This document shows positions 1 to 64,000 of a DNA stretch of 64,000 nucleotides, in pieces. The translations under genes were made by a program, and so were the position numbers. Origin of the DNA: Nostocales cyanobacterium HT-58-2. Lineage in GTDB: Bacteria; Cyanobacteriota; Cyanobacteriia; Cyanobacteriales; Nostocaceae. Positions within the stretch are counted from its first letter, which is position 1, and the number at the start of each line of letters is the position of its first letter. The stretch spans positions 3,855,001 to 3,919,000 of the forward strand of contig CP019636.1 of the NCBI GenBank assembly GCA_002163975.1. The letters run 5' to 3'. Under the pieces are notes generated by a model. The model ran no database searches. It was given only the letters and a program-made list of their open reading frames with translations, and was not told where the DNA came from.

Positions 1-372
1 AGACTGTATGAAGAACGGTTGATTGCTAATAAGAGACGCATAAAAGCTGGGGAAGTAGCTGTTGGCAAACACATTGAAACTGAAACAGCACGAGTTGCCG
101 TTCCAGTAGAAAAAGAGCGTGTCGTTGTTGAACGAGTCACTCCAACAGATGCCGGTAGACCTGTTACTCCTGGCGAAGCTAACTTCCGCGAAGGAGAAGT
201 TGCTCGCGTAGAAATTTATGAAGAAACACCTGACATTCGTAAAGAAGCTTTTGTACGTGAAGAAGTCAGAGTGCGCAAAGTTGTAGACCAAGAAACAGTT
301 GAGGCTCAAGAAACAATTCGTCGTGAAGAATTGGATGTCAATGCTCCTGGACTTCCCATTGATGAGCGTTAG
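1..372 (+). CDS. DUF2382 (YsnF/AvaK-type) stress protein, 5' end outside window
   Basis: The frame is open from base 1, so the gene begins upstream of the window and only its C-terminal 123 codons are seen. The fragment matches the DUF2382 family: a highly charged amphipathic beta-rich segment with the pattern GEVAVGKHIETET, VPVEKERVVVERV and REEVRVRKVV. Proteins with this domain are widespread in cyanobacteria and are linked to general stress and desiccation responses; the molecular role is not established. A TTG codon at base 19 could be read as a start, but the residues before it (RLYEER) fit the family, so I treat the gene as partial. It is followed by a strong hairpin terminator, and the next gene carries the same domain, suggesting a related pair. 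Confidence 0.8.
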   Translation, partial: RLYEERLIANKRRIKAGEVAVGKHIETETARVAVPVEKERVVVERVTPTDAGRPVTPGEANFREGEVARVEIYEETPDIRKEAFVREEVRVRKVVDQETVEAQETIRREELDVNAPGLPIDER

Positions 373-446
373 AATTAAAACGCATTGAGCTTTATTATCC
401 ACATATTTTGTACCACGCCATAACGAATAAAGTTGCGGTTGTACAA

Positions 447-472
447 ACAAAGCCCGCATACGCGGGCTTTGT
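447..472 (+). terminator. Hairpin terminator after the DUF2382 gene
   Basis: A perfect 11-bp inverted repeat (ACAAAGCCCGC, loop ATAC, then GCGGGCTTTGT) lies 75 nt after the stop codon. The 3' arm ends in CTTTGT rather than a long T run, so it may terminate on either strand. Confidence 0.7.
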
Positions 473-490
473 CTAAGTAACCTTGCCTCA

Positions 491-528
491 AATAAATGTA
501 GGATGGGTTAGCAAAGCGTAACCCATGC
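491..528. repeat. Dispersed palindromic repeat (GGGTTAGC..GCGTAACCC type), copy 1
   Basis: A 38-nt element containing the imperfect palindrome GGGTTAGCAAAGCGTAACCC. It recurs in reverse orientation at 60081-60118 with a single mismatch. The rest of the 373-728 interval holds the terminator and further GC-rich repeat debris (about 541-650) but no gene. Confidence 0.75.
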
Positions 529-728
529 CGTCCATTCCCAATGGTGTTTCCGCAGGGTAGCGACTGCTGAGCCCCGTACCCCCAGGCTTAAGCAAGCTAC
601 GCGGTGGCGTCTGGGCGGTTAAGTTGGGGTGTACGAAAGTTCAGGACCGCTACTTGATTGGAACTTAAAATAACATTAGACAAATCAACTCAATACAGTT
701 TAGAAAAAGCAGATTTTATTTGTTAATA

Positions 729-1589
729 ATGACTGACAAAATGTTTGACATCAGCCATAAAAAGGCAAGTAGAATTGCCAGAATTAATGCTTTACTCGGA
801 AGTTTGAGGACAAAAATCAAAAATTTTGCCGTCGTTGATAGGTTAAATCAACAAGTAGGTGATGTCAGAGATTTAATCATAGATGCCAATGGTCAGCTAA
901 ATTTTGTAGTATCTCCATCAGATAATCAGGTCAGTCATCCATTATTTCTGTTAAATAGCAAGCTTGTTGAAAAAATTAACTCACAGATTAAACAAATTTT
1001 TCTCAATGTGGATAAATCACAAATAAAGTATTTGCCAAAATATATAAAACGAGAAACCCAAGTCAGTGAAATGGAACACAATTTAAACACTCAAGAAGCA
1101 AATACACAAGAATCAACGATGGCAGAAGTCGCAAATTCTACAGATAGCCATATAGATTCAGTCAGTGAAGATATTATTCGTTTACTAGAAGAACGATTAA
1201 TTATTGACCGCAGCAAGCGTAAAGTTGGTGAGGTCATTGTCCGTAAAGAAATTGAAACTCACATAGTACAAGTTCCAATTCGGCGCGAAAAACTCATAGT
1301 GGAACAAGTTAGCCCAGAACACAAACAACTCGCAGAAATAGATTTGGGACAAGAAGAAATTTCTGGTGGGGATTTGACGGAAGCGCCAACACCTGCACTT
1401 TCTAATTTTGATGGTGGGCTAACAGTAAGTGGTGAATTTAGCTCTCCTAAAATAGCTAGTTTACTTTTAAATGCGATCGCCCTTGAGAAAAATCATAGAT
1501 GCAAAGCAGTGCGAGTCACAATTCTCGTGGAAGATGAAGAACGTCACAAAACATACCAGGAATGGTTTGATCGCACATCAAAAGCGTAA
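729..1589 (+). CDS. PRC-barrel plus DUF2382 protein
   Basis: A 286-residue protein. The N-terminal part (about residues 30-95) reads as a PRC-barrel-like beta domain (VVDRLNQQVGDVRDLI, then LNFVVSP). A polar linker follows, then a DUF2382 segment (about 145-205: EERLIIDRSKRKVGEVIV, IRREKLIVEQVSPE), and a C-terminal part ending in an RVTILVED strand. PRC-barrel plus DUF2382 is a recognised cyanobacterial and soil-bacterial architecture tied to stress tolerance, but its biochemical activity is unknown. The ATG at 729 is preferred over the TTG at 720; neither has a clear ribosome-binding site. It faces the ABC gene on the other strand, with stops 21 nt apart. Confidence 0.8.
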   Translation: MTDKMFDISHKKASRIARINALLGSLRTKIKNFAVVDRLNQQVGDVRDLIIDANGQLNFVVSPSDNQVSHPLFLLNSKLVEKINSQIKQIFLNVDKSQIKYLPKYIKRETQVSEMEHNLNTQEANTQESTMAEVANSTDSHIDSVSEDIIRLLEERLIIDRSKRKVGEVIVRKEIETHIVQVPIRREKLIVEQVSPEHKQLAEIDLGQEEISGGDLTEAPTPALSNFDGGLTVSGEFSSPKIASLLLNAIALEKNHRCKAVRVTILVEDEERHKTYQEWFDRTSKA

Positions 1590-1610
1590 TGAATCGTGCT
1601 ATTCTTGCGA

Positions 1611-4532
1611 CTATAGCTGTTGCCGCCGCATCAGTTGACTAAATAATCCAGGTTGTTGTGCGAGTTGCTGAAAATTCCCCTGTTGTACGAGCCGACCATT
1701 TTGCAATACATAAATGCTATTCGCATTGCGAATGGTACTGAGGCGATGAGCCACAACGATACGGGTAACATTGAGCTTCTCTAAGCTTTCGCTCACTATC
1801 GCTTGAGTACGGTTGTCTAACGCACTGGTTGCTTCATCAAAAAGCAAAATTCGTGGGCGCAGTGCTAACGCACGGGCAATCAGTAACCGTTGCCTCTGTC
1901 CACCAGAAAGATTAGTCCCACCTTCGCTGACTACAGTATGCATTCCCATTGGCATTGCCGCAACGTCATCCGCAAAACCTGCCATCCGTGCTGCTTCCCA
2001 GGCTTCATCCATTGTGATCAACGCGCTGCTGGCAATGTTTTCAAAGATAGAGGCAGACATCAAGCGACTCTGTTGCAGCACCACGCCTAACTGACGACGT
2101 ACTGAATGAACGTCTAATCCTGCGAGGTCTTGTCCATCGTAGTAGATGCTGCCAGATTCAGGAGTGTCAAATCCTAACAACAGTCGAAGTAAGGTGGATT
2201 TGCCACTACCAGAAGGTCCGACTAAGGCGATAAATTCTCCTGGTTGCGCCTGCAAGCTCACATCATCGAGGGTAAGTGGTCCATCAGAACCATAGCGGAA
2301 CACTATGTGTTTCATTTCAACTCGTCCAGATAGCCGACCAGGGTCAGTTTTACTGGCATCGACTTCAGGGGTAGCATGGAAAATGGGTTGAGTGCGTTCC
2401 CACAGTGGCAAGACTTCCAATACATCCACAACCGTGGTGCTTAAGCTTGTTGCACCACTAATAAATGTTCCAAAGGCAGCATTAAACGCGAGGAAAGTTC
2501 CTGTGGAGAAGGTACCACCATTGACCTGAGACTCATGAAGTAAGTTTGTGGCGAATCCAAAAATGACCGCAGGAGTTAATGCAGATAGGATATTGTTAAT
2601 CACCACCAGATTATCTTCAATACCTTGCGAATTTAGCATGAGCCGCAATTGATGACGATATTGTCTTCCCCAGTAGGCGAATGCTCGCTCTTGGGCACCA
2701 GCAACGCGGAATTTCGCGACACCGTTGATGATTTGCACCGTCATACCAAAAAGTTTTCCTTGGAGATTCAGCAAGGGACGGACTTTGCGTAGGGTGAGAA
2801 TACCAGAAATGATGGTGACGGCAATATTAATGAAAGCAACAAGTGTGGCAATGAGTGCTAGTGGAACGCTGTAGTAGAACAGTAATCCTAAATTGAGCAA
2901 TGCAAACAGACTGGAAAAAAAACTTTTTAGGATTGTGTTGCTCAGTTTTTGGCGAATCTGCGTGATAACAGAAACACGGGCACTCAAATCACCTACGGAA
3001 TACTGGCGGAAAAAAGATGCTTTCAAGTTTAAGAGCCTGTCCCACACTGCAGCTTGGGTTGAAGTATCAGCAAACGTCTCCAGCCGCATGATGGCAAACC
3101 CTTGGGTGAGTTGAAACAGGGTTGCACCCAGAGTTGTTGCCAACAGTCCACAAGCAAGTTGTACCAAGAGCAACCGATCCGCATCTGGAATGGCATGATC
3201 AATGAGAATTGCCGTTGCTTGAGGAGTAATCATGCCAAGTACGGTTGTTGCAATGCCAGCAAACAGAACTGTGAAAAGTTCTTTGAAATGTCCGCGTAGG
3301 GCAAACTGGAGTAAGTTGAGCGCTTTGAGATTCTCCGGTAACGGTCGATAAAAAGTGTAAGCTGTTGGAGATAGGTTAGCAGCAGTTTTTTCATCGCACC
3401 GCACCCGCGTTTGCTGGAGTGGGTCAATAATTTCGTAACGAGTCTCTGAAATTGGTAAGATTGCAACCGGACGATTATCTTCTAACGTATACGCTAACAG
3501 TGGACCACTATCCTGCTGCCACCATTTGTCCCGCAACGTGATGCGTCGGATGCGGATACGTGATGCACGGGCGATCGCATCTAGGGGATCGCGAACTCGG
3601 CGTAAGTCTTCGGAGTTGGCAGGGGGAGAAATCGTAATATCCAAAACTTTCCCCACTGCACCTGCAGCAACGAGTAAAGCTTGTTCGTGATTGAGTGGTT
3701 GCTTGATAACAGAAGTATTTACGGTTTGGGCATCGAAGATAGTCGCAAAATGATCTAGGGTGTTGGCGATCGCTTGGTTGTTCAGCCGTTCGCGTTCTTG
3801 ACAGCGCCTCAATTCCTGTTGCAATTCCTGCGCTTCCAGTTGCCCAATTGCGTACAGGACATAGGTTTGTAGCTGATTTAACCCATCAAATATGAGCTTT
3901 CTATCAAGATTTTTTGCATTATCTACTATATCTATTTCAACAACATCGACTGCTTGCAACCATAAGTGCGTCTCTAAAGGAATTCGCCCCATATTGGATG
4001 TCACTTCTAAGCCTTCCAAACCTAGCAAGTGCGAACATCCCTGCAAAATCTTTACCCAAACAACTGTGAAGTGTGGTGGTTGAAAAATTTCTTTATTTGC
4101 TAATATCCCACATCCGGTTGCTTCCAGCGGTGTAGGTAGCGTTGGTGTAGTAATCTCAGATACTACGGAGCCTAAGTGATGAACCCAGCGTTCTATTTGG
4201 TCAATGGCTGTTTTGTCTTCAAGAATTCCTTGAGCGAACTGCGTTTTGGAGACTTGCAATAGTTCCGTTTCTTCCAAAGCAACTGCCAGTATTTGATGTT
4301 GCCCATTCAGTGATGATAGTGTTGCAGAAAACATCGCTTCTCCTGCTTTGACGCTGAATAGATAGCGTCTCCTGCCTTTGGGAATACCATGCTGAACATT
4401 GATGGCAAACAGCGCTAAAGATCCAGATTGTACAATCCAAATTGTTTCGGAATCGTCAAGTAACAGGGGTTCATTGCTTTTAAAGAAATATGTTTCTCCA
4501 AGTAAACTGGCACGATTGTCTGCAGCCAACAT
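1611..4532 (-). CDS. NHLM bacteriocin-export ABC transporter, permease/ATPase without peptidase
   Basis: A 973-residue fused transporter resembling the ATP-binding protein of NHLM bacteriocin systems (TIGR03797-like by architecture). Order seen: an N-terminal cupin or cyclic-nucleotide-binding-like domain (about 1-120), a middle region, a six-helix export membrane domain (about 410-700), and a C-terminal ABC ATPase with Walker A GPSGSGKST (near residue 770), signature LSGGQRQRL, Walker B ILLFDEATSALD and H-loop AHRLST. There is no C39 peptidase, which is on the sister transporter at 8257-10479. The two probably act together with the HlyD-type adaptor at 40670 to export double-glycine peptides. 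The start is supported by AAGGAG 8 nt upstream of the ATG. A tpsA-like gene separates it from its sister. Confidence 0.88.
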   Translation of the reverse strand: MLAADNRASLLGETYFFKSNEPLLLDDSETIWIVQSGSLALFAINVQHGIPKGRRRYLFSVKAGEAMFSATLSSLNGQHQILAVALEETELLQVSKTQFAQGILEDKTAIDQIERWVHHLGSVVSEITTPTLPTPLEATGCGILANKEIFQPPHFTVVWVKILQGCSHLLGLEGLEVTSNMGRIPLETHLWLQAVDVVEIDIVDNAKNLDRKLIFDGLNQLQTYVLYAIGQLEAQELQQELRRCQERERLNNQAIANTLDHFATIFDAQTVNTSVIKQPLNHEQALLVAAGAVGKVLDITISPPANSEDLRRVRDPLDAIARASRIRIRRITLRDKWWQQDSGPLLAYTLEDNRPVAILPISETRYEIIDPLQQTRVRCDEKTAANLSPTAYTFYRPLPENLKALNLLQFALRGHFKELFTVLFAGIATTVLGMITPQATAILIDHAIPDADRLLLVQLACGLLATTLGATLFQLTQGFAIMRLETFADTSTQAAVWDRLLNLKASFFRQYSVGDLSARVSVITQIRQKLSNTILKSFFSSLFALLNLGLLFYYSVPLALIATLVAFINIAVTIISGILTLRKVRPLLNLQGKLFGMTVQIINGVAKFRVAGAQERAFAYWGRQYRHQLRLMLNSQGIEDNLVVINNILSALTPAVIFGFATNLLHESQVNGGTFSTGTFLAFNAAFGTFISGATSLSTTVVDVLEVLPLWERTQPIFHATPEVDASKTDPGRLSGRVEMKHIVFRYGSDGPLTLDDVSLQAQPGEFIALVGPSGSGKSTLLRLLLGFDTPESGSIYYDGQDLAGLDVHSVRRQLGVVLQQSRLMSASIFENIASSALITMDEAWEAARMAGFADDVAAMPMGMHTVVSEGGTNLSGGQRQRLLIARALALRPRILLFDEATSALDNRTQAIVSESLEKLNVTRIVVAHRLSTIRNANSIYVLQNGRLVQQGNFQQLAQQPGLFSQLMRRQQL

Positions 4533-4640
4533 TCTTACATCTCCTTATCAGACAGCACCTACCCCGTGGATAAAAAAGGACAAAATCATTGAGAATACTG
4601 CAACATTTAAATTGAAAGACTTCGGGGTTGGTGCTAATAA

Positions 4641-7600
4641 CTATTTCTGGAGATGGTTAACACATGCAGAAGGCGTTGGAAGTTTAGATGGCGTAGCTTC
4701 CGGCGCATAGGTTACGAGGGCGATCGCACCGTCAGCAGTTTTCACCCAGCCTTGTGCTTCAACAATAGCAGGGACAACCTTGGAAGTTTTAAAACTCTCC
4801 GTCTCCCCGCGTTCCTGCATCTGGGTGTCAGTAGAAAGTTCTCCATCCAAAGTCGCCAACCGATAAAACTCAGGTGTACCTGCCATTGGTTCGAGGGGGT
4901 TGGGTGGTAAACTGCCACGTCCGGTGATGATAAACTCAGCTAAAGGTTTAGCGTTGGGGCTTCTGGGGCAGATTTGGGCAATTTGATTGCTAGCGTCAAC
5001 GACAGAGTAAGGTAGTTCGATGAGTCCTTGTGTTGCTTGAACTTCTGGTTGGGTGATGTCAATTTGTCCCTGCACGCCTAGTTCGGAACTCGCGGTGATG
5101 TCACTTTGTCCTGTGGGTTTTGGACGCGCTTGAATGCCAAAGATACTTTGAGCACGGATGTTAACATTACCACCTCTGCCACTAAAGGCATTGGCGCTGA
5201 TGTCATTATTTTCTCTGGGTAAGGAGACAATAAAAGGTGTATTGATGGTGATGTTACCACCATTGCCGCCCTGTTGAGCTGTACCTGCATTGGTGGAGAT
5301 TCTGCTATTGTGACGCATGAGTAGGAACTCACGGATGTTGAGGGCGATGTTACCTCCATCAGCATCAGCAACAGATTCAGATTTGATAGTGCCTTGGTTG
5401 TCGAGAGTGAGTCGGGATGCGTTGATGGTGATGTTGCCCGCCAATCCTCTAATCTCTGTGGTAGCTGATACCTGTGCCCCGTCAGTTACAAGTAGAGATC
5501 CAGAAGTGATGTTGATGTCTCCACCATTACCGAAAGTGCCTGGAAGCCTACCTTCCTGACTAGCACCACTGAAAATACGAACATCGGGACCTGCAAGAGA
5601 AATGGAGTTTGCTTTGATAAAGATATTCCCTGCATCTCCTTGCCCTTGAGTTCTGGTATTAATTTCTTGGTCGCCAGAAAGTGATAGAGTACCTGTGGTG
5701 ATAAAGATATCGCCTCCTTGTCCCACTGCTTCAGGTTCCACTTCAGAGAAAGCACCACTGGTAAACTCATCAGAACTGCCGCTGAACGTGATGCTATCTC
5801 GCGCTTCAACGATGATATTGCCTGCTTTACCACGACTTTCGGTATCGGCACGTAAGTTAGAACCACTATCTAGCAGTAGCGAACCAGTTTTAATCGTGAT
5901 ATCTCCTCCTTTACCAATCCCACCGATGCCACTTTCAGTTTCGCAAGGGCAACCGACTTCAGTGAAAATATCCGTGCTTCGCAATAGAGTCACTCGATCT
6001 TGTGCCTCTATTGTGACATTGCCTGAATTACCTTCACCGAATGTGCTAGTAGTTATTTGAGAATTAGACGCATATAGAGAGTCTGTTTTGATGTTAATAT
6101 CGCCACCGTTGCCGACTGCACGGTCATTAACTCGGCTAAGAATCAGAGTTCCGGGTTCTCCACCTCGGGTAAGCTCACCTGAGTCATCTAGAGAAACTAG
6201 ATTGCGGGCAACTATATTTACTCCTCCAGAATTTCCGCGTCCATCAACATTTGAGGTAATAAACGCTTTATCACTGAGAAATAGTGAATCAGTGTTGATA
6301 CTTATACCTTCACTATTACCAACTCCCCCAAGACCAACATCATTTTGAATGCTGCTACTGCCTTGTCCAAATAAAGAAACAGTGTCACGGGCTTGAATTT
6401 CTATTCTCCCAGCATTTCCCTCACCAAAAGTCCTAGCACGAATAAGTCCACCATCTTTAATAGCGACAGAGTTGGCTTGAATACTCACATTCCCGCCACG
6501 TCCTTTAGCACCAGACAATATATTGGCGAAGATACCACTAGGAAATTCTCCATCCGCACTCGTGCCGTTCAAAGACACGCTATCGGTTGCTGCAATGACT
6601 ACATTACCTGTATTCCCCGTGCCAAAATTAAAAGTTCCTATTTGACTACCTTGATTGAGGCTTAAGCGTTTAGCTTTAATGATAATATTTCCTGAATTTC
6701 CTAACGCTCCAGAGTCCAGGTAGTTAGAGATGTAACTATTGCTAGCAAAATTGACTACATCTGTAGCGTCTAGTGTAATGTCCCCTGCCTGAGTATTAGC
6801 TGCTCCCAAACCATCCAAAATACCAGCTTCAATAGAACTGTTATTGGAAAGACTAATGTTATCTCCAGTGAGAGTAACGCTACTACCAGCACCAGCACCA
6901 GCTACGATAAATCCTGCTCCATCTGTTAGTGAAACATTTGCTCGTTGTAAATCACTAGGAAAATTTAGACTGAAGCGATCGCCATTTTGATTCAATCCAA
7001 CACTACCAGTTCCCTTCACACCTCCTATATCAATGTGTCCACCAAAAGCAACAATTCCACCGCTGTTGATGCTGACTTCACCTCCTAGCAGCACCAAGCT
7101 TCGACCATCTGGAACTCGCAAACCAACAGTATTAAAAGAACCTGTGGGATCTAATCCAACTGAAGCTGTAGAATTATTTTGAATAAATGCACCGTTATTT
7201 ATTTGATTGAAAAGTAAAGCCGAAGGTTGAATCGTTAATAATGGAGGCGTTTCAGGATTCGTCGCACTAAACAAACCCTGCTCTCCAAATCGAAAGGCGT
7301 TCGCCGTTGTCCCTACAAATGATCCACCTACATCTAACCGTGCATTCTGCCCAAACAAAATACCATTAGGATTCATTAAAAATAGATTTGCATTACCATC
7401 AACCCCCAAAGTCCCCAAAATATTTGAGACTTGCCCACCTGTCACCCGCGATACTATATTTTGCACCCCAGAAGGATTAGCAAAATACACTCTTTGCCCA
7501 TCATTGATATTAAACTGACTGAAACTATGAAAAAGATTACCACCACGTTGGGCACCACCATCAATTCGGTCAGCATTTGCGCCGTTAATGAAAACGTTTG

Positions 7601-7724
7601 GAGTGAGACGAGAAGCTTCTGTACCCAGCGTACCATCAGGGGTAATTTGTGCATAGACTGGTGTGCTGGCAAGCATTATAAAGCAATATATTAACAACTT
7701 TGGAAAAGTTTCCGTCTGATTCAT
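4641..7724 (-). CDS. TpsA-like filamentous haemagglutinin-domain exoprotein 1
   Basis: A 1027-residue secreted protein. A signal peptide ends near VYA-QITPD. It is followed by the two-partner-secretion (haemagg_act) domain with HSFSQFNINDGQRVYF and the diagnostic NPNGI motif (NLFLMNPNGILFG). The bulk is a beta-helix built of Gly/Asn-rich repeats (GNGGDINI, GNAGNIFI, SLSLSG). The conserved C-terminal region carries QICPRSPNAKPL and FIITGRGSLPPNPLEP. Proteins of this kind are exported across the outer membrane by a TpsB partner and act as adhesins or surface layers; none of that is proven here. Unlike its five relatives it has two extra cysteines (GCPCE) in a mid-protein loop. The start is supported by the CTGATGAATCAG context shared with two of its paralogues. 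Confidence 0.88.
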   Translation of the reverse strand: MNQTETFPKLLIYCFIMLASTPVYAQITPDGTLGTEASRLTPNVFINGANADRIDGGAQRGGNLFHSFSQFNINDGQRVYFANPSGVQNIVSRVTGGQVSNILGTLGVDGNANLFLMNPNGILFGQNARLDVGGSFVGTTANAFRFGEQGLFSATNPETPPLLTIQPSALLFNQINNGAFIQNNSTASVGLDPTGSFNTVGLRVPDGRSLVLLGGEVSINSGGIVAFGGHIDIGGVKGTGSVGLNQNGDRFSLNFPSDLQRANVSLTDGAGFIVAGAGAGSSVTLTGDNISLSNNSSIEAGILDGLGAANTQAGDITLDATDVVNFASNSYISNYLDSGALGNSGNIIIKAKRLSLNQGSQIGTFNFGTGNTGNVVIAATDSVSLNGTSADGEFPSGIFANILSGAKGRGGNVSIQANSVAIKDGGLIRARTFGEGNAGRIEIQARDTVSLFGQGSSSIQNDVGLGGVGNSEGISINTDSLFLSDKAFITSNVDGRGNSGGVNIVARNLVSLDDSGELTRGGEPGTLILSRVNDRAVGNGGDINIKTDSLYASNSQITTSTFGEGNSGNVTIEAQDRVTLLRSTDIFTEVGCPCETESGIGGIGKGGDITIKTGSLLLDSGSNLRADTESRGKAGNIIVEARDSITFSGSSDEFTSGAFSEVEPEAVGQGGDIFITTGTLSLSGDQEINTRTQGQGDAGNIFIKANSISLAGPDVRIFSGASQEGRLPGTFGNGGDINITSGSLLVTDGAQVSATTEIRGLAGNITINASRLTLDNQGTIKSESVADADGGNIALNIREFLLMRHNSRISTNAGTAQQGGNGGNITINTPFIVSLPRENNDISANAFSGRGGNVNIRAQSIFGIQARPKPTGQSDITASSELGVQGQIDITQPEVQATQGLIELPYSVVDASNQIAQICPRSPNAKPLAEFIITGRGSLPPNPLEPMAGTPEFYRLATLDGELSTDTQMQERGETESFKTSKVVPAIVEAQGWVKTADGAIALVTYAPEATPSKLPTPSACVNHLQK

Positions 7725-7959
7725 CAGAAGTTGCCTATTGAGATATGTAAATATGTTTTATTAAAGCTATACATATCACTATTTCTCGCTCATCTCTGCA
7801 TATGTAATATCTATACATATAGCTAGAACAATAAGCTCATAACCCGCGTTTTTCAGAGCTAAGACTGCATAGGAGCAAATATATCCGGCTCTTCTTGTGA
7901 CTAAAATCATGACATGATTAGGAATTGGGAATTGGGAATAACGAATGTAAGAAGCGTGA

Positions 7960-8127
7960 ATTGTAATTGCAAGGCAATGCATTGTGATTGTAGAGAAATA
8001 CATCATGATTGCAAAGCGATGCATTATGATTGCAGGAAAATGCATTGTAATTGCAAGGCAATGCATTGTGATTGCAAAACAATGTAATATGATTGCAAAA
8101 CAATGTAATATGATTGCAAAGCGGTGA
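7960..8127. repeat. Eight-unit 21-nt tandem repeat
   Basis: Eight consecutive 21-nt units begin at 7960, 7981, 8002, 8023, 8044, 8065, 8086 and 8107. Core of each unit: ATTRTGATTGCAARR then CAATGC. Units 1 and 5 are identical, and units 6-7 and 7-8 differ at a few sites. It fills most of the gene-free interval 7725-8256 between two minus-strand genes. Short frames through it (Cys-Asn-His rich) look like by-products of the period being a multiple of three. Confidence 0.9.
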
Positions 8128-8256
8128 ATGATGAATCGGTTAGTCGCAACTAGTTTCTAGTTATTTCATCAAAATAGCGGGACATGACGCTGTCAAGACA
8201 AGGCATGAATTGACCGCTGTCTCCTGTCTGTCTCCAGGATAGCTGCCTTCTGCTTT

Positions 8257-10479
8257 CTACTCCAAGCTTTCACCTTCACTCGTAATCAACTGCAGATATG
8301 GACTTTGCACCTGTCGCAGTTCATCATGAGTACCACGTTGCACAACCTTACCGCGTTCGAGGACAATAATTTCATCACAATCACGAATCGTACTTAAGCG
8401 ATGTGCCACAATTAAACAAGTGCAGCCTCGCAGGCGTAAGTTTTGGTCAATAATTTTTTCGGTTTCGGTATCCAACGCGCTTGTCGCTTCATCCAGAACT
8501 AAAATCGATGGATTGTTAACAAGGGCACGAGCAATTTCTAACCGTTGTCGTTGTCCACCACTCAGATTCGTAGCACCTTCCAGTAAATCTGCATTGTAGC
8601 CACCCGGAAGCGATTGCACAACCTCGTGAATGGCTGCATCTCTGCACGCTTGCATTAAGTTACTATCTGGAATTGTGGTGTCCCATAATGTCAAGTTATC
8701 GCGGACACTGCCAGCAAAAAGCAAAATTTCTTGTTCAATCATGGCAACCGAATTCACCAATACCTGACGTGAAATTTGTGCTTTGGCTTGTCCGTCGAAG
8801 TAAATCTCACCTGCCCAAGGTTCATACAGCCCACATACAAGTTTGGCGATCGTCGATTTCCCAGAACCACTCCCACCAACCAACGCCACTCGCTGTCCTG
8901 GTTTGAGCGAAAGGCTAAAATTTTCAATCAAAGGGGGTGCAGTCCGGTTGTAGCCAAAGGTAATATCGCGTAGTTCGAGATATCCTTGCAGTTTTGGAGA
9001 AGTTACAAAAGAGTTATCGTCCATGAATTCTTTCTCTCCCCTGCTCCCCATCTCTAAATCCACTGGATTACGCAACACATCATCAAGCCGATTCAGATTG
9101 CCTTCGAGTTCTTGTAAATCACTCCCCAAGCTTATGAGTTGATTCACAGGTTGCATAAACTGCTGCATCAAGGATTGAAATGCTACTAGCATACCAATAC
9201 TCAAGGCACCATCCATAACACGCAACCCGCCAACAGCAAGCAACAGCATTGAGGTAATGCCAGACAGAAACGCTGGCAAAGCCCCTAACCGCTGATTCAG
9301 GTTGTCCATATCTTGCCGAACATTGACAGCCTTGGCGTAATATCCTGCCCAACGAGTAAAAAAATCTGACTCCAACCCGGAAGCTTTGAGGGTTTCCATA
9401 CTTTGCAAACCAGCGATCGCCACTCCACTGACTTTCCCCTGCTCTTGCATCAAGCGAATGTTTGTATCCACCCGCAACCGTGCTACCCACTGCAACGCCA
9501 AAAGATTGACAATCACAAAAGCAACACCAATCAAGGTTAACACTCGGTCATATTGCAGCATCACAACTGCGTAAAAAATCACCATCACAGTTGAAATGAC
9601 AGTTGTCGCCAATTTACCGGAGAGCAGATCAGCCAGGCGATCATTGAGTTGAATTCGACTACTAATTTCCCCAGCAAAGCGTTGATTATAAAAACTCACA
9701 GGAAGATGGAGAAGATGCCACAAAAAACGGCTTGACATTGACATTGCCAACTTAATTTTCATGCGGCGTAACAGTTGCAATTGCAATCGCGTTAACAATC
9801 CGCTCAAAACTGCGGTAAACAACATTGCAAATATCAATGGACGCAACCAATCTTCTCGCCCTTGAATCAGTACCTGATCAACAAACACCTGAGAAAAAGT
9901 TGGCATCGCCAATCCAGGTAACACTAGTAAAAAACCAGCTAATACACAGTAAACAAGCGACCAAATTGACCCGCGTAAGCGTGAGTACAATGCTAGAAAT
10001 AGGCTTGGCTTGCGTCCACCTTTCTTAAACTCTGAACTGGGTTCAAACACCAGAACAACCCCAGTGAACGCCGAGTTAAATTCTTCCAGCGAAACTGTAC
10101 GTGATCCAGTTGCAGGATCATTGAGATGAACGCGCTGACGGCTAAATCCTTCAACGACCAAAAAATGATTAAAATTCCAAAAAATAATATAAGGACATTC
10201 CAATTGTTGCAACGCGTCTAAATCTGCTTTAAAGCCTTTGGCTTGCAATCCATAACTTCGAGCCGCATTCAGCAAATTGGAAGCTTTACTACCATCCCGC
10301 GAAATACCGCAAGCTTGCCGTAGTTCCACTAAAGGCACAGTCCGACCATAGTAACCCAAAATCATACCCAAAGATGCTGCCCCGCATTCTACAGCTTCCA
10401 TTTGGAGTAACGTGGGAGTGCGACGTATAGGGCGAAGTTTCGGTTTTGCTTTTAATAGTTTTTGCCGAATTTTAAACAT
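8257..10479 (-). CDS. NHLM bacteriocin-export ABC transporter with C39 double-glycine peptidase
   Basis: A 740-residue transporter of the peptidase-containing ABC class (TIGR03796-like by architecture). The N-terminal C39 peptidase domain has an apparently complete catalytic set: Cys32 in VECGAAS, His105 in NHFLVVEG and Asp121 in LNDPATG. A membrane domain follows (about 160-450), then an ABC ATPase with GGSGSGKST, LSGGQRQRLEIARAL, ILVLDEATSALD and AHRLST. C39 domains cleave after the GG of leader peptides during export. The window contains six matching precursors (leaders ending VAGG) on the plus strand near 34-39 kb, so these are the likely substrates. No clear Shine-Dalgarno precedes the ATG. 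Confidence 0.92.
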   Translation of the reverse strand: MFKIRQKLLKAKPKLRPIRRTPTLLQMEAVECGAASLGMILGYYGRTVPLVELRQACGISRDGSKASNLLNAARSYGLQAKGFKADLDALQQLECPYIIFWNFNHFLVVEGFSRQRVHLNDPATGSRTVSLEEFNSAFTGVVLVFEPSSEFKKGGRKPSLFLALYSRLRGSIWSLVYCVLAGFLLVLPGLAMPTFSQVFVDQVLIQGREDWLRPLIFAMLFTAVLSGLLTRLQLQLLRRMKIKLAMSMSSRFLWHLLHLPVSFYNQRFAGEISSRIQLNDRLADLLSGKLATTVISTVMVIFYAVVMLQYDRVLTLIGVAFVIVNLLALQWVARLRVDTNIRLMQEQGKVSGVAIAGLQSMETLKASGLESDFFTRWAGYYAKAVNVRQDMDNLNQRLGALPAFLSGITSMLLLAVGGLRVMDGALSIGMLVAFQSLMQQFMQPVNQLISLGSDLQELEGNLNRLDDVLRNPVDLEMGSRGEKEFMDDNSFVTSPKLQGYLELRDITFGYNRTAPPLIENFSLSLKPGQRVALVGGSGSGKSTIAKLVCGLYEPWAGEIYFDGQAKAQISRQVLVNSVAMIEQEILLFAGSVRDNLTLWDTTIPDSNLMQACRDAAIHEVVQSLPGGYNADLLEGATNLSGGQRQRLEIARALVNNPSILVLDEATSALDTETEKIIDQNLRLRGCTCLIVAHRLSTIRDCDEIIVLERGKVVQRGTHDELRQVQSPYLQLITSEGESLE

Positions 10480-10518
10480 AAGCGTGATGCAAATTATATA
10501 GACACCTCCGCGCTGACT

Positions 10519-10589
10519 ACCCCACCCCTAACCCCTCCCCTTAGCAAGGGGAGGGGAGGATTTGGCACAAGCCAAAGCCGGGGTGGGGT
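10519..10589. repeat. Nested palindromic repeat element
   Basis: The inner hairpin is CCCCTCCCCTT, loop AGC, AAGGGGAGGGG (10532-10556). The outer arms ACCCCACCCC (10519-10528) and GGGGTGGGGT (10580-10589) are also complementary. It is a dispersed cyanobacterial repeat type, lying between a tpsA-like gene and the peptidase-ABC gene; in the direction of transcription it could also act as a terminator or mRNA-stability hairpin. Confidence 0.75.
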
Positions 10590-10681
10590 TCTGCGGGAAT
10601 AGACACTAATCAACCAGATTTGATATCAGCCCCTTTCCTACAAGGGAGAGAGACTTTGAATCCACCCACTTGTTCAATTCA

Positions 10682-13600
10682 CTATTTCATGGCAGGGCAA
10701 ACTGATGCAGTGGGGCGAGAAGATGGTGTAGCTTGAGGGACTTGGGCAACTAATATGATATTGCCATCGCTATCTTTAACCCAGCCTTGCGCCTCGACAA
10801 TTTCAGTGACAGCCTTGGAAGTATTAAAACTCCCCGCGTCTCCTCGTCCCCGCATCCCCCCGTCAGCCTTATAGCTTTCCCCATCTAGAGTTGCCAGAGG
10901 ACTCAAGTTTGGTGTACCTGGTAGTGGTTCCAAAGGATTGGGTGGTAAACTACCGCGTCCAGTGATAATAAATTCGCCTAATGGTTTAGCACTGGGGCTT
11001 CTGGGGCAAATTTGGGCAATTTGGGTACTGGCGTCAACGACTTGTCCTGGCAATTCTATCAGTCCTTGTCCGGGTTGAACTTCTGGTTGAGTAATAGAAA
11101 TTTGTCCGGGTACACCTAATTCTGAAGTGGCGGTGATGTCACTTTCAGGTGTCCCTTGCTGCCGTGCTTGGATACCAAAAATACTTTGGGCACGGATGTT
11201 AACGTTACCGCCTCTACCTCTGAAAGCATTTGCAGTGATGTCACTATTTTCAGATGGAACGGCGACAATAAAGGGTGAATTGATACTGATGTTACCGCCA
11301 TCTCCTCCGGCTTGAGCTGTGCCTGCGGTGGTGGAAATTTGACTATCACGACGCAGCAATAGGAATTCTCCTAATTGCAAGTTAATATTACCGCCTTGGG
11401 TGCTAGCAGTTTGAGCAGAAATTGTGCCATTGTCAAGAGCCAGAGTACCTGCTTGGAGTGTGATATCACCTGCGTTCCCTGTACCATCACTACTGACTGA
11501 TATTTTTGCCCCATCCCGAATTATCACTTGACGTGGATCAATAAAGATGCTGCCACCTTGCCCTGTGGAACCTGGAGCAGTACTGGCAAAGATGCCACTG
11601 GCAGAACTTTCAGAAAGGACAACATCGCTCACTCTATCAGTTGAGCCAGAAGATTTTATTTGTTCTCCAATTAAAGCCAGTCGATTACTATAGTTGGGGT
11701 CAGTTCCAGAAAGGGTGATTTTATCTCTGACGTTGAGTCTAATAGCTCCAGCATTACCACTACTGCGGGTAATATTAGCAATTTGTCCACCATTGACAGC
11801 CTCAAAATTATTCGCATTGATGGTGACATTTCCGGCATTACCATCATTGAAAGTTGCCGCAGTGACAACCGCACCATCTGCCACTCGAAAATTGCCTGTA
11901 CTCAAGACGATGTTACCAGCATCACCTGATGCCCCTCTTTCGGTTAAAGCTACTATTCCACTCGAAAAACCAGTAGTGCCAATACCCGAAAGGGTAACAG
12001 AATCAGAAGTATTTATCCGAATTTCTCCTCCTCTACCCTTACCACCTGGAAGATTGCCAGATTGTCGGAGAACCGCAGCACCGATTTGAGAACCATCAGT
12101 GACTCTCAGGTTACGAGCATTGATATCAATGATACCACTGTTACCTACGCCACCTGAAATAACATTGCTGAGGATGGAGCCGGAGTTTGATAGAGAAACT
12201 AGATCAGATGCTTGAACAAATATGTTACCTGCTTCACCCTTTCCACCCGTAACGGTAGAGAGAAAGGCGTTATTAGTTAACGAGAGTGAGTTGCTTGTTA
12301 GTCTGATATTACCACCCTTGCCCACACCGCCAGATCCCACTGTGCTGAAGACTCCGCTAGAGCGTCCATTGCTGCCGACACCATCAAACTTAACACTATT
12401 ACGGACATCGAGAGTAATATCACCTGCCTGACCTTGCCCAACAGTGGTAGCACTGAGTTGTCCACCATTGCTTAAAGATAAAGAACCTGCTGTCAGCTTA
12501 ATATTGCCTGCATTACCTACACCACCAGGCTCTACCGTACTGTAAGCACCGCTAGAAAGTCCATTGCTGCCGACACCATCAAACTTGACATTATCACGAG
12601 CATCGATAGTAATATTACCACCATTACCTTGTCCTACAGTACTGGAAACCAGTTGAGCGCCATTAGTCACAGAAAGGGAACCTGTTGTCAGCCGGATGTC
12701 TCCCCCTTTGCCTGCGCCTCCAGGTAATAATTGCGTAGCAATACTACTAGAGAATCCCTTGCTACTAACACCATCTAAGTTAATAGCATCACGAGCATTG
12801 ATAGTAATATTACCTGCCCTCTTACCTGAAAAGCTGGACAATTGACCACCATTTGTCAATGAGAGAGTTCCTGTTGTTATGAATATATCTCCACCATTGC
12901 TTTGATTTCCGAAAGCGATCGCACTGCTGACAATTCCAAAACTACTACCTACACCGTCAAAGCTAACTGTATCGCGAGCATCAACAGTAATATTACCAGC
13001 ATCGCCTTGACCAAAAGTGGCAGCGTTGAGTTGGCTACCATTTGTTAGAGACAATGTTCGTGCACTGATGCGGATATCTCCACCATTCCCTACGGCATTA
13101 GAACCAACTGAATTGCTTGCGCTGCTGCTATATTTATTACCTTCAGAAGTATCAAATCTGACTTTATCGCGGGCATCAACAGTAATATTACCAGCATTTC
13201 CTCTTCCATCAGTGCTGGCAACTAGTGCAGCTCCATTTGTTAGAGACAGCGAACCAGTTGTAATCTGGATATTTCCACCTTTACCAACACCCCCTGTTAA
13301 CAAGCCACTTTGGATACCAGTAATAGCATTGCCTACTACATCATCCAAATTCACTGTATCGCGGGCATTAATGATTATATTGCCTGCATTGCCTTGCCCG
13401 GAAACGTTGCTAGATATTTGGGAACCACCGCTTAACGAAAGTGTTCCCGTTGTTACCTTGATATCTCCTCCCTGACCCACACCTGTATTAAACACTCCAC
13501 TTATGGCAGAACCTTCACTGTCAAATTTAACGGTATCACGGGCATCAATAGTGATGTTTCCTGCATCACCTTTACTATTGGTACTACTACTTAAAAAAGC

Positions 13601-15493
13601 TCCATTGGTCACTAAAAGAGTACCTGTTGTTACCTGAATATCTCCTGCTTTACCTACAGCCCCAGGTTGTAGAGAAGCGATCGCACGGCTGTTGATTTCC
13701 TCTCCTTTACCGTCAAAAATAACGCGATCACCAGCATTAATGATAATACTGCCACCAATTCCTTGTCCACGAACACTGGCTTGAAGTTCAGAACCATTAG
13801 TAGCAGAAAATGTTCTAGTGTTAATGTTAATGTTACTACCATTACCTATAGCAGCCGTATCTACAACGGCATTAATATCGCTATCTACCAAGGAAACAAA
13901 ATCAGAAGCTTGAATAAAAACATTACCAGCATTTCCTCTACCATTTGTGCTGGCTTTTAATAAAGCACTATCAGTTAAGGACAAAGTTCCTGACTTGATA
14001 TTAATGTTACCCCCGATACCTTCTGCCCCAGCCTCCAGATCACTAAAAATGCCACTAATAAACCCGCCCTTTTGCCCAGAAATAGTGACTGCACCACCAA
14101 CATCAATGTTGATATTGCCGCCATTTCCACGTCCGCCGGGAAGGTTATTCTGGGTGTCAGTTCCACGCAGCCCAGCTTGTAATTGAGCGCCATCTTTTAA
14201 AGACAGTGAACCTGCTATGATATTAATGTCACCACCATTGCCTACTCCCCCTCTTTCTATGTTGCTCAAAATGTCGGCATATGAGAGTGAAACACTATCC
14301 TTAGCCTGTATCGAGATACTACCAGCATCCCCCTGTCCAAAAGTGTTAGTATTTAAGACGCTGCCATTGAGCAGTGCGAGTGATCCAGTACTAATGTTGA
14401 TATCGCCGCCTTTACCTACAGAGGTTGGTTGGGGAACATTAGCAATAAAGCTATCATCACTTAAGGTCATTGCCCCTGTGGCATTAATAGCAATATTTCC
14501 CGCCTTGCTTTGAGATGTACCCAATCCCGTGTCTATTCCCGCCCGTAGTTTGCTTTCTCCCGCCAAACTCAAATTTTGAGCATTGATAGCGATACTACCA
14601 CCATTAGCACCACGGACATTCACCTCAGCCGCATTAGTCAGAGAGACATTGGCGCGGGGTACATCGTTAGGAACACTCACGCTGAGAGTATTGCCTGCAA
14701 TATTGAGTCCCACAACTCCCGGCGCTGCCAATCCTGCTAACTCAATGTTCCCACCATAAGCCCTGAGTCCGCCACCCTCGACGTTGATGTTACCACCAAC
14801 AAGCAATAAACTGTTACCGTCTGGTACTCTTAAACCTGTAACGCTTTCACCACTCAGACTGATACCTGCGGGAGCTTGAGACCGATTGGTAATTGCTCCG
14901 GGGTTAAGTTGATTCAACAGCAACGCCGAAGGGTTCACAGTTAACAGGGGTGGTGCTTCCGGATTCGTTGCACTAAATACACCTTGCTCACCAAAACGAA
15001 AGGCATTTGCCGTTGTCCCTACAAACGAACCACCGAGATCTAATCGCGCATTGGGACCAAACAAAATCCCGTTGGGATTGAGAAAGAAGAGATTCGCAGC
15101 ACCATCTACCCCCAACGTTCCCAAAATATTCGAGATTTGCCCACCTGTCACCCGCGTCAAAATATTTTGCACACCAACAGGATTGACAAAATACACTCTT
15201 TGCCCGTCACCTACATTAAACTGACTAAAACTGTGAAAGAGGTTGCCCCCGCGTTGGGCACCACCCTCAATTCTGTCGCCCAGTGCGTCCTTAATTAAGA
15301 CATTGGGAGTGAGTCGGGAACCTTCCGCGCCAAGCGTGTTATCAGGGGTAATTTGCGCGTGGGCAGGTGTACTGATTAATACTAGCAGGCAAGTGATGAG
15401 CGATCGCGAAGTGGGCGCTTTGCGGCATCGCTCAAACCACTTGTGTTGTTGAGTCAAAACATAACGTTGGCAAACATCATAGATGAATTTCAT
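10682..15493 (-). CDS. TpsA-like filamentous haemagglutinin-domain exoprotein 2 (largest)
   Basis: About 1603 residues, the longest exoprotein in the window. I place the start at the ATG at 15493 (MKFIYDV), because AGGAG lies 7 nt upstream of it. An ATG 15 nt earlier overlaps that site. The N-terminus is unusually long, with a charged stretch before the hydrophobic core of the signal (LITCLLVLISTPAHA-QITPD). Then come the secretion domain with NLFFLNPNGILFGPN, a very long run of beta-helix repeats (GQGDAGNITVDARD, VSFDGVGS, LSLTNGSQL; about 55 residues each), and the conserved C-terminal block with QICPRSPSAKPLGEF and a final VCPAMK. It lies 18 nt downstream of the previous tpsA-like gene, so the two are probably co-transcribed. 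Confidence 0.88.
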   Translation of the reverse strand: MKFIYDVCQRYVLTQQHKWFERCRKAPTSRSLITCLLVLISTPAHAQITPDNTLGAEGSRLTPNVLIKDALGDRIEGGAQRGGNLFHSFSQFNVGDGQRVYFVNPVGVQNILTRVTGGQISNILGTLGVDGAANLFFLNPNGILFGPNARLDLGGSFVGTTANAFRFGEQGVFSATNPEAPPLLTVNPSALLLNQLNPGAITNRSQAPAGISLSGESVTGLRVPDGNSLLLVGGNINVEGGGLRAYGGNIELAGLAAPGVVGLNIAGNTLSVSVPNDVPRANVSLTNAAEVNVRGANGGSIAINAQNLSLAGESKLRAGIDTGLGTSQSKAGNIAINATGAMTLSDDSFIANVPQPTSVGKGGDINISTGSLALLNGSVLNTNTFGQGDAGSISIQAKDSVSLSYADILSNIERGGVGNGGDINIIAGSLSLKDGAQLQAGLRGTDTQNNLPGGRGNGGNINIDVGGAVTISGQKGGFISGIFSDLEAGAEGIGGNINIKSGTLSLTDSALLKASTNGRGNAGNVFIQASDFVSLVDSDINAVVDTAAIGNGSNININTRTFSATNGSELQASVRGQGIGGSIIINAGDRVIFDGKGEEINSRAIASLQPGAVGKAGDIQVTTGTLLVTNGAFLSSSTNSKGDAGNITIDARDTVKFDSEGSAISGVFNTGVGQGGDIKVTTGTLSLSGGSQISSNVSGQGNAGNIIINARDTVNLDDVVGNAITGIQSGLLTGGVGKGGNIQITTGSLSLTNGAALVASTDGRGNAGNITVDARDKVRFDTSEGNKYSSSASNSVGSNAVGNGGDIRISARTLSLTNGSQLNAATFGQGDAGNITVDARDTVSFDGVGSSFGIVSSAIAFGNQSNGGDIFITTGTLSLTNGGQLSSFSGKRAGNITINARDAINLDGVSSKGFSSSIATQLLPGGAGKGGDIRLTTGSLSVTNGAQLVSSTVGQGNGGNITIDARDNVKFDGVGSNGLSSGAYSTVEPGGVGNAGNIKLTAGSLSLSNGGQLSATTVGQGQAGDITLDVRNSVKFDGVGSNGRSSGVFSTVGSGGVGKGGNIRLTSNSLSLTNNAFLSTVTGGKGEAGNIFVQASDLVSLSNSGSILSNVISGGVGNSGIIDINARNLRVTDGSQIGAAVLRQSGNLPGGKGRGGEIRINTSDSVTLSGIGTTGFSSGIVALTERGASGDAGNIVLSTGNFRVADGAVVTAATFNDGNAGNVTINANNFEAVNGGQIANITRSSGNAGAIRLNVRDKITLSGTDPNYSNRLALIGEQIKSSGSTDRVSDVVLSESSASGIFASTAPGSTGQGGSIFIDPRQVIIRDGAKISVSSDGTGNAGDITLQAGTLALDNGTISAQTASTQGGNINLQLGEFLLLRRDSQISTTAGTAQAGGDGGNISINSPFIVAVPSENSDITANAFRGRGGNVNIRAQSIFGIQARQQGTPESDITATSELGVPGQISITQPEVQPGQGLIELPGQVVDASTQIAQICPRSPSAKPLGEFIITGRGSLPPNPLEPLPGTPNLSPLATLDGESYKADGGMRGRGDAGSFNTSKAVTEIVEAQGWVKDSDGNIILVAQVPQATPSSRPTASVCPAMK

Positions 15494-15511
15494 CGCAGCA
15501 CTCCTCATCTT

Positions 15512-18500
15512 TTAGTGTCTCGATACCGGACATCCTATTGCCGCAGTATGAGTATACGGTGTGACTTGAGATGCAAAGGCAACTAGCATGATATTGCCGT
15601 CGCTATCTTTAACCCAACCTTGCGCTTCAACAATTTCAGTGACACCTTTGGAAGCTTTAAAACTCCCCGCGTCACCCTGTCCCCGCGTCAAAACGTCTCC
15701 AGAACCTTCCTCGTCCAGAGTTGCCAGCCGACTCAGTTCTGCTTTACCTGCCAATGGTTCTAGAGGATTCGGTTGTAAACTGCCGCGTCCGGTGATGATG
15801 AACTCACCCAAGGGTTTGGCATTGGGGCTTCTAGGACAGATTTGGGCAATTTGGGTAGTAGCGTCAACGACAGAGGAAGGTAGTTCGATGATTCCTTGGG
15901 TGCGTTGAATTTCAGGTTGATTAATGTCAATCTGTCCCTGCACTCCTAATTCTGAACTGGCAGTGATGTCACTTTGTGAGGTGGGGAAGGAAGCGGGAAC
16001 GATGCCGAACAGTGCATTGGTGTTGATGGTGATGTTACCGCCACGTCCTTGAAAGGCGTTGGCTGATATATCGCTGTTTTCTTTGGGAACTGCAATAATT
16101 GCTTTGGCGTTAATTGTGATGTTACCCCCGTTGCTGTCTACTTGAGGCGCTCCGGCAGTTGTAGAAATAAGGCTGCCTTTACGTAGCAGCAGAATATCAT
16201 CAACACTTAAGAATATATTACCTCCGCTTCTTGTTGTAGTTTCAGCAGAGATTTCTGAGCGATTATTTAGTTGTAAAGTCTCACCTTGGACTTGAATTTT
16301 TCCACTTTCGCCACTGCCAAAACTACTAACAGAAACGACAGCTCGATTGTTGAGGTCGAGTGCTCGCGAAGTCATAAAGATTGTGCCACCTGTACCCTGC
16401 CCGTTGGAAGTCACCCGACTGAGGATATTACTGTCGTCAACCGTTAGGCGATCGCCAGCATTGAGAGTGATAGCTCCAGCATCCCCTTGCCCAGCAGTTG
16501 AGGAAACTAATGCAGCCTCATTCCTCAGAGAAATCAAATCACGAGCATTCAGGGTAATATTCCCACCTTTACCAACTGCATTCTGACTCACACTGCTCGT
16601 AATATCTGCGTTGTCCAAGGAAATGCGATCGCGTGCCCGGACAATCACGCTACCAGCATCACCTTGTCCTTCGGTATTTGTCCTCAGTTCCGCATTATTT
16701 GAGAGCAAGAGTGAACCTGTAGTAATTTCAATATTCCCGCCTTTGCCAACAGTGTCTTTTCCTATCAAACCACTAGACGCTGCGCTAGCACCAAATGCGC
16801 CACTAGCAGTTCGCTGACTTGTTCCGTCAAATACCACGCGATCGCGAGCATTGATAATAATGTTACCTGCATTGCCACGTCCATTAGAGACTTCTGCTAA
16901 TAACTGAGCGCCATTTGTGACAAACAATGAACCCGTGTTGATTTCAATATTGCCACCATTGCCAACTGGTTGTTTCAAAATTCCAAGTTGTCCAACAGTA
17001 CTGAAGACTCCACTGGGATGAACATTGTCACCTTGCACAAATCCAATACTATCAACAGCAACTTGCAGTGGTCCAGAGCCATCAAAAGTCATTGTATCGC
17101 GGGCATTGAGGCTGATATTTCCAGCATCGCCTTGTCCAAAGGTGCTACTGTCAATCTGACTGCCCCCAGTGAGGAACAGAGAACCAGTCCTGATGTCAAT
17201 ATTTCCTCCGTTACCCTCTGCTCCAAGAATCACCTTGCTGGCAATACTGCTGTCATCTAAAGTAATAGTGTCACGGGCATTAATCGTGATATTACCTGCA
17301 TCCCCTTTACCACCTGTACTAGTTTGCAATTGTGCCTTATTAATGGAAAGTGAACCAGTATTAATCTCAATGTTGCCAGCCCTACCTACCGCTTTGGGGT
17401 ACAATACATTGTAAATACTCAACTTTGACTGATCGCTACGATTTACCAAAACACGATCACGAGCATTGATGATAACATTACCTGCATTGCCTTTACCAGA
17501 AGTACTGGCAACAATTTCTCCATCATTAGTGACAGATAATGAGTTAGTGTTAATCGTAATATTGCCACTGTTACCTTCTGCTCCAGGTTCCACTGTGCTA
17601 AAAATACCGTTAAAAACGTTGCTTGTCGTTGGATTAATCCTATCTAAATAAACTTCGCGAGCATTGATAGTAATGTTTCCAGAATCACCTTTTCCATAAG
17701 TACTAGCACTTAATTGAGCACTGTTGGTGAGAGAAAGGGAGCCAGTGGTCAGCTCAATGTTACCGCCCTTACCTTTACCTAAACGTTCCACATCACTCAA
17801 AATAAAACTGTTGCCATCTAAGGAGATGCGATCACGTGCTTGAACGATGACATTTCCTGCATTTCCCTGACCGCCTGTACTGGCAATAATTTTCGATCCA
17901 TCTGTAATATCGAGTGAGGCAGTGGAAATCTGAATATTACCGCCATTGCCTATACTAGGGAGAAATAGGAAAAATCCTGGAAAAACTGAGTTATCAATGA
18001 TACTTTGCTGGGCAAGTCGAAGAGTTCCAGTGGTATTGAGGATAATATCTCCCGCTTGAGTGTTTCGTGTCCCCCCAAATAAAATTCCTGCTCGTATATT
18101 ACTCCCTCCAACAATATCTAAATTACGAGCGTTGATCGTCACATTCCCGCCACCATCACTCCTCAGACTCCTCACATCAATTGTCGATTGATTGTTAAGT
18201 GATACGTCTGCACGTGGAAGATCTGAAGGAAAACTAAGACTACCATCAGCATTTAGTCCAACAGAACCCACGCCTTCTACTGCTCCAATCTCTACACGAC
18301 CTCCCAGCGCATACAACTCTCCCTCGTCCATCTGGACATTACCTCCAACCAAGAGCAAATTCTTTCCAAGAGGAACCGATAGGAATCCTTGGTTGGCGAT
18401 CGCCCCTGGATTGAGTTGATTAAACAGCAACGCTGAAGGATTCACCGTCAACAATGCTGGCGCTTCTGGATTCGTCGCACTAAACACACCCTGCTCGCCA

Positions 18501-18940
18501 AAGCGAAACGCACTTGCTGTCGTCCCTACAAAAGAACCACCCACATCCAATCGAGCATTGGGACCAAAGACAATTCCATTGGGATTGAGCAAAAACAGAT
18601 TCGCGTTGCCGATGTCAACTCCCAACGTTCCCAAAATATTCGAGGCTTGCCCACCTGTCACCCGTGTCAGAATATTTTGTACACCCGGATTGACAAAATA
18701 TACTCTTTGCCCATTACCCACATTAAACTGACTAAAACTGTGGAAAAGGTTGCCTCCCCGTTGAGCACCGCCAGAGATGCTGTCAGCCGCTGCACCCTTA
18801 ATTTGAACGTTGGGTGTGAGGCGCGAACTTTCTGTACCAAGGGTGTTATCCGGAGTAATTTGAGCGTGAGCAGTCGTGCTGATAAATAGGCTAAGGCTAC
18901 ATAGCACAGAGTATTCAAGCCAACTGTGTTTCTGATTCAT
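15512..18940 (-). CDS. TpsA-like filamentous haemagglutinin-domain exoprotein 3
   Basis: An 1142-residue protein with signal peptide (STTAHA-QITPDNT), secretion domain (GGAQRGGNLFHSFSQFNVG, NLFLLNPNGIVFGPN), beta-helix repeats, and the conserved C-terminal block (QICPRSPNAKPLGEF, final GCPVSRH). Its first roughly 170 codons and at least 70 nt upstream are almost identical to the gene at 19101-22913, so the two are recent duplicates that differ mainly in the repeat region. A small difference marks it: VDIGNAN in place of VDGSAN in the secretion domain. It sits upstream of exoprotein 2 in the same direction. Confidence 0.88.
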   Translation of the reverse strand: MNQKHSWLEYSVLCSLSLFISTTAHAQITPDNTLGTESSRLTPNVQIKGAAADSISGGAQRGGNLFHSFSQFNVGNGQRVYFVNPGVQNILTRVTGGQASNILGTLGVDIGNANLFLLNPNGIVFGPNARLDVGGSFVGTTASAFRFGEQGVFSATNPEAPALLTVNPSALLFNQLNPGAIANQGFLSVPLGKNLLLVGGNVQMDEGELYALGGRVEIGAVEGVGSVGLNADGSLSFPSDLPRADVSLNNQSTIDVRSLRSDGGGNVTINARNLDIVGGSNIRAGILFGGTRNTQAGDIILNTTGTLRLAQQSIIDNSVFPGFFLFLPSIGNGGNIQISTASLDITDGSKIIASTGGQGNAGNVIVQARDRISLDGNSFILSDVERLGKGKGGNIELTTGSLSLTNSAQLSASTYGKGDSGNITINAREVYLDRINPTTSNVFNGIFSTVEPGAEGNSGNITINTNSLSVTNDGEIVASTSGKGNAGNVIINARDRVLVNRSDQSKLSIYNVLYPKAVGRAGNIEINTGSLSINKAQLQTSTGGKGDAGNITINARDTITLDDSSIASKVILGAEGNGGNIDIRTGSLFLTGGSQIDSSTFGQGDAGNISLNARDTMTFDGSGPLQVAVDSIGFVQGDNVHPSGVFSTVGQLGILKQPVGNGGNIEINTGSLFVTNGAQLLAEVSNGRGNAGNIIINARDRVVFDGTSQRTASGAFGASAASSGLIGKDTVGKGGNIEITTGSLLLSNNAELRTNTEGQGDAGSVIVRARDRISLDNADITSSVSQNAVGKGGNITLNARDLISLRNEAALVSSTAGQGDAGAITLNAGDRLTVDDSNILSRVTSNGQGTGGTIFMTSRALDLNNRAVVSVSSFGSGESGKIQVQGETLQLNNRSEISAETTTRSGGNIFLSVDDILLLRKGSLISTTAGAPQVDSNGGNITINAKAIIAVPKENSDISANAFQGRGGNITINTNALFGIVPASFPTSQSDITASSELGVQGQIDINQPEIQRTQGIIELPSSVVDATTQIAQICPRSPNAKPLGEFIITGRGSLQPNPLEPLAGKAELSRLATLDEEGSGDVLTRGQGDAGSFKASKGVTEIVEAQGWVKDSDGNIMLVAFASQVTPYTHTAAIGCPVSRH

Positions 18941-19020
18941 CAGGAACTATCTTTAGTGATGGTAGGTGCTTTGTCTTGAAGCTATGTTCATGACTATTTC
19001 TGGTTATGCTCCACATATGC
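18941..19020 (-). repeat. Duplicated upstream region of exoprotein 3
   Basis: The sequence upstream of the ATG at 18940 is repeated almost base for base upstream of the ATG at 22913 (22914-22996), diverging only near CCACATATGCAG. The duplication therefore includes the leader and probably the promoter, not just the coding region. Confidence 0.85.
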
Positions 19021-19100
19021 AGCAGTCGTCAGGCGCTTGGGCAACAAGAGCAATATACTGACTAATAAGTATAGTTCGCAGAGTTACTATCGCATAAGTG

Positions 19101-22100
19101 TTACTGTTGTTGAGAGACAGGACATACCGCAGTTGTCGGGCGAGTAGATGGTGTAGCTTGGGGTGCAAAAGCAACAAGAGCGATCGCACCATCAGCAGTT
19201 TTCACCCAGCCTTGCGCTTCAACAATTTCAGTGATACTTGTGGAAGCTTTCAAACTCCCTGCTTCTGCGCGTCTCCCCGTCCCCGCGTCACCTCCGTCTA
19301 AAGTTGCCAGTTGACTCAGTTCTGCTTTACCTGCCAGTGGTTCTAGAGGATTGGGCGCTAAACTGCCGCGTCCGGTGATGATGAATTCGCCCAAGGGTTT
19401 GGCATTGGGGCTTCTGGGACAAATTTGGGCAATTTGGGTAGTGGCGTCAACCACAGATGAAGGTAGTTCGATGAGTCCAGAAGCGGGTTGGACATCGGGT
19501 TGCGTGAGGTTGATTTGTCCTGGGGTGCCGAGTTGGGAACTAGCGGTGATGTCGCTTTGTGAGGTGGGGAAGGACGCGGGAACAATGCCGAATACTCCAT
19601 TGGTGTTGATGGTAATGTTGCCCCCGCGTCCTTGAAAGGCGTTGGCTGATATGTCGCTGTTTTCTTTGGGAACTGCGACTATTGCATTTGCATTAATTGT
19701 GATGTTACCGCCATCGCCACCTTGTTGGGCAGTCCCTGCAGTGGCAGAGATGAGACTACCACGGCGTAGTAAGAGAAAATTGCTCGCTTGCAAATTGATA
19801 TTGCCGCCGTTTCCTGACGCAGATTCAGCGATGAATCTTCCGGTGTTGTCTAATCGAATTTGGGGTGCGGTAACTTCAATGTCCCCTGCATTTCCTGTGC
19901 TTTCAGAACGAACAAAAAAGCCACTGGCTGCTTCAAGATTTGCAACAACGTTGTTGCCGAATTTAGCAACTCGGTCATTGAAAGTTACATCCCTGGCATT
20001 GACAATCACCTGATCGGTAGCGTTAACTGTAATTTTACCTGCACGTCCATTACTAGAGGAGGTGGCAAGGAGTTGTCCTCCATTGATAGTTTCTACTAAT
20101 CGTGCATTCACTGTAATATTACCACCATTGCCATCATTTCTAGTTCCCGCATTGATCACGGCACCATCGGATACACGCAAGACACCAGTATTTATGGTCA
20201 GATCGCCACCTTTACCTGTGGAAGTGGTAAGTGTATCTGTAAATAAGGCACTAGAAAATCCTCTACTTAAACTGGTTCCAGAAACATTGACATAGTCTGT
20301 AGCATTAATTTGAATATTTCCAGCATCCCCACCTCCAAAGGTGCTAGCATCTACTTGAGCACCATTAGTGACAGAGAGTGAGCCTGTTGTTACATTAATA
20401 TCGCCCCCTTTGCCCACTGCTCTCGTACCCACCAAGCTCAAGATGTAACTGCTACTATCAATAGACACAGAATCTTTTGCTTGCACGAACACACTGCCTG
20501 CATCCCCCTTTCCATAGGTGCTGGAAGTCAGTCGTGCGCCATTAGTCAGAGAGAGCGAGTCAGTAGTGATGAGGATGTCCCCGCTCTTACCTTTACCTGT
20601 ATCTTCCACAATGCTGTAAACAGTGGTGTTATTTCCATTCAAAAAGACGCGACCAGCGTCAATAATCACACTGCCTGCATCCCCATCTCCAAAAGTGGTG
20701 GCATCCAGGAGACCACCATCAGTTAAAGACAACGAGTCTGAGGAAATGGTAATGTTTCCTCCTTTGCCACTTGCTCCCTGCCCCAAATAGCTGAAAATAC
20801 CACTAGAAAATCCGTTCTTTGCTCCAGCAATCGTCACCGCTCCTGTGACATTAACGTTGATATTTCCCGCCTGACCTTGTCCTGCGACCTGGGTGGAAGA
20901 TGCGTCACGAACAAAAGTTCCCAGTTGAGCACCATCGGTGAGGGACAGTGTTGCTGCATTGATGTTGACGTCGCCGCCTTTGCCCACACCTCCATTTTCC
21001 ACATTGCTGAAGATGAGACTGTTCCCAGTAGCAAACACAGAATCTTTTGCTTGCACCCACACACTGCCTGCATCCCCTTGTCCACTGGTGCTGGCAGATA
21101 GTTGAGCACCATCAGTTAAAGAAACTGAGCCGGATGTAACATTAATGTTTCCTCCTTTACCAATCGCCCCACTTCCCAAATAGCTGAGAATACCACTAGA
21201 AAATCCATTCTTCACCCTAGCAATCGTCACTGCTCCTGTGACATTAACGTTGACATTCCCCGCCTGACCTTGTCCTGCAACCTGGGTGGAAGATGCTTCA
21301 CGAACGCTGGTTGACAGTTGAGCGCCATCGGTGAGCGATAGTGTTGCTGCATTGATGTTGACGTCGCCACCTTTGCCAACACCCTGTGATTCCACATTGC
21401 TGAAGATGTAACTGTTACCAGCAGCAGACACAGAATTCTTTGCTTGCACCAACACGCTGCCTGCATCTCCTTTTCCACTGGTGCTGGCAGATAGTCGAGC
21501 ACCATCAGTTAAGGAAACTGAGCCGGATGTAACGTTAATGTTTCCTCCTTTACCAATCGCCCCACCTCCCAAATAGCTGAAAATACCACTATTTGCATTG
21601 TTTCCGCCAGCAATCGTCACTATTCCTGTGACATTAACGTTGACATTCCCCGCCTGACCTTGTCCTGCAACCTGGGTGGAAGATGCGTCACGAATACTGG
21701 TTGATAGTTGAGCGCCATCGTTGAGAGATAGTGTTGCGGCATTGATGTTGACGTCGCCGCCTTTGCCCACACCTCCATATTCTACATTGCTGAAGATGTA
21801 ACTGTTCCCAGCAGCAGACACAGAATCTTTTGCTTGCACAAACACACTACCTGCATCCCCTTTTCCGAGGGTGCTAGCAAAAACTCGAGCACCATCAGTT
21901 AAGGACAGGGAGTCAGCAGTGACATTAATATTCCCTCCTTTGCCCACTGCTTGCGGTTGCACAACATTGAAGACACTGCTCCCTATAACTTTGATTTCTC
22001 CTGTAGCATTGAGCCTAATATCTGCAGCAACAGCGCCAATTGACCCAAAACCTTCCGTAATACCAGCAAGTAAGCCACTTCCTTCCAAAATATCTAAATT

Positions 22101-22913
22101 ATTAGCGTTAACTGTAATACTCCCGCCACCACTTGCATCTACACGTACAATAGCTCCATTGGTCAGAAAAACATCTGCACGAGTTGCGTTATCAGGAAAA
22201 GTTAAGCTTAAATTATTGCCATCTACTTCAAGCCCCACTGTTCCACTTGATGCCAATCCCCCCAACTCTACTCGTCCACCGAAGGCTCCAATTCCACCTT
22301 GGTCTAAGCGAACGTCACCGCCTGCAAGTATTAAACTTTGACCATTAGGAACTTGCAACAACCCTTGGTTGGCGATCGCTCCTGGATTCATTTGATTAAA
22401 CAGCAACGCTGAAGGATTCACCGTCAACAATGGCGGCGCTTCCGGATTCGTCGCACTAAACACACCCTGTTCACCAAAACGAAACGCACTCGCTGTTGTC
22501 CCCACAAACGAACCACCTACATCCAATCGGGCATTGGGACCAAAGACAATTCCATTGGGATTGAGTAAAAATAGATTCGCACTACCATCAACGCCCAGTG
22601 TTCCCAAAATATTTGAGGCTTGCCCACCTGTCACCCGTGTCAGAATATTTTGTACGCCCGGATTGACAAAATACACTCTTTGCCCGTTACCCACATTGAA
22701 CTGACTAAAACTGTGAAACAGATTGCCTCCCCGTTGAGCGCCACCAGAGATACTGTCAGCCGCTGCACCTTTAATTTGGACGTTGGGTGTGAGGCGTGAA
22801 CTTTCTGTACCAAGGGTGTTATCCGGAGTAATTTGAGCGTTAGCAGTCGTGCTGATAAGCAGGGTGAGGCTACATAGCACAGAGTATTCAAGCCAACTGT
22901 GTTTCTGATTCAT
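19101..22913 (-). CDS. TpsA-like filamentous haemagglutinin-domain exoprotein 4
   Basis: A 1270-residue protein. Signal peptide (STTANA-QITPDNT) and secretion domain with NLFLLNPNGIVFGPN. The central beta-helix contains three nearly identical tandem modules of about 130 residues, seen as a repeated DNA landmark (CCTGCRACCTGGGTGG) at 20881, 21274 and 21664. Each module carries QAGNVNVNVTG, IFSYLG, GKGGDVNINAATLSL and DGAQLST. The C-terminal block (QICPRSPNAKPLGEF, final VCPVSQQQ) matches the other paralogues. It is the near-duplicate of exoprotein 3 at the N-terminus and shares its middle region with exoprotein 5 on the other strand. Confidence 0.88.
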   Translation of the reverse strand: MNQKHSWLEYSVLCSLTLLISTTANAQITPDNTLGTESSRLTPNVQIKGAAADSISGGAQRGGNLFHSFSQFNVGNGQRVYFVNPGVQNILTRVTGGQASNILGTLGVDGSANLFLLNPNGIVFGPNARLDVGGSFVGTTASAFRFGEQGVFSATNPEAPPLLTVNPSALLFNQMNPGAIANQGLLQVPNGQSLILAGGDVRLDQGGIGAFGGRVELGGLASSGTVGLEVDGNNLSLTFPDNATRADVFLTNGAIVRVDASGGGSITVNANNLDILEGSGLLAGITEGFGSIGAVAADIRLNATGEIKVIGSSVFNVVQPQAVGKGGNINVTADSLSLTDGARVFASTLGKGDAGSVFVQAKDSVSAAGNSYIFSNVEYGGVGKGGDVNINAATLSLNDGAQLSTSIRDASSTQVAGQGQAGNVNVNVTGIVTIAGGNNANSGIFSYLGGGAIGKGGNINVTSGSVSLTDGARLSASTSGKGDAGSVLVQAKNSVSAAGNSYIFSNVESQGVGKGGDVNINAATLSLTDGAQLSTSVREASSTQVAGQGQAGNVNVNVTGAVTIARVKNGFSSGILSYLGSGAIGKGGNINVTSGSVSLTDGAQLSASTSGQGDAGSVWVQAKDSVFATGNSLIFSNVENGGVGKGGDVNINAATLSLTDGAQLGTFVRDASSTQVAGQGQAGNINVNVTGAVTIAGAKNGFSSGIFSYLGQGASGKGGNITISSDSLSLTDGGLLDATTFGDGDAGSVIIDAGRVFLNGNNTTVYSIVEDTGKGKSGDILITTDSLSLTNGARLTSSTYGKGDAGSVFVQAKDSVSIDSSSYILSLVGTRAVGKGGDINVTTGSLSVTNGAQVDASTFGGGDAGNIQINATDYVNVSGTSLSRGFSSALFTDTLTTSTGKGGDLTINTGVLRVSDGAVINAGTRNDGNGGNITVNARLVETINGGQLLATSSSNGRAGKITVNATDQVIVNARDVTFNDRVAKFGNNVVANLEAASGFFVRSESTGNAGDIEVTAPQIRLDNTGRFIAESASGNGGNINLQASNFLLLRRGSLISATAGTAQQGGDGGNITINANAIVAVPKENSDISANAFQGRGGNITINTNGVFGIVPASFPTSQSDITASSQLGTPGQINLTQPDVQPASGLIELPSSVVDATTQIAQICPRSPNAKPLGEFIITGRGSLAPNPLEPLAGKAELSQLATLDGGDAGTGRRAEAGSLKASTSITEIVEAQGWVKTADGAIALVAFAPQATPSTRPTTAVCPVSQQQ

Positions 22914-23110
22914 CAGGAACTATCTTTAGTGATGGTAGGTGCTTTGTCTTGAAGCTATGTTCATGACTATTTCTGACTCTGCTCCACATATGCAGTATTT
23001 ATCAGGCACTTGGGCAACAAGAGCAATCTTACCATCAGTAGAATTGTTGCATGTGTTTCATAAAAATGTCTCAACAATCACCTGAGGACAACGGATGTAT
23101 GAGAACGCTT

Positions 23111-23245
23111 ATTGTTGAAAGACAGGACATACCGCAGTTGTCGGGTGAGCAGATGGTGTGATATCAGGTGCAAAGTCCCACAAGAGCGATCGCACTGCGC
23201 CAATGCTCTTTGGGCGGCTCCTGTGGAGCATTACACCATCAGCTG
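23111..23245 (-). pseudogene. Decayed 3' end of a tpsA-like gene (remnant A)
   Basis: On the minus strand this stretch aligns with the last 40 or so codons of the tpsA-like genes (compare 19101-19210): the ends GTTGAAAGACAGGACATACC and GCAGTTGTCGGG are kept, followed by a HIP1 site. It is interrupted by a short insert containing CTTTGGGCGG and GCTCCTGTGGAGC. No 5' part of a gene is present. It lies between the duplicated upstream region (22914-22996) and a toxin gene. This and the repeat are all I see in 22914-23257. Confidence 0.7.
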
Positions 23246-23257
23246 CAAAAGATTCTG

Positions 23258-23674
23258 CTAATCAGATAGTGTTGCCAAAAATTCCTCTGGCAACATTGCA
23301 GGAACTGGGGAATGAGTAAAATCAGATGTATTTCTTGTGACAATTATTTCTAAATCGGCTATATTAGCTGCTGCACTGGTTACTGCATCCTCAAAATCTG
23401 CAATTACACTTTGCAAAGCCTGTCGAATGACCTCGTCAGTGACACTGGCAATTTGGATACGCTGCAACAATCTTGCAATTAGTTCGCGTGCTGACTCACT
23501 ACCAATTTGGCGACGCAAAATATAAAAAATATTGGTTACTGCATGACCTGAAACATATCCTTGGACTTGCTTGCGTGTCACGGTATTTAATGCTCGTGCG
23601 GAAGCTATAACAAATGGTTGACGTTGCGCTAAAACATCTAGCAACACATCGCTATCAAATAAAACCCGCTTCAA
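23258..23674 (-). CDS. PIN-domain toxin (VapC-like)
   Basis: A 138-residue protein beginning at a TTG codon (MKRVLFDSDVLLDVL). PIN domains are Mg-dependent RNases with clustered acidic residues; here these are the Asp of FDSD near the N-terminus, the acidic pair in ADFEDAV, and Asp in TRNTSDF near the C-terminus. In this family the toxin typically cleaves tRNA or rRNA and is neutralised by the antitoxin encoded just upstream. The TTG start is well supported: AGGAAA lies 5-10 nt upstream, and TTGA overlaps the antitoxin stop codon, giving translational coupling. An ATG-started longer frame exists (from 23761) but runs inside the antitoxin gene. Confidence 0.85.
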   Translation of the reverse strand: MKRVLFDSDVLLDVLAQRQPFVIASARALNTVTRKQVQGYVSGHAVTNIFYILRRQIGSESARELIARLLQRIQIASVTDEVIRQALQSVIADFEDAVTSAAANIADLEIIVTRNTSDFTHSPVPAMLPEEFLATLSD

Positions 23675-23913
23675 CGATATTTCCTTTCTAAATAATCCAC
23701 ATAGGATTCTGTTGGATTTTCTCCTACTAGCTGAATGACACCAATTAAACTTTGAGTCCAAGGATCAAGTTCGGTAAAAGGTTTTTCGGTTGAATTCTCA
23801 GAAATAGGCGACAATGTTTCTTGTTGAATCGATGCTAACACCGACTGAACTAGACGCCAGCGATCGCTAATTGGTAATTGCAATGCCTGCTCTTGCAATT
23901 CTTGCAAAGTCAT
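23671..23913 (-). CDS. Antitoxin partner of the PIN toxin
   Basis: An 80-residue acidic protein (MTLQELQEQALQLPISDRW). The N-terminal helical part (LQELQEQALQLPISDRWRLV) is typical of small cyanobacterial antitoxins paired with PIN toxins; the C-terminal part (ELDPWTQSLIGVI, SYVDYLERKYR) would wrap the toxin. It overlaps the toxin start by 4 nt (TTGA), the usual antitoxin-first order. I assign the role from the pairing and size rather than from a firm family match. The pair is sandwiched between two decayed tpsA-like fragments, so it may have arrived by, or now stabilises, this repeat-rich region. Confidence 0.72.
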   Translation of the reverse strand: MTLQELQEQALQLPISDRWRLVQSVLASIQQETLSPISENSTEKPFTELDPWTQSLIGVIQLVGENPTESYVDYLERKYR

Positions 23914-23963
23914 AAGTATTTTTTCACTTAAAGCTATCTATCTTTCATTGTAAATCGATGATT

Positions 23964-24093
23964 ATTGTTGAGAGACAGGACATACTGCACTTGTGGGGCG
24001 AGCAGACGGTGTGGCATCAGGTGCAAAAGCAACAAGAGCGATCGCCCTTTGGGCGGCTCCTGTGGAGCATCGCACCATCAGCAGTTTTCACCC
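23964..24093 (-). pseudogene. Decayed 3' end of a tpsA-like gene (remnant B)
   Basis: A second minus-strand fragment matches the tpsA-like C-terminus: GTTGAGAGACAGGACATAC, GTGCAAAAGCAACAAGAGCG, then ACCATCAGCAGTTTTCACCC. Compared with the intact genes, the HIP1 octamer is interrupted by 28 extra nt, ending in a repeated ATCGC. The insert has the same CTTTGGGCGG..GCTCCTGTGGAGC core as remnant A. It is followed by low-complexity GTGTCC/GTGTCT repeats (24093-24125). Confidence 0.72.
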
Positions 24094-24131
24094 CACGTCT
24101 CCGTGTCCCTGTGTCTCTGTGTCCTTTTTAA

Positions 24132-24887
24132 TTAATTTATTTGCGTTGTCCCGGTAGCTTGCTTGGTGCAAAAATCCGCGACATAGGCTTGCCGTTGCTT
24201 AACAAAAGACGGAGATGGATTTTCTACCTCGAACAGGGTTTGCAAAGCATCTGACCAAGCATTGGATGTATCATTTTTATTATTTTTGTGTTTGATTTCG
24301 TAATTGAGAAAGTAATCTGCTTTTTTTTGTGCAATCTCTTCTTGGGAAGCTCTTGCTGATTGTAATTTTTGCTCTAAGGTTTGTAAATCTGCTTGAATTT
24401 TATCGCGTTCCTCTGCAGGCATGATCTGAAATGTTGTCCACTGATTGCGATCGGAGCTTGAGGATTCAGCTCCTAACAATTGCCATTGATAAAGTTTGCC
24501 TGGTTGTAGGGGTTCTTTGCCGTTGTAAGCTATTTTTTGCTCTGTGGCGTTGAGAGGTTGTGTCCACAAGACGGCTTGAGTTTGGCGATCGCGCACAGTA
24601 ATCTGAGCGCCTTTGCCTTGCCAGACAAATAGTGGGCGATCGCTCCAGACAACGTATGTTTCAATCAAACCAGGTGAGATGGGGCAAATTCCGCTGCGTG
24701 CGCCTAAACGGTGACGGGGACGGCGCTGCCAAAAGAAAGCAAGCCCAGATGCAAATGATTGCTGGGCAACGAGTTGAGAAGATTTCGCAACTGGGGCAGT
24801 GTGGGCGTTGCTGATTGCAGCGGTACCGACGAATAAGGGGATAATTGCATAGCTAAACACAAACTTGCAGCGTTTAAGATTAAGCAT
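24132..24887 (-). CDS. Exported protein of the CHAT-sigma operon, unknown function
   Basis: A 251-residue protein read from the ATG at 24887 (MLNLKRCKF), which has AAGGAGAG 8 nt upstream and overlaps the stop of the CHAT gene (ATGCTTAA). The N-terminus is a signal peptide (FSYAIIPLFVGTAAISNAHTA). The next part has RPRHRLGARSGICPISPG and a beta-rich domain (IETYVVWSDRPLFVW, ITVRDRQTQAVLWTQPL, YQWQLLG) resembling an immunoglobulin or fibronectin-like fold. A charged coiled coil follows (about 165-200, DKIQADLQTLEQKLQSARAS). I do not recognise the family. Small exported proteins of this layout often accompany cyanobacterial CHAT genes. Two mature cysteines are visible (GICPIS and ADFCTK). Confidence 0.7.
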   Translation of the reverse strand: MLNLKRCKFVFSYAIIPLFVGTAAISNAHTAPVAKSSQLVAQQSFASGLAFFWQRRPRHRLGARSGICPISPGLIETYVVWSDRPLFVWQGKGAQITVRDRQTQAVLWTQPLNATEQKIAYNGKEPLQPGKLYQWQLLGAESSSSDRNQWTTFQIMPAEERDKIQADLQTLEQKLQSARASQEEIAQKKADYFLNYEIKHKNNKNDTSNAWSDALQTLFEVENPSPSFVKQRQAYVADFCTKQATGTTQIN

Positions 24888-27306
24888 ATTTCTCTCTCCT
24901 TGTAGCAGGTAGAACGTAAGCCAAAAACACGAACGATGGCAAAAGCCAGGGGAGCAAAACCGAAGCTGAAATATAAAGCTGTAACCCAACAAGTCCATAA
25001 ACAACTGTTGCTCCCGTGGAACTGGCAATGATTCGCAGGCGTTGGGTTGGACTCCAACGAGACTGCTGGCGTTTGATGAGCAAGACAGTTATTTTACCGA
25101 GGATGACGGCAACTCCAATCATCCAGGCGTCGGGGATGGGGATCACAAAGTGTCGCGTCAGAAAATGGTGAGTCATGTAAGCCAAAGATTCACCCCCTGT
25201 CATCTGAGATTGCTGCGTCCAATAGTTCATCGCCGCAGGGGCATCAAAGCGATCCGCATGTCCTGGTGCGATTCCCAAGCGTTCGTCGCTTCCCACCGCA
25301 ATCAGCACAACCTGCTCAGAAAGCAGTGGAAATTTGTTCGCATCGCCCTCTTCCAGCAATCTCCAAGCGGGAATTCGCTGATAGACGCGATAGGGGGGAA
25401 GCGAGAAATCAACTAGAGGCTGTAACCCCAAGGGCGGTTGCCAGTTTAAGGGAGCAGGTAAATCGCGGATTTGTGGAGCCTTATAATCAATTGCATCGAG
25501 CAACTGGGTTCGTAAGTTGGTCGTACGACTGGTATGTGGCTTTGGTAGTGCAGGCAATTGCTGACGAGATGTCTGTACAAGCGACATCAAATAGGCTAAT
25601 GGACAAGCTTCACGACAATCTTGGTCTGGAAGTGGGATTTCCACAAAGTGAGGATCAACCACATCAATATATCCTTGCACTGTCCAATGTTCACTTGCAA
25701 TAGCAGTGGTTTTACTTATGCTCAACTCACGATCAGAGTCCAAAATCCCAGCAATAATCAACCACATATTTTGGTCAACTGCTTGTCGTACGGCTTTTCC
25801 TAAATCTTTATCCCCAGATGGAGGGTCTTTTTGCGGTGTATCAAGTACGACATCTAATCCAACTACGGAAGCATTTAATTTTTGTAGGCGTTCGATTAAC
25901 TTTGCTATGTAGCTGCGATTAATCGGATTGAGCTGGGAAATGCTACCACGATAAATGGATTCAGTATCAATTTGTACGAGTGCAACTGGGGGAGCTTCCT
26001 CAGACGGAACTTGAGCAGTTGAGTTGCGGTAGATTGACTGGACGAATGTGCGCCCGTTTAGGAGAAGCTCTGCAACAGGGGGAATGCAACTGAGGGCAAT
26101 ACTAGCACAGAGTGCGATCGCCTCAATTCGAGTTGGTAAAAACTTATATAAGTGCTGTTTCCAGTCAACTGGGGTTATACGGAATAGAGAAGCTCCTGGA
26201 TGACAAAACAATGAAGGTACCAAGTAAGCAGAAGGATAAGTGTGGCTCTTTTCCATCCGCAGAGATTGACGCGCTGCCATCATCGACTCGTACACATCCA
26301 GGTGTTTCGCCAACCCTTGTAGGAATCGTACCAAAAATTCCTGCGCGACACGGTTGTGGATCGGTTCGCGCATCACTACAACTTGACTAAAACCAATATC
26401 AATCAAGGCATCTGCGATACTCAATCCACTACAAGAATTAAAAATGGCAACTTGTAGTCCAAGTTTTTTGGCTGCGATCAGTTGTGATTTGATTTCGCTA
26501 ATAGAAATTGACACACCAGGAGCAATCCCCAACTCGCCTCCTGTCATCTCCGTTTCGTTGCTGTGCCCAGCAAAAAAGAGTATGTCCCAACCTTGCTGAT
26601 CAGTAATTGCGTTAGTAATTTGTTGGATTGCTTGCTCTGGTGTTTGATCAGGTTGCCAACCAACAAACTGGATATCTGCAATGCGGAGGAGCGATCGCAC
26701 AGCTTCTCGATCTGCTTCAAAATTTAACCCAGTATCATCGCCTAAAATTGCTAAAATGCGAGCACGTCGCTGTTTTGGCTTATTATATTGAGTACCACTT
26801 TCCGTGGCAATATTCAGAGGAGCGCGAATAATCCGAATTGTTCCAGTCGCGGCGAACTCTGTGCCAAGTTCCCAAGCTTCCCAAGGAAAACGGTCTAATT
26901 CAATAGGCGCACAGGTGAGAAAGAGTTGCACTGCTTCAGTTGTTTCTGGATTCGCCTTGACAAGTTCCTGACTTGCTTGGGCAATTTGTAAGCGAATGTC
27001 GTACAGTTCGGCACTGCGCAACCAACGATGAAACTCATACGTGAATTTCGTTTCTGCTTTGACAAGTTCCGCGTGCCAGTCCACAATTAAAGTTGCAATT
27101 CCACCACCAACGGGTCGTCCCCGCATATGTTCGGACTGATAAAAACTTAAGTACGCCCGTTGCCATTCTTCGTAAAGCTGAGTTAGGGCTGTTGGATAAT
27201 TGACTTGTACAGTCAGATTTTGTCCTTGTCCCCAAGACAACTCGAATAAACAGATTTGCTCAACTTTTTGAACTTTAAGATGAAAAAGATGGGAATGAAG
27301 TTTCAT
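24880..27306 (-). CDS. CHAT (caspase-fold) plus CHASE2 membrane protein
   Basis: An 808-residue protein. The N-terminal half contains a CHAT domain, a caspase-like peptidase fold (about 100-380), with a plausible catalytic dyad His248 (ILFFAGHSNE) and Cys292 (AIFNSCSGL). The second half is a CHASE2 extracytoplasmic sensor (about 430-720; PVALVQIDTESIY, ASVVGLDVVLDTP) flanked by a hydrophobic segment near 400 and by closing transmembrane helices at the C-terminus (MIGVAVILGKITVLLI, VVYGLVGLQLYISASVLL). The layout suggests an outside-sensed signal controlling an internal protease; the target is unknown. It is the third gene of a minus-strand operon after the sigma-like and DUF1822 genes, with a 49-nt gap, and overlaps the exported protein by 8 nt. 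Confidence 0.87.
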   Translation of the reverse strand: MKLHSHLFHLKVQKVEQICLFELSWGQGQNLTVQVNYPTALTQLYEEWQRAYLSFYQSEHMRGRPVGGGIATLIVDWHAELVKAETKFTYEFHRWLRSAELYDIRLQIAQASQELVKANPETTEAVQLFLTCAPIELDRFPWEAWELGTEFAATGTIRIIRAPLNIATESGTQYNKPKQRRARILAILGDDTGLNFEADREAVRSLLRIADIQFVGWQPDQTPEQAIQQITNAITDQQGWDILFFAGHSNETEMTGGELGIAPGVSISISEIKSQLIAAKKLGLQVAIFNSCSGLSIADALIDIGFSQVVVMREPIHNRVAQEFLVRFLQGLAKHLDVYESMMAARQSLRMEKSHTYPSAYLVPSLFCHPGASLFRITPVDWKQHLYKFLPTRIEAIALCASIALSCIPPVAELLLNGRTFVQSIYRNSTAQVPSEEAPPVALVQIDTESIYRGSISQLNPINRSYIAKLIERLQKLNASVVGLDVVLDTPQKDPPSGDKDLGKAVRQAVDQNMWLIIAGILDSDRELSISKTTAIASEHWTVQGYIDVVDPHFVEIPLPDQDCREACPLAYLMSLVQTSRQQLPALPKPHTSRTTNLRTQLLDAIDYKAPQIRDLPAPLNWQPPLGLQPLVDFSLPPYRVYQRIPAWRLLEEGDANKFPLLSEQVVLIAVGSDERLGIAPGHADRFDAPAAMNYWTQQSQMTGGESLAYMTHHFLTRHFVIPIPDAWMIGVAVILGKITVLLIKRQQSRWSPTQRLRIIASSTGATVVYGLVGLQLYISASVLLPWLLPSFVFLAYVLPATRREKYA

Positions 27307-27355
27307 ATAAGAGTTAGCCGTTAGTAATTAAGGAAGCGAGGAGCAGAGAATTTTC

Positions 27356-28651
27356 TCAAGTACTTATTTCCAGTTCAAAACCGAAAGGTGGGATTTCAAA
27401 AATCGCTTCATTGGCACTCACTGTCACCCAAAATCGTTCGCCCCAGTTGCCAATGACTTGAGCATAAAGTACGCCCTGACTTGTGTCATCCTGGGACTGT
27501 TCAAATAACTTCTGCGTCTCATCTCTAATCTCCAGATTGAGGTGCATTGATGTCTGGGTTCGCTGTTGTGGACTTAGAGCAATCAGTAACATCCATTCCG
27601 GACAATCTAATTCTTCCGATATCACCCACGTCACTGCGTAGAGTCGCAAACTTCCCTGTTCCCAGGACAAGTCACGGTAAGCGCCTCGCGCTGTTGGAGG
27701 AATATGGACGCCTTGCTGTTCCAAAGCTGTACGAACCTTATAAAATTCTTCTTGCAATGAACGCAGGGCAGACGGTGCCAAGGATGGCATGAGCATCCAT
27801 CCTAATTCCTGAGCAACTGTATCAAGCTGGTTACGTAACCACAAACCAACGTTAATGAGGGGTTGAGAACGTGGGGGAGTCGAGACTTCGTACACCCAGT
27901 TCACAAGTTCAGGGTTTTGCAACAGCGTCTTGCCTTCTTCAACTGTAAGCAATTCCCAAAGCGGCTTGCTTGGAAGTTGAGATTGCAGCGTTGTCAGTTT
28001 CTGCCGCAGTGCTGCGTCACTCTCTTGTTGTCTGAATGCAGTTGTAGGTAAAACTATAGCATTTGGTTCGAGGCAACGCAGATTTAGCAAAAGGGCATTA
28101 GGATCGGGATTAAACCAGGTCAGTGGTAGTGTATACGTCCAATCTTGTTCCGGTTGGAGGGATGCAGCTGCTTGGTATCGCTGATACTGCTGGTAGTTTA
28201 AAAAACCGGATACCGCAACCTGCTGTTGCTCCTCGTCAACTTGGATCGGCACATAAAAATGAGCGGCAAAATCAGGGATATCAAAAACCGCACTTGGGAA
28301 ACTCACTTGATTGTCATCCAGACTACTAGAAGCCACAATGCACAGTTTGAAGGAACCAACTTGAAGGTTACACACCGCAGCTATCAGATTTGCATAAGAC
28401 GGTTGCCAAATCAAGGCGTCTTTGCTGTGCACCCTCAAATCTGGAGCGCGATCGCTAAGCCATTGCTCAAATCCTAATGCAGCCAAGGCAGCCAAGTAAA
28501 CTTGCCAACGTTGATCCAGTAGGTGAATTGATTGACTTAGTCGCGCAGCTGTTTGTAATTGCTCTGGCAATAGCTCAGTTTGTGTATCATTGAGCGATCG
28601 CCAATCGAGCAAGTCTGTCAAATCTGGCATTGATGTAGGTTGATCTATCAT
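27356..28651 (-). CDS. DUF1822 family protein
   Basis: A 431-residue soluble protein matching cyanobacterial DUF1822 proteins: an N-terminal helical segment (AARLSQSIHLLDQRWQVYL, ALGFEQWLSDRAPDL), then a beta-rich part (SFKLCIVASSSLDD, AHFYVPIQVDEEQQQVAVSG). The C-terminus returns to an all-beta domain (LRLYAVTWVISE, MLLIALSPQQRT, VLYAQVIGNWGERFWVTVS). The function is unknown; the family is found almost only in cyanobacteria and usually beside CHAT and sigma-like genes, as here. Its ATG overlaps the stop of the sigma-like gene as ATGA, so the two are translationally coupled, which supports a shared role. Confidence 0.85.
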   Translation of the reverse strand: MIDQPTSMPDLTDLLDWRSLNDTQTELLPEQLQTAARLSQSIHLLDQRWQVYLAALAALGFEQWLSDRAPDLRVHSKDALIWQPSYANLIAAVCNLQVGSFKLCIVASSSLDDNQVSFPSAVFDIPDFAAHFYVPIQVDEEQQQVAVSGFLNYQQYQRYQAAASLQPEQDWTYTLPLTWFNPDPNALLLNLRCLEPNAIVLPTTAFRQQESDAALRQKLTTLQSQLPSKPLWELLTVEEGKTLLQNPELVNWVYEVSTPPRSQPLINVGLWLRNQLDTVAQELGWMLMPSLAPSALRSLQEEFYKVRTALEQQGVHIPPTARGAYRDLSWEQGSLRLYAVTWVISEELDCPEWMLLIALSPQQRTQTSMHLNLEIRDETQKLFEQSQDDTSQGVLYAQVIGNWGERFWVTVSANEAIFEIPPFGFELEIST

Positions 28652-30054
28652 AAGTTAGGATTCCTTGAATCGAGATAACTGCAGATGCGGCGCGCCAAGA
28701 GACCGCGTAGGGGTTGATTGCGAACTGGATTTTTGGCTTCGGACTCGGCTTCCTGAATAATGCTCGTAATTTGTTCATCTAGAATGACTTCCACTTGCTG
28801 ATCTAAACTTTGTAAGCGTTCGGAATTAGCATACATCTTGGCGCACTCAACAATGCGCGATCGCAACATCACAAGCAATCGTTGACGAATATCAGCACGT
28901 AAATCATTAAGTTTTAATAAACGAGTCACTTCATATTGTTTTTGAAATCCAATTTGCGGTGCAATTTGGCTCATAGATTGACCTTGGCAATGAAAAAGAT
29001 GTAAGGCAGTTATAAATAATTGTTCAACTGATGAACGCTTACGTTGTAACTTAGAAATCGAATCGCTAATAACTTGCAAAATCGCCTGATCTAAACATTC
29101 AATAAATTGATTTTGATAATATTTCAGAAATTCAATTTTTTCTTCATCATCTTGATCGACCTGTGCGCGGTCTACAAAAGGTTGAATTTCAGGTTGATCA
29201 AAAGAAACAGTAGGAACCGTTCCTCCTTGGGCTGAGATTCGATATCGCCGTAATTTAGATGCGATCGCGTTTAACTGGCGTAAGATAGCTTCAGGGTTGA
29301 GCGTGCGACTGGTGCAAGCTTTCAGGTCATCAGCGATCCGAACTAACTGCTCAGACGTGGGTGGCTGACAAGGTTGTTTCGTCTTCGCAATGCGCTGTTT
29401 CAGTCGGTCTTCACGATAGACTGCATGAAAGCTTTGTAAAAGTTCACAAGTCTGTTGAATTTCAATTTCTGTTAACTGATACACTTGCGCGAGAATTTGC
29501 TGTAATCGCTTCGAGGTTGTATCATTCAACAGAGCCCAATCGCTGACTATATAAACACCGTGCTGTAATAAAAACCGCTTAAGTTCTGGATGTTGTCGAA
29601 CATAGCGTGTGACCCATGTATTGAGTGTTCCCTTTGCGGGGTCAAAGGTTTGCAAAATGGTCATTGCTAAAGAACGATAGGGAACACTTTGCTGCGAATT
29701 TGATGAGAGCAATCCCTCATCATCTAAGACAAAAGGCAGTAAGTCTTCGTATGTAAAACCGTGACGACTGCCAAACTTAACACCCAAATCCAGGCACGCC
29801 TGATCTATTTGGTGCGAGATGTAGCAGCGTAAACAGCTTTCAGCCAAAAAGCGATGATCGCTCTTGATGTCTCCACCCTGCTGCATTTGCTGCCAAAGCT
29901 GTCGCTGAATCGTTGTATCAGCGACGTTAACCTGTTGCGTCCATTCAGGAAATTGGTTTTGGAAATAGGTTTTAGCAGCGATCATTGTTTCTACCCGACG
30001 CGAGCCAGTCGAATTTAACTTGACGAGTTGCCAGTATTTTGATATGGAAACCAC
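28648..30054 (-). CDS. Sigma-70-like protein of the CHAT/DUF1822 operon
   Basis: A 468-residue protein of the cyanobacterial sigma-70-like group that accompanies CHAT operons. Visible traits: SYRSLAMTILQTFDPAKGTL and NTWVTRYVRQHPEL in the first half, a long helical middle, and a C-terminal helix-turn-helix-like segment (QSMSQIAPQIGFQKQYEV). It lacks the easily readable region 2 of standard sigma factors, so DNA or polymerase binding is an inference. The frame opens with GTG at 30054; an ATG at 29985 (MIAAKTYF) is an alternative, and neither has a strong ribosome-binding site. It is first in the operon, so it could regulate the whole set, including itself. Confidence 0.72.
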   Translation of the reverse strand: MVSISKYWQLVKLNSTGSRRVETMIAAKTYFQNQFPEWTQQVNVADTTIQRQLWQQMQQGGDIKSDHRFLAESCLRCYISHQIDQACLDLGVKFGSRHGFTYEDLLPFVLDDEGLLSSNSQQSVPYRSLAMTILQTFDPAKGTLNTWVTRYVRQHPELKRFLLQHGVYIVSDWALLNDTTSKRLQQILAQVYQLTEIEIQQTCELLQSFHAVYREDRLKQRIAKTKQPCQPPTSEQLVRIADDLKACTSRTLNPEAILRQLNAIASKLRRYRISAQGGTVPTVSFDQPEIQPFVDRAQVDQDDEEKIEFLKYYQNQFIECLDQAILQVISDSISKLQRKRSSVEQLFITALHLFHCQGQSMSQIAPQIGFQKQYEVTRLLKLNDLRADIRQRLLVMLRSRIVECAKMYANSERLQSLDQQVEVILDEQITSIIQEAESEAKNPVRNQPLRGLLARRICSYLDSRNPNL

Positions 30055-30377
30055 AGTGTTTTACTTATCCAAAACCAGTCACTCTCAATTTTTTCATCTC
30101 CTCAATTTAAAGTCACTATTTGTTCAGTAATGTTACTTATACTTCTTTCTAGTTCTGGCTGAGTCAACTCATGCAAAAAACTCCTTTCCCATTGGAAATA
30201 CCAATTTCTGTGGAGTGGACAGTGCCTACCCTAAGCTTTTAGGTATATAACAATGAGAAAGAAGCCGTAATATCGTGTCGATTGAAGACTTATCATTAAG
30301 ACCGCAAGGAAGCAGGAAGCAGGGGAAGAAAGAGTTTTCTGGTGTTCCCACTAATAATTAAGAAATACAAAATCTTA
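30055..30377. other. Gene-free interval upstream of the sigma-like operon
   Basis: This 323-nt stretch lies between the sigma-like gene start and the end of the subtilisin gene, both on the minus strand. I see no open frame, repeat or clear hairpin. It probably holds the promoter of the sigma-like operon, but no confident -35/-10 pair can be read. Confidence 0.5.
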
Positions 30378-31811
30378 TTAAGCCAAACTGGTAGTGGTGA
30401 TAATTTGACGCACTTGATTGGGGCTCAAATTGGGATTAGCGCTCAACATCAATGCTGCGACACCTGAAACATAAGGTGTAGCCATCGAAGTGCCATTGAG
30501 ATAGCCATATTTATTACCAGGAATTGTTGAGTAGATATCAACGCCAGGAGCAACCACATAATTTATTTTACTATTGGAACCTGCTTTGTTTGAGAAATTA
30601 GCCATAGATCCATCTCGTTCAATGGCACCCACTGCAATTCCCCAATCAGTAGCTAATGCTGCTGGATACTTGGGTTGAGCAAGACCATCATTCCCCGCAG
30701 CCATGACAACAATTGCACCCCGTTGCGTTGCATATTGGATAGCCTGTCCAACCTCATTGGGTAAGCCATCTTTGAAGGTCAAGCTAAGATTAATTACATC
30801 TGCACCATTATTAGCTGCATAGTAAATCCCCTGGGCAATATTATTGGCAGTACCACCTTGTTCACCCAATACTTTGATTGGCATAATTTGAGAATTGTAT
30901 GCAACACCTGTTGTCCCAAATTCATTTCTCTCAGCAGCAATAATTCCTGCAACATGAGTTCCATGACTGTCATAATCCATCGGATTATTGTTGTTGCCTA
31001 CAAAATTCCATCCAATAACATCATCAATATATCCGTTCCGGTCATCGTCAAGACCATTCCCAAAAATTTCGCCTCGGTTGATCCAAATATTGTCATTTAA
31101 ATCTGCGTGCGAATAGTCCACGCCACTATCAACCACAGCCACAACCATATTCTTACCTGTGTATCCTTTTGCCCACACTTCCGGTGCTTGAATTGCATCA
31201 AGCCCCCAATTGTATCCACCCACATTAGAAACATTAGCAAAAGGTGATTTCCCAATTGCTCCTGCTACTGCTGCAGCTGCATTCACAAGCCCATAGCCAA
31301 ATACCTTACTAAATGTCTTTGATTGTGAGGTGGCTACCTGTGGCGTTGAAACCTTTTCTGCACGCAACTCATTTGTTTCTATTGCTGTTGCAAAAGAGTT
31401 TGCCTGTGTGAGAGCATCATTTTCTTGAAAAGAGAATGTAGTTTGGATATCAATGCCAAATTCACTAGTGTCATCAGCAATAATTTGACCTGTAATGTCA
31501 TCAATGATTTGTGAAGAAGTAACAACCTGGGCAGAATTAGGATTGTAAGAAACATCACTAGCAATCAAACTCAACCAGTCATCGTCTTTGTAGACATATT
31601 GACCGTTTAGAGAGTCATTATCTGTGATATCTAAATAATCAGAAAGACTGTAAATTTCATGAGAAATAGATTGTGATTTTCCAAGATAAGAGTTATTGCG
31701 GAAATTGATTAGAAGATTATTAGAATCGAATGAATCCGCAATCGATATTGTTAAAGTCCCAGATGAAATCTCTAAAAATGCACTACCAGTATCTATTGGA
31801 GGGTTAAGCAT
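30378..31811 (-). CDS. Subtilisin-family (S8) serine protease
   Basis: A 477-residue protease with a full catalytic set: Asp in VAVVDSGVDYSHADL, His in DSHGTHVAGI, the oxyanion Asn in VMAAGNDG and Ser in NGTSMATPYVSG. The calcium-dependent S8 look (GNGLDDDRNGYIDDVIGWNF) is typical of cyanobacterial enzymes. No signal peptide is evident; the first 180 residues (ISSGTLTISIADSF, NNLLINFRNNSYLG) look like a beta-rich prodomain or export module, so secretion by another route is possible. It follows the MinD-like gene by 88 nt on the same strand. It might mature surface proteins from this island, but that is inference from position. Confidence 0.9.
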   Translation of the reverse strand: MLNPPIDTGSAFLEISSGTLTISIADSFDSNNLLINFRNNSYLGKSQSISHEIYSLSDYLDITDNDSLNGQYVYKDDDWLSLIASDVSYNPNSAQVVTSSQIIDDITGQIIADDTSEFGIDIQTTFSFQENDALTQANSFATAIETNELRAEKVSTPQVATSQSKTFSKVFGYGLVNAAAAVAGAIGKSPFANVSNVGGYNWGLDAIQAPEVWAKGYTGKNMVVAVVDSGVDYSHADLNDNIWINRGEIFGNGLDDDRNGYIDDVIGWNFVGNNNNPMDYDSHGTHVAGIIAAERNEFGTTGVAYNSQIMPIKVLGEQGGTANNIAQGIYYAANNGADVINLSLTFKDGLPNEVGQAIQYATQRGAIVVMAAGNDGLAQPKYPAALATDWGIAVGAIERDGSMANFSNKAGSNSKINYVVAPGVDIYSTIPGNKYGYLNGTSMATPYVSGVAALMLSANPNLSPNQVRQIITTTSLA

Positions 31812-31899
31812 AGCTTTGATATTTCATATTTTTCTGAGCTATGTTATTCACTATTTCTCAACCCAAAAGACTTATGCATATTGATGAAAACTTATTTTG

Positions 31900-32739
31900 T
31901 TAGCGATCGCCTTTATGAGCAGGAGCGCTCATTCTACCTAGTTGAAAGAATTTATTTAAAGGTTGTTTATTTTCATCTAGTTGTTTAGCGACTGCACTCA
32001 CTGCTTGTGTCCAGGGATGTTCTGGGTAGCGTAGACAAAAGATATCGCTGCTTGCCAAATGAAACATTTCTTCGCAAACGGGTAGTATTCCTGCAACAGG
32101 AGTGTTATAAGTTCTTTGAATTTGCTGTCGTAATCCTTCAGAATTGAGGGCAGGCAATACTTTATTAACAACCAATAGCATTTTTGGAACTGCTAATTTG
32201 CGTGCGACATCAATTGTCACTGCAGTTCCCTGATAATCTTGTTTATCAGGACGCAGAATCACTACAAAAACATCGGAAATAATTACCGAAAGCAAAGTTT
32301 CTTCATTAATTCCAGGGTGGGTATCAATGAACAAGTAATCTAACTGTAAACGCTGCATCAGTTGACGAAAACCATCGTTGAGCAAACGAGCGTCGTATCC
32401 CTCACGCAGAATACGAGAAATTTCTCCCGTTTTGATACTTGATGGAATGAGATAGATTTTGCCTCGGTTAGCAAAGCGTCTGTGCTGTGCGACTAAGACA
32501 GAACTGACATCGTAAGCGGCGTCTTGAATATGACAACGTCCCCACAAATAGTCATTGAGTGTATATTTGACTTTGGTTTCATCTAAGCCAAAAGGAACAT
32601 GAATTCCTGGAGATTGAATATCGGTATCTACAATGCCAACCCGATAACCTGTTCGTGCAATTAAGGTTGCAAGGTTAGCAGTCACGTTAGATTTTCCTGT
32701 ACCTCCCCGAAAGGAGTGGATTGAGACAATTTTCGCCAT
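31900..32739 (-). CDS. MinD/ParA-family ATPase
   Basis: A 279-residue P-loop ATPase with the deviant Walker A FRGGTGKSN (second Lys in the GK, lacking the upstream signature lysine of strict MinD; Arg is at that position) and switch segments GIVDTDIQSPG and DYLFIDTHPG. There is no partner ParB or membrane-targeting helix of standard MinD that I can see. In the genome it lies 3 nt after a haem-binding sensor gene, and its ribosome site GGAG is embedded in the sensor's last codons, so the two are co-translated. A likely role is a switch that positions or activates a partner in response to the sensor; no target can be named from sequence. Confidence 0.85.
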   Translation of the reverse strand: MAKIVSIHSFRGGTGKSNVTANLATLIARTGYRVGIVDTDIQSPGIHVPFGLDETKVKYTLNDYLWGRCHIQDAAYDVSSVLVAQHRRFANRGKIYLIPSSIKTGEISRILREGYDARLLNDGFRQLMQRLQLDYLFIDTHPGINEETLLSVIISDVFVVILRPDKQDYQGTAVTIDVARKLAVPKMLLVVNKVLPALNSEGLRQQIQRTYNTPVAGILPVCEEMFHLASSDIFCLRYPEHPWTQAVSAVAKQLDENKQPLNKFFQLGRMSAPAHKGDR

Positions 32740-32742
32740 GAT

Positions 32743-33816
32743 TTAATCTCCTTCAGTTCTTGGTTGAGACCATTGGTTACGAATTTCTTTTGCTGTTTGT
32801 TGCAACTTTTGGAAATAATCAGTTTCAGCAATTTCAGCAACTTGACGCACGAGTTTTGAGGAGTCAACTTCAACTTGAAGCTGCTGCAACTGTTTGGAAA
32901 GTTGTTCTTCGCGTTCGCACACTTCCCGCACCATTTTTTGAAACACTCGTCCGAGTTGTCCCAGTTCATCAGAACGCTGCACAATTTTCTCTAACCCTGT
33001 ACGTTCCAACGCTTCTAATTCAGTGATGCTGACTGTATCCAGACTCATTTTTTGGGCAAGTTGAGCCATCGGTTTTAATGGTTGAATCACTCTCCTTTTA
33101 AGTAAATAGTTAATGACCAGGATGACTAATGCAAAAATGCCGATGAATATGCTGATAAACAGAGACAGCGATCGCCGAGCATTCATAAAAACTTCACTTG
33201 CAGGGATATAGACAATCTGGGTTCCGATAACGGAATTGAGTTTCCAGCCGTAACCGTTTTGAGTGCCGTATTGATTAATGTGAGTTTTTGGCGCAACATC
33301 TGGTGTACTGTGGCACTTGAGACAATTCGGCTTCGTCATGACCAACGGCTGAGCAGTGTAAAACAGTTGCTCCCCGGATAATTTGCGAAAACCAGACAGA
33401 GTTTTAAGAGTGCGATCGCTCTGAAATCGCTCAACTAGCTTAGCTTCAAAGAGGTCAGCTTTATCAGCTAAATTCGTTGGATTCAGGGTTGCATCTTTGT
33501 AGACAAAATCTTTATATTTCCAATTTTGCTTTAACACCTCAAAAACTTGCCGCGCCGCAAAGCTAGGAATCGTTTCGGGAATAAAATGAGTATTTGGTTC
33601 GGCTGTTGTTGACAGCAAGGGTGTGATGCGATCGCTTGTGTAACTGATCACCGAATTGACCATTTGCATGACCATCTGTCCCCGGTAGCTAATTTCTGCT
33701 TGAGCTTTTTGTTCCAGTGCTTTAGACAACCCAAATCCACTTAGGACAATCCCACCAATAAAAATCAGCGATAGGAGCAAAGTAAATTGAGACGCAAGCT
33801 TCAGACGACGTAGCAT
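32743..33816 (-). CDS. Membrane sensor with DUF3365 (haem c CXXCH) and HAMP domains
   Basis: About 357 residues from the ATG at 33816; a GTG 21 nt upstream (33837) is an alternative. Helix TM1 (FTLLLSLIFIGGIVLSGF) is followed by an extracytoplasmic DUF3365/Tll0287-like domain that carries the haem-c attachment motif CLKCH (PNCLKCHSTPD). Then come TM2 (SLFISIFIGIFALVILVINYLL), a HAMP linker and a coiled coil (EEQLSKQLQQLQVEVDSS). There is no kinase, cyclase or methyl-acceptor output domain, so it probably signals through a partner. The next gene, 3 nt away, encodes a MinD-like ATPase. Redox or gas sensing through haem is plausible for this domain type but unproven. Confidence 0.83.
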   Translation of the reverse strand: MLRRLKLASQFTLLLSLIFIGGIVLSGFGLSKALEQKAQAEISYRGQMVMQMVNSVISYTSDRITPLLSTTAEPNTHFIPETIPSFAARQVFEVLKQNWKYKDFVYKDATLNPTNLADKADLFEAKLVERFQSDRTLKTLSGFRKLSGEQLFYTAQPLVMTKPNCLKCHSTPDVAPKTHINQYGTQNGYGWKLNSVIGTQIVYIPASEVFMNARRSLSLFISIFIGIFALVILVINYLLKRRVIQPLKPMAQLAQKMSLDTVSITELEALERTGLEKIVQRSDELGQLGRVFQKMVREVCEREEQLSKQLQQLQVEVDSSKLVRQVAEIAETDYFQKLQQTAKEIRNQWSQPRTEGD

Positions 33817-33830
33817 TTTCACAATTTCTA

Positions 33831-34085
33831 TCAGCACTCTTTTTTATTCATATATCTGGAGTGCCTTAACTCGATCACTCCAACTTTAGGTGGAGGCGTT
33901 TCGGTGGATAAGACATAGTTGCAGTCCAAACATTCTGCCGATGTACAGCCTTTGTCGAAATTCCTATGATGAACACAGTTCAAGAGAAACGAAAACGCAG
34001 CCGAGATAACCAAGGTAATGAGAAACGGGTTAAACGCTGCTGCCTCTGACAAAATTACACCATAAGGAGAAAAACAATGTCTCAC
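33831..34085 (-). CDS. Possible small membrane protein upstream of the sensor gene
   Basis: An 84-codon frame with one transmembrane-like helix (FLITLVISAAFSFLLNCV) and a Cys-containing tail (CTSAECLDC). Its stop overlaps the alternative GTG start of the sensor gene (GTGCTGA), which would give coupling. Against it, its only ATG lies inside the first codons of the divergent peptide gene at 34077, with no ribosome-binding site. It may be spurious. No family recognised. Confidence 0.3.
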   Translation of the reverse strand: MRHCFSPYGVILSEAAAFNPFLITLVISAAFSFLLNCVHHRNFDKGCTSAECLDCNYVLSTETPPPKVGVIELRHSRYMNKKEC

Positions 34086-34325
34086 GAAATCAAGATTGCA
34101 GTTGAACTATCTGAGCAAGAACTCGACACCGTAGCTGGCGGATTATCAATTACTCTGGGTGATGGTCAACGCTTTGCATCAGATGCTCAAAACACTTTCT
34201 CTCAGAAAAACCTAACAGTTGGTCAACAAACCTTTGCAGGTCCTGGTGGAAGTTACACAGTCAGTGGAACCAACTTGCAAGAAATCCTCTCTTCTGCTGG
34301 TCAAGGCATTGCGATTGGTAATTAA
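34077..34325 (+). CDS. CTB-type double-glycine bacteriocin precursor, copy 1
   Basis: An 82-residue precursor. Residues 1-22 are a leader ending in VAGG, the cleavage site for C39 peptidases; the 60-residue core starts LSITLGDGQ. The core has no cysteine, so lanthionine formation is excluded. It is rich in Gly, Ser, Gln and Thr, with a glycine/hydrophobic tail (GQGIAIGN). This copy alone has Arg at core position 10 (GQRFAS). AAGGAG lies 6 nt before the ATG. It heads a five-gene array. Peptides of this family in cyanobacteria are called CTB family bacteriocins; activity is assumed from the family name, not shown. Confidence 0.88.
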   Translation: MSHEIKIAVELSEQELDTVAGGLSITLGDGQRFASDAQNTFSQKNLTVGQQTFAGPGGSYTVSGTNLQEILSSAGQGIAIGN

Positions 34326-34337
34326 TTCTTATCCTTC

Positions 34338-34357
34338 TGGGCAGGTTATCTTGCCCA
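34338..34357 (+). promoter_or_regulatory. Intercopy hairpin 1
   Basis: TGGGCAGG-TTAT-CTTGCCCA gives an 8-bp stem (one G-U) with a tetraloop, directly after the stop of copy 1. It has no T run, so it looks like an mRNA-processing or stability element. Confidence 0.65.
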
Positions 34358-34406
34358 CTTAATAGAAAAGATTTCACACACAATAACACAACAAAGGAGC
34401 AAAACA

Positions 34407-34655
34407 ATGTCTCACGAAATCAAGATTGCAGTTGAACTATCTGAGCAAGAACTCGACACCGTAGCTGGCGGATTATCAATTACTCTGGGTGATGGTCAAG
34501 TCTTTGCATCAGATGCCAAAAACACCTTTTCACAGAAAAACCTGGTAGTTGGTCAACAAACCTTTGCAGGTCCTGGTGGAAGTTACACAGTCAGTGGAAC
34601 TAACTTGCAAGAAATTCTCTCTTCTGCTGGTCAAGGCATTGCGATTGGTAATTAA
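34407..34655 (+). CDS. CTB-type double-glycine bacteriocin precursor, copy 2
   Basis: Same 22-residue leader as copy 1. Core differences from copy 1: Val for Arg (GQVFAS), Lys for Gln (DAKNTF) and NLVVG. The encoded protein is identical to that of copy 5. AAAGGAG precedes the ATG. The start-to-start distance from copy 1 is 330 nt, and flanking DNA on both sides is also repeated, which shows the array grew by duplication of a gene-plus-hairpin unit. Confidence 0.88.
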   Translation: MSHEIKIAVELSEQELDTVAGGLSITLGDGQVFASDAKNTFSQKNLVVGQQTFAGPGGSYTVSGTNLQEILSSAGQGIAIGN

Positions 34656-34667
34656 TTCTTATCCTTC

Positions 34668-34687
34668 TGGGCAGGTTATCTTGCCCA
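34668..34687 (+). promoter_or_regulatory. Intercopy hairpin 2
   Basis: The same 20-nt hairpin as after copy 1, unchanged in sequence. Confidence 0.65.
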
Positions 34688-34735
34688 CTTAATAGAAAAA
34701 AATCACACACAATAACACAACAAAGGAGCAAAACA

Positions 34736-34984
34736 ATGTCTCACGAAATCAAGATTGCAGTTGAACTATCTGAGCAAGAACTCGACACCGTAGCTGGTGG
34801 ATTATCAATCACTCTGGGTGATGGTCAAGTATTTGCATCTGATGCCAAAAACACCTTTTCACAGAAAAATCTGATAGTTGGCCAACAAACCTTTGCAGGT
34901 CCCAATGGTAGCGGCACAGTTAGTGGAGTTAACTTGCAAGAAATTCTCTCTTCTGCTGGTCAAGGCATTGCAATTGGTAATTAA
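34736..34984 (+). CDS. CTB-type double-glycine bacteriocin precursor, copy 3
   Basis: Leader invariant. The core differs at NLIVG, at PNGSGTV in place of PGGSYTV, and at SGVNLQ. The tyrosine is lost, and a Gly-Asn-Gly stretch takes its place. Spacing from copy 2 is 329 nt. Substitutions cluster at a few core sites, while the first nine core residues and the last 14 stay fixed, suggesting constraint on both ends of the mature peptide. Confidence 0.88.
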   Translation: MSHEIKIAVELSEQELDTVAGGLSITLGDGQVFASDAKNTFSQKNLIVGQQTFAGPNGSGTVSGVNLQEILSSAGQGIAIGN

Positions 34985-34996
34985 TTCTTATCCTTC

Positions 34997-35016
34997 TGGG
35001 CAGGTTATCTTGCCCA
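34997..35016 (+). promoter_or_regulatory. Intercopy hairpin 3
   Basis: The same hairpin sequence as copies 1 and 2. Confidence 0.65.
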
Positions 35017-35064
35017 CTTAATAGAAAAAAATCACACACAATAACACAACAAAGGAGCAAAACA

Positions 35065-35313
35065 ATGTCTCACGAAATCAAGATTGCAGTTGAATTATCT
35101 GAGCAAGAACTCGACACCGTAGCTGGCGGATTATCAATTACTCTGGGTAACGGTCAAGTCTTTGCATCAGATGCTCAAAACACTTTCTCTCAGAAAAACT
35201 TAACAGTTGGTCAACAAACATTTGCAGGTCCCAATGGTAGCGGCACAGTCAGTGGAACTAACTTGCAAGAAATTCTCTCTTCTGCTAGTCAAGGCATTGC
35301 AATTGGTAATTAA
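35065..35313 (+). CDS. CTB-type double-glycine bacteriocin precursor, copy 4
   Basis: Leader invariant. This copy has Asn for Asp in LGNGQVF and Ser for Gly in SSASQGIAIGN, and shares the PNGSGTV variant with copy 3 and the DAQNTF and NLTVG variants with copy 1. The mixture of variants looks like recombination or gene conversion among copies. Spacing from copy 3 is 329 nt. Confidence 0.88.
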   Translation: MSHEIKIAVELSEQELDTVAGGLSITLGNGQVFASDAQNTFSQKNLTVGQQTFAGPNGSGTVSGTNLQEILSSASQGIAIGN

Positions 35314-35325
35314 TTCTTATCCTCA

Positions 35326-35345
35326 TGGGCAGGTTATCTTGCCCA
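35326..35345 (+). promoter_or_regulatory. Intercopy hairpin 4
   Basis: The stem-loop is unchanged, although the flank has diverged (CCTCA before, TTCAATAAAA after), so the hairpin itself appears to be kept. Confidence 0.65.
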
Positions 35346-35392
35346 TTCAATAAAAAAGATTTCATACAACAAAACAACAAAGGAGTAAAACA

Positions 35393-35641
35393 ATGTCTCA
35401 CGAAATCAAGATTGCAGTTGAACTATCTGAGCAAGAACTTGACACCGTAGCTGGTGGATTATCAATCACTCTGGGTGATGGTCAAGTATTTGCATCTGAT
35501 GCCAAAAACACCTTTTCACAGAAAAACCTGGTAGTTGGTCAACAAACCTTTGCAGGTCCTGGTGGAAGTTACACAGTCAGTGGAACTAACTTGCAAGAAA
35601 TTCTCTCTTCTGCTGGTCAAGGCATTGCAATTGGTAATTAA
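35393..35641 (+). CDS. CTB-type double-glycine bacteriocin precursor, copy 5
   Basis: The last gene of the array, with a protein sequence identical to copy 2. The ribosome-binding site is AAAGGAG with AAAACA before the ATG. Unlike copies 1-4 it is not followed by the short intercopy hairpin but by a long perfect hairpin (35661-35698), as expected for the end of the transcription unit. Confidence 0.88.
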   Translation: MSHEIKIAVELSEQELDTVAGGLSITLGDGQVFASDAKNTFSQKNLVVGQQTFAGPGGSYTVSGTNLQEILSSAGQGIAIGN

Positions 35642-35660
35642 TTCAAATTAATTGGAACTT

Positions 35661-35698
35661 AAGCAGAGACTATTTGTGAAATTTAATAGTCTCTGCTT
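35661..35698 (+). terminator. Hairpin at the end of the peptide array
   Basis: A perfect 14-bp stem (AAGCAGAGACTATT / AATAGTCTCTGCTT) with a 10-nt loop lies 20 nt after the last peptide gene. The T run is weak (CTTGATCT), but position and stem support a terminator. Confidence 0.75.
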
Positions 35699-35922
35699 GA
35701 TCTATTGAATAATTTATGCATAGAACACAAATACCGATTTAAAGTTGAGTAGGATAGATTATCTAGTTGTAAGTCATTATCCGAACCTGATATTTAGACA
35801 GTAGAGCGCTACAAGTAGGGTTGCTTAAGAAATTGTAAGTAAATTACATAACTTGCTTTAAAAGGCACCAATATATTTGCTGAGGATTCTCTACCTAATT
35901 TCCTTTTGACTGGGAGGGTGCG

Positions 35923-38900
35923 ATGTTTGAGATACTTGTGCATCGATGCTGGGAACGAGGATTAGGAATTACCATATGTGGTGCAATAGTTCTTGCAGGA
36001 AATAGCTCACTCGCTCAAATCACCCCAGACAGCACTCTCCCAAATAATTCAAACGTCACATTAGATAGCGGCACTTTCAATATCACAGGGGGAACCCAAG
36101 CAGGGGCTAATCTGTTTCATAGTTTCCAGCAATTCTCTGTCCCTATTAACTTCACCGCTTCTTTTAATAATGCCGCAGATATTCAGAACATCATCAGTCG
36201 GGTAACGGGTGGGTCAATATCTAACATTGATGGGTTAATTCGCGCCAACGGTACAGCAAACCTATTTTTGATTAATCCCAACGGAATTATTTTTGGACCC
36301 AATGCCAGTTTGAATATTGGCGGTTCATTTGTCGGCTCTACGGCTAATGCTATTCAATTTGGGAATAGTGGCATTTTTAGCACTTCTACTGTTGAAGCTC
36401 CCTCAACCTTGCTGACAATTAATCCTTCTGCTTTATTGTTCAACCAAATTGCAGCCGCGCCTATCCAAAACAGCTCAGTGGCACCAGCAAGACAAGCTCC
36501 CTTTGGTGGAAATTCTTCTGGTCTACGAGTTCCAGATGGTCGGAGTTTGTTGCTTGTGGGTGGCGACATCAAGATGGATGGTGGAAGATTAAGAGCTTAC
36601 GGTGGACGAGTTGAGTTGGGAGGATTAGCTTCCCCTGGAACAGTGGGATTAGAGGTGAATGGCAATAATTTGAGTTTGCGTTTTCCTGATAACGCAACCC
36701 GTGCAGATGTGTCTCTCACTAATGGAGCTAATGTATATGTATCAGCTGCTGGGGGCGGTAGCATTGCAGTCAACGCTCGCAACTTAGAGATGTTGGAAGG
36801 AAGTAGCTTAAATGCTGGCATAGGGCAAGGTTTGGGGTCAGTTGGCTCTGTTGCGGGAGATATTACACTGGATGCCACAGGGGAAATAAAAATTGTAGGG
36901 AGCGATGTAATTAATAATGTGCGATCGCAAGCAGTGGGTAATGGGGGAAATATTACTATTTCCTCTGGTTCCTTCTCTTTAACTGATGCTGGCAGCCTGG
37001 ATACTAGCACCAGTGGACAAGGGAATGCAGGTAGCATATGGGTGCGAGCGTCTGATTCGGTTGAGCTTGTCGATGCAAGCATCGTCAGCACTGTGAATAG
37101 GGGTGGTGTGGGAAATAGTGGCAACATCAACATCAACGCACCAACATTCTCCCTCAAAGATGGCGCTCAACTGCTAACTATAGTTCGTCAAGCATCTGAC
37201 AACCAGCCAGACGGAACGGGAGAAGCAGGTAATGTCACAGTTGATGTCACAGGAAGAGTGACAATTGCTGGGGTCAAGAACGGATTTCGTAGTGCAATTT
37301 CTACCTTTGTAAACATGGGAGCAACGGGCAATGGAGGAAACATTACGATTTCCTCTGGCTCCTTCTCCTTAACCGATGGTGCTCAACTAGCCACCAGTAC
37401 TTTCGGACAAGTCAATGCAGGTAATGTGTCGGTGCGAGCCTCTGATTCTATCAAGCTTACAGGTTTCTACACTGCCATCTTTAGTACTGTGGAAGCAGGA
37501 GGAGTAGGCAAAGGAGGTAATATCAACATCAATGCTGCAACTGTGTCTCTCTTTGATGGTGCTCAATTAATTGCCAGCACTAGAGGACAAGGGAATGCAG
37601 GTAGTGTGTCGGTGCGAGCTGACAATTTAGTTTCGCTTGCAGATCCCTACACTGCCATCTTTAGTACTGTGGAAGCAGGAGGAGTAGGCAAAGGAGGCAA
37701 TATCAACATCAAGGCGGCAACACTGTCCCTTAGAGATGGTGCTCAACTGCTAACCTTGGTTCGTCAAGCATCTAACAGCCAACCAGCCGGAAAGGGGGAG
37801 GCAGGGAACGTCACAGTTGATGTCACAGGTAAAGTAACGATTACCGGGGTAAAGGACGAAATTAGTAGTGTGATTGGCAGTGCTTTGCTAACTGGAGCAA
37901 CGGGTAATGGGGGAAACATTACTATTTCCTCTAGCTCCTTCTCTTTAACTGATGGTGCTTTCCTGTCCGCTAGCACTTTTGGACAAGGTCAGGCTGGCAG
38001 TGTGTCGCTGCGAGCGTCCGATTCTGTTGAGCTTGTCAATGGGACGATTCTTAGCACTGTGGAATCAACAGCTGTGGGTAATGGTGGCAACATCAACATC
38101 AACACACCAACACTGTCCCTCAAAGATGGTGCTGCAATCACTGCTAGCAGCACTGGCAATGGTGCCGCTGGCAACATAGAAGTTGATACTCGCTCTATCC
38201 GTCTGAGCGATCGCTCAACCATCAGCTCTGACACTGTAGCAGGACAAGGAAACATCAACCTACGTGCTCGTGATTTATTGCTGTTGCGTCGTGGTAGCAA
38301 CATCACTACCAATGCCACTGGCAGGGCGACTGGCGGGAATATCACCATCAATACCAACAATTTAATCGCTGTTGCAAAGGAAAATAGTAACATCAGTGCT
38401 AATGCTCAAGAGAGCTTTGGTGGTCGTGTCAATATTAATACCAGAAGTATCTTTGGTATTCTATTCCGACAACAAGACACACCATTGAGTGATATCACAG
38501 CCAGTTCTGCCCTTGGTCCGCAATTCAGTGGCTCTGTAGAAATCGACACACCTGATGTTGACCCAACTCAGGGATTAGTGGAACTGCCCGTCAATTTAGT
38601 CGATGCTTCACAACAAATTGACACGAGTTGTCGTCCCGATAGCAGGCAACAAAGAGGTTCCTTTGTCATCACTGGACGCGGCGGTTTGTCCCCAAGTCCC
38701 TATGATATGTTGACACCTCAAGCTGTAAATTTAAACTTGGCGACTCTTGAGCCAACAACTGCAAGCGGTTCCTCACCATCTCCTGTCAGTACACAAACGA
38801 CTGGTAAACCAGCAGAACCTATTGTAGAAGCGACTGGGTGGGTGAAAAATGATGAAGGGGAAATTATTTTGACAGCGAATCTACCCAATGTCACGCCAAA

Positions 38901-38952
38901 TAGTTCGAGGTTTACCGCTGCTTCTTGCAGTGCAAAGCGTGAAGCTGAGTAA
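35923..38952 (+). CDS. TpsA-like filamentous haemagglutinin-domain exoprotein 5
   Basis: A 1009-residue protein; GGAGG lies 6 nt before the ATG. The signal peptide (GAIVLAGNSSLA-QITPD) and secretion domain (NLFHSFQQFSVPINFTASF, NLFLINPNGIIFGPN) belong to a clearly different subtype from the other five, while the middle (GLEVNGNNLSLRFPDNATRAD) is close to exoprotein 4. A 180-nt direct repeat is visible (landmark ACACTGCCATCTTTAGTACT at 37469 and 37649). The C-terminus has TSCRPDSRQQRG, FVITGRGGLSP and a final SCSAKREAE, so it keeps one cysteine in each of the two conserved places. It lies between the peptide array and the sixth precursor. Confidence 0.88.
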   Translation: MFEILVHRCWERGLGITICGAIVLAGNSSLAQITPDSTLPNNSNVTLDSGTFNITGGTQAGANLFHSFQQFSVPINFTASFNNAADIQNIISRVTGGSISNIDGLIRANGTANLFLINPNGIIFGPNASLNIGGSFVGSTANAIQFGNSGIFSTSTVEAPSTLLTINPSALLFNQIAAAPIQNSSVAPARQAPFGGNSSGLRVPDGRSLLLVGGDIKMDGGRLRAYGGRVELGGLASPGTVGLEVNGNNLSLRFPDNATRADVSLTNGANVYVSAAGGGSIAVNARNLEMLEGSSLNAGIGQGLGSVGSVAGDITLDATGEIKIVGSDVINNVRSQAVGNGGNITISSGSFSLTDAGSLDTSTSGQGNAGSIWVRASDSVELVDASIVSTVNRGGVGNSGNININAPTFSLKDGAQLLTIVRQASDNQPDGTGEAGNVTVDVTGRVTIAGVKNGFRSAISTFVNMGATGNGGNITISSGSFSLTDGAQLATSTFGQVNAGNVSVRASDSIKLTGFYTAIFSTVEAGGVGKGGNININAATVSLFDGAQLIASTRGQGNAGSVSVRADNLVSLADPYTAIFSTVEAGGVGKGGNINIKAATLSLRDGAQLLTLVRQASNSQPAGKGEAGNVTVDVTGKVTITGVKDEISSVIGSALLTGATGNGGNITISSSSFSLTDGAFLSASTFGQGQAGSVSLRASDSVELVNGTILSTVESTAVGNGGNININTPTLSLKDGAAITASSTGNGAAGNIEVDTRSIRLSDRSTISSDTVAGQGNINLRARDLLLLRRGSNITTNATGRATGGNITINTNNLIAVAKENSNISANAQESFGGRVNINTRSIFGILFRQQDTPLSDITASSALGPQFSGSVEIDTPDVDPTQGLVELPVNLVDASQQIDTSCRPDSRQQRGSFVITGRGGLSPSPYDMLTPQAVNLNLATLEPTTASGSSPSPVSTQTTGKPAEPIVEATGWVKNDEGEIILTANLPNVTPNSSRFTAASCSAKREAE

Positions 38953-38991
38953 GAAAGGATAGTACATTTGCAAAATGTTTATAGCGATGAG

Positions 38992-39026
38992 ATTCCTGAT
39001 TTCTTAAAGAAGTCGGGAATTTTAGC
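38992..39026 (+). terminator. Terminator after exoprotein 5
   Basis: ATTCCTGATTTCT pairs with AGAAGTCGGGAAT (13 bp, two G-U pairs) across a 3-nt loop, followed by TTTTAG, 40 nt after the stop codon. Confidence 0.7.
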
Positions 39027-39156
39027 TTTATTTGCATAAGTCCTGTTTTGCCAGAAATAGTCTAATTTCAGCAATCATTAATCCATTTTTTGGAATGGTT
39101 ACCTAAGCAACAATTCTGTCCATATCAATTAATGACCAACTTTAAAGGAGAAAATC

Positions 39157-39447
39157 ATGTCTAATGAGCTAGATGTAAACCGTACTCCTGTTGAACTATC
39201 TCAAAAGGAATTAGAAGAAGTGGCAGGTGGAATTGATATCTTTTTATCTGGATCAATATTTGAAAAAAATGATTTGTTTGCAAGCCAGCAAACAGGTTCA
39301 AATTTAACTGGTGCTGGGTCAAATTCTGTTCTCAATTCTTCTCACACTTTTTCTTCTGCGTTTCAATTTATTGGTTTGGGTTTAGAGTCTTTCAGTGATG
39401 TTGTAAAGGTTTTCAGAGGCTTATCCAGACTTTTTGGTAGAAGATAA
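39157..39447 (+). CDS. Divergent double-glycine peptide precursor (sixth)
   Basis: A 96-residue precursor with AAAGGAG before the ATG. The leader (25 residues) ends EELEEVAGG-like as LEEVAGG and keeps PVELSQKELEE, matching the LSEQELDTVAGG leaders of the array, so the same C39 peptidase should cut it. The 71-residue core (IDIFLSGSIFEKND onward) is otherwise unrelated: Ser/Asn-rich in the middle and ending in a cationic amphipathic segment (DVVKVFRGLSRLFGRR). No cysteine is present. It opens a likely operon with the tandem cNMP-binding-like protein (50 nt) and the HlyD adaptor. A different role from the array peptides, such as a membrane-active partner, is possible. Confidence 0.82.
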   Translation: MSNELDVNRTPVELSQKELEEVAGGIDIFLSGSIFEKNDLFASQQTGSNLTGAGSNSVLNSSHTFSSAFQFIGLGLESFSDVVKVFRGLSRLFGRR

Positions 39448-39497
39448 TTTTTGATTGTGTTTGCTCTCCCATATATTGAGAAAGAGGGAGTTTATCC

Positions 39498-40589
39498 ATG
39501 ACAGAAGTTCTATTAAAAGAACTAAGTAATCAAGATATTGACTGGTTGTTGGCAACTGGAAATCGAGTGGAAATTCAGGCAGGAACTGTTCTTATTCAAC
39601 AAGGTCAACCACTTGATGCACTCTATATTCTTCTAGATGGTGCTTTGACAGTTTCGCTGGCTCAATCTGACGAAAATCCACTAGGTCGCGCCTTCGCTGC
39701 CCTAGAAGGAGGCAAATTAGCCGGACGGGAAATTGGTCTGCTTTCTAGTGGGGAAATGGTGGGAGAAATTCCTTTTTTGGAGACTTACTTGCCTTCTACC
39801 ACAGTCAGCGCGTTAACAAAATCTTTGGTTCTGGTAATTGAGCGATCGCAACTCATTCAAAAGTTGCAGCAAGACCTCAGTTTTGCTGCGCATCTTTATC
39901 GTGCAAGTGCAGTATTACTTGCAAACCGACTTGAACAAATGATTCATCAACTCGGACGCAGTACTGTTGTTTTGAGTCAACCGCAACTACGGGAAGCCTT
40001 GATTGTGTTTGCAGAGTTACACGATAGCGATATTGATTGGTTGATTGCTGCAGGACGGGTTCAGCAATTTGCTGCCGATACAGTCGTGATTCGCAGTGGT
40101 AGACCAATTGAAGCATTACACATATTACTTGATGGCGCGGTAGCACTGACGGCGGCGGAAGATGATAGTAATTTGCTGGCGCGAGCTTTCTCTCATTTAG
40201 AAGACGCTCAACCCCTTGAACGAGAGTTTGCCCGTTTATCACGAGGCGATATTCTCGGCGAGACACCATTTATTGAGGCACAATCGCCAGCAGTCACAGT
40301 CAGGGCGCTGCGAGACTCACGGATGTTATCAATTCCCCGGTGGCGATTGGCAGCAAAACTACTACATGATGTGGCTTTTGCCGCCCGATTCTACAGAGTT
40401 CTTGCTATCCTCTTAGCCGATAAACAACAAGCAATTGTGCAACGGCTTGGATATGGCAGGCTCACATATAGCAGTGGGCAATCCTTGGAAGAGTCTTACG
40501 CCAACGAACTCAACACACATTTCCTATCACAAGTAGCGTTGGCGGGAGCACGATTTGAGTGGATGCTCAAACGAATTCGGATTGAATAA
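39498..40589 (+). CDS. Tandem cyclic-nucleotide-binding-like domain protein
   Basis: A 363-residue soluble protein with two copies of a cAMP-receptor-like beta-barrel domain (about 1-155 and 165-325). Each copy has VLIQQGQPLDALYILLDGALTV-type strands followed by LGRAFAALE, LSSGEMVGEIPFLE and a helix ending in RASAVLLANRL. No DNA-binding domain is present. The phosphate-binding arginine of true cAMP receptors is not clear in either copy (GEIPFLE, GETPFIE), so ligand binding is doubtful. It belongs to the regulator class found beside NHLM transporters, whose ATPase here also has a barrel domain at its N-terminus. GGGAG precedes the ATG. Confidence 0.85.
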   Translation: MTEVLLKELSNQDIDWLLATGNRVEIQAGTVLIQQGQPLDALYILLDGALTVSLAQSDENPLGRAFAALEGGKLAGREIGLLSSGEMVGEIPFLETYLPSTTVSALTKSLVLVIERSQLIQKLQQDLSFAAHLYRASAVLLANRLEQMIHQLGRSTVVLSQPQLREALIVFAELHDSDIDWLIAAGRVQQFAADTVVIRSGRPIEALHILLDGAVALTAAEDDSNLLARAFSHLEDAQPLEREFARLSRGDILGETPFIEAQSPAVTVRALRDSRMLSIPRWRLAAKLLHDVAFAARFYRVLAILLADKQQAIVQRLGYGRLTYSSGQSLEESYANELNTHFLSQVALAGARFEWMLKRIRIE

Positions 40590-40669
40590 AAGGCGGGGAG
40601 TAGGGGAGCAGAGAAAAAAAGGGTTTAAAAATTTCTGCCATGTTGTATTAACAATTGAGGAATAATTCA

Positions 40670-42118
40670 ATGATGACGCAGCAAAATCCACAAAATCATC
40701 TATTTCGCAAAGAAGCCCTAGAACGGGTTGCATCTCCAGAACAACTCGACCAATTAGTGAAAGTCGTCAGTCCCAAACGGTGGTTTTCTCTTTTTGCACT
40801 TGGTTCATTGGTTGCGGCTGGATGTGCATGGAGTCTGCTAGGACGCATCCCAATTATTGTCACAGGTCGGGGAGTCCTTGTTTATCCAAGTAAGGTTATG
40901 ACAGTCCAAGCTTCTAGATCTGGACGTATTCTCTCGATAAATGTGCAAGTGGGAGATTCGGTAAAAAAAGGTCAAGTTTTAGCCACAATTGACCAATCTG
41001 AATTGCGCAAGCAATTGCTGCTGGCTCGCGAAAAACTTGCACAACTCCGCTTTCAAGACCAAACGGCGAAGGAAGCACAAATGCAGCGCCATACTCTTGA
41101 ACAAGCTGCAATGCAAGGACAACGCCAAACGTTACAACAAAGTCTGCAAACAGTGCAGTCTCTCACCCCTGTGCTGCGCGAAAAAGGGCTAGAAGCTATT
41201 GGGCGCGATCGCCAAAATCTTCAACAACGCTTGCAAAGCTTACAGGAATTGCAGCCGACGTTGAAGCAGCGGTGGAATGAACGCCAGAAGCTTTTGCTAG
41301 AAGGAGCAGTTCCAAAAGATACAGCTCTACAAGCACGGCAAGAGTACATCAATGTTCAAGCACAAATCAACGAAGCGCGATCGCAACTAAATCAGCTTGA
41401 TGTTAAAGAAGCCGATGCTCAACGTGAGTATCTCCGCAACCTTAATCAAGTTAACGAGTTGCAAGCGCAATTGAAAGCATTAGATAGCCGTATGGCAACG
41501 CAAGCTGAACAGGATTTAACAACCGCCACTAACCGCAAGAAAGAAATCCAGGAAACCGAACGTCTGATTGCCCAATTAGAATTACAGCTACAAAAAAGTA
41601 GTCAAATTGTGAGTGACTACACAGGAAGGGTTTTGGAAATAACTGCAAAACCAGGGCAACAGCTCGAACCGGGAACGGGAATTGGCACAGTTGCAGCGCA
41701 AGATTCGTCTACCAAGTTAGTCAATGTTGCTTTTTTGCCAGTGAGTGAAGGTAAGAAAATCAAACCAGGTATGTCGTTGCAAATCACACCTACAATCGTC
41801 AAGCGCGAAGAATTTGGTGGCATTGAAGCAAAGGTAACAAGTATTTCTGCGTTTCCGGTGACACAACAAGGCGCAGCCAGTTTAATTGGTAATCCGGATA
41901 TTCTTCCTGGTGTGATGACACAAGGTCCACAACTTGCGGTATTTACTGAACTACAGCCTGATCCCTCAACTTTCAGTGAGTATCGCTGGTCTTCATCACA
42001 GGGACCACAGTTAAAAATAACACCAGGAACAACAACTTCTGTGCGAATCACTGTGGAAGAACGCGCACCAATTACGTTTGTCTTGCCGATTTTGAAATCT
42101 TGGACGGGATTGGATTAA
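40670..42118 (+). CDS. NHLM bacteriocin-system HlyD-type adaptor (secretion protein)
   Basis: A 482-residue membrane-fusion protein (TIGR03794-like). One transmembrane helix (about 45-65; WFSLFALGSLVAAGCAWSLL), then a biotinyl-lipoyl-like half (VMTVQASRSGRILSINVQVG, VLATIDQSELRKQL), a long coiled coil (about 130-310) and a second lipoyl half (YTGRVLEITAKPGQQLEPG) with a C-terminal beta-barrel region. It should link the inner-membrane ABC exporters to the outer membrane. The start ATG is at 40670 with GAGG 9 nt upstream; a TTG at 40655 opens the same frame. It is the only member of the export set not on the minus strand near the ABC genes. Confidence 0.9.
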   Translation: MMTQQNPQNHLFRKEALERVASPEQLDQLVKVVSPKRWFSLFALGSLVAAGCAWSLLGRIPIIVTGRGVLVYPSKVMTVQASRSGRILSINVQVGDSVKKGQVLATIDQSELRKQLLLAREKLAQLRFQDQTAKEAQMQRHTLEQAAMQGQRQTLQQSLQTVQSLTPVLREKGLEAIGRDRQNLQQRLQSLQELQPTLKQRWNERQKLLLEGAVPKDTALQARQEYINVQAQINEARSQLNQLDVKEADAQREYLRNLNQVNELQAQLKALDSRMATQAEQDLTTATNRKKEIQETERLIAQLELQLQKSSQIVSDYTGRVLEITAKPGQQLEPGTGIGTVAAQDSSTKLVNVAFLPVSEGKKIKPGMSLQITPTIVKREEFGGIEAKVTSISAFPVTQQGAASLIGNPDILPGVMTQGPQLAVFTELQPDPSTFSEYRWSSSQGPQLKITPGTTTSVRITVEERAPITFVLPILKSWTGLD

Positions 42119-42247
42119 GAAACAAGGCAACGCCTTTAGTAGTATTATGATTCATCTGTAAAGTCAAGCAAAAATGAAGTTAAGCAAAAAATAGTGATAT
42201 ATGTAACTTAGATACAACACATCTACCACCTTTACAGGCACTCAGTG

Positions 42248-45200
42248 ATGCATCAGAGACATCATTTCCTGCGAAAGTTTTTAATATCCAGCTGTTTGAT
42301 ACTTACCAGCGCTCCAGTATACGCGCAAATTACCCCTGATAACACACTTGGCGCAGAAGCTTCCCGACTCACATCAAACGTGTTAGTTAGGAACGCACTG
42401 GGGGACAGAGTTGATGGTGGTGCCCAACGCGGGGGTAACCTCTTTCACAGTTTCACTCAATTTAATGTAGGTGATGGTCAACGAGTGTATTTTGCCAACC
42501 CTGTTGGAGTGCAAAATATTTTGACGCGGGTGACAGGTGGGCAAGTCTCGAATATTTTGGGAACTTTGGGAGTTGATGGTAGTGCGAATCTTTTCTTACT
42601 TAATCCCAATGGTATTTTATTTGGTCCCAATGCGCGATTGGATGTCGGTGGTTCGTTTGTGGGGACGACGGCAAACAGCTTTGTCTTTCCAAATCAGGTA
42701 GAGTTTAGTGCCACTAATCCCCAAGCGCCGCCGTTATTAACTATCAATTTACCGATTGGTTTGCAATTTGGTTCACAACCAGGACGTATGATCAGCCAAG
42801 GTAGTCAGTTGGGTGTGACATCCGGTAGCACCTTAGCACTGATTGGTGGTGAAATCGCCTTGGATGGCGGTGTATTGTTTGCGCCTAATGGACAGGTGCA
42901 ATTGGGAGCAGTGGGTGGAGATACAACAGTGGGGCTTCAGGTCAATGGCTCTTCGTTAGGTTTTAGAGTACCACAAAATACAAGGCGATTCCCCATTACG
43001 CTAACTAATGGTTCCCTAATTAATACAACTGGAAATAGTACGATTCAGCTTGTGGGTGGACAGATTGGGCTGAATGGTTCATCTCTATTGAGTGTTGGTG
43101 GCGGCTCGATTTTTCTTGATGCGACTCAGCTTAATTTAGATAACCGTTCTTTAATCAGGACTGTCACGCAGGGCGCTACGAAGGGGAGTGATATTCAAAT
43201 TCAAGCTAGCGATGCGGTAACCCTTGCTAATGGTCGCATCATTTCTGAAAGTAATAATCCTGCAACAGGAGATAGTGGAGACGTTAGCATTGCTGCCCGA
43301 AATATTACGATTACTGGAGACGAAACAACATCTGAGAGTGCTATTATTACGTTCACGAATGGTCAAGCCAATGCCGGGAACCTTACCCTACAAGCCACGG
43401 ATTCCCTAAACATAACCAATGGCGGTTTTGTGACTGTTTTGACTAGCGGTGCAGGTAACACGGGTAACTTGACAGTTCGGGCAAGGAAGTCTGTCAACGT
43501 CACTGAACAAGGAAGTTTAGCACTTGCCACATTTGGTTCGGGTTCAACGGGCAACCTGCAAATTGAAACGGGTACATTCAAAATCCAGAATACACCTTCA
43601 CGTGGAGCCGCTGCATTATCATCTGGAGTTGGAAGCGCTGGCTCTATCTTCATCCAAGCTCGTGATGCAGTTGAGATCATAAATGGTCAGATTAATGTAC
43701 AGGCAGTTGGCGGTGTAGGTCAGGCAGGTAATATCACTCTTGAGACACAGCGACTCAATCTTATAGATGGTGGAAGAATCGTTACAAATACGACTGGTTC
43801 TGCTGATGCAGGCAATATTGTCGTTCGAGCTAGTGAGGCTGTAGACATTCGTGGTGTCCGATTCAATCCTCTGTTGAATAGTGCCATATCAAGTAATACT
43901 GGTTTATTTGGGGCAACAGGTAACGGCGGTAACATCACAATCGAAACACCTCGATTAACCTTGAGCCAAGCTGGACAGATCAGTACATCATCCGTACAGA
44001 GTAGAGGCAATGCTGGAAACATTGCTATCCATTCCAAGGATGTCGAACTTGATGGGTTTGTGATAGTACCCGATGGTTTCTCCCGAAGCGAGATATCCAC
44101 GGCAGTCTTTGTCGGTGAACGGGATGTCAAGGGTGGTACGTTGAGCGTTGATACCGAGCGGTTACGACTTACTAATGGCGCGCAGTTGACTACATCAGTC
44201 TCAGGAGGACAAGGACAAGCAGGGAATTTGGTAGTTCGCGCCAGTGACTCTATTAACATTTCAGGCGTAGGTCCGAGAAACCGCGATGGCATACCATTAT
44301 CATCGGGTTTATTTGCCGAAGTGCAGACAGGAGGCATCGGTTCCGGTGGTAGCATCAACGTTGAAACAGGACGCTTGAGCCTGAGTAATGGAGGACAAAT
44401 CTCTGGTCAAACCTTCGCTCAAGGCAATGCTGGGAATATTTCGATTAACGCAGATTTCATTGATTTGCGTAGAGAACCCACAGGAGAACTCACTGGGATA
44501 TTTGCTGAGGTTGGCAATGAAGCTACAGGCAATGCAGGCGATATCCGTGTTAACACTCAACGATTAAATTTACAAGATGGAGCATACATATCATCTGCTA
44601 CTTCTGGTAACGGGAATGCAGGAAACTTAACTCTTCAGGCGAATGACATTGAACTCATCGGTGCAAACAGTGGCTTGTTCTTATCGGTTGAAGAAGGAGC
44701 TAAGGGGAATGGCGGTATTCTAAACATTACCACGAATCGCCTTACTGTCCGTAATGGAGGAGTCATCAGCAGCCGCACTAGCGGGCAAGGACGCGCAGGT
44801 GACATACGCATCAATGCCAACGACAGCATCACGCTAGATGGTACTCAGAAAGGTTTTTCCAGCCTCATCAGCGCCAGAAATGCGGCATCGTCAACAGGAG
44901 GAGGCGGCAATATTACCCTCAATACGAATACCTTCCGCTTGAACCAGGGAGCGAACATCCTTGCCACCACGGCTAATGCTTCTCCTGGCGGTAATGTCAC
45001 CATCAATGCCAACACGAGTGATCTCACAAACGGCGGTCAAATTCTCACTTCAACAAGCAGCAGTGGACAAGCAGGTAATATTAACCTAAATTCTAATCGC
45101 ATCAATCTTGCCGGGATTGATTTCACTTATGCCCAGCGACTTGCCGAGTTTGGCAAACCGACTGTAACTAATGAAGGTGAAGCCAGTGGATTGTATGCCA

Positions 45201-46102
45201 ACACCACAGAAGATTCCTTTGGTAAAGGTGGCACCATTAGTGTTAACTCTCGTCAGTTGAACATCAATGACCGTGCTCGCATTTCTGTTGATAGTCGTGG
45301 TCGTGATATAGCAGGCAACATTAATATTAACGCTCAATCAGTGCAACTACGCGATCGCGCCAGCATTGTCGCTGAAACAGCATCTCAAGATGGCGGCAAC
45401 ATCAACATTGAGAATGCAAATTTACTTTTATTACGTCGCGGTAGTCTTATCTCTGCTACCGCAGCAGAGGGTGGCAATGGTGGTAACATCACAATTGATG
45501 CCCGTGCAATAGTGGCAGTTCCCCAAGAAAACAGTGACATATTAGCCAATGCCTTCCAAGGACGCGGCGGTAATATCACTATCAACACCCAAGGAGTGTT
45601 TGGCATAGTTCCCGCTTCCTTCTCCACCTCACAAAGCGATATCACCGCCAGTTCAGAATTAGGAGTGCAGGGACAGATTGATATCAATCAACCTGAAATC
45701 CAACGCACGCAAGGAATCATCGAACTACCTTCCTCTGTTGTTGACGCCAGTACCCAAATTGCTCAAATCTGCCCCAGAAGCCCCAATGCTAAACCGTTAG
45801 GCGAATTTATCATCACTGGACGCGGCAGTTTACCACCAAATCCTCTGCAACCATTGGCAGGGACATCGAATTTGAGTCCTCTGGCAACTCTGGACGGGGA
45901 AAGCTATGAGGCTGACACAGGGACGCGGGGATGGGGTGACGCGGGGAGTTTTAAAGCTTCCAAAGGTGTCACTGAAATTGTTGAAGCTCAAGGCTGGATC
46001 AAAACTGCTGACGGTGCGATCGCCCTTGTTGCTTTTGCACCCCAAGCTACACCATTTACTCGCCCCACAAGTGCAGTATGCCCTGTGTCTCTACAACAGT
46101 AA
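42248..46102 (+). CDS. TpsA-like filamentous haemagglutinin-domain exoprotein 6
   Basis: A 1284-residue protein starting at the ATG at 42248; the GTG just before is in frame. Signal peptide (ILTSAPVYA-QITPDNT), secretion domain (GGAQRGGNLFHSFTQFNVG, NLFLLNPNGILFGPN), then a variant beta-helix. The C-terminal block is almost identical to that of exoprotein 3 (QICPRSPNAKPLGEF, RTQGIIELPSSVVDA), but the last residues (AVCPVSLQQ) match exoprotein 4. The 3' flank (ACACTTATGCGAT to CTTATCAGTCAG) also matches the flank of exoprotein 4, which suggests that the 3' end was copied between strands. It carries the inserted GTRGWGDAGS segment discussed under findings. Confidence 0.88.
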   Translation: MHQRHHFLRKFLISSCLILTSAPVYAQITPDNTLGAEASRLTSNVLVRNALGDRVDGGAQRGGNLFHSFTQFNVGDGQRVYFANPVGVQNILTRVTGGQVSNILGTLGVDGSANLFLLNPNGILFGPNARLDVGGSFVGTTANSFVFPNQVEFSATNPQAPPLLTINLPIGLQFGSQPGRMISQGSQLGVTSGSTLALIGGEIALDGGVLFAPNGQVQLGAVGGDTTVGLQVNGSSLGFRVPQNTRRFPITLTNGSLINTTGNSTIQLVGGQIGLNGSSLLSVGGGSIFLDATQLNLDNRSLIRTVTQGATKGSDIQIQASDAVTLANGRIISESNNPATGDSGDVSIAARNITITGDETTSESAIITFTNGQANAGNLTLQATDSLNITNGGFVTVLTSGAGNTGNLTVRARKSVNVTEQGSLALATFGSGSTGNLQIETGTFKIQNTPSRGAAALSSGVGSAGSIFIQARDAVEIINGQINVQAVGGVGQAGNITLETQRLNLIDGGRIVTNTTGSADAGNIVVRASEAVDIRGVRFNPLLNSAISSNTGLFGATGNGGNITIETPRLTLSQAGQISTSSVQSRGNAGNIAIHSKDVELDGFVIVPDGFSRSEISTAVFVGERDVKGGTLSVDTERLRLTNGAQLTTSVSGGQGQAGNLVVRASDSINISGVGPRNRDGIPLSSGLFAEVQTGGIGSGGSINVETGRLSLSNGGQISGQTFAQGNAGNISINADFIDLRREPTGELTGIFAEVGNEATGNAGDIRVNTQRLNLQDGAYISSATSGNGNAGNLTLQANDIELIGANSGLFLSVEEGAKGNGGILNITTNRLTVRNGGVISSRTSGQGRAGDIRINANDSITLDGTQKGFSSLISARNAASSTGGGGNITLNTNTFRLNQGANILATTANASPGGNVTINANTSDLTNGGQILTSTSSSGQAGNINLNSNRINLAGIDFTYAQRLAEFGKPTVTNEGEASGLYANTTEDSFGKGGTISVNSRQLNINDRARISVDSRGRDIAGNININAQSVQLRDRASIVAETASQDGGNINIENANLLLLRRGSLISATAAEGGNGGNITIDARAIVAVPQENSDILANAFQGRGGNITINTQGVFGIVPASFSTSQSDITASSELGVQGQIDINQPEIQRTQGIIELPSSVVDASTQIAQICPRSPNAKPLGEFIITGRGSLPPNPLQPLAGTSNLSPLATLDGESYEADTGTRGWGDAGSFKASKGVTEIVEAQGWIKTADGAIALVAFAPQATPFTRPTSAVCPVSLQQ

Positions 46103-46179
46103 CACTTATGCGATGAGGGACTCTGCGAACTATACTTATCAGTCAGTATGAGTTAGCTTATTCGAGAACCGCCCAACCG

Positions 46180-46914
46180 TTAACCAACCTCCAAACTCGC
46201 TTGCGCTAAAATCGCTTCCCACTCAGACTCAGAGAGTGGTTGCACCTCTAAGCGCATACCAAAACAATCTTCAGCAGCGACAATGAAAGCTGCAATCATC
46301 TTTTTAGTATCTAGGTTTTGAGGAAGTTTCACAGGAGTCAAAAAATCTGTACCAAAGACCTGAGTAAACAATTTAGCATCGGGCTGCAAACGGATCGAGC
46401 CATGTTGTAAGATTGTTGCTCCTCGCCTTAGTTGAGCACTCCCAATGAGTTTAGTTTCATCTGACAAAACTAAATCTGCACCCGTTGCTGTGCCGAAACA
46501 GTTAGGGTTATGGATGTAACCTCGCCCAGCGCTACCGTAGTGCAATTCTACGCCAAGCGATCGCCACCCTTGAATCAAAAATTCACAAATTTTTTGGTAC
46601 ATCTGGACACGAGTTCCACTGAGTCCAGATGTCACGACGGCGTAAGTTAAATCACCTTGATGCAAGACTGCACGTCCCCCTGTAGGACGCCGCACCAAGT
46701 CCACTTTTTGACCTTGCCAAACAAGATTTTGCCAATGTTCAGGATATTTGTGTTGATGGTAGCCCAAGGAAATGGCAGGTGGCGACCAAGTGTAAAACCG
46801 CAAAGTTGGAGGATGCTTTCCTGAATGATGCTGTTCTAACAACCAACGGTCGATCGCCATCTGTACACCGCCAGAGGCTTCTAATAACGGAATCAGTCGC
46901 CACACAGAACTCAA
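46180..46914 (-). CDS. Lipoate-protein ligase/octanoyltransferase family protein
   Basis: A 244-residue enzyme of the biotin/lipoate A/B ligase family. It shows the family signature RRPTGGRAVLHQGDLTYAV, a conserved Lys in KLIGSAQLRR, and a cysteine (NPNCFG) in the position where octanoyltransferase LipM-type proteins keep their catalytic Cys. It probably moves octanoyl or lipoyl groups onto glycine-cleavage H protein or the E2 subunits of 2-oxoacid dehydrogenases in the cytoplasm; LipM, LipL and LplA roles cannot be separated with confidence. The ATG overlaps the upstream YbjN-domain gene (ATGA), so the two are co-translated. Confidence 0.8.
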   Translation of the reverse strand: MSSVWRLIPLLEASGGVQMAIDRWLLEQHHSGKHPPTLRFYTWSPPAISLGYHQHKYPEHWQNLVWQGQKVDLVRRPTGGRAVLHQGDLTYAVVTSGLSGTRVQMYQKICEFLIQGWRSLGVELHYGSAGRGYIHNPNCFGTATGADLVLSDETKLIGSAQLRRGATILQHGSIRLQPDAKLFTQVFGTDFLTPVKLPQNLDTKKMIAAFIVAAEDCFGMRLEVQPLSESEWEAILAQASLEVG

Positions 46915-47414
46915 GCTACCCCAAACTCAGATTGTAATGCTTCGTCATTGTTATCGGCGATTGTTGCCACTATAGTAATCAGGCGGGAAACTTCACTAGC
47001 AGACAAATCTGCGAGAGTGCGTGTTGTGAGTACGACAACTTGATTTTCAATGATGGCAAAACGTGCTTCAAAGGTGCTAGATGTGTTCATCTCCAATAAC
47101 TGCCGTGTTAACCTAGGTTCATCTTTGGCAGGTAACTTGAGCACTGCAGACCAAACTGTTAATGTATCTTCCTCAGTTGTTCCAGTCAGTTGGACAAACA
47201 CTTCCACAGTTCCATACTTAAACATCCACCGATAACCGCCTTCTGGAGGATGACTTACCATTGCACTGTCGTCTTCTTCCAAAGTGCCGATAACGTTTTC
47301 TATGATCTCCACATAGTTGACATCATGCGTTTCTTCGATAATCTCATTAATGAGTTCACCAGTTGATGTGGATTCGCTTGCAACCGTTTCTGTCTTGGAT
47401 TGGTAGCTTGTCAT
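46911..47414 (-). CDS. YbjN-domain protein
   Basis: A roughly 167-residue protein from the ATG at 47414 (MTSYQSKTE); an ATG 42 nt earlier (47456) would add 14 residues that look unlike the family. YbjN traits: VEVFVQLTGTTEED, LTVWSAVLKLPAKDE, RLTRQLLEMNTSSTFEARFAI. In other bacteria these small proteins act as type III secretion chaperone-like or stress regulators, and cyanobacterial members have no assigned role. A weak GAGG lies 13 nt upstream. The stop overlaps the next gene's start (ATGA), suggesting translational coupling with the lipoyl ligase gene. Confidence 0.78.
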   Translation of the reverse strand: MTSYQSKTETVASESTSTGELINEIIEETHDVNYVEIIENVIGTLEEDDSAMVSHPPEGGYRWMFKYGTVEVFVQLTGTTEEDTLTVWSAVLKLPAKDEPRLTRQLLEMNTSSTFEARFAIIENQVVVLTTRTLADLSASEVSRLITIVATIADNNDEALQSEFGVA

Positions 47415-47594
47415 AGAGATTTTTGCCTCAACAGCATTATTTTTACACCTAGACATACTTTATAGCTTGTGGGCGAAGTTATTTTTAGCTCCTTAAGTAG
47501 TAGGCTGCCCGTCAGTCAGCCCAGGAGTACAGGAAAAAATCATTGTTAAGATAATTTGCAGTAAATTCTAACCAGTAGTAAACGAACCCCATAC

Positions 47595-48240
47595 CTAAAG
47601 GCAGGGGCTTTGTAGTAGCCCTGAAACATCGGTGCTGAGAGAACAACACAGACGGTTCGAGCCTCCGGGCTGGCTTACGGACAACCCCAATAATTGAATC
47701 ATCTTCGCTCCGTTCAAGTCTGAATCGCAGGACAACCCGCAATGACCGCATTTGAACTTCTTTTCAGAGCGCAAGCCAGTGTGTAGGCAACGATTGCAGG
47801 TTTGACTCGTGTAGGCAGGAGGAACGGCTACAACTTCTACACCGTCCCGTAGTCCTTTGTACTCCAAAAACATCCGCAACTGAATAGAACGCCCACGAGT
47901 TGCTTCTACGTCGTTCCGTCTTGTTGCGCGGTTTTTGATTCGTCCTTTCACGAATGCCAGTCAAGTCCTCAATTGCTACAAGTGCTTGTTTACTCTTGGC
48001 TTGTTGGATGATTGTCTTGCTAATATTGTGGTTTACCCACGCTTGAAATCGTCTCTCGCGCCCCGATAGCCGTACCAAGACTTGCCGACACCTGCGCCGA
48101 CTAGACCTTGTGCGTGTGGAAGCTTTTCTTTGGAGAGACGCTCTTACCCTGCTGTATTTATCTCTGGTTTCGGTTAGCTGTTTCCCGTTCCATGAATCCC
48201 CGTTACTGGTTACGGCTATATCACGGCGTCCAAAATCAAC
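47595..48240 (-). pseudogene. tnpB: TnpB (IS200/IS605-type RNA-guided nuclease) remnant, frameshifted
   Basis: The C-terminal two thirds of a TnpB protein survive in two frames. Frame 1 (48240 to about 47884): VDFGRRDIAVTSNGD, RERRFQAWVNHNISK, LVAIEDLTGIRERTN, RRRSNSWAFY. Frame 2 (to 47595): QLRMFLEYKGL, PAYTSQTCNRC (zinc ribbon with KCGHC), then CDSDLNGAKMI. The RuvC residues D, E and D are all still present. One extra base at 47883/47884 breaks the frame: removing it restores the expected SWAFYQLRMF. The first third of the gene is missing, as the sequence changes to Rieske oxygenase at 48241. No TnpA transposase is nearby. The 3' flank has a CCTGCCTTTAGG-type hairpin resembling the guide-RNA end. 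Confidence 0.82.
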
Positions 48241-48485
48241 CTGTGGGTGTGATGCTGTGGAAACAGGCGATCGCACTTTACCGTGACAGCAAGGGACAAG
48301 TCCACGCACTTGAGGATAGATGTCCTCATCGATTGGTTAAACTGAGTCATGGGCAAGTCATTGGTGATGAGTTGGAATGTGCGTATCACGGTTGGCGCTT
48401 CAACGATACTGGTGAATGTGCAGCAGTTCCGTACTTAGCAGATAATCAGAAACTCCCCAGTTGCAAAATCCACTGTATACATTGA
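48241..48485 (+). pseudogene. Rieske oxygenase N-terminal fragment
   Basis: A Rieske [2Fe-2S] segment is readable: VMLWKQAIALYRDSKGQ, DRCPHRLVKLSHGQ, ECAYHGWRFNDTGE, with the C-x-H ... C-x-x-H ligands (CPH, CAYH). It should continue into a catalytic non-haem iron domain but stops after about 82 residues (SCKIHCIH, then TGA). Its 5' side is cut at 48241, where DNA becomes TnpB. The open frame extends upstream to an ATG at 48192, but those 16 codons are antisense TnpB sequence, so I treat the gene as broken rather than as a short real protein. Confidence 0.75.
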
Positions 48486-48635
48486 AATATTAAGGTATAA
48501 AAAAAACTTAATTTTAAGTACAAAAGTTGAGCAATTATTTCTTTACCGGGTGGAAATCAGCAGTCACGATGAGCCTGGCATATTCACCAAGACACTCTTG
48601 GATAGGAATTGAGATCGTCAACAGAGATTGCCGAC

Positions 48636-48664
48636 TTGACATCACGATCCAAGGCTAATATCAT
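48636..48664 (+). promoter_or_regulatory. Promoter of the hydrolase-tetR operon
   Basis: TTGACA at 48636-48641 and TATCAT at 48659-48664 with a 17-nt spacer form a strong sigma-70-type promoter. The -10 lies inside the first palindrome (48653-48669). Confidence 0.75.
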
Positions 48665-48691
48665 TAGCTTTAAAGGCTAATATCATTAGCC
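48653..48691 (+). promoter_or_regulatory. Twin palindromic operator for the TetR regulator
   Basis: Two copies of a 17-nt palindrome, GGCTAATATCATTAGCC type, at 48653-48669 (last base T) and 48675-48691, spaced 22 nt centre to centre. They overlap the promoter and end 14 nt before the hydrolase start. A TetR-family gene is the next gene but one, so autorepression is the simplest reading. Confidence 0.78.
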
Positions 48692-48704
48692 ATAGGAGAC
48701 AGTC

Positions 48705-49550
48705 ATGATTGCTGATTTTCAATTCAAAACAATTACAGTCAATGCAGAGCGGCTAGCTTATGAGGTTGGTGGGAGTGGAGCACCAATCGTATGCTTGCCA
48801 GGCATGGGCGACTTGCGCCAGGAATATGATCGCCTTGCCCCTGTACTTGTGCAGGCAGGCTTTCGAGTCATCGCTGCTGATTTGCGCGGTCATGGCGATT
48901 CTTCTGTAGGGTGGGAGCGGTATGATGTTGTGGCTTTGGCGAGTGATATTGAACGAGTACTGGATGCTGAGAAAATCGAGAAAGCTTTATTAATTGGCTG
49001 TTCGATTTCCGGTGCCAGCACTGCCTACTTTGCGGCACAGCACCCAGAACGAGTAGCAGGATTAGTCGGATTGAGTCCGATCCGCCGGATTCCATTTACG
49101 GGTCTCAAAGGGATTGTAATGCCTTTGATTCTGCGGGTGATGCTCATGCAACCCTGGGGAATCTCAGCTTGGGGCTGGTACTACCGCTCGCTCTATCCCT
49201 GCACGCCTCCCAATGATCTCGATGCTTATGTGGCGCGACTGGAAGCTAAACTGAGGGAACCTGGTCGTTTTGATGCTCTCAAGTCAATGGCATTTACAGG
49301 GCGCAATCCGGCTCATCTCAGCACTATCCACCTTCCCGTTCTAGATTTTCTGGGTACGGCTGACCCAGATTATGATGATCCACAGGCGGAGGCAGACTGG
49401 CTGAAATCGATGATGCCACAAGATGAAGTATGTCTACTGAAAGGTCTTGGGCATTACCCACATCGGGAACAGCCAGGGCTTCTTTTGCCTCGTCTGCTTG
49501 ACTTTGCTCATCAGACGCTACAGTCAAATTCACCTGCTCCCAAAGATTGA
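48705..49550 (+). CDS. Alpha/beta hydrolase
   Basis: A 281-residue soluble hydrolase with the usual fold landmarks: the oxyanion loop VCLPGMGDL, nucleophile elbow GCSISG (Ser in G-C-S-I-S), a probable acid in TADPDYDDP and the catalytic His in GLGHYPHREQPG. The ring-shaped landmark VIAADLRGHGDSS is typical of epoxide hydrolase and haloperoxidase-like enzymes. Substrate unknown. AGGAGA lies 6 nt before the ATG, and the upstream repressor-like promoter suggests inducible expression. The gene overlaps or abuts the TetR gene (stop at 49550, next ATG at 49553), so it is probably induced by the regulator's ligand. Confidence 0.85.
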   Translation: MIADFQFKTITVNAERLAYEVGGSGAPIVCLPGMGDLRQEYDRLAPVLVQAGFRVIAADLRGHGDSSVGWERYDVVALASDIERVLDAEKIEKALLIGCSISGASTAYFAAQHPERVAGLVGLSPIRRIPFTGLKGIVMPLILRVMLMQPWGISAWGWYYRSLYPCTPPNDLDAYVARLEAKLREPGRFDALKSMAFTGRNPAHLSTIHLPVLDFLGTADPDYDDPQAEADWLKSMMPQDEVCLLKGLGHYPHREQPGLLLPRLLDFAHQTLQSNSPAPKD

Positions 49551-49552
49551 AT

Positions 49553-50131
49553 ATGTGTCCTGCTCCTGCCAAAACATCTTATTCAAAAATTATCCGTACT
49601 GCTCAACACTTGTTAGAAACTCAAGGGCTAGAAAACCTGTCCATGCAGATGGTAGCGTCTTCTTTAGGCATTCGCGCTCCATCATTATATAAGCACGTCG
49701 AAAATAAATCACAGCTTGTAAAGGCTGTTCTAGAAGCGATGCTCGTTGAGCTGGGTGAAGCCTTAGCAAATGCAGCACAAACACACAATCTCGAAGATGA
49801 TTTGCGAGCGATGATGATTGCTTACCGTGCTTTTGCACATGAGCATTCAACGCTCTACCCATTGCTTTACTCTCGTCTTTCCTCAGAGATGCAGCCGGAT
49901 ACTAAGGTGAGTGCAACTGCCGTGGCTCCTTTACTAGAGACAATCGAGCAGTGGGTGGACCGAGAGCAGTCGCTCAGTGCTGCTCGAATTGTCGTTGCAT
50001 TTACACACGGCTTTGTGCATATGGAACTGGCAGGAGTATTCCGCTTGGGCGGCAATGTTGAGGAAGCATTTGAATTAGGCATTGAAAGTTTGATTGAAGT
50101 TCTCCACAAATTCCATAGCCATAAGACTTAG
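49553..50131 (+). CDS. TetR-family transcription regulator
   Basis: A 192-residue repressor-type protein. The N-terminal helix-turn-helix is clear (IIRTAQHLLETQGLENLSM, VASSLGIRAPSLYKHVENK), followed by an all-helical ligand domain with the TetR C-terminal-like segment (AARIVVAFTHGFVHMELAG). A TTG at 49547 overlaps the hydrolase stop (TTGA) and is in frame, but the ATG at 49553 fits better. It lies immediately downstream of the hydrolase and probably represses the operon at the twin palindromes upstream; the effector is unknown. Confidence 0.88.
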   Translation: MCPAPAKTSYSKIIRTAQHLLETQGLENLSMQMVASSLGIRAPSLYKHVENKSQLVKAVLEAMLVELGEALANAAQTHNLEDDLRAMMIAYRAFAHEHSTLYPLLYSRLSSEMQPDTKVSATAVAPLLETIEQWVDREQSLSAARIVVAFTHGFVHMELAGVFRLGGNVEEAFELGIESLIEVLHKFHSHKT

Positions 50132-50253
50132 CAATCTCACCTGAAACATCGAGTTGAACAAGATTACAAATTTCTAAAGCAGTTGACAAAACTAGAAGTG
50201 TGATAGCATGAATATAGTCAAAATGTACAAAATAGTCAGAAATAACTCAGACC

Positions 50254-50520
50254 ATGCAGACCTACACTCTCACAGATGCTCGCAACAAACACGGTGAGGT
50301 TTTTGACAAGGCTGCTGTTGAACCAGTTTTACTCACAAAGCAATCACGACCTAGCCATGTGATTATGTCGGCTGAGAGTTACCAAAAATTGATTGCTCGG
50401 CTGACAGAATTAGAGGATATAGTTTTAGGTCAAGCTACCGAAGCTGCTCTTAATAAATCAAAAATGATTGGCACAGAGGCTTTTACATCTGCATTGGAGC
50501 GGTTAGCTAATGGTGAGTAG
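50254..50520 (+). CDS. Phd/YefM-type antitoxin, no toxin partner seen
   Basis: An 88-residue protein with the Phd/YefM landmarks: an N-terminal DNA-binding part (TYTLTDARNKHGEVFDKA) and a VLLTKQSRPSHVIMSAESYQKL core, then an acidic tail. These proteins neutralise a RelE- or Doc-type toxin normally encoded just downstream. Here the next frame encodes an unrelated small protein, so the antitoxin appears orphan or its toxin is lost. Two near-repeats ATAGTCA(A/G)AA occur upstream (50214-50245) and could be its operator, but this is weak evidence. Confidence 0.8.
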   Translation: MQTYTLTDARNKHGEVFDKAAVEPVLLTKQSRPSHVIMSAESYQKLIARLTELEDIVLGQATEAALNKSKMIGTEAFTSALERLANGE

Positions 50521-50578
50521 GTAGTTCACTTTAAGTTATTAGCTTAAACAATCAAATATTTCATGGAGAAAATAAAAA

Positions 50579-50830
50579 ATGAATCATACCCTAATGTTAG
50601 AAATACCCGACAATCTTTACGAGCCACTTATAAAAGTAGCAGCACGAATAGGTCGAACACCCGAAGAGTTAGCTGTTGACTGGTTATCTGCTGCAGTACA
50701 ACAGTATGCAGACGATCCACTTGAAAAGTTCATTGGTGCATTTCGTAGTGATATTCCAAGTTGGGTAGATCAACACGACAAATACATTGGGCAAAGATTG
50801 ATAAAAACAGGATGTGAAATGGTGCGTTAA
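50579..50830 (+). CDS. Small hypothetical protein, C-terminus altered by a repeat
   Basis: An 83-residue acidic protein (MNHTLMLEIPDNLYEPL) with IGRTPEELAVDWLSAAVQQ and FRSDIPSWVDQHDKYIGQ. Proteins of this sort are common beside cyanobacterial toxin-antitoxin genes and may be antitoxins, but I do not recognise a named family. The end looks unnatural: GCEMVR stops inside the palindromic repeat at 50821, so a longer C-terminus may have been replaced. A likely ribosome site (GGAGAA) lies 11 nt upstream. Confidence 0.6.
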   Translation: MNHTLMLEIPDNLYEPLIKVAARIGRTPEELAVDWLSAAVQQYADDPLEKFIGAFRSDIPSWVDQHDKYIGQRLIKTGCEMVR

Positions 50831-50848
50831 CGCTTTTCGTAACGCACC
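50821..50848. repeat. Palindromic repeat GGTGCGTTA..TAACGCACC
   Basis: A 9-bp inverted repeat with a 10-nt loop, a dispersed cyanobacterial type. It supplies the stop codon (TAA at 50828-50830) of the small protein before it. Confidence 0.8.
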
Positions 50849-50866
50849 CCACAATTGACCTCAGAT

Positions 50867-51685
50867 TCAAACTTTAGCAACCGCAATGCTTGGAAGATTC
50901 ACTTTCAACCGCTTAAACATCGCTTCTCGCGCTTGCAACGCTAAAGTATCATCCAGTGGTGATAGAGTAATAGGCTGTTGATACTTTAGCCGTAGTGCTG
51001 TTTGAATCAGCCAGTCGGCGACAAAGGGATTTTTTGGTAACAGGGGACCGTGAGAATAAGTTGCGATCGCATTCTGATAAAATGCTCCCTCTGTCCCATC
51101 TTCGCCATTGTTACCTAAACCGTACACCACACGTCCTAGTGCTTCTACTTTTCCTAGCTTGGTGCGTCCGCCATGATTTTCAAAACCAATTAAATACGGT
51201 TTGCAACCTGTCATTTCTTCTAAATCCCGTGCTAGACGAGTCGCGGTCACTTCTATGACCAAATTCCCAATACAGCGACGAACATTTTCCCCAGGATGCA
51301 CGGAGACCATATCTAATATGCCTAAGCCTTCAATACGCTGTCCAAAACCTGGTTCATAATAGTGTCCCAACAACTGGGGAGAACCACAAGTAAAGACTCC
51401 CGGAGTCCCATGTTCAATTTTTTCGCGGATTGCTTCTGCTTTCGCACCCTGCAAATCACGCATCACGATTTCTTGCTGGCGGTCTTGTGCGCCTCCACCG
51501 ACAATCAAATCTACAGAACGAATATCAGTTGCTGTAGAGCTTTGGTCTAATGGCAATATTTTGACATTGTATCCCCGCCACTGACTGCGGCGTTCTATAC
51601 AGATGACATTCCCTCTATCACCGTAAGTACTCATCAGCTTTGGATACAGCCAACCAATTGTTAACTCATACTGTTGATAACTCAT
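50867..51685 (-). CDS. gatD: GatD-type glutamine amidotransferase (lipid II amidation)
   Basis: A 272-residue class I glutamine amidotransferase of the CobB/CobQ-like type. The nucleophile Cys is in GVFTCGSPQLLGHYYE and the catalytic His in TYSHGPLLPKNP. With MurT it amidates the D-Glu of lipid II in other bacteria, and a MurT homologue is the next but one gene here. GGAG lies 9 nt before the ATG. The order is murT, dinB-like, gatD on the minus strand, whereas in most genomes the two genes are adjacent. The long LGRVVYGLGNNGEDGTEGAF loop with a basic residue is as in family members. The amidation role rests on homology. Confidence 0.87.
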   Translation of the reverse strand: MSYQQYELTIGWLYPKLMSTYGDRGNVICIERRSQWRGYNVKILPLDQSSTATDIRSVDLIVGGGAQDRQQEIVMRDLQGAKAEAIREKIEHGTPGVFTCGSPQLLGHYYEPGFGQRIEGLGILDMVSVHPGENVRRCIGNLVIEVTATRLARDLEEMTGCKPYLIGFENHGGRTKLGKVEALGRVVYGLGNNGEDGTEGAFYQNAIATYSHGPLLPKNPFVADWLIQTALRLKYQQPITLSPLDDTLALQAREAMFKRLKVNLPSIAVAKV

Positions 51686-51753
51686 AACTTTTAACTCCTA
51701 ACTAATGTACAAACGCACCATAGCGCGTCTGTACAATTCATAATTTTCCCCGG

Positions 51754-52245
51754 CTATGGTCGGATAATCCGGTGCATATCCAAAACTGGTGGAGCAATTT
51801 CGGTTTGGGTTAGCATATCGTGAATCTGACCTCGATGGTGTGTCTGGTGGTTAAAAAAGTGTGCCAGTAATAGATCAGCCGGGTCAGTATAAAGCTTACC
51901 CGCATTATTCACATAGCTTATTGTTTTGGTCAAGAAATCTTGGGGTAACTCAGACACGAAAGCTTCTATCCGCTCATCTTCCAAGACACGGACTTTCCAC
52001 AACTCATCAAAATCATCATAAAGAATAGCATCAAGTCCCGTAGATGACATTTGTTTGCCTTCAAAGCGTCCGATCCAAATGCGATCGCCCACCATAATAT
52101 GATTCAGCGTCGCATGAATACTTTTGAAAAAAGCTGGTCTGACACGCTTGCGTTCTGCATCCGAAAGCTGCGAACAAACTTCATAGAGTTTTCGATTTGC
52201 TAAGGTGTTATAACGCGCAAGTATTTGAAAATGCTGGATAAGCAT
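51754..52245 (-). CDS. DinB-family metal-binding protein
   Basis: A 163-residue four-helix protein of the DinB/YfiT fold. The metal ligands are visible: His in FKSIHATLNHIMVGD, and His in HFFNHQTHHRGQIHDML. Such proteins often serve as thiol-dependent S-transferases or are of unknown role. It is inserted between gatD and murT, 68 nt before gatD, on the same strand, so it may be co-transcribed with them. The tail (APPVLDMHRIIRP) is typical of the family. A link to cell wall amidation is unproven. Confidence 0.87.
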   Translation of the reverse strand: MLIQHFQILARYNTLANRKLYEVCSQLSDAERKRVRPAFFKSIHATLNHIMVGDRIWIGRFEGKQMSSTGLDAILYDDFDELWKVRVLEDERIEAFVSELPQDFLTKTISYVNNAGKLYTDPADLLLAHFFNHQTHHRGQIHDMLTQTEIAPPVLDMHRIIRP

Positions 52246-52251
52246 ATAAAC

Positions 52252-52294
52252 AATTCAAAATTCAAAGTTCAAAATTCAAAAAAAGGATGCAAGC
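52252..52294. repeat. AATTCAAA heptanucleotide-like repeats with GGATGCAAGCC
   Basis: Short tandem runs of AATTCAAA/AGTTCAAA followed by GGATGCAAGCCCC. The unit CAAAATTCAAAAAAAGGATG (52269 on) recurs at 58085-58111. This lies between murT and the dinB-like gene. Confidence 0.7.
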
Positions 52295-52367
52295 CCCACT
52301 CATTGTGCTCAAATTCAAATCCCATAAATAATTAAGGGGATTTCCCTGTTCCCTCTTAAAAGTAGAA

Positions 52368-53705
52368 TTACAAAATTTTTCGACCAGTCAGGACTTCTCG
52401 CACTTCCAGCATGGCAGAATAGGTGGGTAATATATGCAAAGTTTCATTATCTGGTGTGTGTTCCAGCGCGGTTGCGATTGCTTGACGCAAATCTTCTTCG
52501 ACTATTAAATTGAAATTGCTATGAGGAGTCTTTTCGCTGTAGCGTAGACGTAGCGCCATGTCATAAACGCGATCGCCACTGACAACTAAAGTTCCTCCCC
52601 GTTCTACTAATTTCTCTGTATCTACATCCCAAATCCAGGATACGTCAGTTCCATCGGGTGTCCGGTCATTCAGCACAAATAGTGTTGTTGTATCCGGACT
52701 GTCCGTGACTACGCGAATTGTTTCATTCGTTCCAACAGGATTTTTTGATAACAAAATTCGCACCTTTTTCCCGTTAATTTCTAATTCCTCAGCGCGACCA
52801 AATGCAGCTTGGAAGTTGTTAATAGTATCCAGAATAGTTTCTTCATCAACTCCTAATTCTATAGCCGCAGTTGTGGCTGCCAAAGTATTATATTTGTTAT
52901 ACAAACCTACAAGAATTTGTGGAAATTCGCTGCTATTAAGTGCAGGTTGACTTCTACTAAAGCCGCAATTAGGACATTTGAAATCACCCAAGTGGGACAA
53001 GTAAACACCTTTGTAATCTAAAGAGTGTCCACAATTAGGACAGAATATAGAATCGACGGCATGAGGAATTTCATCCAGATAATTTTCTGGCTCATTCAAG
53101 CCAAAGAATAACACCCGCTGGGGTAATTGTTGACCAAGATAAGATAACGTCGGATCATCAGTATTAGGAATGACAACCGTTTCTGATGGAAGTGTAGAAA
53201 TCACTCGTGTCCAACGCTTGCTAATCGTGTCAACTTCTCCGTATCGATCCAGTTGATCACGGAACAGGTTTAAACAAAGAATGATCCGAGGCTGAATCGG
53301 TGCTAAAATCTTCGGGAGGATATTTTCATCGACTTCTAAAATGGCATAATCAACATCCAGCCTGCCTACTAAATTGGTGCTTTCCAACAACGCAGTCATC
53401 AAGCCGTTTTCTAAATTCGCGCCTGTAGAGTTGTGGGCAACGCGATACCCTTTACGTTCTAGAATGGTACGTAAAAGCAGCGATGTCGTCGTTTTGCCAT
53501 TGGTACCAGCAATCAGAATCACCCCGTTTTTCACTTGCTGAGTTAATAACTGCAAAAGTCGGGGTTCAATACGACGCGCAATGGAACCTGGTAAGACACT
53601 CGCCGCACCCAAGCGCAGCGATCGCACTGCTAAAGTCACGCTTTTTGCTACTGACACAGCAAAAGCCAATTTTAACCTGTCTATCAGTTGAATTTTGTTT
53701 CCCAC
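52368..53705 (-). CDS. murT: MurT-type Mur ligase (lipid II amidation)
   Basis: A 445-residue Mur ligase homologue. Walker-type ATP site ILIAGTNGKTTTSLLL, ligase motifs (YAILEVDENIL, VIPNTDDPTL) and a zinc ribbon CPNCGHSLDY / CPNCGFS that marks MurT against ordinary MurC-F. The C-terminal domain carries LFVLNDRTPDGTDVSWIWDV. With GatD it amidates lipid II D-glutamate in other bacteria. It starts at a GTG (53705). In this window GatD lies downstream on the same strand with a DinB-like gene between. The partner enzyme and role are homology-based. Confidence 0.9.
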   Translation of the reverse strand: MGNKIQLIDRLKLAFAVSVAKSVTLAVRSLRLGAASVLPGSIARRIEPRLLQLLTQQVKNGVILIAGTNGKTTTSLLLRTILERKGYRVAHNSTGANLENGLMTALLESTNLVGRLDVDYAILEVDENILPKILAPIQPRIILCLNLFRDQLDRYGEVDTISKRWTRVISTLPSETVVIPNTDDPTLSYLGQQLPQRVLFFGLNEPENYLDEIPHAVDSIFCPNCGHSLDYKGVYLSHLGDFKCPNCGFSRSQPALNSSEFPQILVGLYNKYNTLAATTAAIELGVDEETILDTINNFQAAFGRAEELEINGKKVRILLSKNPVGTNETIRVVTDSPDTTTLFVLNDRTPDGTDVSWIWDVDTEKLVERGGTLVVSGDRVYDMALRLRYSEKTPHSNFNLIVEEDLRQAIATALEHTPDNETLHILPTYSAMLEVREVLTGRKIL

Positions 53706-53973
53706 ATCAGTACCCTAGTCTTTTGAGTGTTGCTAGTTTGTAACCATCAGGTTCAGATTTAATCATGTGAGTTTAGCTAATCCTTGGCAAAAAAGCCAGT
53801 CGAGGAGGTAACAGGTGATAGGGTACAAGGTGTATGTTGCATAATTAAACTCTCTACCTGTCGCTGTGTCCTCGTGTCTCCTTGTCTTTCTATTCCCTTG
53901 TTCCCCTATTTCCATCTCAGTTTGCTACATTCAGCACAAACTTGAAAAAATAGACGTTAGAAGGTTCCTTTTA

Positions 53974-54558
53974 ATGAATGGCATAAAGTGGCAATTTTTA
54001 CGAAATCTCGTTTCAAACTGGCGGCGGTTCTTGTCGTTATTCCTGCTGCTTCCTTGCCTGTTATTTGTAGATGTACAATCAGCACTTGCTGATATCAATA
54101 ACGACAGATATGACGGCAATATTTTTGTGGTTTACGCTGGGAATGGTTCACTTGTTCCTCCCAAAGCAACGCTCCAGAAAGCTTTAGCAGAGCATAAACC
54201 CGCCTTTTTGGCTTTCTATGTGGATGACAGTAGCGATAGTAAAAAATATGCTATTGTCGTGTCAACAGTACAAGAATTTTACGGTCGCTCAGCAGAAATT
54301 ATCCCCGTAAATGTCGATACTATCCCAGCCAAAGAAACCTATAACCCCACAGAACCGGGTTATTACTATTCTGGAGTAGTTCCCCAAGTCGTCGTGTTTA
54401 ATCAATCTGGCGAAGTCGTTTTGAATAAAAAGGGTCAAGTCCCCTTTGAGGAAATAGACGATAAATTTCGGCAAGTGTTTGATTTATTACCTCGTTCCGA
54501 ATCAGTACAGTTGAAGCGGCGATCGTTCAATGAGTTAAACAGTGAGTTAACCGAGTAA
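53974..54558 (+). CDS. Thylakoid-type thioredoxin-fold protein (photosystem I accumulation factor family)
   Basis: A 194-residue protein from the ATG at 53974 (MNGIKWQF), preceded by AGAAGG. The N-terminus is a signal or anchor helix (FLSLFLLLPCLLFVDVQSALA), then INNDRYDGNIFVVYAGNGS, PAFLAFYVDDSSDSKKYAIV, EFYGRSAEIIPVNVD and PGYYYSGVVPQVVVFNQSG. This matches the cyanobacterial and plastid family called thylakoid membrane photosystem I accumulation factor. The fold is thioredoxin-like but has no CXXC, so it is not an oxidoreductase. An earlier ATG (53866) gives a longer frame of low-complexity residues that I reject. A strong terminator follows 7 nt after the stop. Confidence 0.85.
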   Translation: MNGIKWQFLRNLVSNWRRFLSLFLLLPCLLFVDVQSALADINNDRYDGNIFVVYAGNGSLVPPKATLQKALAEHKPAFLAFYVDDSSDSKKYAIVVSTVQEFYGRSAEIIPVNVDTIPAKETYNPTEPGYYYSGVVPQVVVFNQSGEVVLNKKGQVPFEEIDDKFRQVFDLLPRSESVQLKRRSFNELNSELTE

Positions 54559-54565
54559 GTTTTGG

Positions 54566-54596
54566 GGCAGACAAAATTTGTCTGCCTTATTTTTTT
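54566..54596 (+). terminator. Rho-independent terminator
   Basis: GGCAGACA-AAATT-TGTCTGCC followed by TTATTTTTTT, 7 nt after the stop of the thylakoid protein gene; the best terminator in the window. Confidence 0.92.
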
Positions 54597-54772
54597 CGTG
54601 TAGTTAGATACTACAAACAAATTGACTTCAAGGGATAATTTATATAATAAATTAACTTATAGGAACTATCATAAAAAATTATTAAGAAGTGAGGAGCTAG
54701 AAAGCCAGGAATAAGTAACTAAATAAATAATGACTATTGAGCAATGACTAACGACTAGTAGAGTGTGTTCTG

Positions 54773-55381
54773 ATGTCAAAGGTTTACACTACTGAGCAGC
54801 TAATCCAAATTCTACGGTCTGAACGCCAAGCTTGCCTCACGGGAAAACGGTTGAAGTTAGCGATTACCGTCTCTGGCAATCCAATCATAGACCAGTTTAT
54901 CAGAACTGATGGGCTACAAAAGTTTAGTGCTTATCAAGATTTTAAAGCCACCATTCACGAATATCAAAAGGAACATCAAGTTTCAGGTATTGTCTGGCGT
55001 GAGGTTACTGTCAAAGGCAAAACCTTACGTTATCCAGAAGTAGATGCTCAGTTAATTGCTTTACCTGGTGACATAGAAGTCTTAAAAACGGCGAAAAATT
55101 CCATCTTGGAATTTTGGAATGAAGTCACTGTGGGTATGGACTTGTACTTAAGTTTTAATCACGGCAAAGAACATCAACTGATTATAAAAGATGATGTAGA
55201 TAGAATTGCTCACAGAACTGAATGGACAAGTTTATGGAAGTCGGAAAATAGTAACTTTTTGGAAATAACATTACAGTTAGGATGGGGAAAACCAGAGGAC
55301 GCCTGTTATAAACGAGAATTTCCAACTTCAGGTAGTGAGTACATTCATGCAGTTAATCCCGGAAATCGCCCAATTGGTTGA
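54773..55381 (+). CDS. Conserved-looking hypothetical protein
   Basis: A 202-residue soluble protein, not recognised. It is basic at the N-terminus (EQLIQILRSERQACLTGKRL), then shows a mixed alpha/beta pattern (VSGIVWREVTVKGKTLRYP, LIALPGDIEVLKTAKNSIL, EFWNEVTVGMDLYLSF) and ends in a Gly/Pro-rich tail (PGNRPIG). No signal peptide, membrane helix or repeat is visible. It lies alone between a terminator and two tRNA-like sequences on the other strand; the stop codon lies 24 nt before the second tRNA-like sequence. Codon use looks ordinary for the region. Confidence 0.65.
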   Translation: MSKVYTTEQLIQILRSERQACLTGKRLKLAITVSGNPIIDQFIRTDGLQKFSAYQDFKATIHEYQKEHQVSGIVWREVTVKGKTLRYPEVDAQLIALPGDIEVLKTAKNSILEFWNEVTVGMDLYLSFNHGKEHQLIIKDDVDRIAHRTEWTSLWKSENSNFLEITLQLGWGKPEDACYKREFPTSGSEYIHAVNPGNRPIG

Positions 55382-55405
55382 GTGAAACGTGCTGAAGAAT
55401 CGCAT

Positions 55406-55476
55406 AGCAACGACGGGATTTGCACCCGCATCTCCTGGTGTGTGACGAGGAATTCTACTTCTTGAGCTACGTTGCA
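55406..55476 (-). tRNA. Degenerate tRNA-like sequence 2 (anticodon undetermined)
   Basis: The minus-strand sequence folds with a 6-bp acceptor (GCAACG / CGTTGC) and a T-arm (GCGGG / CCCGT with TGCAAAT loop). The D-arm is poor, and the anticodon stem (TCCT / AGGA) closes an 11-nt loop, so no anticodon can be assigned. It starts 2 nt after tRNA-like 1. Probably a pseudo-tRNA or an array remnant. Confidence 0.5.
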
Positions 55477-55478
55477 AT

Positions 55479-55550
55479 TGGCAGTGGACCGAATCAAACG
55501 GTCATCATTCGTGTTGGCAGACACGTGCTTTGCCATTAAGCTACACCGCC
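55479..55550 (-). tRNA. Degenerate tRNA-like sequence 1 (GCC, Gly-like)
   Basis: On the minus strand, the 7-bp acceptor GGCGGTG / CACTGCC (one G-T pair, discriminator A), D-arm GCTT / AAGC, and T-arm GACCG / CGGTC with a 7-nt loop (TTTGATT) are all good. The anticodon arm is odd: CGTGT / ACACG leaves a 6-nt loop CTGCCA, and an alternative 4-bp stem leaves 8. GCC (Gly) is the nearest reading. No encoded CCA follows. Confidence 0.55.
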
Positions 55551-55746
55551 AAACCAGAGAAACTTTGAATTGGTTGATAGTGATTAGTATATTTACAACT
55601 CTACCTTTGGGTCATCATCTATTAGTTATAGTTCCTAATTTTTCCCACTTCGCCTACTCCCCCCTTACCCCATTTCTCCATCTTCCTATCTCTTCAATTG
55701 TCCATCTCCCTATCCCTCCACTTCTCCCTTTTTCTACTTCCTTTAC

Positions 55747-56808
55747 TCAGTCATAGACTGTACCATTGGGCATTGTGACTTTCCGAAGAATTGCGGCAGT
55801 AAAGTCAGATCCCAGAATATTTGCTCCAAAGAGATTAGCATATCTAAGATCCGCCCTGCTCAAGTCAGATCCTAGGAGATTTGCATAGCTGAGATTTGCA
55901 TTCCATAGGTTTGCTCCGCTGAGGTCAGCTCCAATGAGATTTGCCTCACTTAAATTGGCGTTTCTGAGGTTGGCACCACTTAAGTTAATTCCACTCAGAT
56001 TAAATCCACTCAGGTTATACTCGCTCAGATCAGAGTTTGTCAGATTGACTCCCCTCAAGTCAGTTTCAGTGAGGTCAGTGTCCAATAAGTTTGCCTGAAT
56101 GAGATTCGCTTTGCTGAGTTTCGTTCCATTGAGTTTTGCTTTGTACAAGTTTGCTCCACTCAGATTTGCTGCTATAAGATTGGCATTGGTGAGATTTGCG
56201 CCGTGTAAGTCTGCTCGGCTGAAGTTTAACTGGCTGAGGTTAAGTCCACTCAGGTTTGCTCGGTCAAGATTAGACCCTTTGAAATTCACACCGCTTAAAT
56301 CTGCTTCACTAAAATCGACTTCTTCTAGGTTCGCTTTGATTAAATGAGATTTGCTGAGATTCGCTTTCCTAAAGTTGACTCTGCTCAGGTTGGCTTTGCA
56401 AAAGTTGACCTTTCGCAGATGAGTTTCACTGAAATCAAATCCACTTAGGTTAGTTCTGCTAAAATTCGCTCCGTTGAGGTTTGCTTTATCGAGAATAGCC
56501 CTCGTCAAAAGAGCGCCATTAAGATTTGCGCCAGTTAAGTTCGCGCCACTTAAATTAGTACCTGTGAGATTTGCTTTGTAAAGTTTAGCCTGACTCAGAT
56601 CTACTCCTGTTAAGTCTGCCCAACTGAGATCTACCTCTCTAAAGTTCACTTTTGTGAGGTTTGCCCCGCTCAGGTTGACTTTGCTTAAGTTGAGATATAT
56701 CTTCTGGGGATAAACAATGCTCGTCCTAAACTCGTTCCAAGTTACTACACCTTGAGCCAGTATAGAAAGAAGTTCAGACTGAGAAGCAAAATTCGGTTTT
56801 TCTGGCAT
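55747..56808 (-). CDS. Pentapeptide-repeat protein
   Basis: A 353-residue protein. After a 40-residue N-terminal cap (ILAQGVVTWNEFRTS), almost all of it is A(D/N)LXX-type pentapeptide repeats (LSGANLTGANLNGALL, LSYANLLGSDLSRADLRYAN), which fold into a right-handed quadrilateral beta-helix. Cyanobacteria carry many such proteins with unknown roles; no partner domain is seen. No signal peptide. The repeats are long and regular, with 50 or more units, and the last 20 residues break the pattern (AAILRKVTMPNGTVYD). No clear ribosome-binding site is found before the ATG at 56808. It ends beside a stretch without genes (55551-55746) that I find featureless apart from C-rich runs. Confidence 0.92.
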   Translation of the reverse strand: MPEKPNFASQSELLSILAQGVVTWNEFRTSIVYPQKIYLNLSKVNLSGANLTKVNFREVDLSWADLTGVDLSQAKLYKANLTGTNLSGANLTGANLNGALLTRAILDKANLNGANFSRTNLSGFDFSETHLRKVNFCKANLSRVNFRKANLSKSHLIKANLEEVDFSEADLSGVNFKGSNLDRANLSGLNLSQLNFSRADLHGANLTNANLIAANLSGANLYKAKLNGTKLSKANLIQANLLDTDLTETDLRGVNLTNSDLSEYNLSGFNLSGINLSGANLRNANLSEANLIGADLSGANLWNANLSYANLLGSDLSRADLRYANLFGANILGSDFTAAILRKVTMPNGTVYD

Positions 56809-56853
56809 TGCTTTGTTATGAAGGGGGAGCGGGGAATGAAAAATTGTGAATAG

Positions 56854-58044
56854 CTAACAGCTTAAGAGCCTTACGGCTTCTCCAAAGGGAAATGCTTCCA
56901 AGTCCAACCCACCGGGCGTGACTACCCACAAAACAGGAAAAGCAGGAGGTTGTTCGGGAAAAGTTCCATATCCATCCGTGAGGTAAACACAAACGCAACT
57001 ACTATGCCAGTCAGCTTGCTTGCTCACTGATTCAAAAAAAGGGACAAAAGATGTCCCACCACCACCGATTGGTTCGGGGAGTTGGCTGTTGACTGTCAGG
57101 TTGTAGGGTCCGTAGATATCTGCAGCTGCATAGTAAAGCTGACATTGTAGGTGCGGGTAAGCATTGACAATTTCTCTGACTTCATTAAGGAAAAGTTGTA
57201 ACTGATGATCCCCTACAGAACCACTCGTATCCACAGCCACAAATATCTGTACTGTCTTACCTTCGAGCGCTTCTAGGTATAGCTGTTGACCAATAAAGCG
57301 GCGGTCAAAGTCTGTGAAATCTGTTGGTGTGTTAACTACGTAACGCCATAGGTAGGAACGCCAATTTAGTTGAGCTTCCGTTAATGCTCGCAGTTCTCGT
57401 TGCATTCCTGCTGGGATGCTATTTTGGCTGTTGCTAGATTGTGCTATGGCGATCGCCTGTTGCATGGCGTTGCGCCAGTGAGTTTCTAAAGCTGCTTGTT
57501 TTGCTTGGTCTAGAATACTACCAAAATCATCAGATGTAGAATTTTCAGATAACGGTTCATACAATAAGTCTGCCTCACAGTTAGGATAAAGCTTATTTTG
57601 TTTCAGCAGTAATTCATAAATCTCCTCAACGCTCAAATTTTCTAGCTTATGGTGACGTAAAGCACCCACAGGCAGTTCAAACCCTTGTTGTTGGGCAATC
57701 ATACCATTGACAACGATGTCTGCGGCAATATTCCATTGCATTCGCTCTCTCGTACCGCGACGGGGAACGTGAAGCAAAGCAGCGTGTAAGACTTCGTGTA
57801 ACAATAAACCATCGATTTGTGATGATGGCAGAGATTTCACAAAATCGGGATTGATAAATATGTTTTCTCCATTCGTAGCTGCAGTCGCAATCTTCTGTGT
57901 TGGAATGACGCGAGCAAACAGCGCCAAAGTTGCCAAAAAGGGTGACTTCATTCGTAGCCGTAGCATAGAGGCACTGATAATCTTTGTTATATCTGGTGCT
58001 AATTGCATCTTTTCGATCCGCACTTTTAAGAGTTCTTTTCTCAC
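56854..58044 (-). CDS. DUF2201-type metallopeptidase with VWA-like C-terminus
   Basis: A 396-residue protein with a putative zinc-peptidase motif LLHEVLHAALLH (HExxH with a further His) in a DUF2201-like N-terminal half (IATAATNGENIFINPDF) and a VWA-like C-terminal domain with a MIDAS-type DTSGSVGD and GGGGTSFVPFF. These proteins usually work with MoxR-type AAA ATPases as metal-insertion or protein-remodelling pairs, and such an ATPase is 715 nt upstream on the same strand. The target is unknown. The Asp of DTSGS and the ensuing Ser residues are complete. A downstream pentapeptide gene is 45 nt from its stop. Confidence 0.85.
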   Translation of the reverse strand: MRKELLKVRIEKMQLAPDITKIISASMLRLRMKSPFLATLALFARVIPTQKIATAATNGENIFINPDFVKSLPSSQIDGLLLHEVLHAALLHVPRRGTRERMQWNIAADIVVNGMIAQQQGFELPVGALRHHKLENLSVEEIYELLLKQNKLYPNCEADLLYEPLSENSTSDDFGSILDQAKQAALETHWRNAMQQAIAIAQSSNSQNSIPAGMQRELRALTEAQLNWRSYLWRYVVNTPTDFTDFDRRFIGQQLYLEALEGKTVQIFVAVDTSGSVGDHQLQLFLNEVREIVNAYPHLQCQLYYAAADIYGPYNLTVNSQLPEPIGGGGTSFVPFFESVSKQADWHSSCVCVYLTDGYGTFPEQPPAFPVLWVVTPGGLDLEAFPFGEAVRLLSC

Positions 58045-58758
58045 TCTTGACCCTCGCTTCTCAAATATTCAAAATTCGCTCGTTCAAAATTCAAAAAAAA
58101 GGATGCAAGCCTCTGAATTTATTTATGGAGAAAGTAAAAAAGTTTTCCGAGACGCGCAACGCGTTCGCCTTTGGCGTCGCCTCTTAGGCGAGGAAAACGG
58201 CGTCCTTGTTTTAAGCCCCCAAATTTATTTATGGGGATTTCAATTTTGAATTCATAATGCGTGAATTTTGAATTTCCCGTTCGCGTAGCGTCTCGGTAGG
58301 AGAAGGGGTGACTCCTTTCTATAATATTCTTACGGTTAATTTGAGAAAAATCAGTATAGAATTATTCTTGTTTTGCCCACAAATATATTCATAAACATAT
58401 GAAAATAAAATTTCCTACTAATCGTAATTGATACAAACTAACTCATGACTTCTGTGCTTTTTCTTGGTCATTTTTTCTCATTGTTACAAAATGCAGTTTT
58501 TTTTCATCATAATCTCCAACTTTAATGATAATTTATCAAAATTACCTACTTTTTTCTACACTATCAAAATATTTGTCCGGCTATGTACTTTACAATTTGA
58601 CACTATAAATCTAATAATACTTTTTTCTGAATCAGTAACTAAAAATGAAACAAGTTAAGTGTCTCACAAAGAAATAGCGAGTTGTCTAAGACAGTTTTTT
58701 CACTGGCACAAGCTTCTTTAAATTGCCTACTCAAGCTGCTAGTGACAGCACTCCACAT
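58045..58758. other. Gene-free interval with dispersed repeats
   Basis: This 714-nt interval contains repeat pieces: CAAAATTCAAAAAAAAGGATG (58085-58111, also at 52269), a TTCGCCTTTGGCG-type palindrome (about 58160-58175) and GGCGAGG arms, then AT-rich sequence (58320-58750) with no convincing open frame. A promoter for the metallopeptidase gene is probably here but not identified. Confidence 0.6.
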
Positions 58759-59760
58759 TTACCAACCTATTAACTCTTGATAGTCCTTGATAAACTTTTG
58801 AAGAGTCTGGTCTTTTTGTACCAACTGAGCTAGGATACCAATTTGTTTTTTACTTCGCATACTGCGAAACAAGTCTGTAGCAAATAACTGTACCCATTCC
58901 ATTGCGGCTACTTGAGAAATCCAGGTAAAAGCATTGTAAGCTTGGTTAGCATCTGCCGCCCGTAATGCTAAACCAATAGTTGTGGCGTAGCAGACAGAAG
59001 GTTCGGAAGGAAATTTGATGCGATCGCCTTCTCCTAAAAAAATCTGAGTTAAATTTGGCAGATTTTCGTAAAGTTTGATGTAAGCGTTAAACTCAGCAGC
59101 CGTTGCTGTTCCTACAGCCGGAGCAATATCAAGTCCAACTGTATGCAGTTTACTTGCCATCTCCCATGAGCGTGGAGAGGGCCAAGCAGGCTGCTGGGGG
59201 TCAAGTTTGTGTAGTAGAGTTGTACGGAACGAGAGAAAAGCAATCATTTGCTCATGAATTCCTGTAGCAAGAGCATAAGATTTGAAACTTTCAAAATCTG
59301 GTTCAACTTGCAAATGTAGAAAGCGGTTCGTTAGTGGAGAAGGCATATCAAAGACAGCTGCGCGGTCTTCTTTGCGGTTACCAGCTGCCCAAACAAACCA
59401 ATCTTCTGGTACAACGTAAGAACCAACACGGCGGTCAAAAATGAGCTGTTGAGCCACGCCTTGTATTGCTGGAGGAGCCATATTCAGTTCATCCAAAAAC
59501 AAAATTCCCTTACCAGAACGAGGTAGAAATTCAGGCGGGTACCACTTAGAGACACCGTCCTCAGCCACCGGCAAACCCCTTAAGTCAGTAGGAGCGAGTT
59601 GAGAGAGGCGCACGTCTATGAAGTCAATTTGATGTTTGCAAGCCAGTTGTGCAACGATGCTGGATTTACCAATACCAGGAGGTCCCCAAATCATTGTACT
59701 CAGTAGCAGGTTCTGGCTCAACAGATTGTTAAGGTAGGCTTTGAGGTCTGCTGGTGTCAT
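58759..59760 (-). CDS. MoxR-type AAA ATPase
   Basis: A 333-residue ATPase read from the ATG at 59760 (MTPADLKAY); an in-frame TTG at 59787 is less likely. Walker A WGPPGIGKSSIV, Walker B ILFLDELNMAPP and sensor-type VWAAGNRKEDRA are clear, along with the arginine finger-like SPLTNRF. The C-terminal helices are as in MoxR proteins. It probably remodels or activates a partner with a VWA domain, and the gene pair at 56854-58044 is the natural candidate; the large repeat-filled spacer between them means co-transcription is not certain. Confidence 0.87.
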   Translation of the reverse strand: MTPADLKAYLNNLLSQNLLLSTMIWGPPGIGKSSIVAQLACKHQIDFIDVRLSQLAPTDLRGLPVAEDGVSKWYPPEFLPRSGKGILFLDELNMAPPAIQGVAQQLIFDRRVGSYVVPEDWFVWAAGNRKEDRAAVFDMPSPLTNRFLHLQVEPDFESFKSYALATGIHEQMIAFLSFRTTLLHKLDPQQPAWPSPRSWEMASKLHTVGLDIAPAVGTATAAEFNAYIKLYENLPNLTQIFLGEGDRIKFPSEPSVCYATTIGLALRAADANQAYNAFTWISQVAAMEWVQLFATDLFRSMRSKKQIGILAQLVQKDQTLQKFIKDYQELIGW

Positions 59761-59998
59761 GGAATTTTGGATTTTAGATGAATTCAACCAACATGGCAGG
59801 AATTTTAATCTACCAAGGTGTATTTTGGCACTTCCGCCAGCTGCTCTGTTGTAAGCCCAAGTGTTGAGTTTTGCAGCAAGTTCTTGCAGACGATTTCTAG
59901 AATTATTTTTGTATTTTTGTCCACTGCCTCTTGTTCAAAGTTGAGAACATCAGGAGGCTGAACGGTTATAAGTAGGCGGACAGAATTTTCGTAGGAGA

Positions 59999-60039
59999 GC
60001 CAGTGCGTTGCGGAGGTTCCCTCCGTTGTAGCAACTGGC
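59999..60039. repeat. Cloverleaf-like dispersed palindrome
   Basis: GCCAG..CTGGC outer arms, TTGC / GCAA and the inner hairpin CGGAGG-TTC-CCTCCG. It is a common repeat type in heterocystous cyanobacteria. Together with the element at 60081-60118 and a terminator at 60278 it fills 59761-60571, where I see no gene. Confidence 0.75.
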
Positions 60040-60080
60040 GTTGTGTTAGGCGTAGCCGTAACGCATTAATTGTTTAAGCA

Positions 60081-60118
60081 GCATGGATTACGCTTTGCTA
60101 ACCCATCCTACATTTATT
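60081..60118. repeat. Dispersed palindromic repeat (GGGTTAGC..GCGTAACCC type), copy 2
   Basis: Reverse-orientation copy of 491-528 with one mismatch (TGGATTACGC here, TGGGTTACGC there). Confidence 0.75.
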
Positions 60119-60277
60119 CACTTCGAGCTACTTAGTTAACTTTTAAGATTCTGTTTAACTTTTCGTTAGACAGCTTTTTAAGTATGTAACGCACCCATTA
60201 CAAAGGTAACATAGCCATTGTATTTGGCTATGCTGAACTCAACTATTTATCATGTCATTATCATGTAAGCATAGCGA

Positions 60278-60310
60278 CAAAAAAACCGGGTTTTTCCCAA
60301 AACCTGGTTT
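60278..60310 (-). terminator. Terminator of the ergothioneine operon
   Basis: On the minus strand AAACCAGGTTTT pairs with AAAACCCGGTTT (one G-U) across a GGGA loop and is followed by a T run (TTTTTTTGTCG). It is 262 nt past the egtD stop and oriented correctly. Confidence 0.85.
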
Positions 60311-60571
60311 TAAAATTTTGAACTCAATATTGAATTGATTCAAAACCTGCACTCTTCTCAATGAACGCCTTTGCTCACTAGGAGTTAGAATTCCTAGGAA
60401 ATAGCTCAAGCCCATCAAAATATACTGATTTACGCTTGTATTAAAGCGTTTATTCGTCTATATAAGGACTGGAGCTATTTGCCATCGATTGAAATGATGA
60501 GCAGTTCTGGACAACAAATAATAGTCATGCCAGATATCAGTTGATAACTGAGTACTGATAATTAACTACTA

Positions 60572-61621
60572 TTAACCTGCTGCCGATAATTGCATTTGAC
60601 ACAGCAATAAACCAAACCATTGATTTGTATCAGTCCATAACTTTTGTGGTACTAAACCCTTTGCTTTTAGCTCTTGTTGGATAGAGTTAATGTCAAATTT
60701 GCGAGAAATTTCAGTGAGGATAGTTTCGCCTGTTTCAAAATGAACATTCAAGTTTAAGGCGCGTAATTGAATGGTTTGCGATCGCAAACTCCTAAGATGC
60801 ATCTCAATTTGGTTTTCTGTCTCGTTATAAAACGCCCAATGTTCAAATTGTGTTTCGTCAAAATTGCCTTCAAACCGCCGATTCAAATGTTGCAACATAT
60901 TGAGGTTAAATGCCGCCGTAACTCCCTGACTGTCGTTGTAGGCAGCTTCCAACAAATGTTTTGGTTTTTGCAAGTCTACTCCTAATAGGAAATATTCTCC
61001 ATCTTTAAGAGCATCTGTGATTTGAGAGAAAAAAACATCACACTCTTGCGAATTCATATTACCCAAACTACTGCCGATAAAACAAATCATCCTAGTAGGT
61101 AATTGAGTATGTTCGAGTTGTGCCAGCGCCATTTCGTAAGTTCCTGCAAGAGCATGAACTTGTAATGTCGGATAATCTGCTAGCAAGGCTCTAGCGCTGC
61201 TTTCCAACATACCTGCACTCACATCAATTGGCAGATAGCGTAATGAGTAGCCAAACTGATAATATGCATCCAGTAAAATGCGTGTTTTGGTAGAGCTGCC
61301 ACTGCCAAGTTCCACCAGTTCGCAAGAACCTGTTATCTGAGCGATTTCACCAGCGCATTGTTGCAAAATTGCCGTTTCTGTCCGCGTCAAGTAATATTCT
61401 GGTAACTCACAGATCTGCTCAAATAGCTCAGAACCCAGATCATCGTAGAAGTAACGTGGGGGTAAGGACTTAGGTGTTTGAGTTAATCCCTTAACGACAT
61501 CACTTCCAGCACTAGGAGAAACCACCTTAGTTGGTTCTAGTAAACGCTGTATTTGTAGGCGTTTTTCAACAGTATTTTGAGAACTAACCTTGCTGCTGAC
61601 AGGTTTAGATATTGACGACAT
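60572..61621 (-). CDS. egtD: Histidine N-alpha-trimethyltransferase (EgtD)
   Basis: A 349-residue SAM methyltransferase of the EgtD type, which turns histidine into hercynine. Visible: PPRYFYDDLGSELFEQICELPEYYLTRTE as the family N-terminal signature (positions 52-80), SAM-loop VELGSGSSTKTRILLDAY and LPIDVSAGML, and a C-terminal MHLRSLRSQTI / VHFETGETILTEIS. The ribosome site GGAGG lies 6 nt before the ATG. It is the last gene of egtC-egtB-egtD, 176 nt after egtB. The first 45 residues are Ser/Gln-rich and variable. The product would be passed to EgtB. Confidence 0.93.
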   Translation of the reverse strand: MSSISKPVSSKVSSQNTVEKRLQIQRLLEPTKVVSPSAGSDVVKGLTQTPKSLPPRYFYDDLGSELFEQICELPEYYLTRTETAILQQCAGEIAQITGSCELVELGSGSSTKTRILLDAYYQFGYSLRYLPIDVSAGMLESSARALLADYPTLQVHALAGTYEMALAQLEHTQLPTRMICFIGSSLGNMNSQECDVFFSQITDALKDGEYFLLGVDLQKPKHLLEAAYNDSQGVTAAFNLNMLQHLNRRFEGNFDETQFEHWAFYNETENQIEMHLRSLRSQTIQLRALNLNVHFETGETILTEISRKFDINSIQQELKAKGLVPQKLWTDTNQWFGLLLCQMQLSAAG

Positions 61622-61797
61622 TCATCCTCCGTTTGCTTGGTGTGATAGGTTGCTTTTGGGTGCAAACTTCCAACCTGAGCCAGTGAAACACACAGTCATA
61701 CCTGACAACATCACGCCTGAGCAAGATTCATTAGGCGTGACTGCTATCTTTTGGGATTTTCTCATTAAACTGACAGAGATTGGGTTTGTAGTGGCGT

Positions 61798-63117
61798 TCA
61801 AGTACTATTAGAAACGAGTGATTCATCAACAGCACAGCGAAACCCTGCTAAAATTTGGCGCACGCCAGGATGATACCAGTTGCGAAAACTACAACGTAGC
61901 GCCCAAGGACGAGTTGCCCAGCTACCACCTTTTAAAACCCGGTGCTGTTGGTCAAAATAAACTTGTGAGTATCCTACGTAAGGGTAACTTTGGAAACCTG
62001 GGTAGCCATCAAACCAGGAAGCCGTCCACTCCCAGACGTTTCCCAAAACATCACACAAACCATAAGCGCTTTGTCCAGCAGGGAAGGCATTTACTGGTGT
62101 TGTTGTTCCTATGAAATGATTGTGATTACACAATTGGGGCGTTAGTTCTTCATTTCCCCAAGGATAAATGCGGCGAAAATTAGCTTGTGCATCCCAACTT
62201 GCAGCTTTTTCCCATTCGGCTTCTGTGGGTAATCGCTTACCGACAAACCTTGAGTAAGCTTCAGCTTCGTACCAACTGACACCACAAACCGGGTGATTCT
62301 CCCACATAGAATTTTCGTACCAGTAGAGCGGTTGTGTTATTTGCTCAGTTTGCAACCATTTCCAACCAGCTTCAGACCACCAACGCGAATTTTGATAGCC
62401 ACCCGCTTCCATAAATGCTCGATACTGCCCACAAGTTACAGGGTATCGGTCAATCCAGTAAGTTTTTAAATAGACTTGCTGAACTGGTTGTTCGTTATCC
62501 AAAGCATCAACTGAACCATCACCCATTTCAAATTCGCCCGCTGGAATTTGGATCATCTCGCTCCTGTGATGATGGGAAGACGCGGAGAACTTCAGAAGCG
62601 GGGACACGGAGAATCGCTCATTAGTTCTCTCCGTGTCCCCCCATCCCCTTGTCCCCCTGTCCCCCTTCTCCTGCTTGCCCAATTCCAAGATAAATGTAAT
62701 AATCTCGCTGTGTTGGCTTTCGTGCTGAAGTATAAAGCGCCAAAGACGTTCTTGTTGCGCTAAATCCGCCACTTCCAGGTAATGTAAAACTCTTTCTCTG
62801 ACTGTGTCCAAGTAATAACGGATTTCCTCTAGGTTGGGCAATCTAACACGTTCTGATTTGGGTAAACCATCTGCTGCAAACAGCTTGCGGTATCGCGGGA
62901 ACAAACACGGTAAACCTGCACTGCGCTCTAGCAACCATAAAGACTCTGTGTAAGCAATATGCCCTAAATGCCATCCAACAGGGCTAAAGTCGGGATGCGC
63001 CTGAGAGCAGAACGTAGCGTCGTCAATCCCCTCGAATAAGGTGAGAGTTTTCGCACGACACTGGTGAAAAGTGTGAAAAATTCTTTCTTTTAAACTAGAC
63101 TTGCTCAATTCGGATAT
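61798..63117 (-). CDS. egtB: Hercynine oxygenase (EgtB-type sulfoxide synthase)
   Basis: A 439-residue non-haem iron enzyme joining hercynine with a thiol by oxidative C-S bond formation. The N-terminal DinB-like domain has HLGHIAYTESLW and the iron motif LQHESQHSEII (H-x3-H-x-E); the C-terminal FGE-sulfatase domain shows IPAGEFEMGD, PVTCGQYRAFM, GKRLPTEAEWEKAA, NVWEWTASWFDGYPG and VLKGGSWATRP. I place the start at GTG 63117 (VISELSKSS), where GGAGAAG lies 6-8 nt upstream; the ATG at 63195 is out of place inside egtC. It overlaps egtC by 23 nt. Unusually, about 35 residues between the two domains come from a repeat (KQEKGDRGTRGWGDTERTNE). Confidence 0.92.
   Translation of the reverse strand: MSELSKSSLKERIFHTFHQCRAKTLTLFEGIDDATFCSQAHPDFSPVGWHLGHIAYTESLWLLERSAGLPCLFPRYRKLFAADGLPKSERVRLPNLEEIRYYLDTVRERVLHYLEVADLAQQERLWRFILQHESQHSEIITFILELGKQEKGDRGTRGWGDTERTNERFSVSPLLKFSASSHHHRSEMIQIPAGEFEMGDGSVDALDNEQPVQQVYLKTYWIDRYPVTCGQYRAFMEAGGYQNSRWWSEAGWKWLQTEQITQPLYWYENSMWENHPVCGVSWYEAEAYSRFVGKRLPTEAEWEKAASWDAQANFRRIYPWGNEELTPQLCNHNHFIGTTTPVNAFPAGQSAYGLCDVLGNVWEWTASWFDGYPGFQSYPYVGYSQVYFDQQHRVLKGGSWATRPWALRCSFRNWYHPGVRQILAGFRCAVDESLVSNST
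62600..62640. repeat. Palindrome inserted in the egtB interdomain linker
   Basis: GGGGACACGGAGA (62600-62612) and TCTCCGTGTCCCC (62628-62640) form a perfect 13-bp inverted repeat. It continues in GTCCCC-rich low-complexity DNA to about 62680. It is in frame within egtB. Confidence 0.8.
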
Positions 63118-63883
63118 CACAGTCTTCTCCAACACTGATGATGCTATTTTCGGAGCAGGGAATCCAATTGCCAGCAAATAGCGGTTCTGAGGCAATAATT
63201 ACGGACTTGGGGAAAGTAGGATTGTTAACCGTCCAGTACAGAGAGGGGGCAGGTGATTTTGTGCTAAAGCGGGAAGCAATGAGGCGATGTCCATCACTGA
63301 TGACGACGTTAGCTGAGACATAAGTTTGATATCTTTGCGCTAACTCTTGAAGCTGAAGCAAAGTTACTTGTAGAGCTTGCTCTAGACTTTTACCAGGATT
63401 AGCTTGCCAGTGGTTTAACAGCAAAGCAAAAATGTGTTCTGAATCTGTAGTTCCCTTTATCCACTGGTAAATTTCATCGCTTAACTGGTTGCGTATTGGT
63501 CTGTAGAGTGTCTGCCGAAATTTATCAATGCGACCGTTATGAATAAAGAGCAGATGTTGGTACTCAAAAGGTTGACTGTTACTCAGATCAAGTGCTTGAC
63601 CTGCTGTTGCACTGCGAACATAAGCTAGCACACATCCTGACTCAACATAGCGGCTGAGGCTAGGCAGATTAATATCATTCCAAATGGGGAGCGTACTTTT
63701 ATAGGTAAATGGTTCGGTATCCTTTTGAGGATGATACCAACCAACACCAAAGCCATCAGCGTTCACTACTCCAGAGAGCATTTCGCGGGGTTGATAGCTT
63801 TGAACAACAAGCGAGTGTTCAGGCTTGTACAGGAGAGGCTCCAGAGAAACAGGTGAACCGAGATAGGCAAGTAATCGGCACAT
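63095..63883 (-). CDS. egtC: Class II glutamine amidotransferase-like hydrolase (EgtC)
   Basis: A 262-residue class II (N-terminal nucleophile) amidohydrolase. Cys2 becomes the catalytic residue (MCRLLAYLG); QPREMLSGVVNADGFGVGWY, VLAYVRSATAGQ, FIHNGRIDKF and DSEHIFALLL follow the EgtC-type pattern. It removes the gamma-glutamyl residue from the sulfoxide intermediate in mycobacteria, where it works with an EgtA product. It is the first gene of the operon and overlaps egtB by 23 nt, implying coupled translation. No egtA or egtE is seen in this window, so the full pathway is not visible. The remaining 63884-64000 is upstream sequence with no gene. Confidence 0.9.
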   Translation of the reverse strand: MCRLLAYLGSPVSLEPLLYKPEHSLVVQSYQPREMLSGVVNADGFGVGWYHPQKDTEPFTYKSTLPIWNDINLPSLSRYVESGCVLAYVRSATAGQALDLSNSQPFEYQHLLFIHNGRIDKFRQTLYRPIRNQLSDEIYQWIKGTTDSEHIFALLLNHWQANPGKSLEQALQVTLLQLQELAQRYQTYVSANVVISDGHRLIASRFSTKSPAPSLYWTVNNPTFPKSVIIASEPLFAGNWIPCSENSIISVGEDCDIRIEQV

Positions 63884-64000
63884 ATAAGGTATTTGCGCTC
63901 CATGCTGTAGAAGAGATTAAGCTTTTAAGATGAGAATTTCCTGAAATATAGATGAATTTCTGCTAAAATAGAGCGTTACCTCCTCATAGTGCAAAATTTT

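Follow-up and report, generated by a model that had tools for sequence, protein, structure and literature searches.

We analysed a window of 64,000 nucleotides from the genome of the Nostocales cyanobacterium HT-58-2 (7.9 Mb) and found four adjacent genes between positions 24132 and 30054, all on the minus strand. In their order of reading, they encode a sigma-like protein of 468 aa with a GTG start (28648..30054), a DUF1822 protein of 431 aa that we propose as a putative anti-sigma (27356..28651; PF08852, 8e-48), a CHAT-CHASE2 membrane protein of 808 aa (24880..27306) and an exported protein of 251 aa, hereafter EXP (24132..24887). The sigma-like and DUF1822 genes overlap by 4 nt (ATGA), a gap of 49 nt separates DUF1822 from CHAT-CHASE2, and the CHAT-CHASE2 and EXP genes overlap by 8 nt (ATGCTTAA); when the coordinates were re-checked, this layout was exactly as described in the original prediction. 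The same strand also carries four genes for two-partner-secretion exoproteins (TPS), at 19101..22913 (PF05860, 5e-55), 15512..18940 (1e-51), 10682..15508 (2e-50; 3 nt after the preceding TPS gene) and 4641..7724 (2e-53), together with a subtilase of the S8 type (30378..31811; PF00082, 1e-63) and an ABC exporter (1611..4532; PF00005, 4e-34). On the plus strand, an ORF of 96 aa (39157..39447) had no Pfam match and contained a stretch that, judged by its sequence, is putatively Gly-Gly leader-like.

The CHAT-CHASE2 protein matched two Pfam domains, both over the cut-offs: CHAT at residues 101–356 (4e-11) and CHASE2 at residues 431–736 (3e-21). A simple hydropathy scan placed a transmembrane segment before CHASE2 (394–412) and several segments after it (719–799). 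A conserved stretch of about 100 residues precedes the CHAT domain, while no TPR match was found in Pfam and no match at E<=1 in NCBIfam. The predicted His248/Cys292 dyad was present and did not vary across orthologues: both residues were invariant in 81/81 aligned sequences, and in another locus set C292 was kept in 34/34 and H248 in 33/34, only a decayed copy (L070) lacking the latter. Loss of the catalytic residues among orthologues, which the original prediction named as a refutation, was thus not observed. The invariance of the dyad suggests that catalysis is needed in what we regard as a putative protease.

The sigma-like protein matched no family at E<=1 in Pfam or NCBIfam, and its assignment comes from a family profile and from fold matches to sigma factors. 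Through positions ~317–381, the profile reached proteins of ~190–230 aa encoded by 41 genomes from a single distant family; three of those proteins were fetched and the two that were scanned contained PF04545 (2.8e-9 and 1.5e-9). The profile also matched a paralogue in the same genome (L079) with PF04545 (E 2e-9). Sigma region 4 is assigned by this profile link, with no direct Pfam match. The AlphaFold2 model of the protein (pLDDT 85.5, with a low-confidence linker at 283–301) gave no Foldseek match at E<=0.001. In a second fold comparison, all 50 entries listed were sigma-factor or transcription-initiation entries, with chain identity taken from the entry titles. Residues 14–166 aligned on sigma regions 1.2–2, with a best Z of 7.5 that is middling for a helical protein and had no sequence match beside it; the rmsd was 3.3–4.2 over ~100 residues in the well-fitting entries and much larger where both halves were aligned. 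We regard sigma region 2 as likely. A profile search against solved relatives recovered helix-turn-helix proteins (0.005) and SigF (0.05), and sigma activity is predicted for the protein.

The model of the DUF1822 protein, built for the subfamily of the window, was mostly well ordered (pLDDT 87) and comprised an alpha/beta N-domain followed by a helical middle part and, at the C-terminus, a beta-sandwich. DUF1822 has been called a TPR protein by Kaur et al. 2021 (PMC8195603); we rejected this assignment for the modelled subfamily, given a model without tandem helical hairpins of ~34 residues and no TPR match at E<=1. The protein had no NCBIfam match at E<=1, and its sequence gave chance-level matches alone against solved structures (best 0.024). 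The fold search recovered no known anti-sigma fold. A borderline resemblance of the N-domain to the nuclease D212 (Z 8.0) and matches to common beta-sandwiches were also obtained, and no function was drawn from either.

EXP contains a signal-like segment at residues 7–25, according to the simple hydropathy scan, and a cysteine, C68, that was invariant in 24 sequences. Searches with the protein gave weak Pfam matches alone (best 0.046), a weak PspA coiled-coil match in NCBIfam (0.012), a match by sequence to the solved structure of an alpha-rhamnosidase (E 8e-4) and no match at E<=1 to PF06051 (DUF928). Its family profile, however, matched one of the five DUF928 proteins of the genome (L080, E 2.8e-6); since EXP also occupies the same place beside CHAT, we consider it probably a divergent DUF928 relative. 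The host genome has six DUF1822 genes, and at each of the five places outside the four-gene set there are CHAT genes, with a DUF928 gene (PF06051) adjoining a CHAT gene at all five; CHASE2 was checked with Pfam at L079 only. Sigma region 4 was found in the proteins at the sigma position of L078, L079 and L080, while L082 has a window-type protein there and no protein was identified in the sigma position of L081. Based on the profile matches to L079 and L080, the set of the window resembles a divergent form of a sigma/DUF1822/CHAT/DUF928 cassette that is more common.

We examined the linkage of the four genes in a scan of named genomes for CHAT-CHASE2 loci, of which the best 80 of 421 were taken. 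Among these 80 loci, the nearest relatives belonged to two Brasilonema genomes (83 % identity). Laboratory strains of Calothrix, for example PCC 7103 (L103) and PCC 7716 (L100), have the set as well. Both the sigma-like and the DUF1822 gene were found on the same strand in 53 of the 71 loci with 3.3 kb of upstream DNA, an EXP gene was present in 67/79, all four genes occurred together in 50 of the 70 testable loci (the sigma-like gene being accepted whichever side it lay on), and 41 of the 67 EXP-bearing loci had an EXP/CHAT-CHASE2 overlap of exactly 8 nt. With these counts, the co-occurrence of the four genes is far above chance, and EXP is a regular fourth part of the set. In the remaining 18 of the 71 loci, one or both of the sigma-like and DUF1822 genes were missing from the neighbourhood; CHAT-CHASE2 genes without near partners, among others in Okeania, Hydrocoleum, Phormidium and Kastovskya loci, are real losses, and in one such genome (G062) the sigma-like gene sits on a different contig. 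Two loci (L126 and L131) showed the altered order DUF1822-CHAT-EXP-sigma with the linkage kept, and L041 was rearranged likewise. In many loci, genes for secreted TPR-CHAT proteins separate DUF1822 from CHAT or stand close by. Across 386 cyanobacterial genomes, CHAT-CHASE2 protein matches at E<=0.001 occurred in 112 and a full-length orthologue of the window type (E<=1e-136) in 29; all 29 also encoded a full-length sigma-like protein (E<=1e-121), compared with 9 of the 357 genomes without a full-length window-type CHAT-CHASE2, in which the sigma-like protein was more distant. The four-gene module is real, conserved and partly known.

A fused form of the set was found in picocyanobacteria. A candidate fused protein served as query against 251 genomes from a single picocyanobacterial family, and we recovered the full-length fusion DUF1822-N::TM::EXP in 8 genomes (including that of the query), all of 1.0–2.0 Mb; in 8/8 the fusion directly follows the sigma-like gene. 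Residues 9–172 of the fusion match the profile of the DUF1822 N-domain (E 1.7e-10), and a hydrophobic segment at ~183–212 was over the threshold in 7/8. The EXP domain of the fusion matches the unfused EXP proteins of that picocyanobacterial family (E 4e-32), which in turn match the EXP family of the window (E 6.5e-12); the direct match between fusion and window family was E 3.5e-4, with a probability of 37 %. The DUF1822 C-domain is missing from the fusion along with CHAT, and CHAT-CHASE2 was not found in the 8 fusion genomes (two of these assemblies are 53 and 67 % complete), compared with 9/9 of the unfused relatives searched alongside. Twelve unfused loci of this family have the order sigma-DUF1822-CHAT; EXP follows in 10 of them, and in 2 the contig ends there. 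Of the fused cases, 7/8 have a secreted TPR-CHAT gene within the locus. A sigma gene followed by a protein with a cytosolic domain, one transmembrane segment and a periplasmic domain is the layout of sigma factors paired with membrane anti-sigma proteins. The fusion makes one chain of the two proteins for which CHAT-CHASE2 would otherwise be the link through the membrane. It points to DUF1822 as a regulator of the sigma-like factor, most plausibly an anti-sigma protein. It is silent on cutting, since it comes without CHAT.

Upstream of the sigma-like genes we detected a promoter-like element, TGCATNAG-N11-CAGAAATA. The upstream regions of 50 sigma-like genes contained 27 common gapped words compared with at most 7 in shuffles, the sequences having shared ancestry. 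A matrix was trained on 35 sigma-like upstream sites. In the window, it recovered six sites with scores of 19.6 to 34.9, while the best of 1.68 million shuffled positions on both strands reached 15.7. In the first locus set, only 9 of the 27 sigma-like upstream regions scored above the best shuffle. One site lies 95 nt before the sigma-like gene (30150..30175, minus strand; score 30.4), and the other five are not placed before a sigma gene: on the minus strand, two are each 54 nt before a TPS gene (22968..22994 and 18995..19021), one is 40 nt before the subtilase gene (31852..31878) and one 109 nt before the ABC exporter gene (4642..4668), and on the plus strand one is 97 nt before the 96-aa ORF (39033..39059). 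A weaker copy with two mismatches was found on the minus strand 55 nt before another TPS gene (7780..7806). The two-mismatch scan of the whole genome was rejected as too noisy (76 sites, 13 of which were a single repeated sequence, compared with 17 in the control).

The window contains 6 copies of the strict pattern, against a single one in 300 shuffled windows, and the whole genome contained 10 sites compared with 0 for the reversed control. Nine of the ten were within 35–109 nt of a start codon, and the genes behind them were four TPS genes, the sigma-like gene, the subtilase, the exporter, the small ORF and an ORF that is presumably histidine-kinase-like; the tenth site had no ORF of 60 aa nearby. 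Two of these TPS genes, each with its site, are located beyond the window, about 390 kb and 14 kb from it. Among the four TPS sites, three have a common flank and may therefore be one duplicated promoter. We also counted sites just upstream of genes of at least 200 aa in the named loci, with a score of at least 16: the sigma-like genes were represented by 40/49 (most of them training sites), the subtilases by 4/7, the TPS genes by 8/29 and the TPR-CHAT genes by 6/46, while CHAT, DUF1822 and EXP had 4/78, 2/58 and 0/69, respectively; 30 of the 103 sites in these loci had no typed gene behind them. Across 34 genomes of the family, the strict pattern was present in 3/15 sigma-positive and 2/19 sigma-negative genomes and did not discriminate between them, so we claim the element only for the host genome and for the loci presented here. 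In an analysis that did not use the motif, 10 of the 15 intact TPS genes of the host genome (a sixteenth, broken match was left out) were at most 20 kb from a DUF1822 gene; in circular shifts the mean was 0.47, and 41 of 20000 shifts reached 10. In the picocyanobacterial sigma-like upstream regions, gapped-word counts were not clearly above shuffles. A TTGTTC..TGATTCCA pair, which differs from the element of the window, was seen by eye in ~7/17 of these regions. In HT-58-2, the unit seems to extend beyond 24132–30054, to two-partner-secretion and other export genes that share promoter-like sites.

Putting these results together, we propose that the set is a trans-envelope CHAT/DUF1822/sigma switch for secretion, to which we give a probability of about 45 %. 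The cytosolic DUF1822 protein would hold the sigma-like protein in check, and CHAT-CHASE2 would serve as a membrane receptor whose CHASE2 domain, together with the exported DUF928-like protein, would read a signal presumed to be periplasmic. The N-terminal caspase-fold CHAT domain would then act on cytosolic DUF1822, most likely by cutting it, and the sigma factor so freed would drive its own operon as well as the TPS exoproteins, the subtilase, the exporter and the small peptide; the shared element would be the promoter of this factor. The chain from outside sensing through a protease to transcription, as outlined in the original prediction, stands as the best-supported model, and between the two partner proteins that it named the fusion favours DUF1822. 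Its view of the set as unassigned is not supported, given the published prediction discussed below, and its leaning towards defence found no support here. On a broader scale, we tentatively regard it as possible that cyanobacteria have a natural, CRISPR-independent switch from a CHAT protease to a sigma factor across the envelope, in which CHASE2 and DUF928-type sensing would lead to the cutting of DUF1822 and turn on TPS genes, and which would be reduced in some small-genome picocyanobacteria to a sigma factor and one fused anti-sigma/sensor protein.

The element might instead serve a different regulator, or be a promoter of the ordinary kind, with the TPS genes as mere neighbours. It can also be read, by eye, as TTGCAT-N17-AAATAT, the strict form does not track the sigma-like gene among the genomes of the family, and TPS genes lie near DUF1822 genes in any case. 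Such a reading fits poorly, however, with an element that precedes most sigma-like genes of the named loci (at the score threshold given above, and mostly as training sites), is almost never found before the inner operon genes EXP and DUF1822, and recurs before two TPS genes outside the window, and we find it rather doubtful. A different possibility concerns the receptor, since CHAT-CHASE2 could signal through conformation or binding without cutting DUF1822, or could have a different substrate, for instance the sigma-like protein, which it would cut in the disordered linker at 283–301. DUF1822 seems controllable without CHAT-CHASE2 in the fused form, and it is the sigma-like model that has a low-confidence linker while the DUF1822 model is mostly well ordered; against this, the invariant dyad suggests that catalysis is needed, and we judge signalling without cutting of DUF1822 to be unlikely.

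Other systems employ CHAT and caspase-fold proteases for defence. The set could be a device for immunity or cell death, in which a stimulus leads to caspase autoactivation and the sigma factor and DUF1822 mount a response against an invader. This is the published prediction for such an architecture (Kaur et al., PMC8195603), and Csx29 (PMC10028731) illustrates the defence role of the protease fold. None of the four proteins, however, had a PADLOC match at E<=1, the exported fourth part is conserved (67/79 of the best 80 of 421 loci), the linked genes that the element precedes are export genes, and genomes as small as 1.0–2.0 Mb retain the reduced form. An immune function for the set is accordingly improbable in our view.

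If the trans-envelope switch for secretion is correct, it gives a job to two families of unknown function, DUF1822 and DUF928, and to a cyanobacterial CHAT family, and CHAT-to-sigma signalling would be a general device not confined to CRISPR. The genes that the switch would control are named, which makes it directly testable, and small genomes with the fused form provide a minimal version of two genes for study.

The original prediction knew of no experimentally assigned role for the set. An association of EACC2-caspase/CHASE2, ECF sigma and DUF1822 had been predicted in print, without experiment, by Kaur et al. 2021 (PMC8195603), and the core gene set is therefore not new as such. Within the literature searched, the gene set is treated in that paper only; the terms DUF928, two-partner, hemagglutinin and periplasm are absent from its main text, and the word CHAT is absent from the main text of a 2024 survey of cyanobacterial sigma factors (PMC11119718). 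The EACC2-caspase set and that of the window have in common a caspase fold with C-terminal CHASE2 and linked sigma and DUF1822 genes. Relative to the main text of Kaur et al., the present analysis adds EXP as a DUF928-like exported fourth part, a DUF1822 model that is not TPR, the TPS genes, the promoter-like element and the fusion in relatives.

In the Craspase system of type III-E CRISPR (PMC10028731), Csx29, a TPR-CHAT protein, cuts Csx30, the inhibitor of CASP-sigma. The window likewise combines in one locus a CHAT protein, a sigma-like factor and a putative inhibitor of that factor, and the proposed logic of cutting a sigma inhibitor is alike. The CHAT domain of the window is fused to a membrane CHASE2 sensor, whereas that of Craspase is fused to TPR and works with an RNA-guided complex (PMC10028731). 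No sequence link between DUF1822 and Csx30 was found, and Csx30 was absent among the DUF1822 fold matches listed, which excludes nothing. As in the switch proposed here, the RseA/DegS-RpoE and RsiW systems convey an envelope signal to a sigma factor, and the fusion has the anti-sigma-like layout of RseA and RsiW pairs, with a cytosolic domain, one transmembrane segment and a periplasmic domain after the sigma-like gene. These systems use other protease families, while the version in the window has a separate CHAT-CHASE2 receptor; both membrane anti-sigma systems are discussed in the Craspase work (PMC10028731). The module of the window is set apart from the published set by its exported partner, by the shared element and by the fusion in relatives.

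In four loci (L042, L043, L048 and L050), the DUF1822 and CHAT-CHASE2 genes flank a secreted-looking gene that combines TPR and CHAT domains according to Pfam. A long TPR ORF in a further locus, L044, is similar to these TPR-CHAT genes, and the Pfam assignment covers the former four. DUF1822 is interrupted by a transposase-like ORF (6373-7665) in locus L045:5646-8434, and the exported protein gene is present in two tandem copies ahead of the two-partner-secretion genes in L107:11477-13336. In the window, the exported protein gene is separated from the two-partner-secretion genes by a PIN-domain gene (PF13470, 7e-25) and its small partner ORF (23258-23913, minus strand), which form a toxin-antitoxin-like pair.

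Upstream of the sigma-like gene, a TTGTTC..TGATTCCA pair, unlike the promoter-like strict element, was seen by eye to recur in loci L168, L195, L196, L200, L201, L202 and L205; it is perhaps the picocyanobacterial counterpart of that element. The strict element itself occurs twice in tandem at G068:C1:2250932-2250987, although that genome lacks the sigma-like gene.

Elsewhere in the window, ARAGORN called a tRNA with a two-letter anticodon (55478-55551, minus strand). Finally, an FGE-sulfatase and DinB domain gene adjoins a class II glutamine amidotransferase gene (61798-63883, minus strand), a pair that resembles EgtB/EgtC of ergothioneine synthesis.
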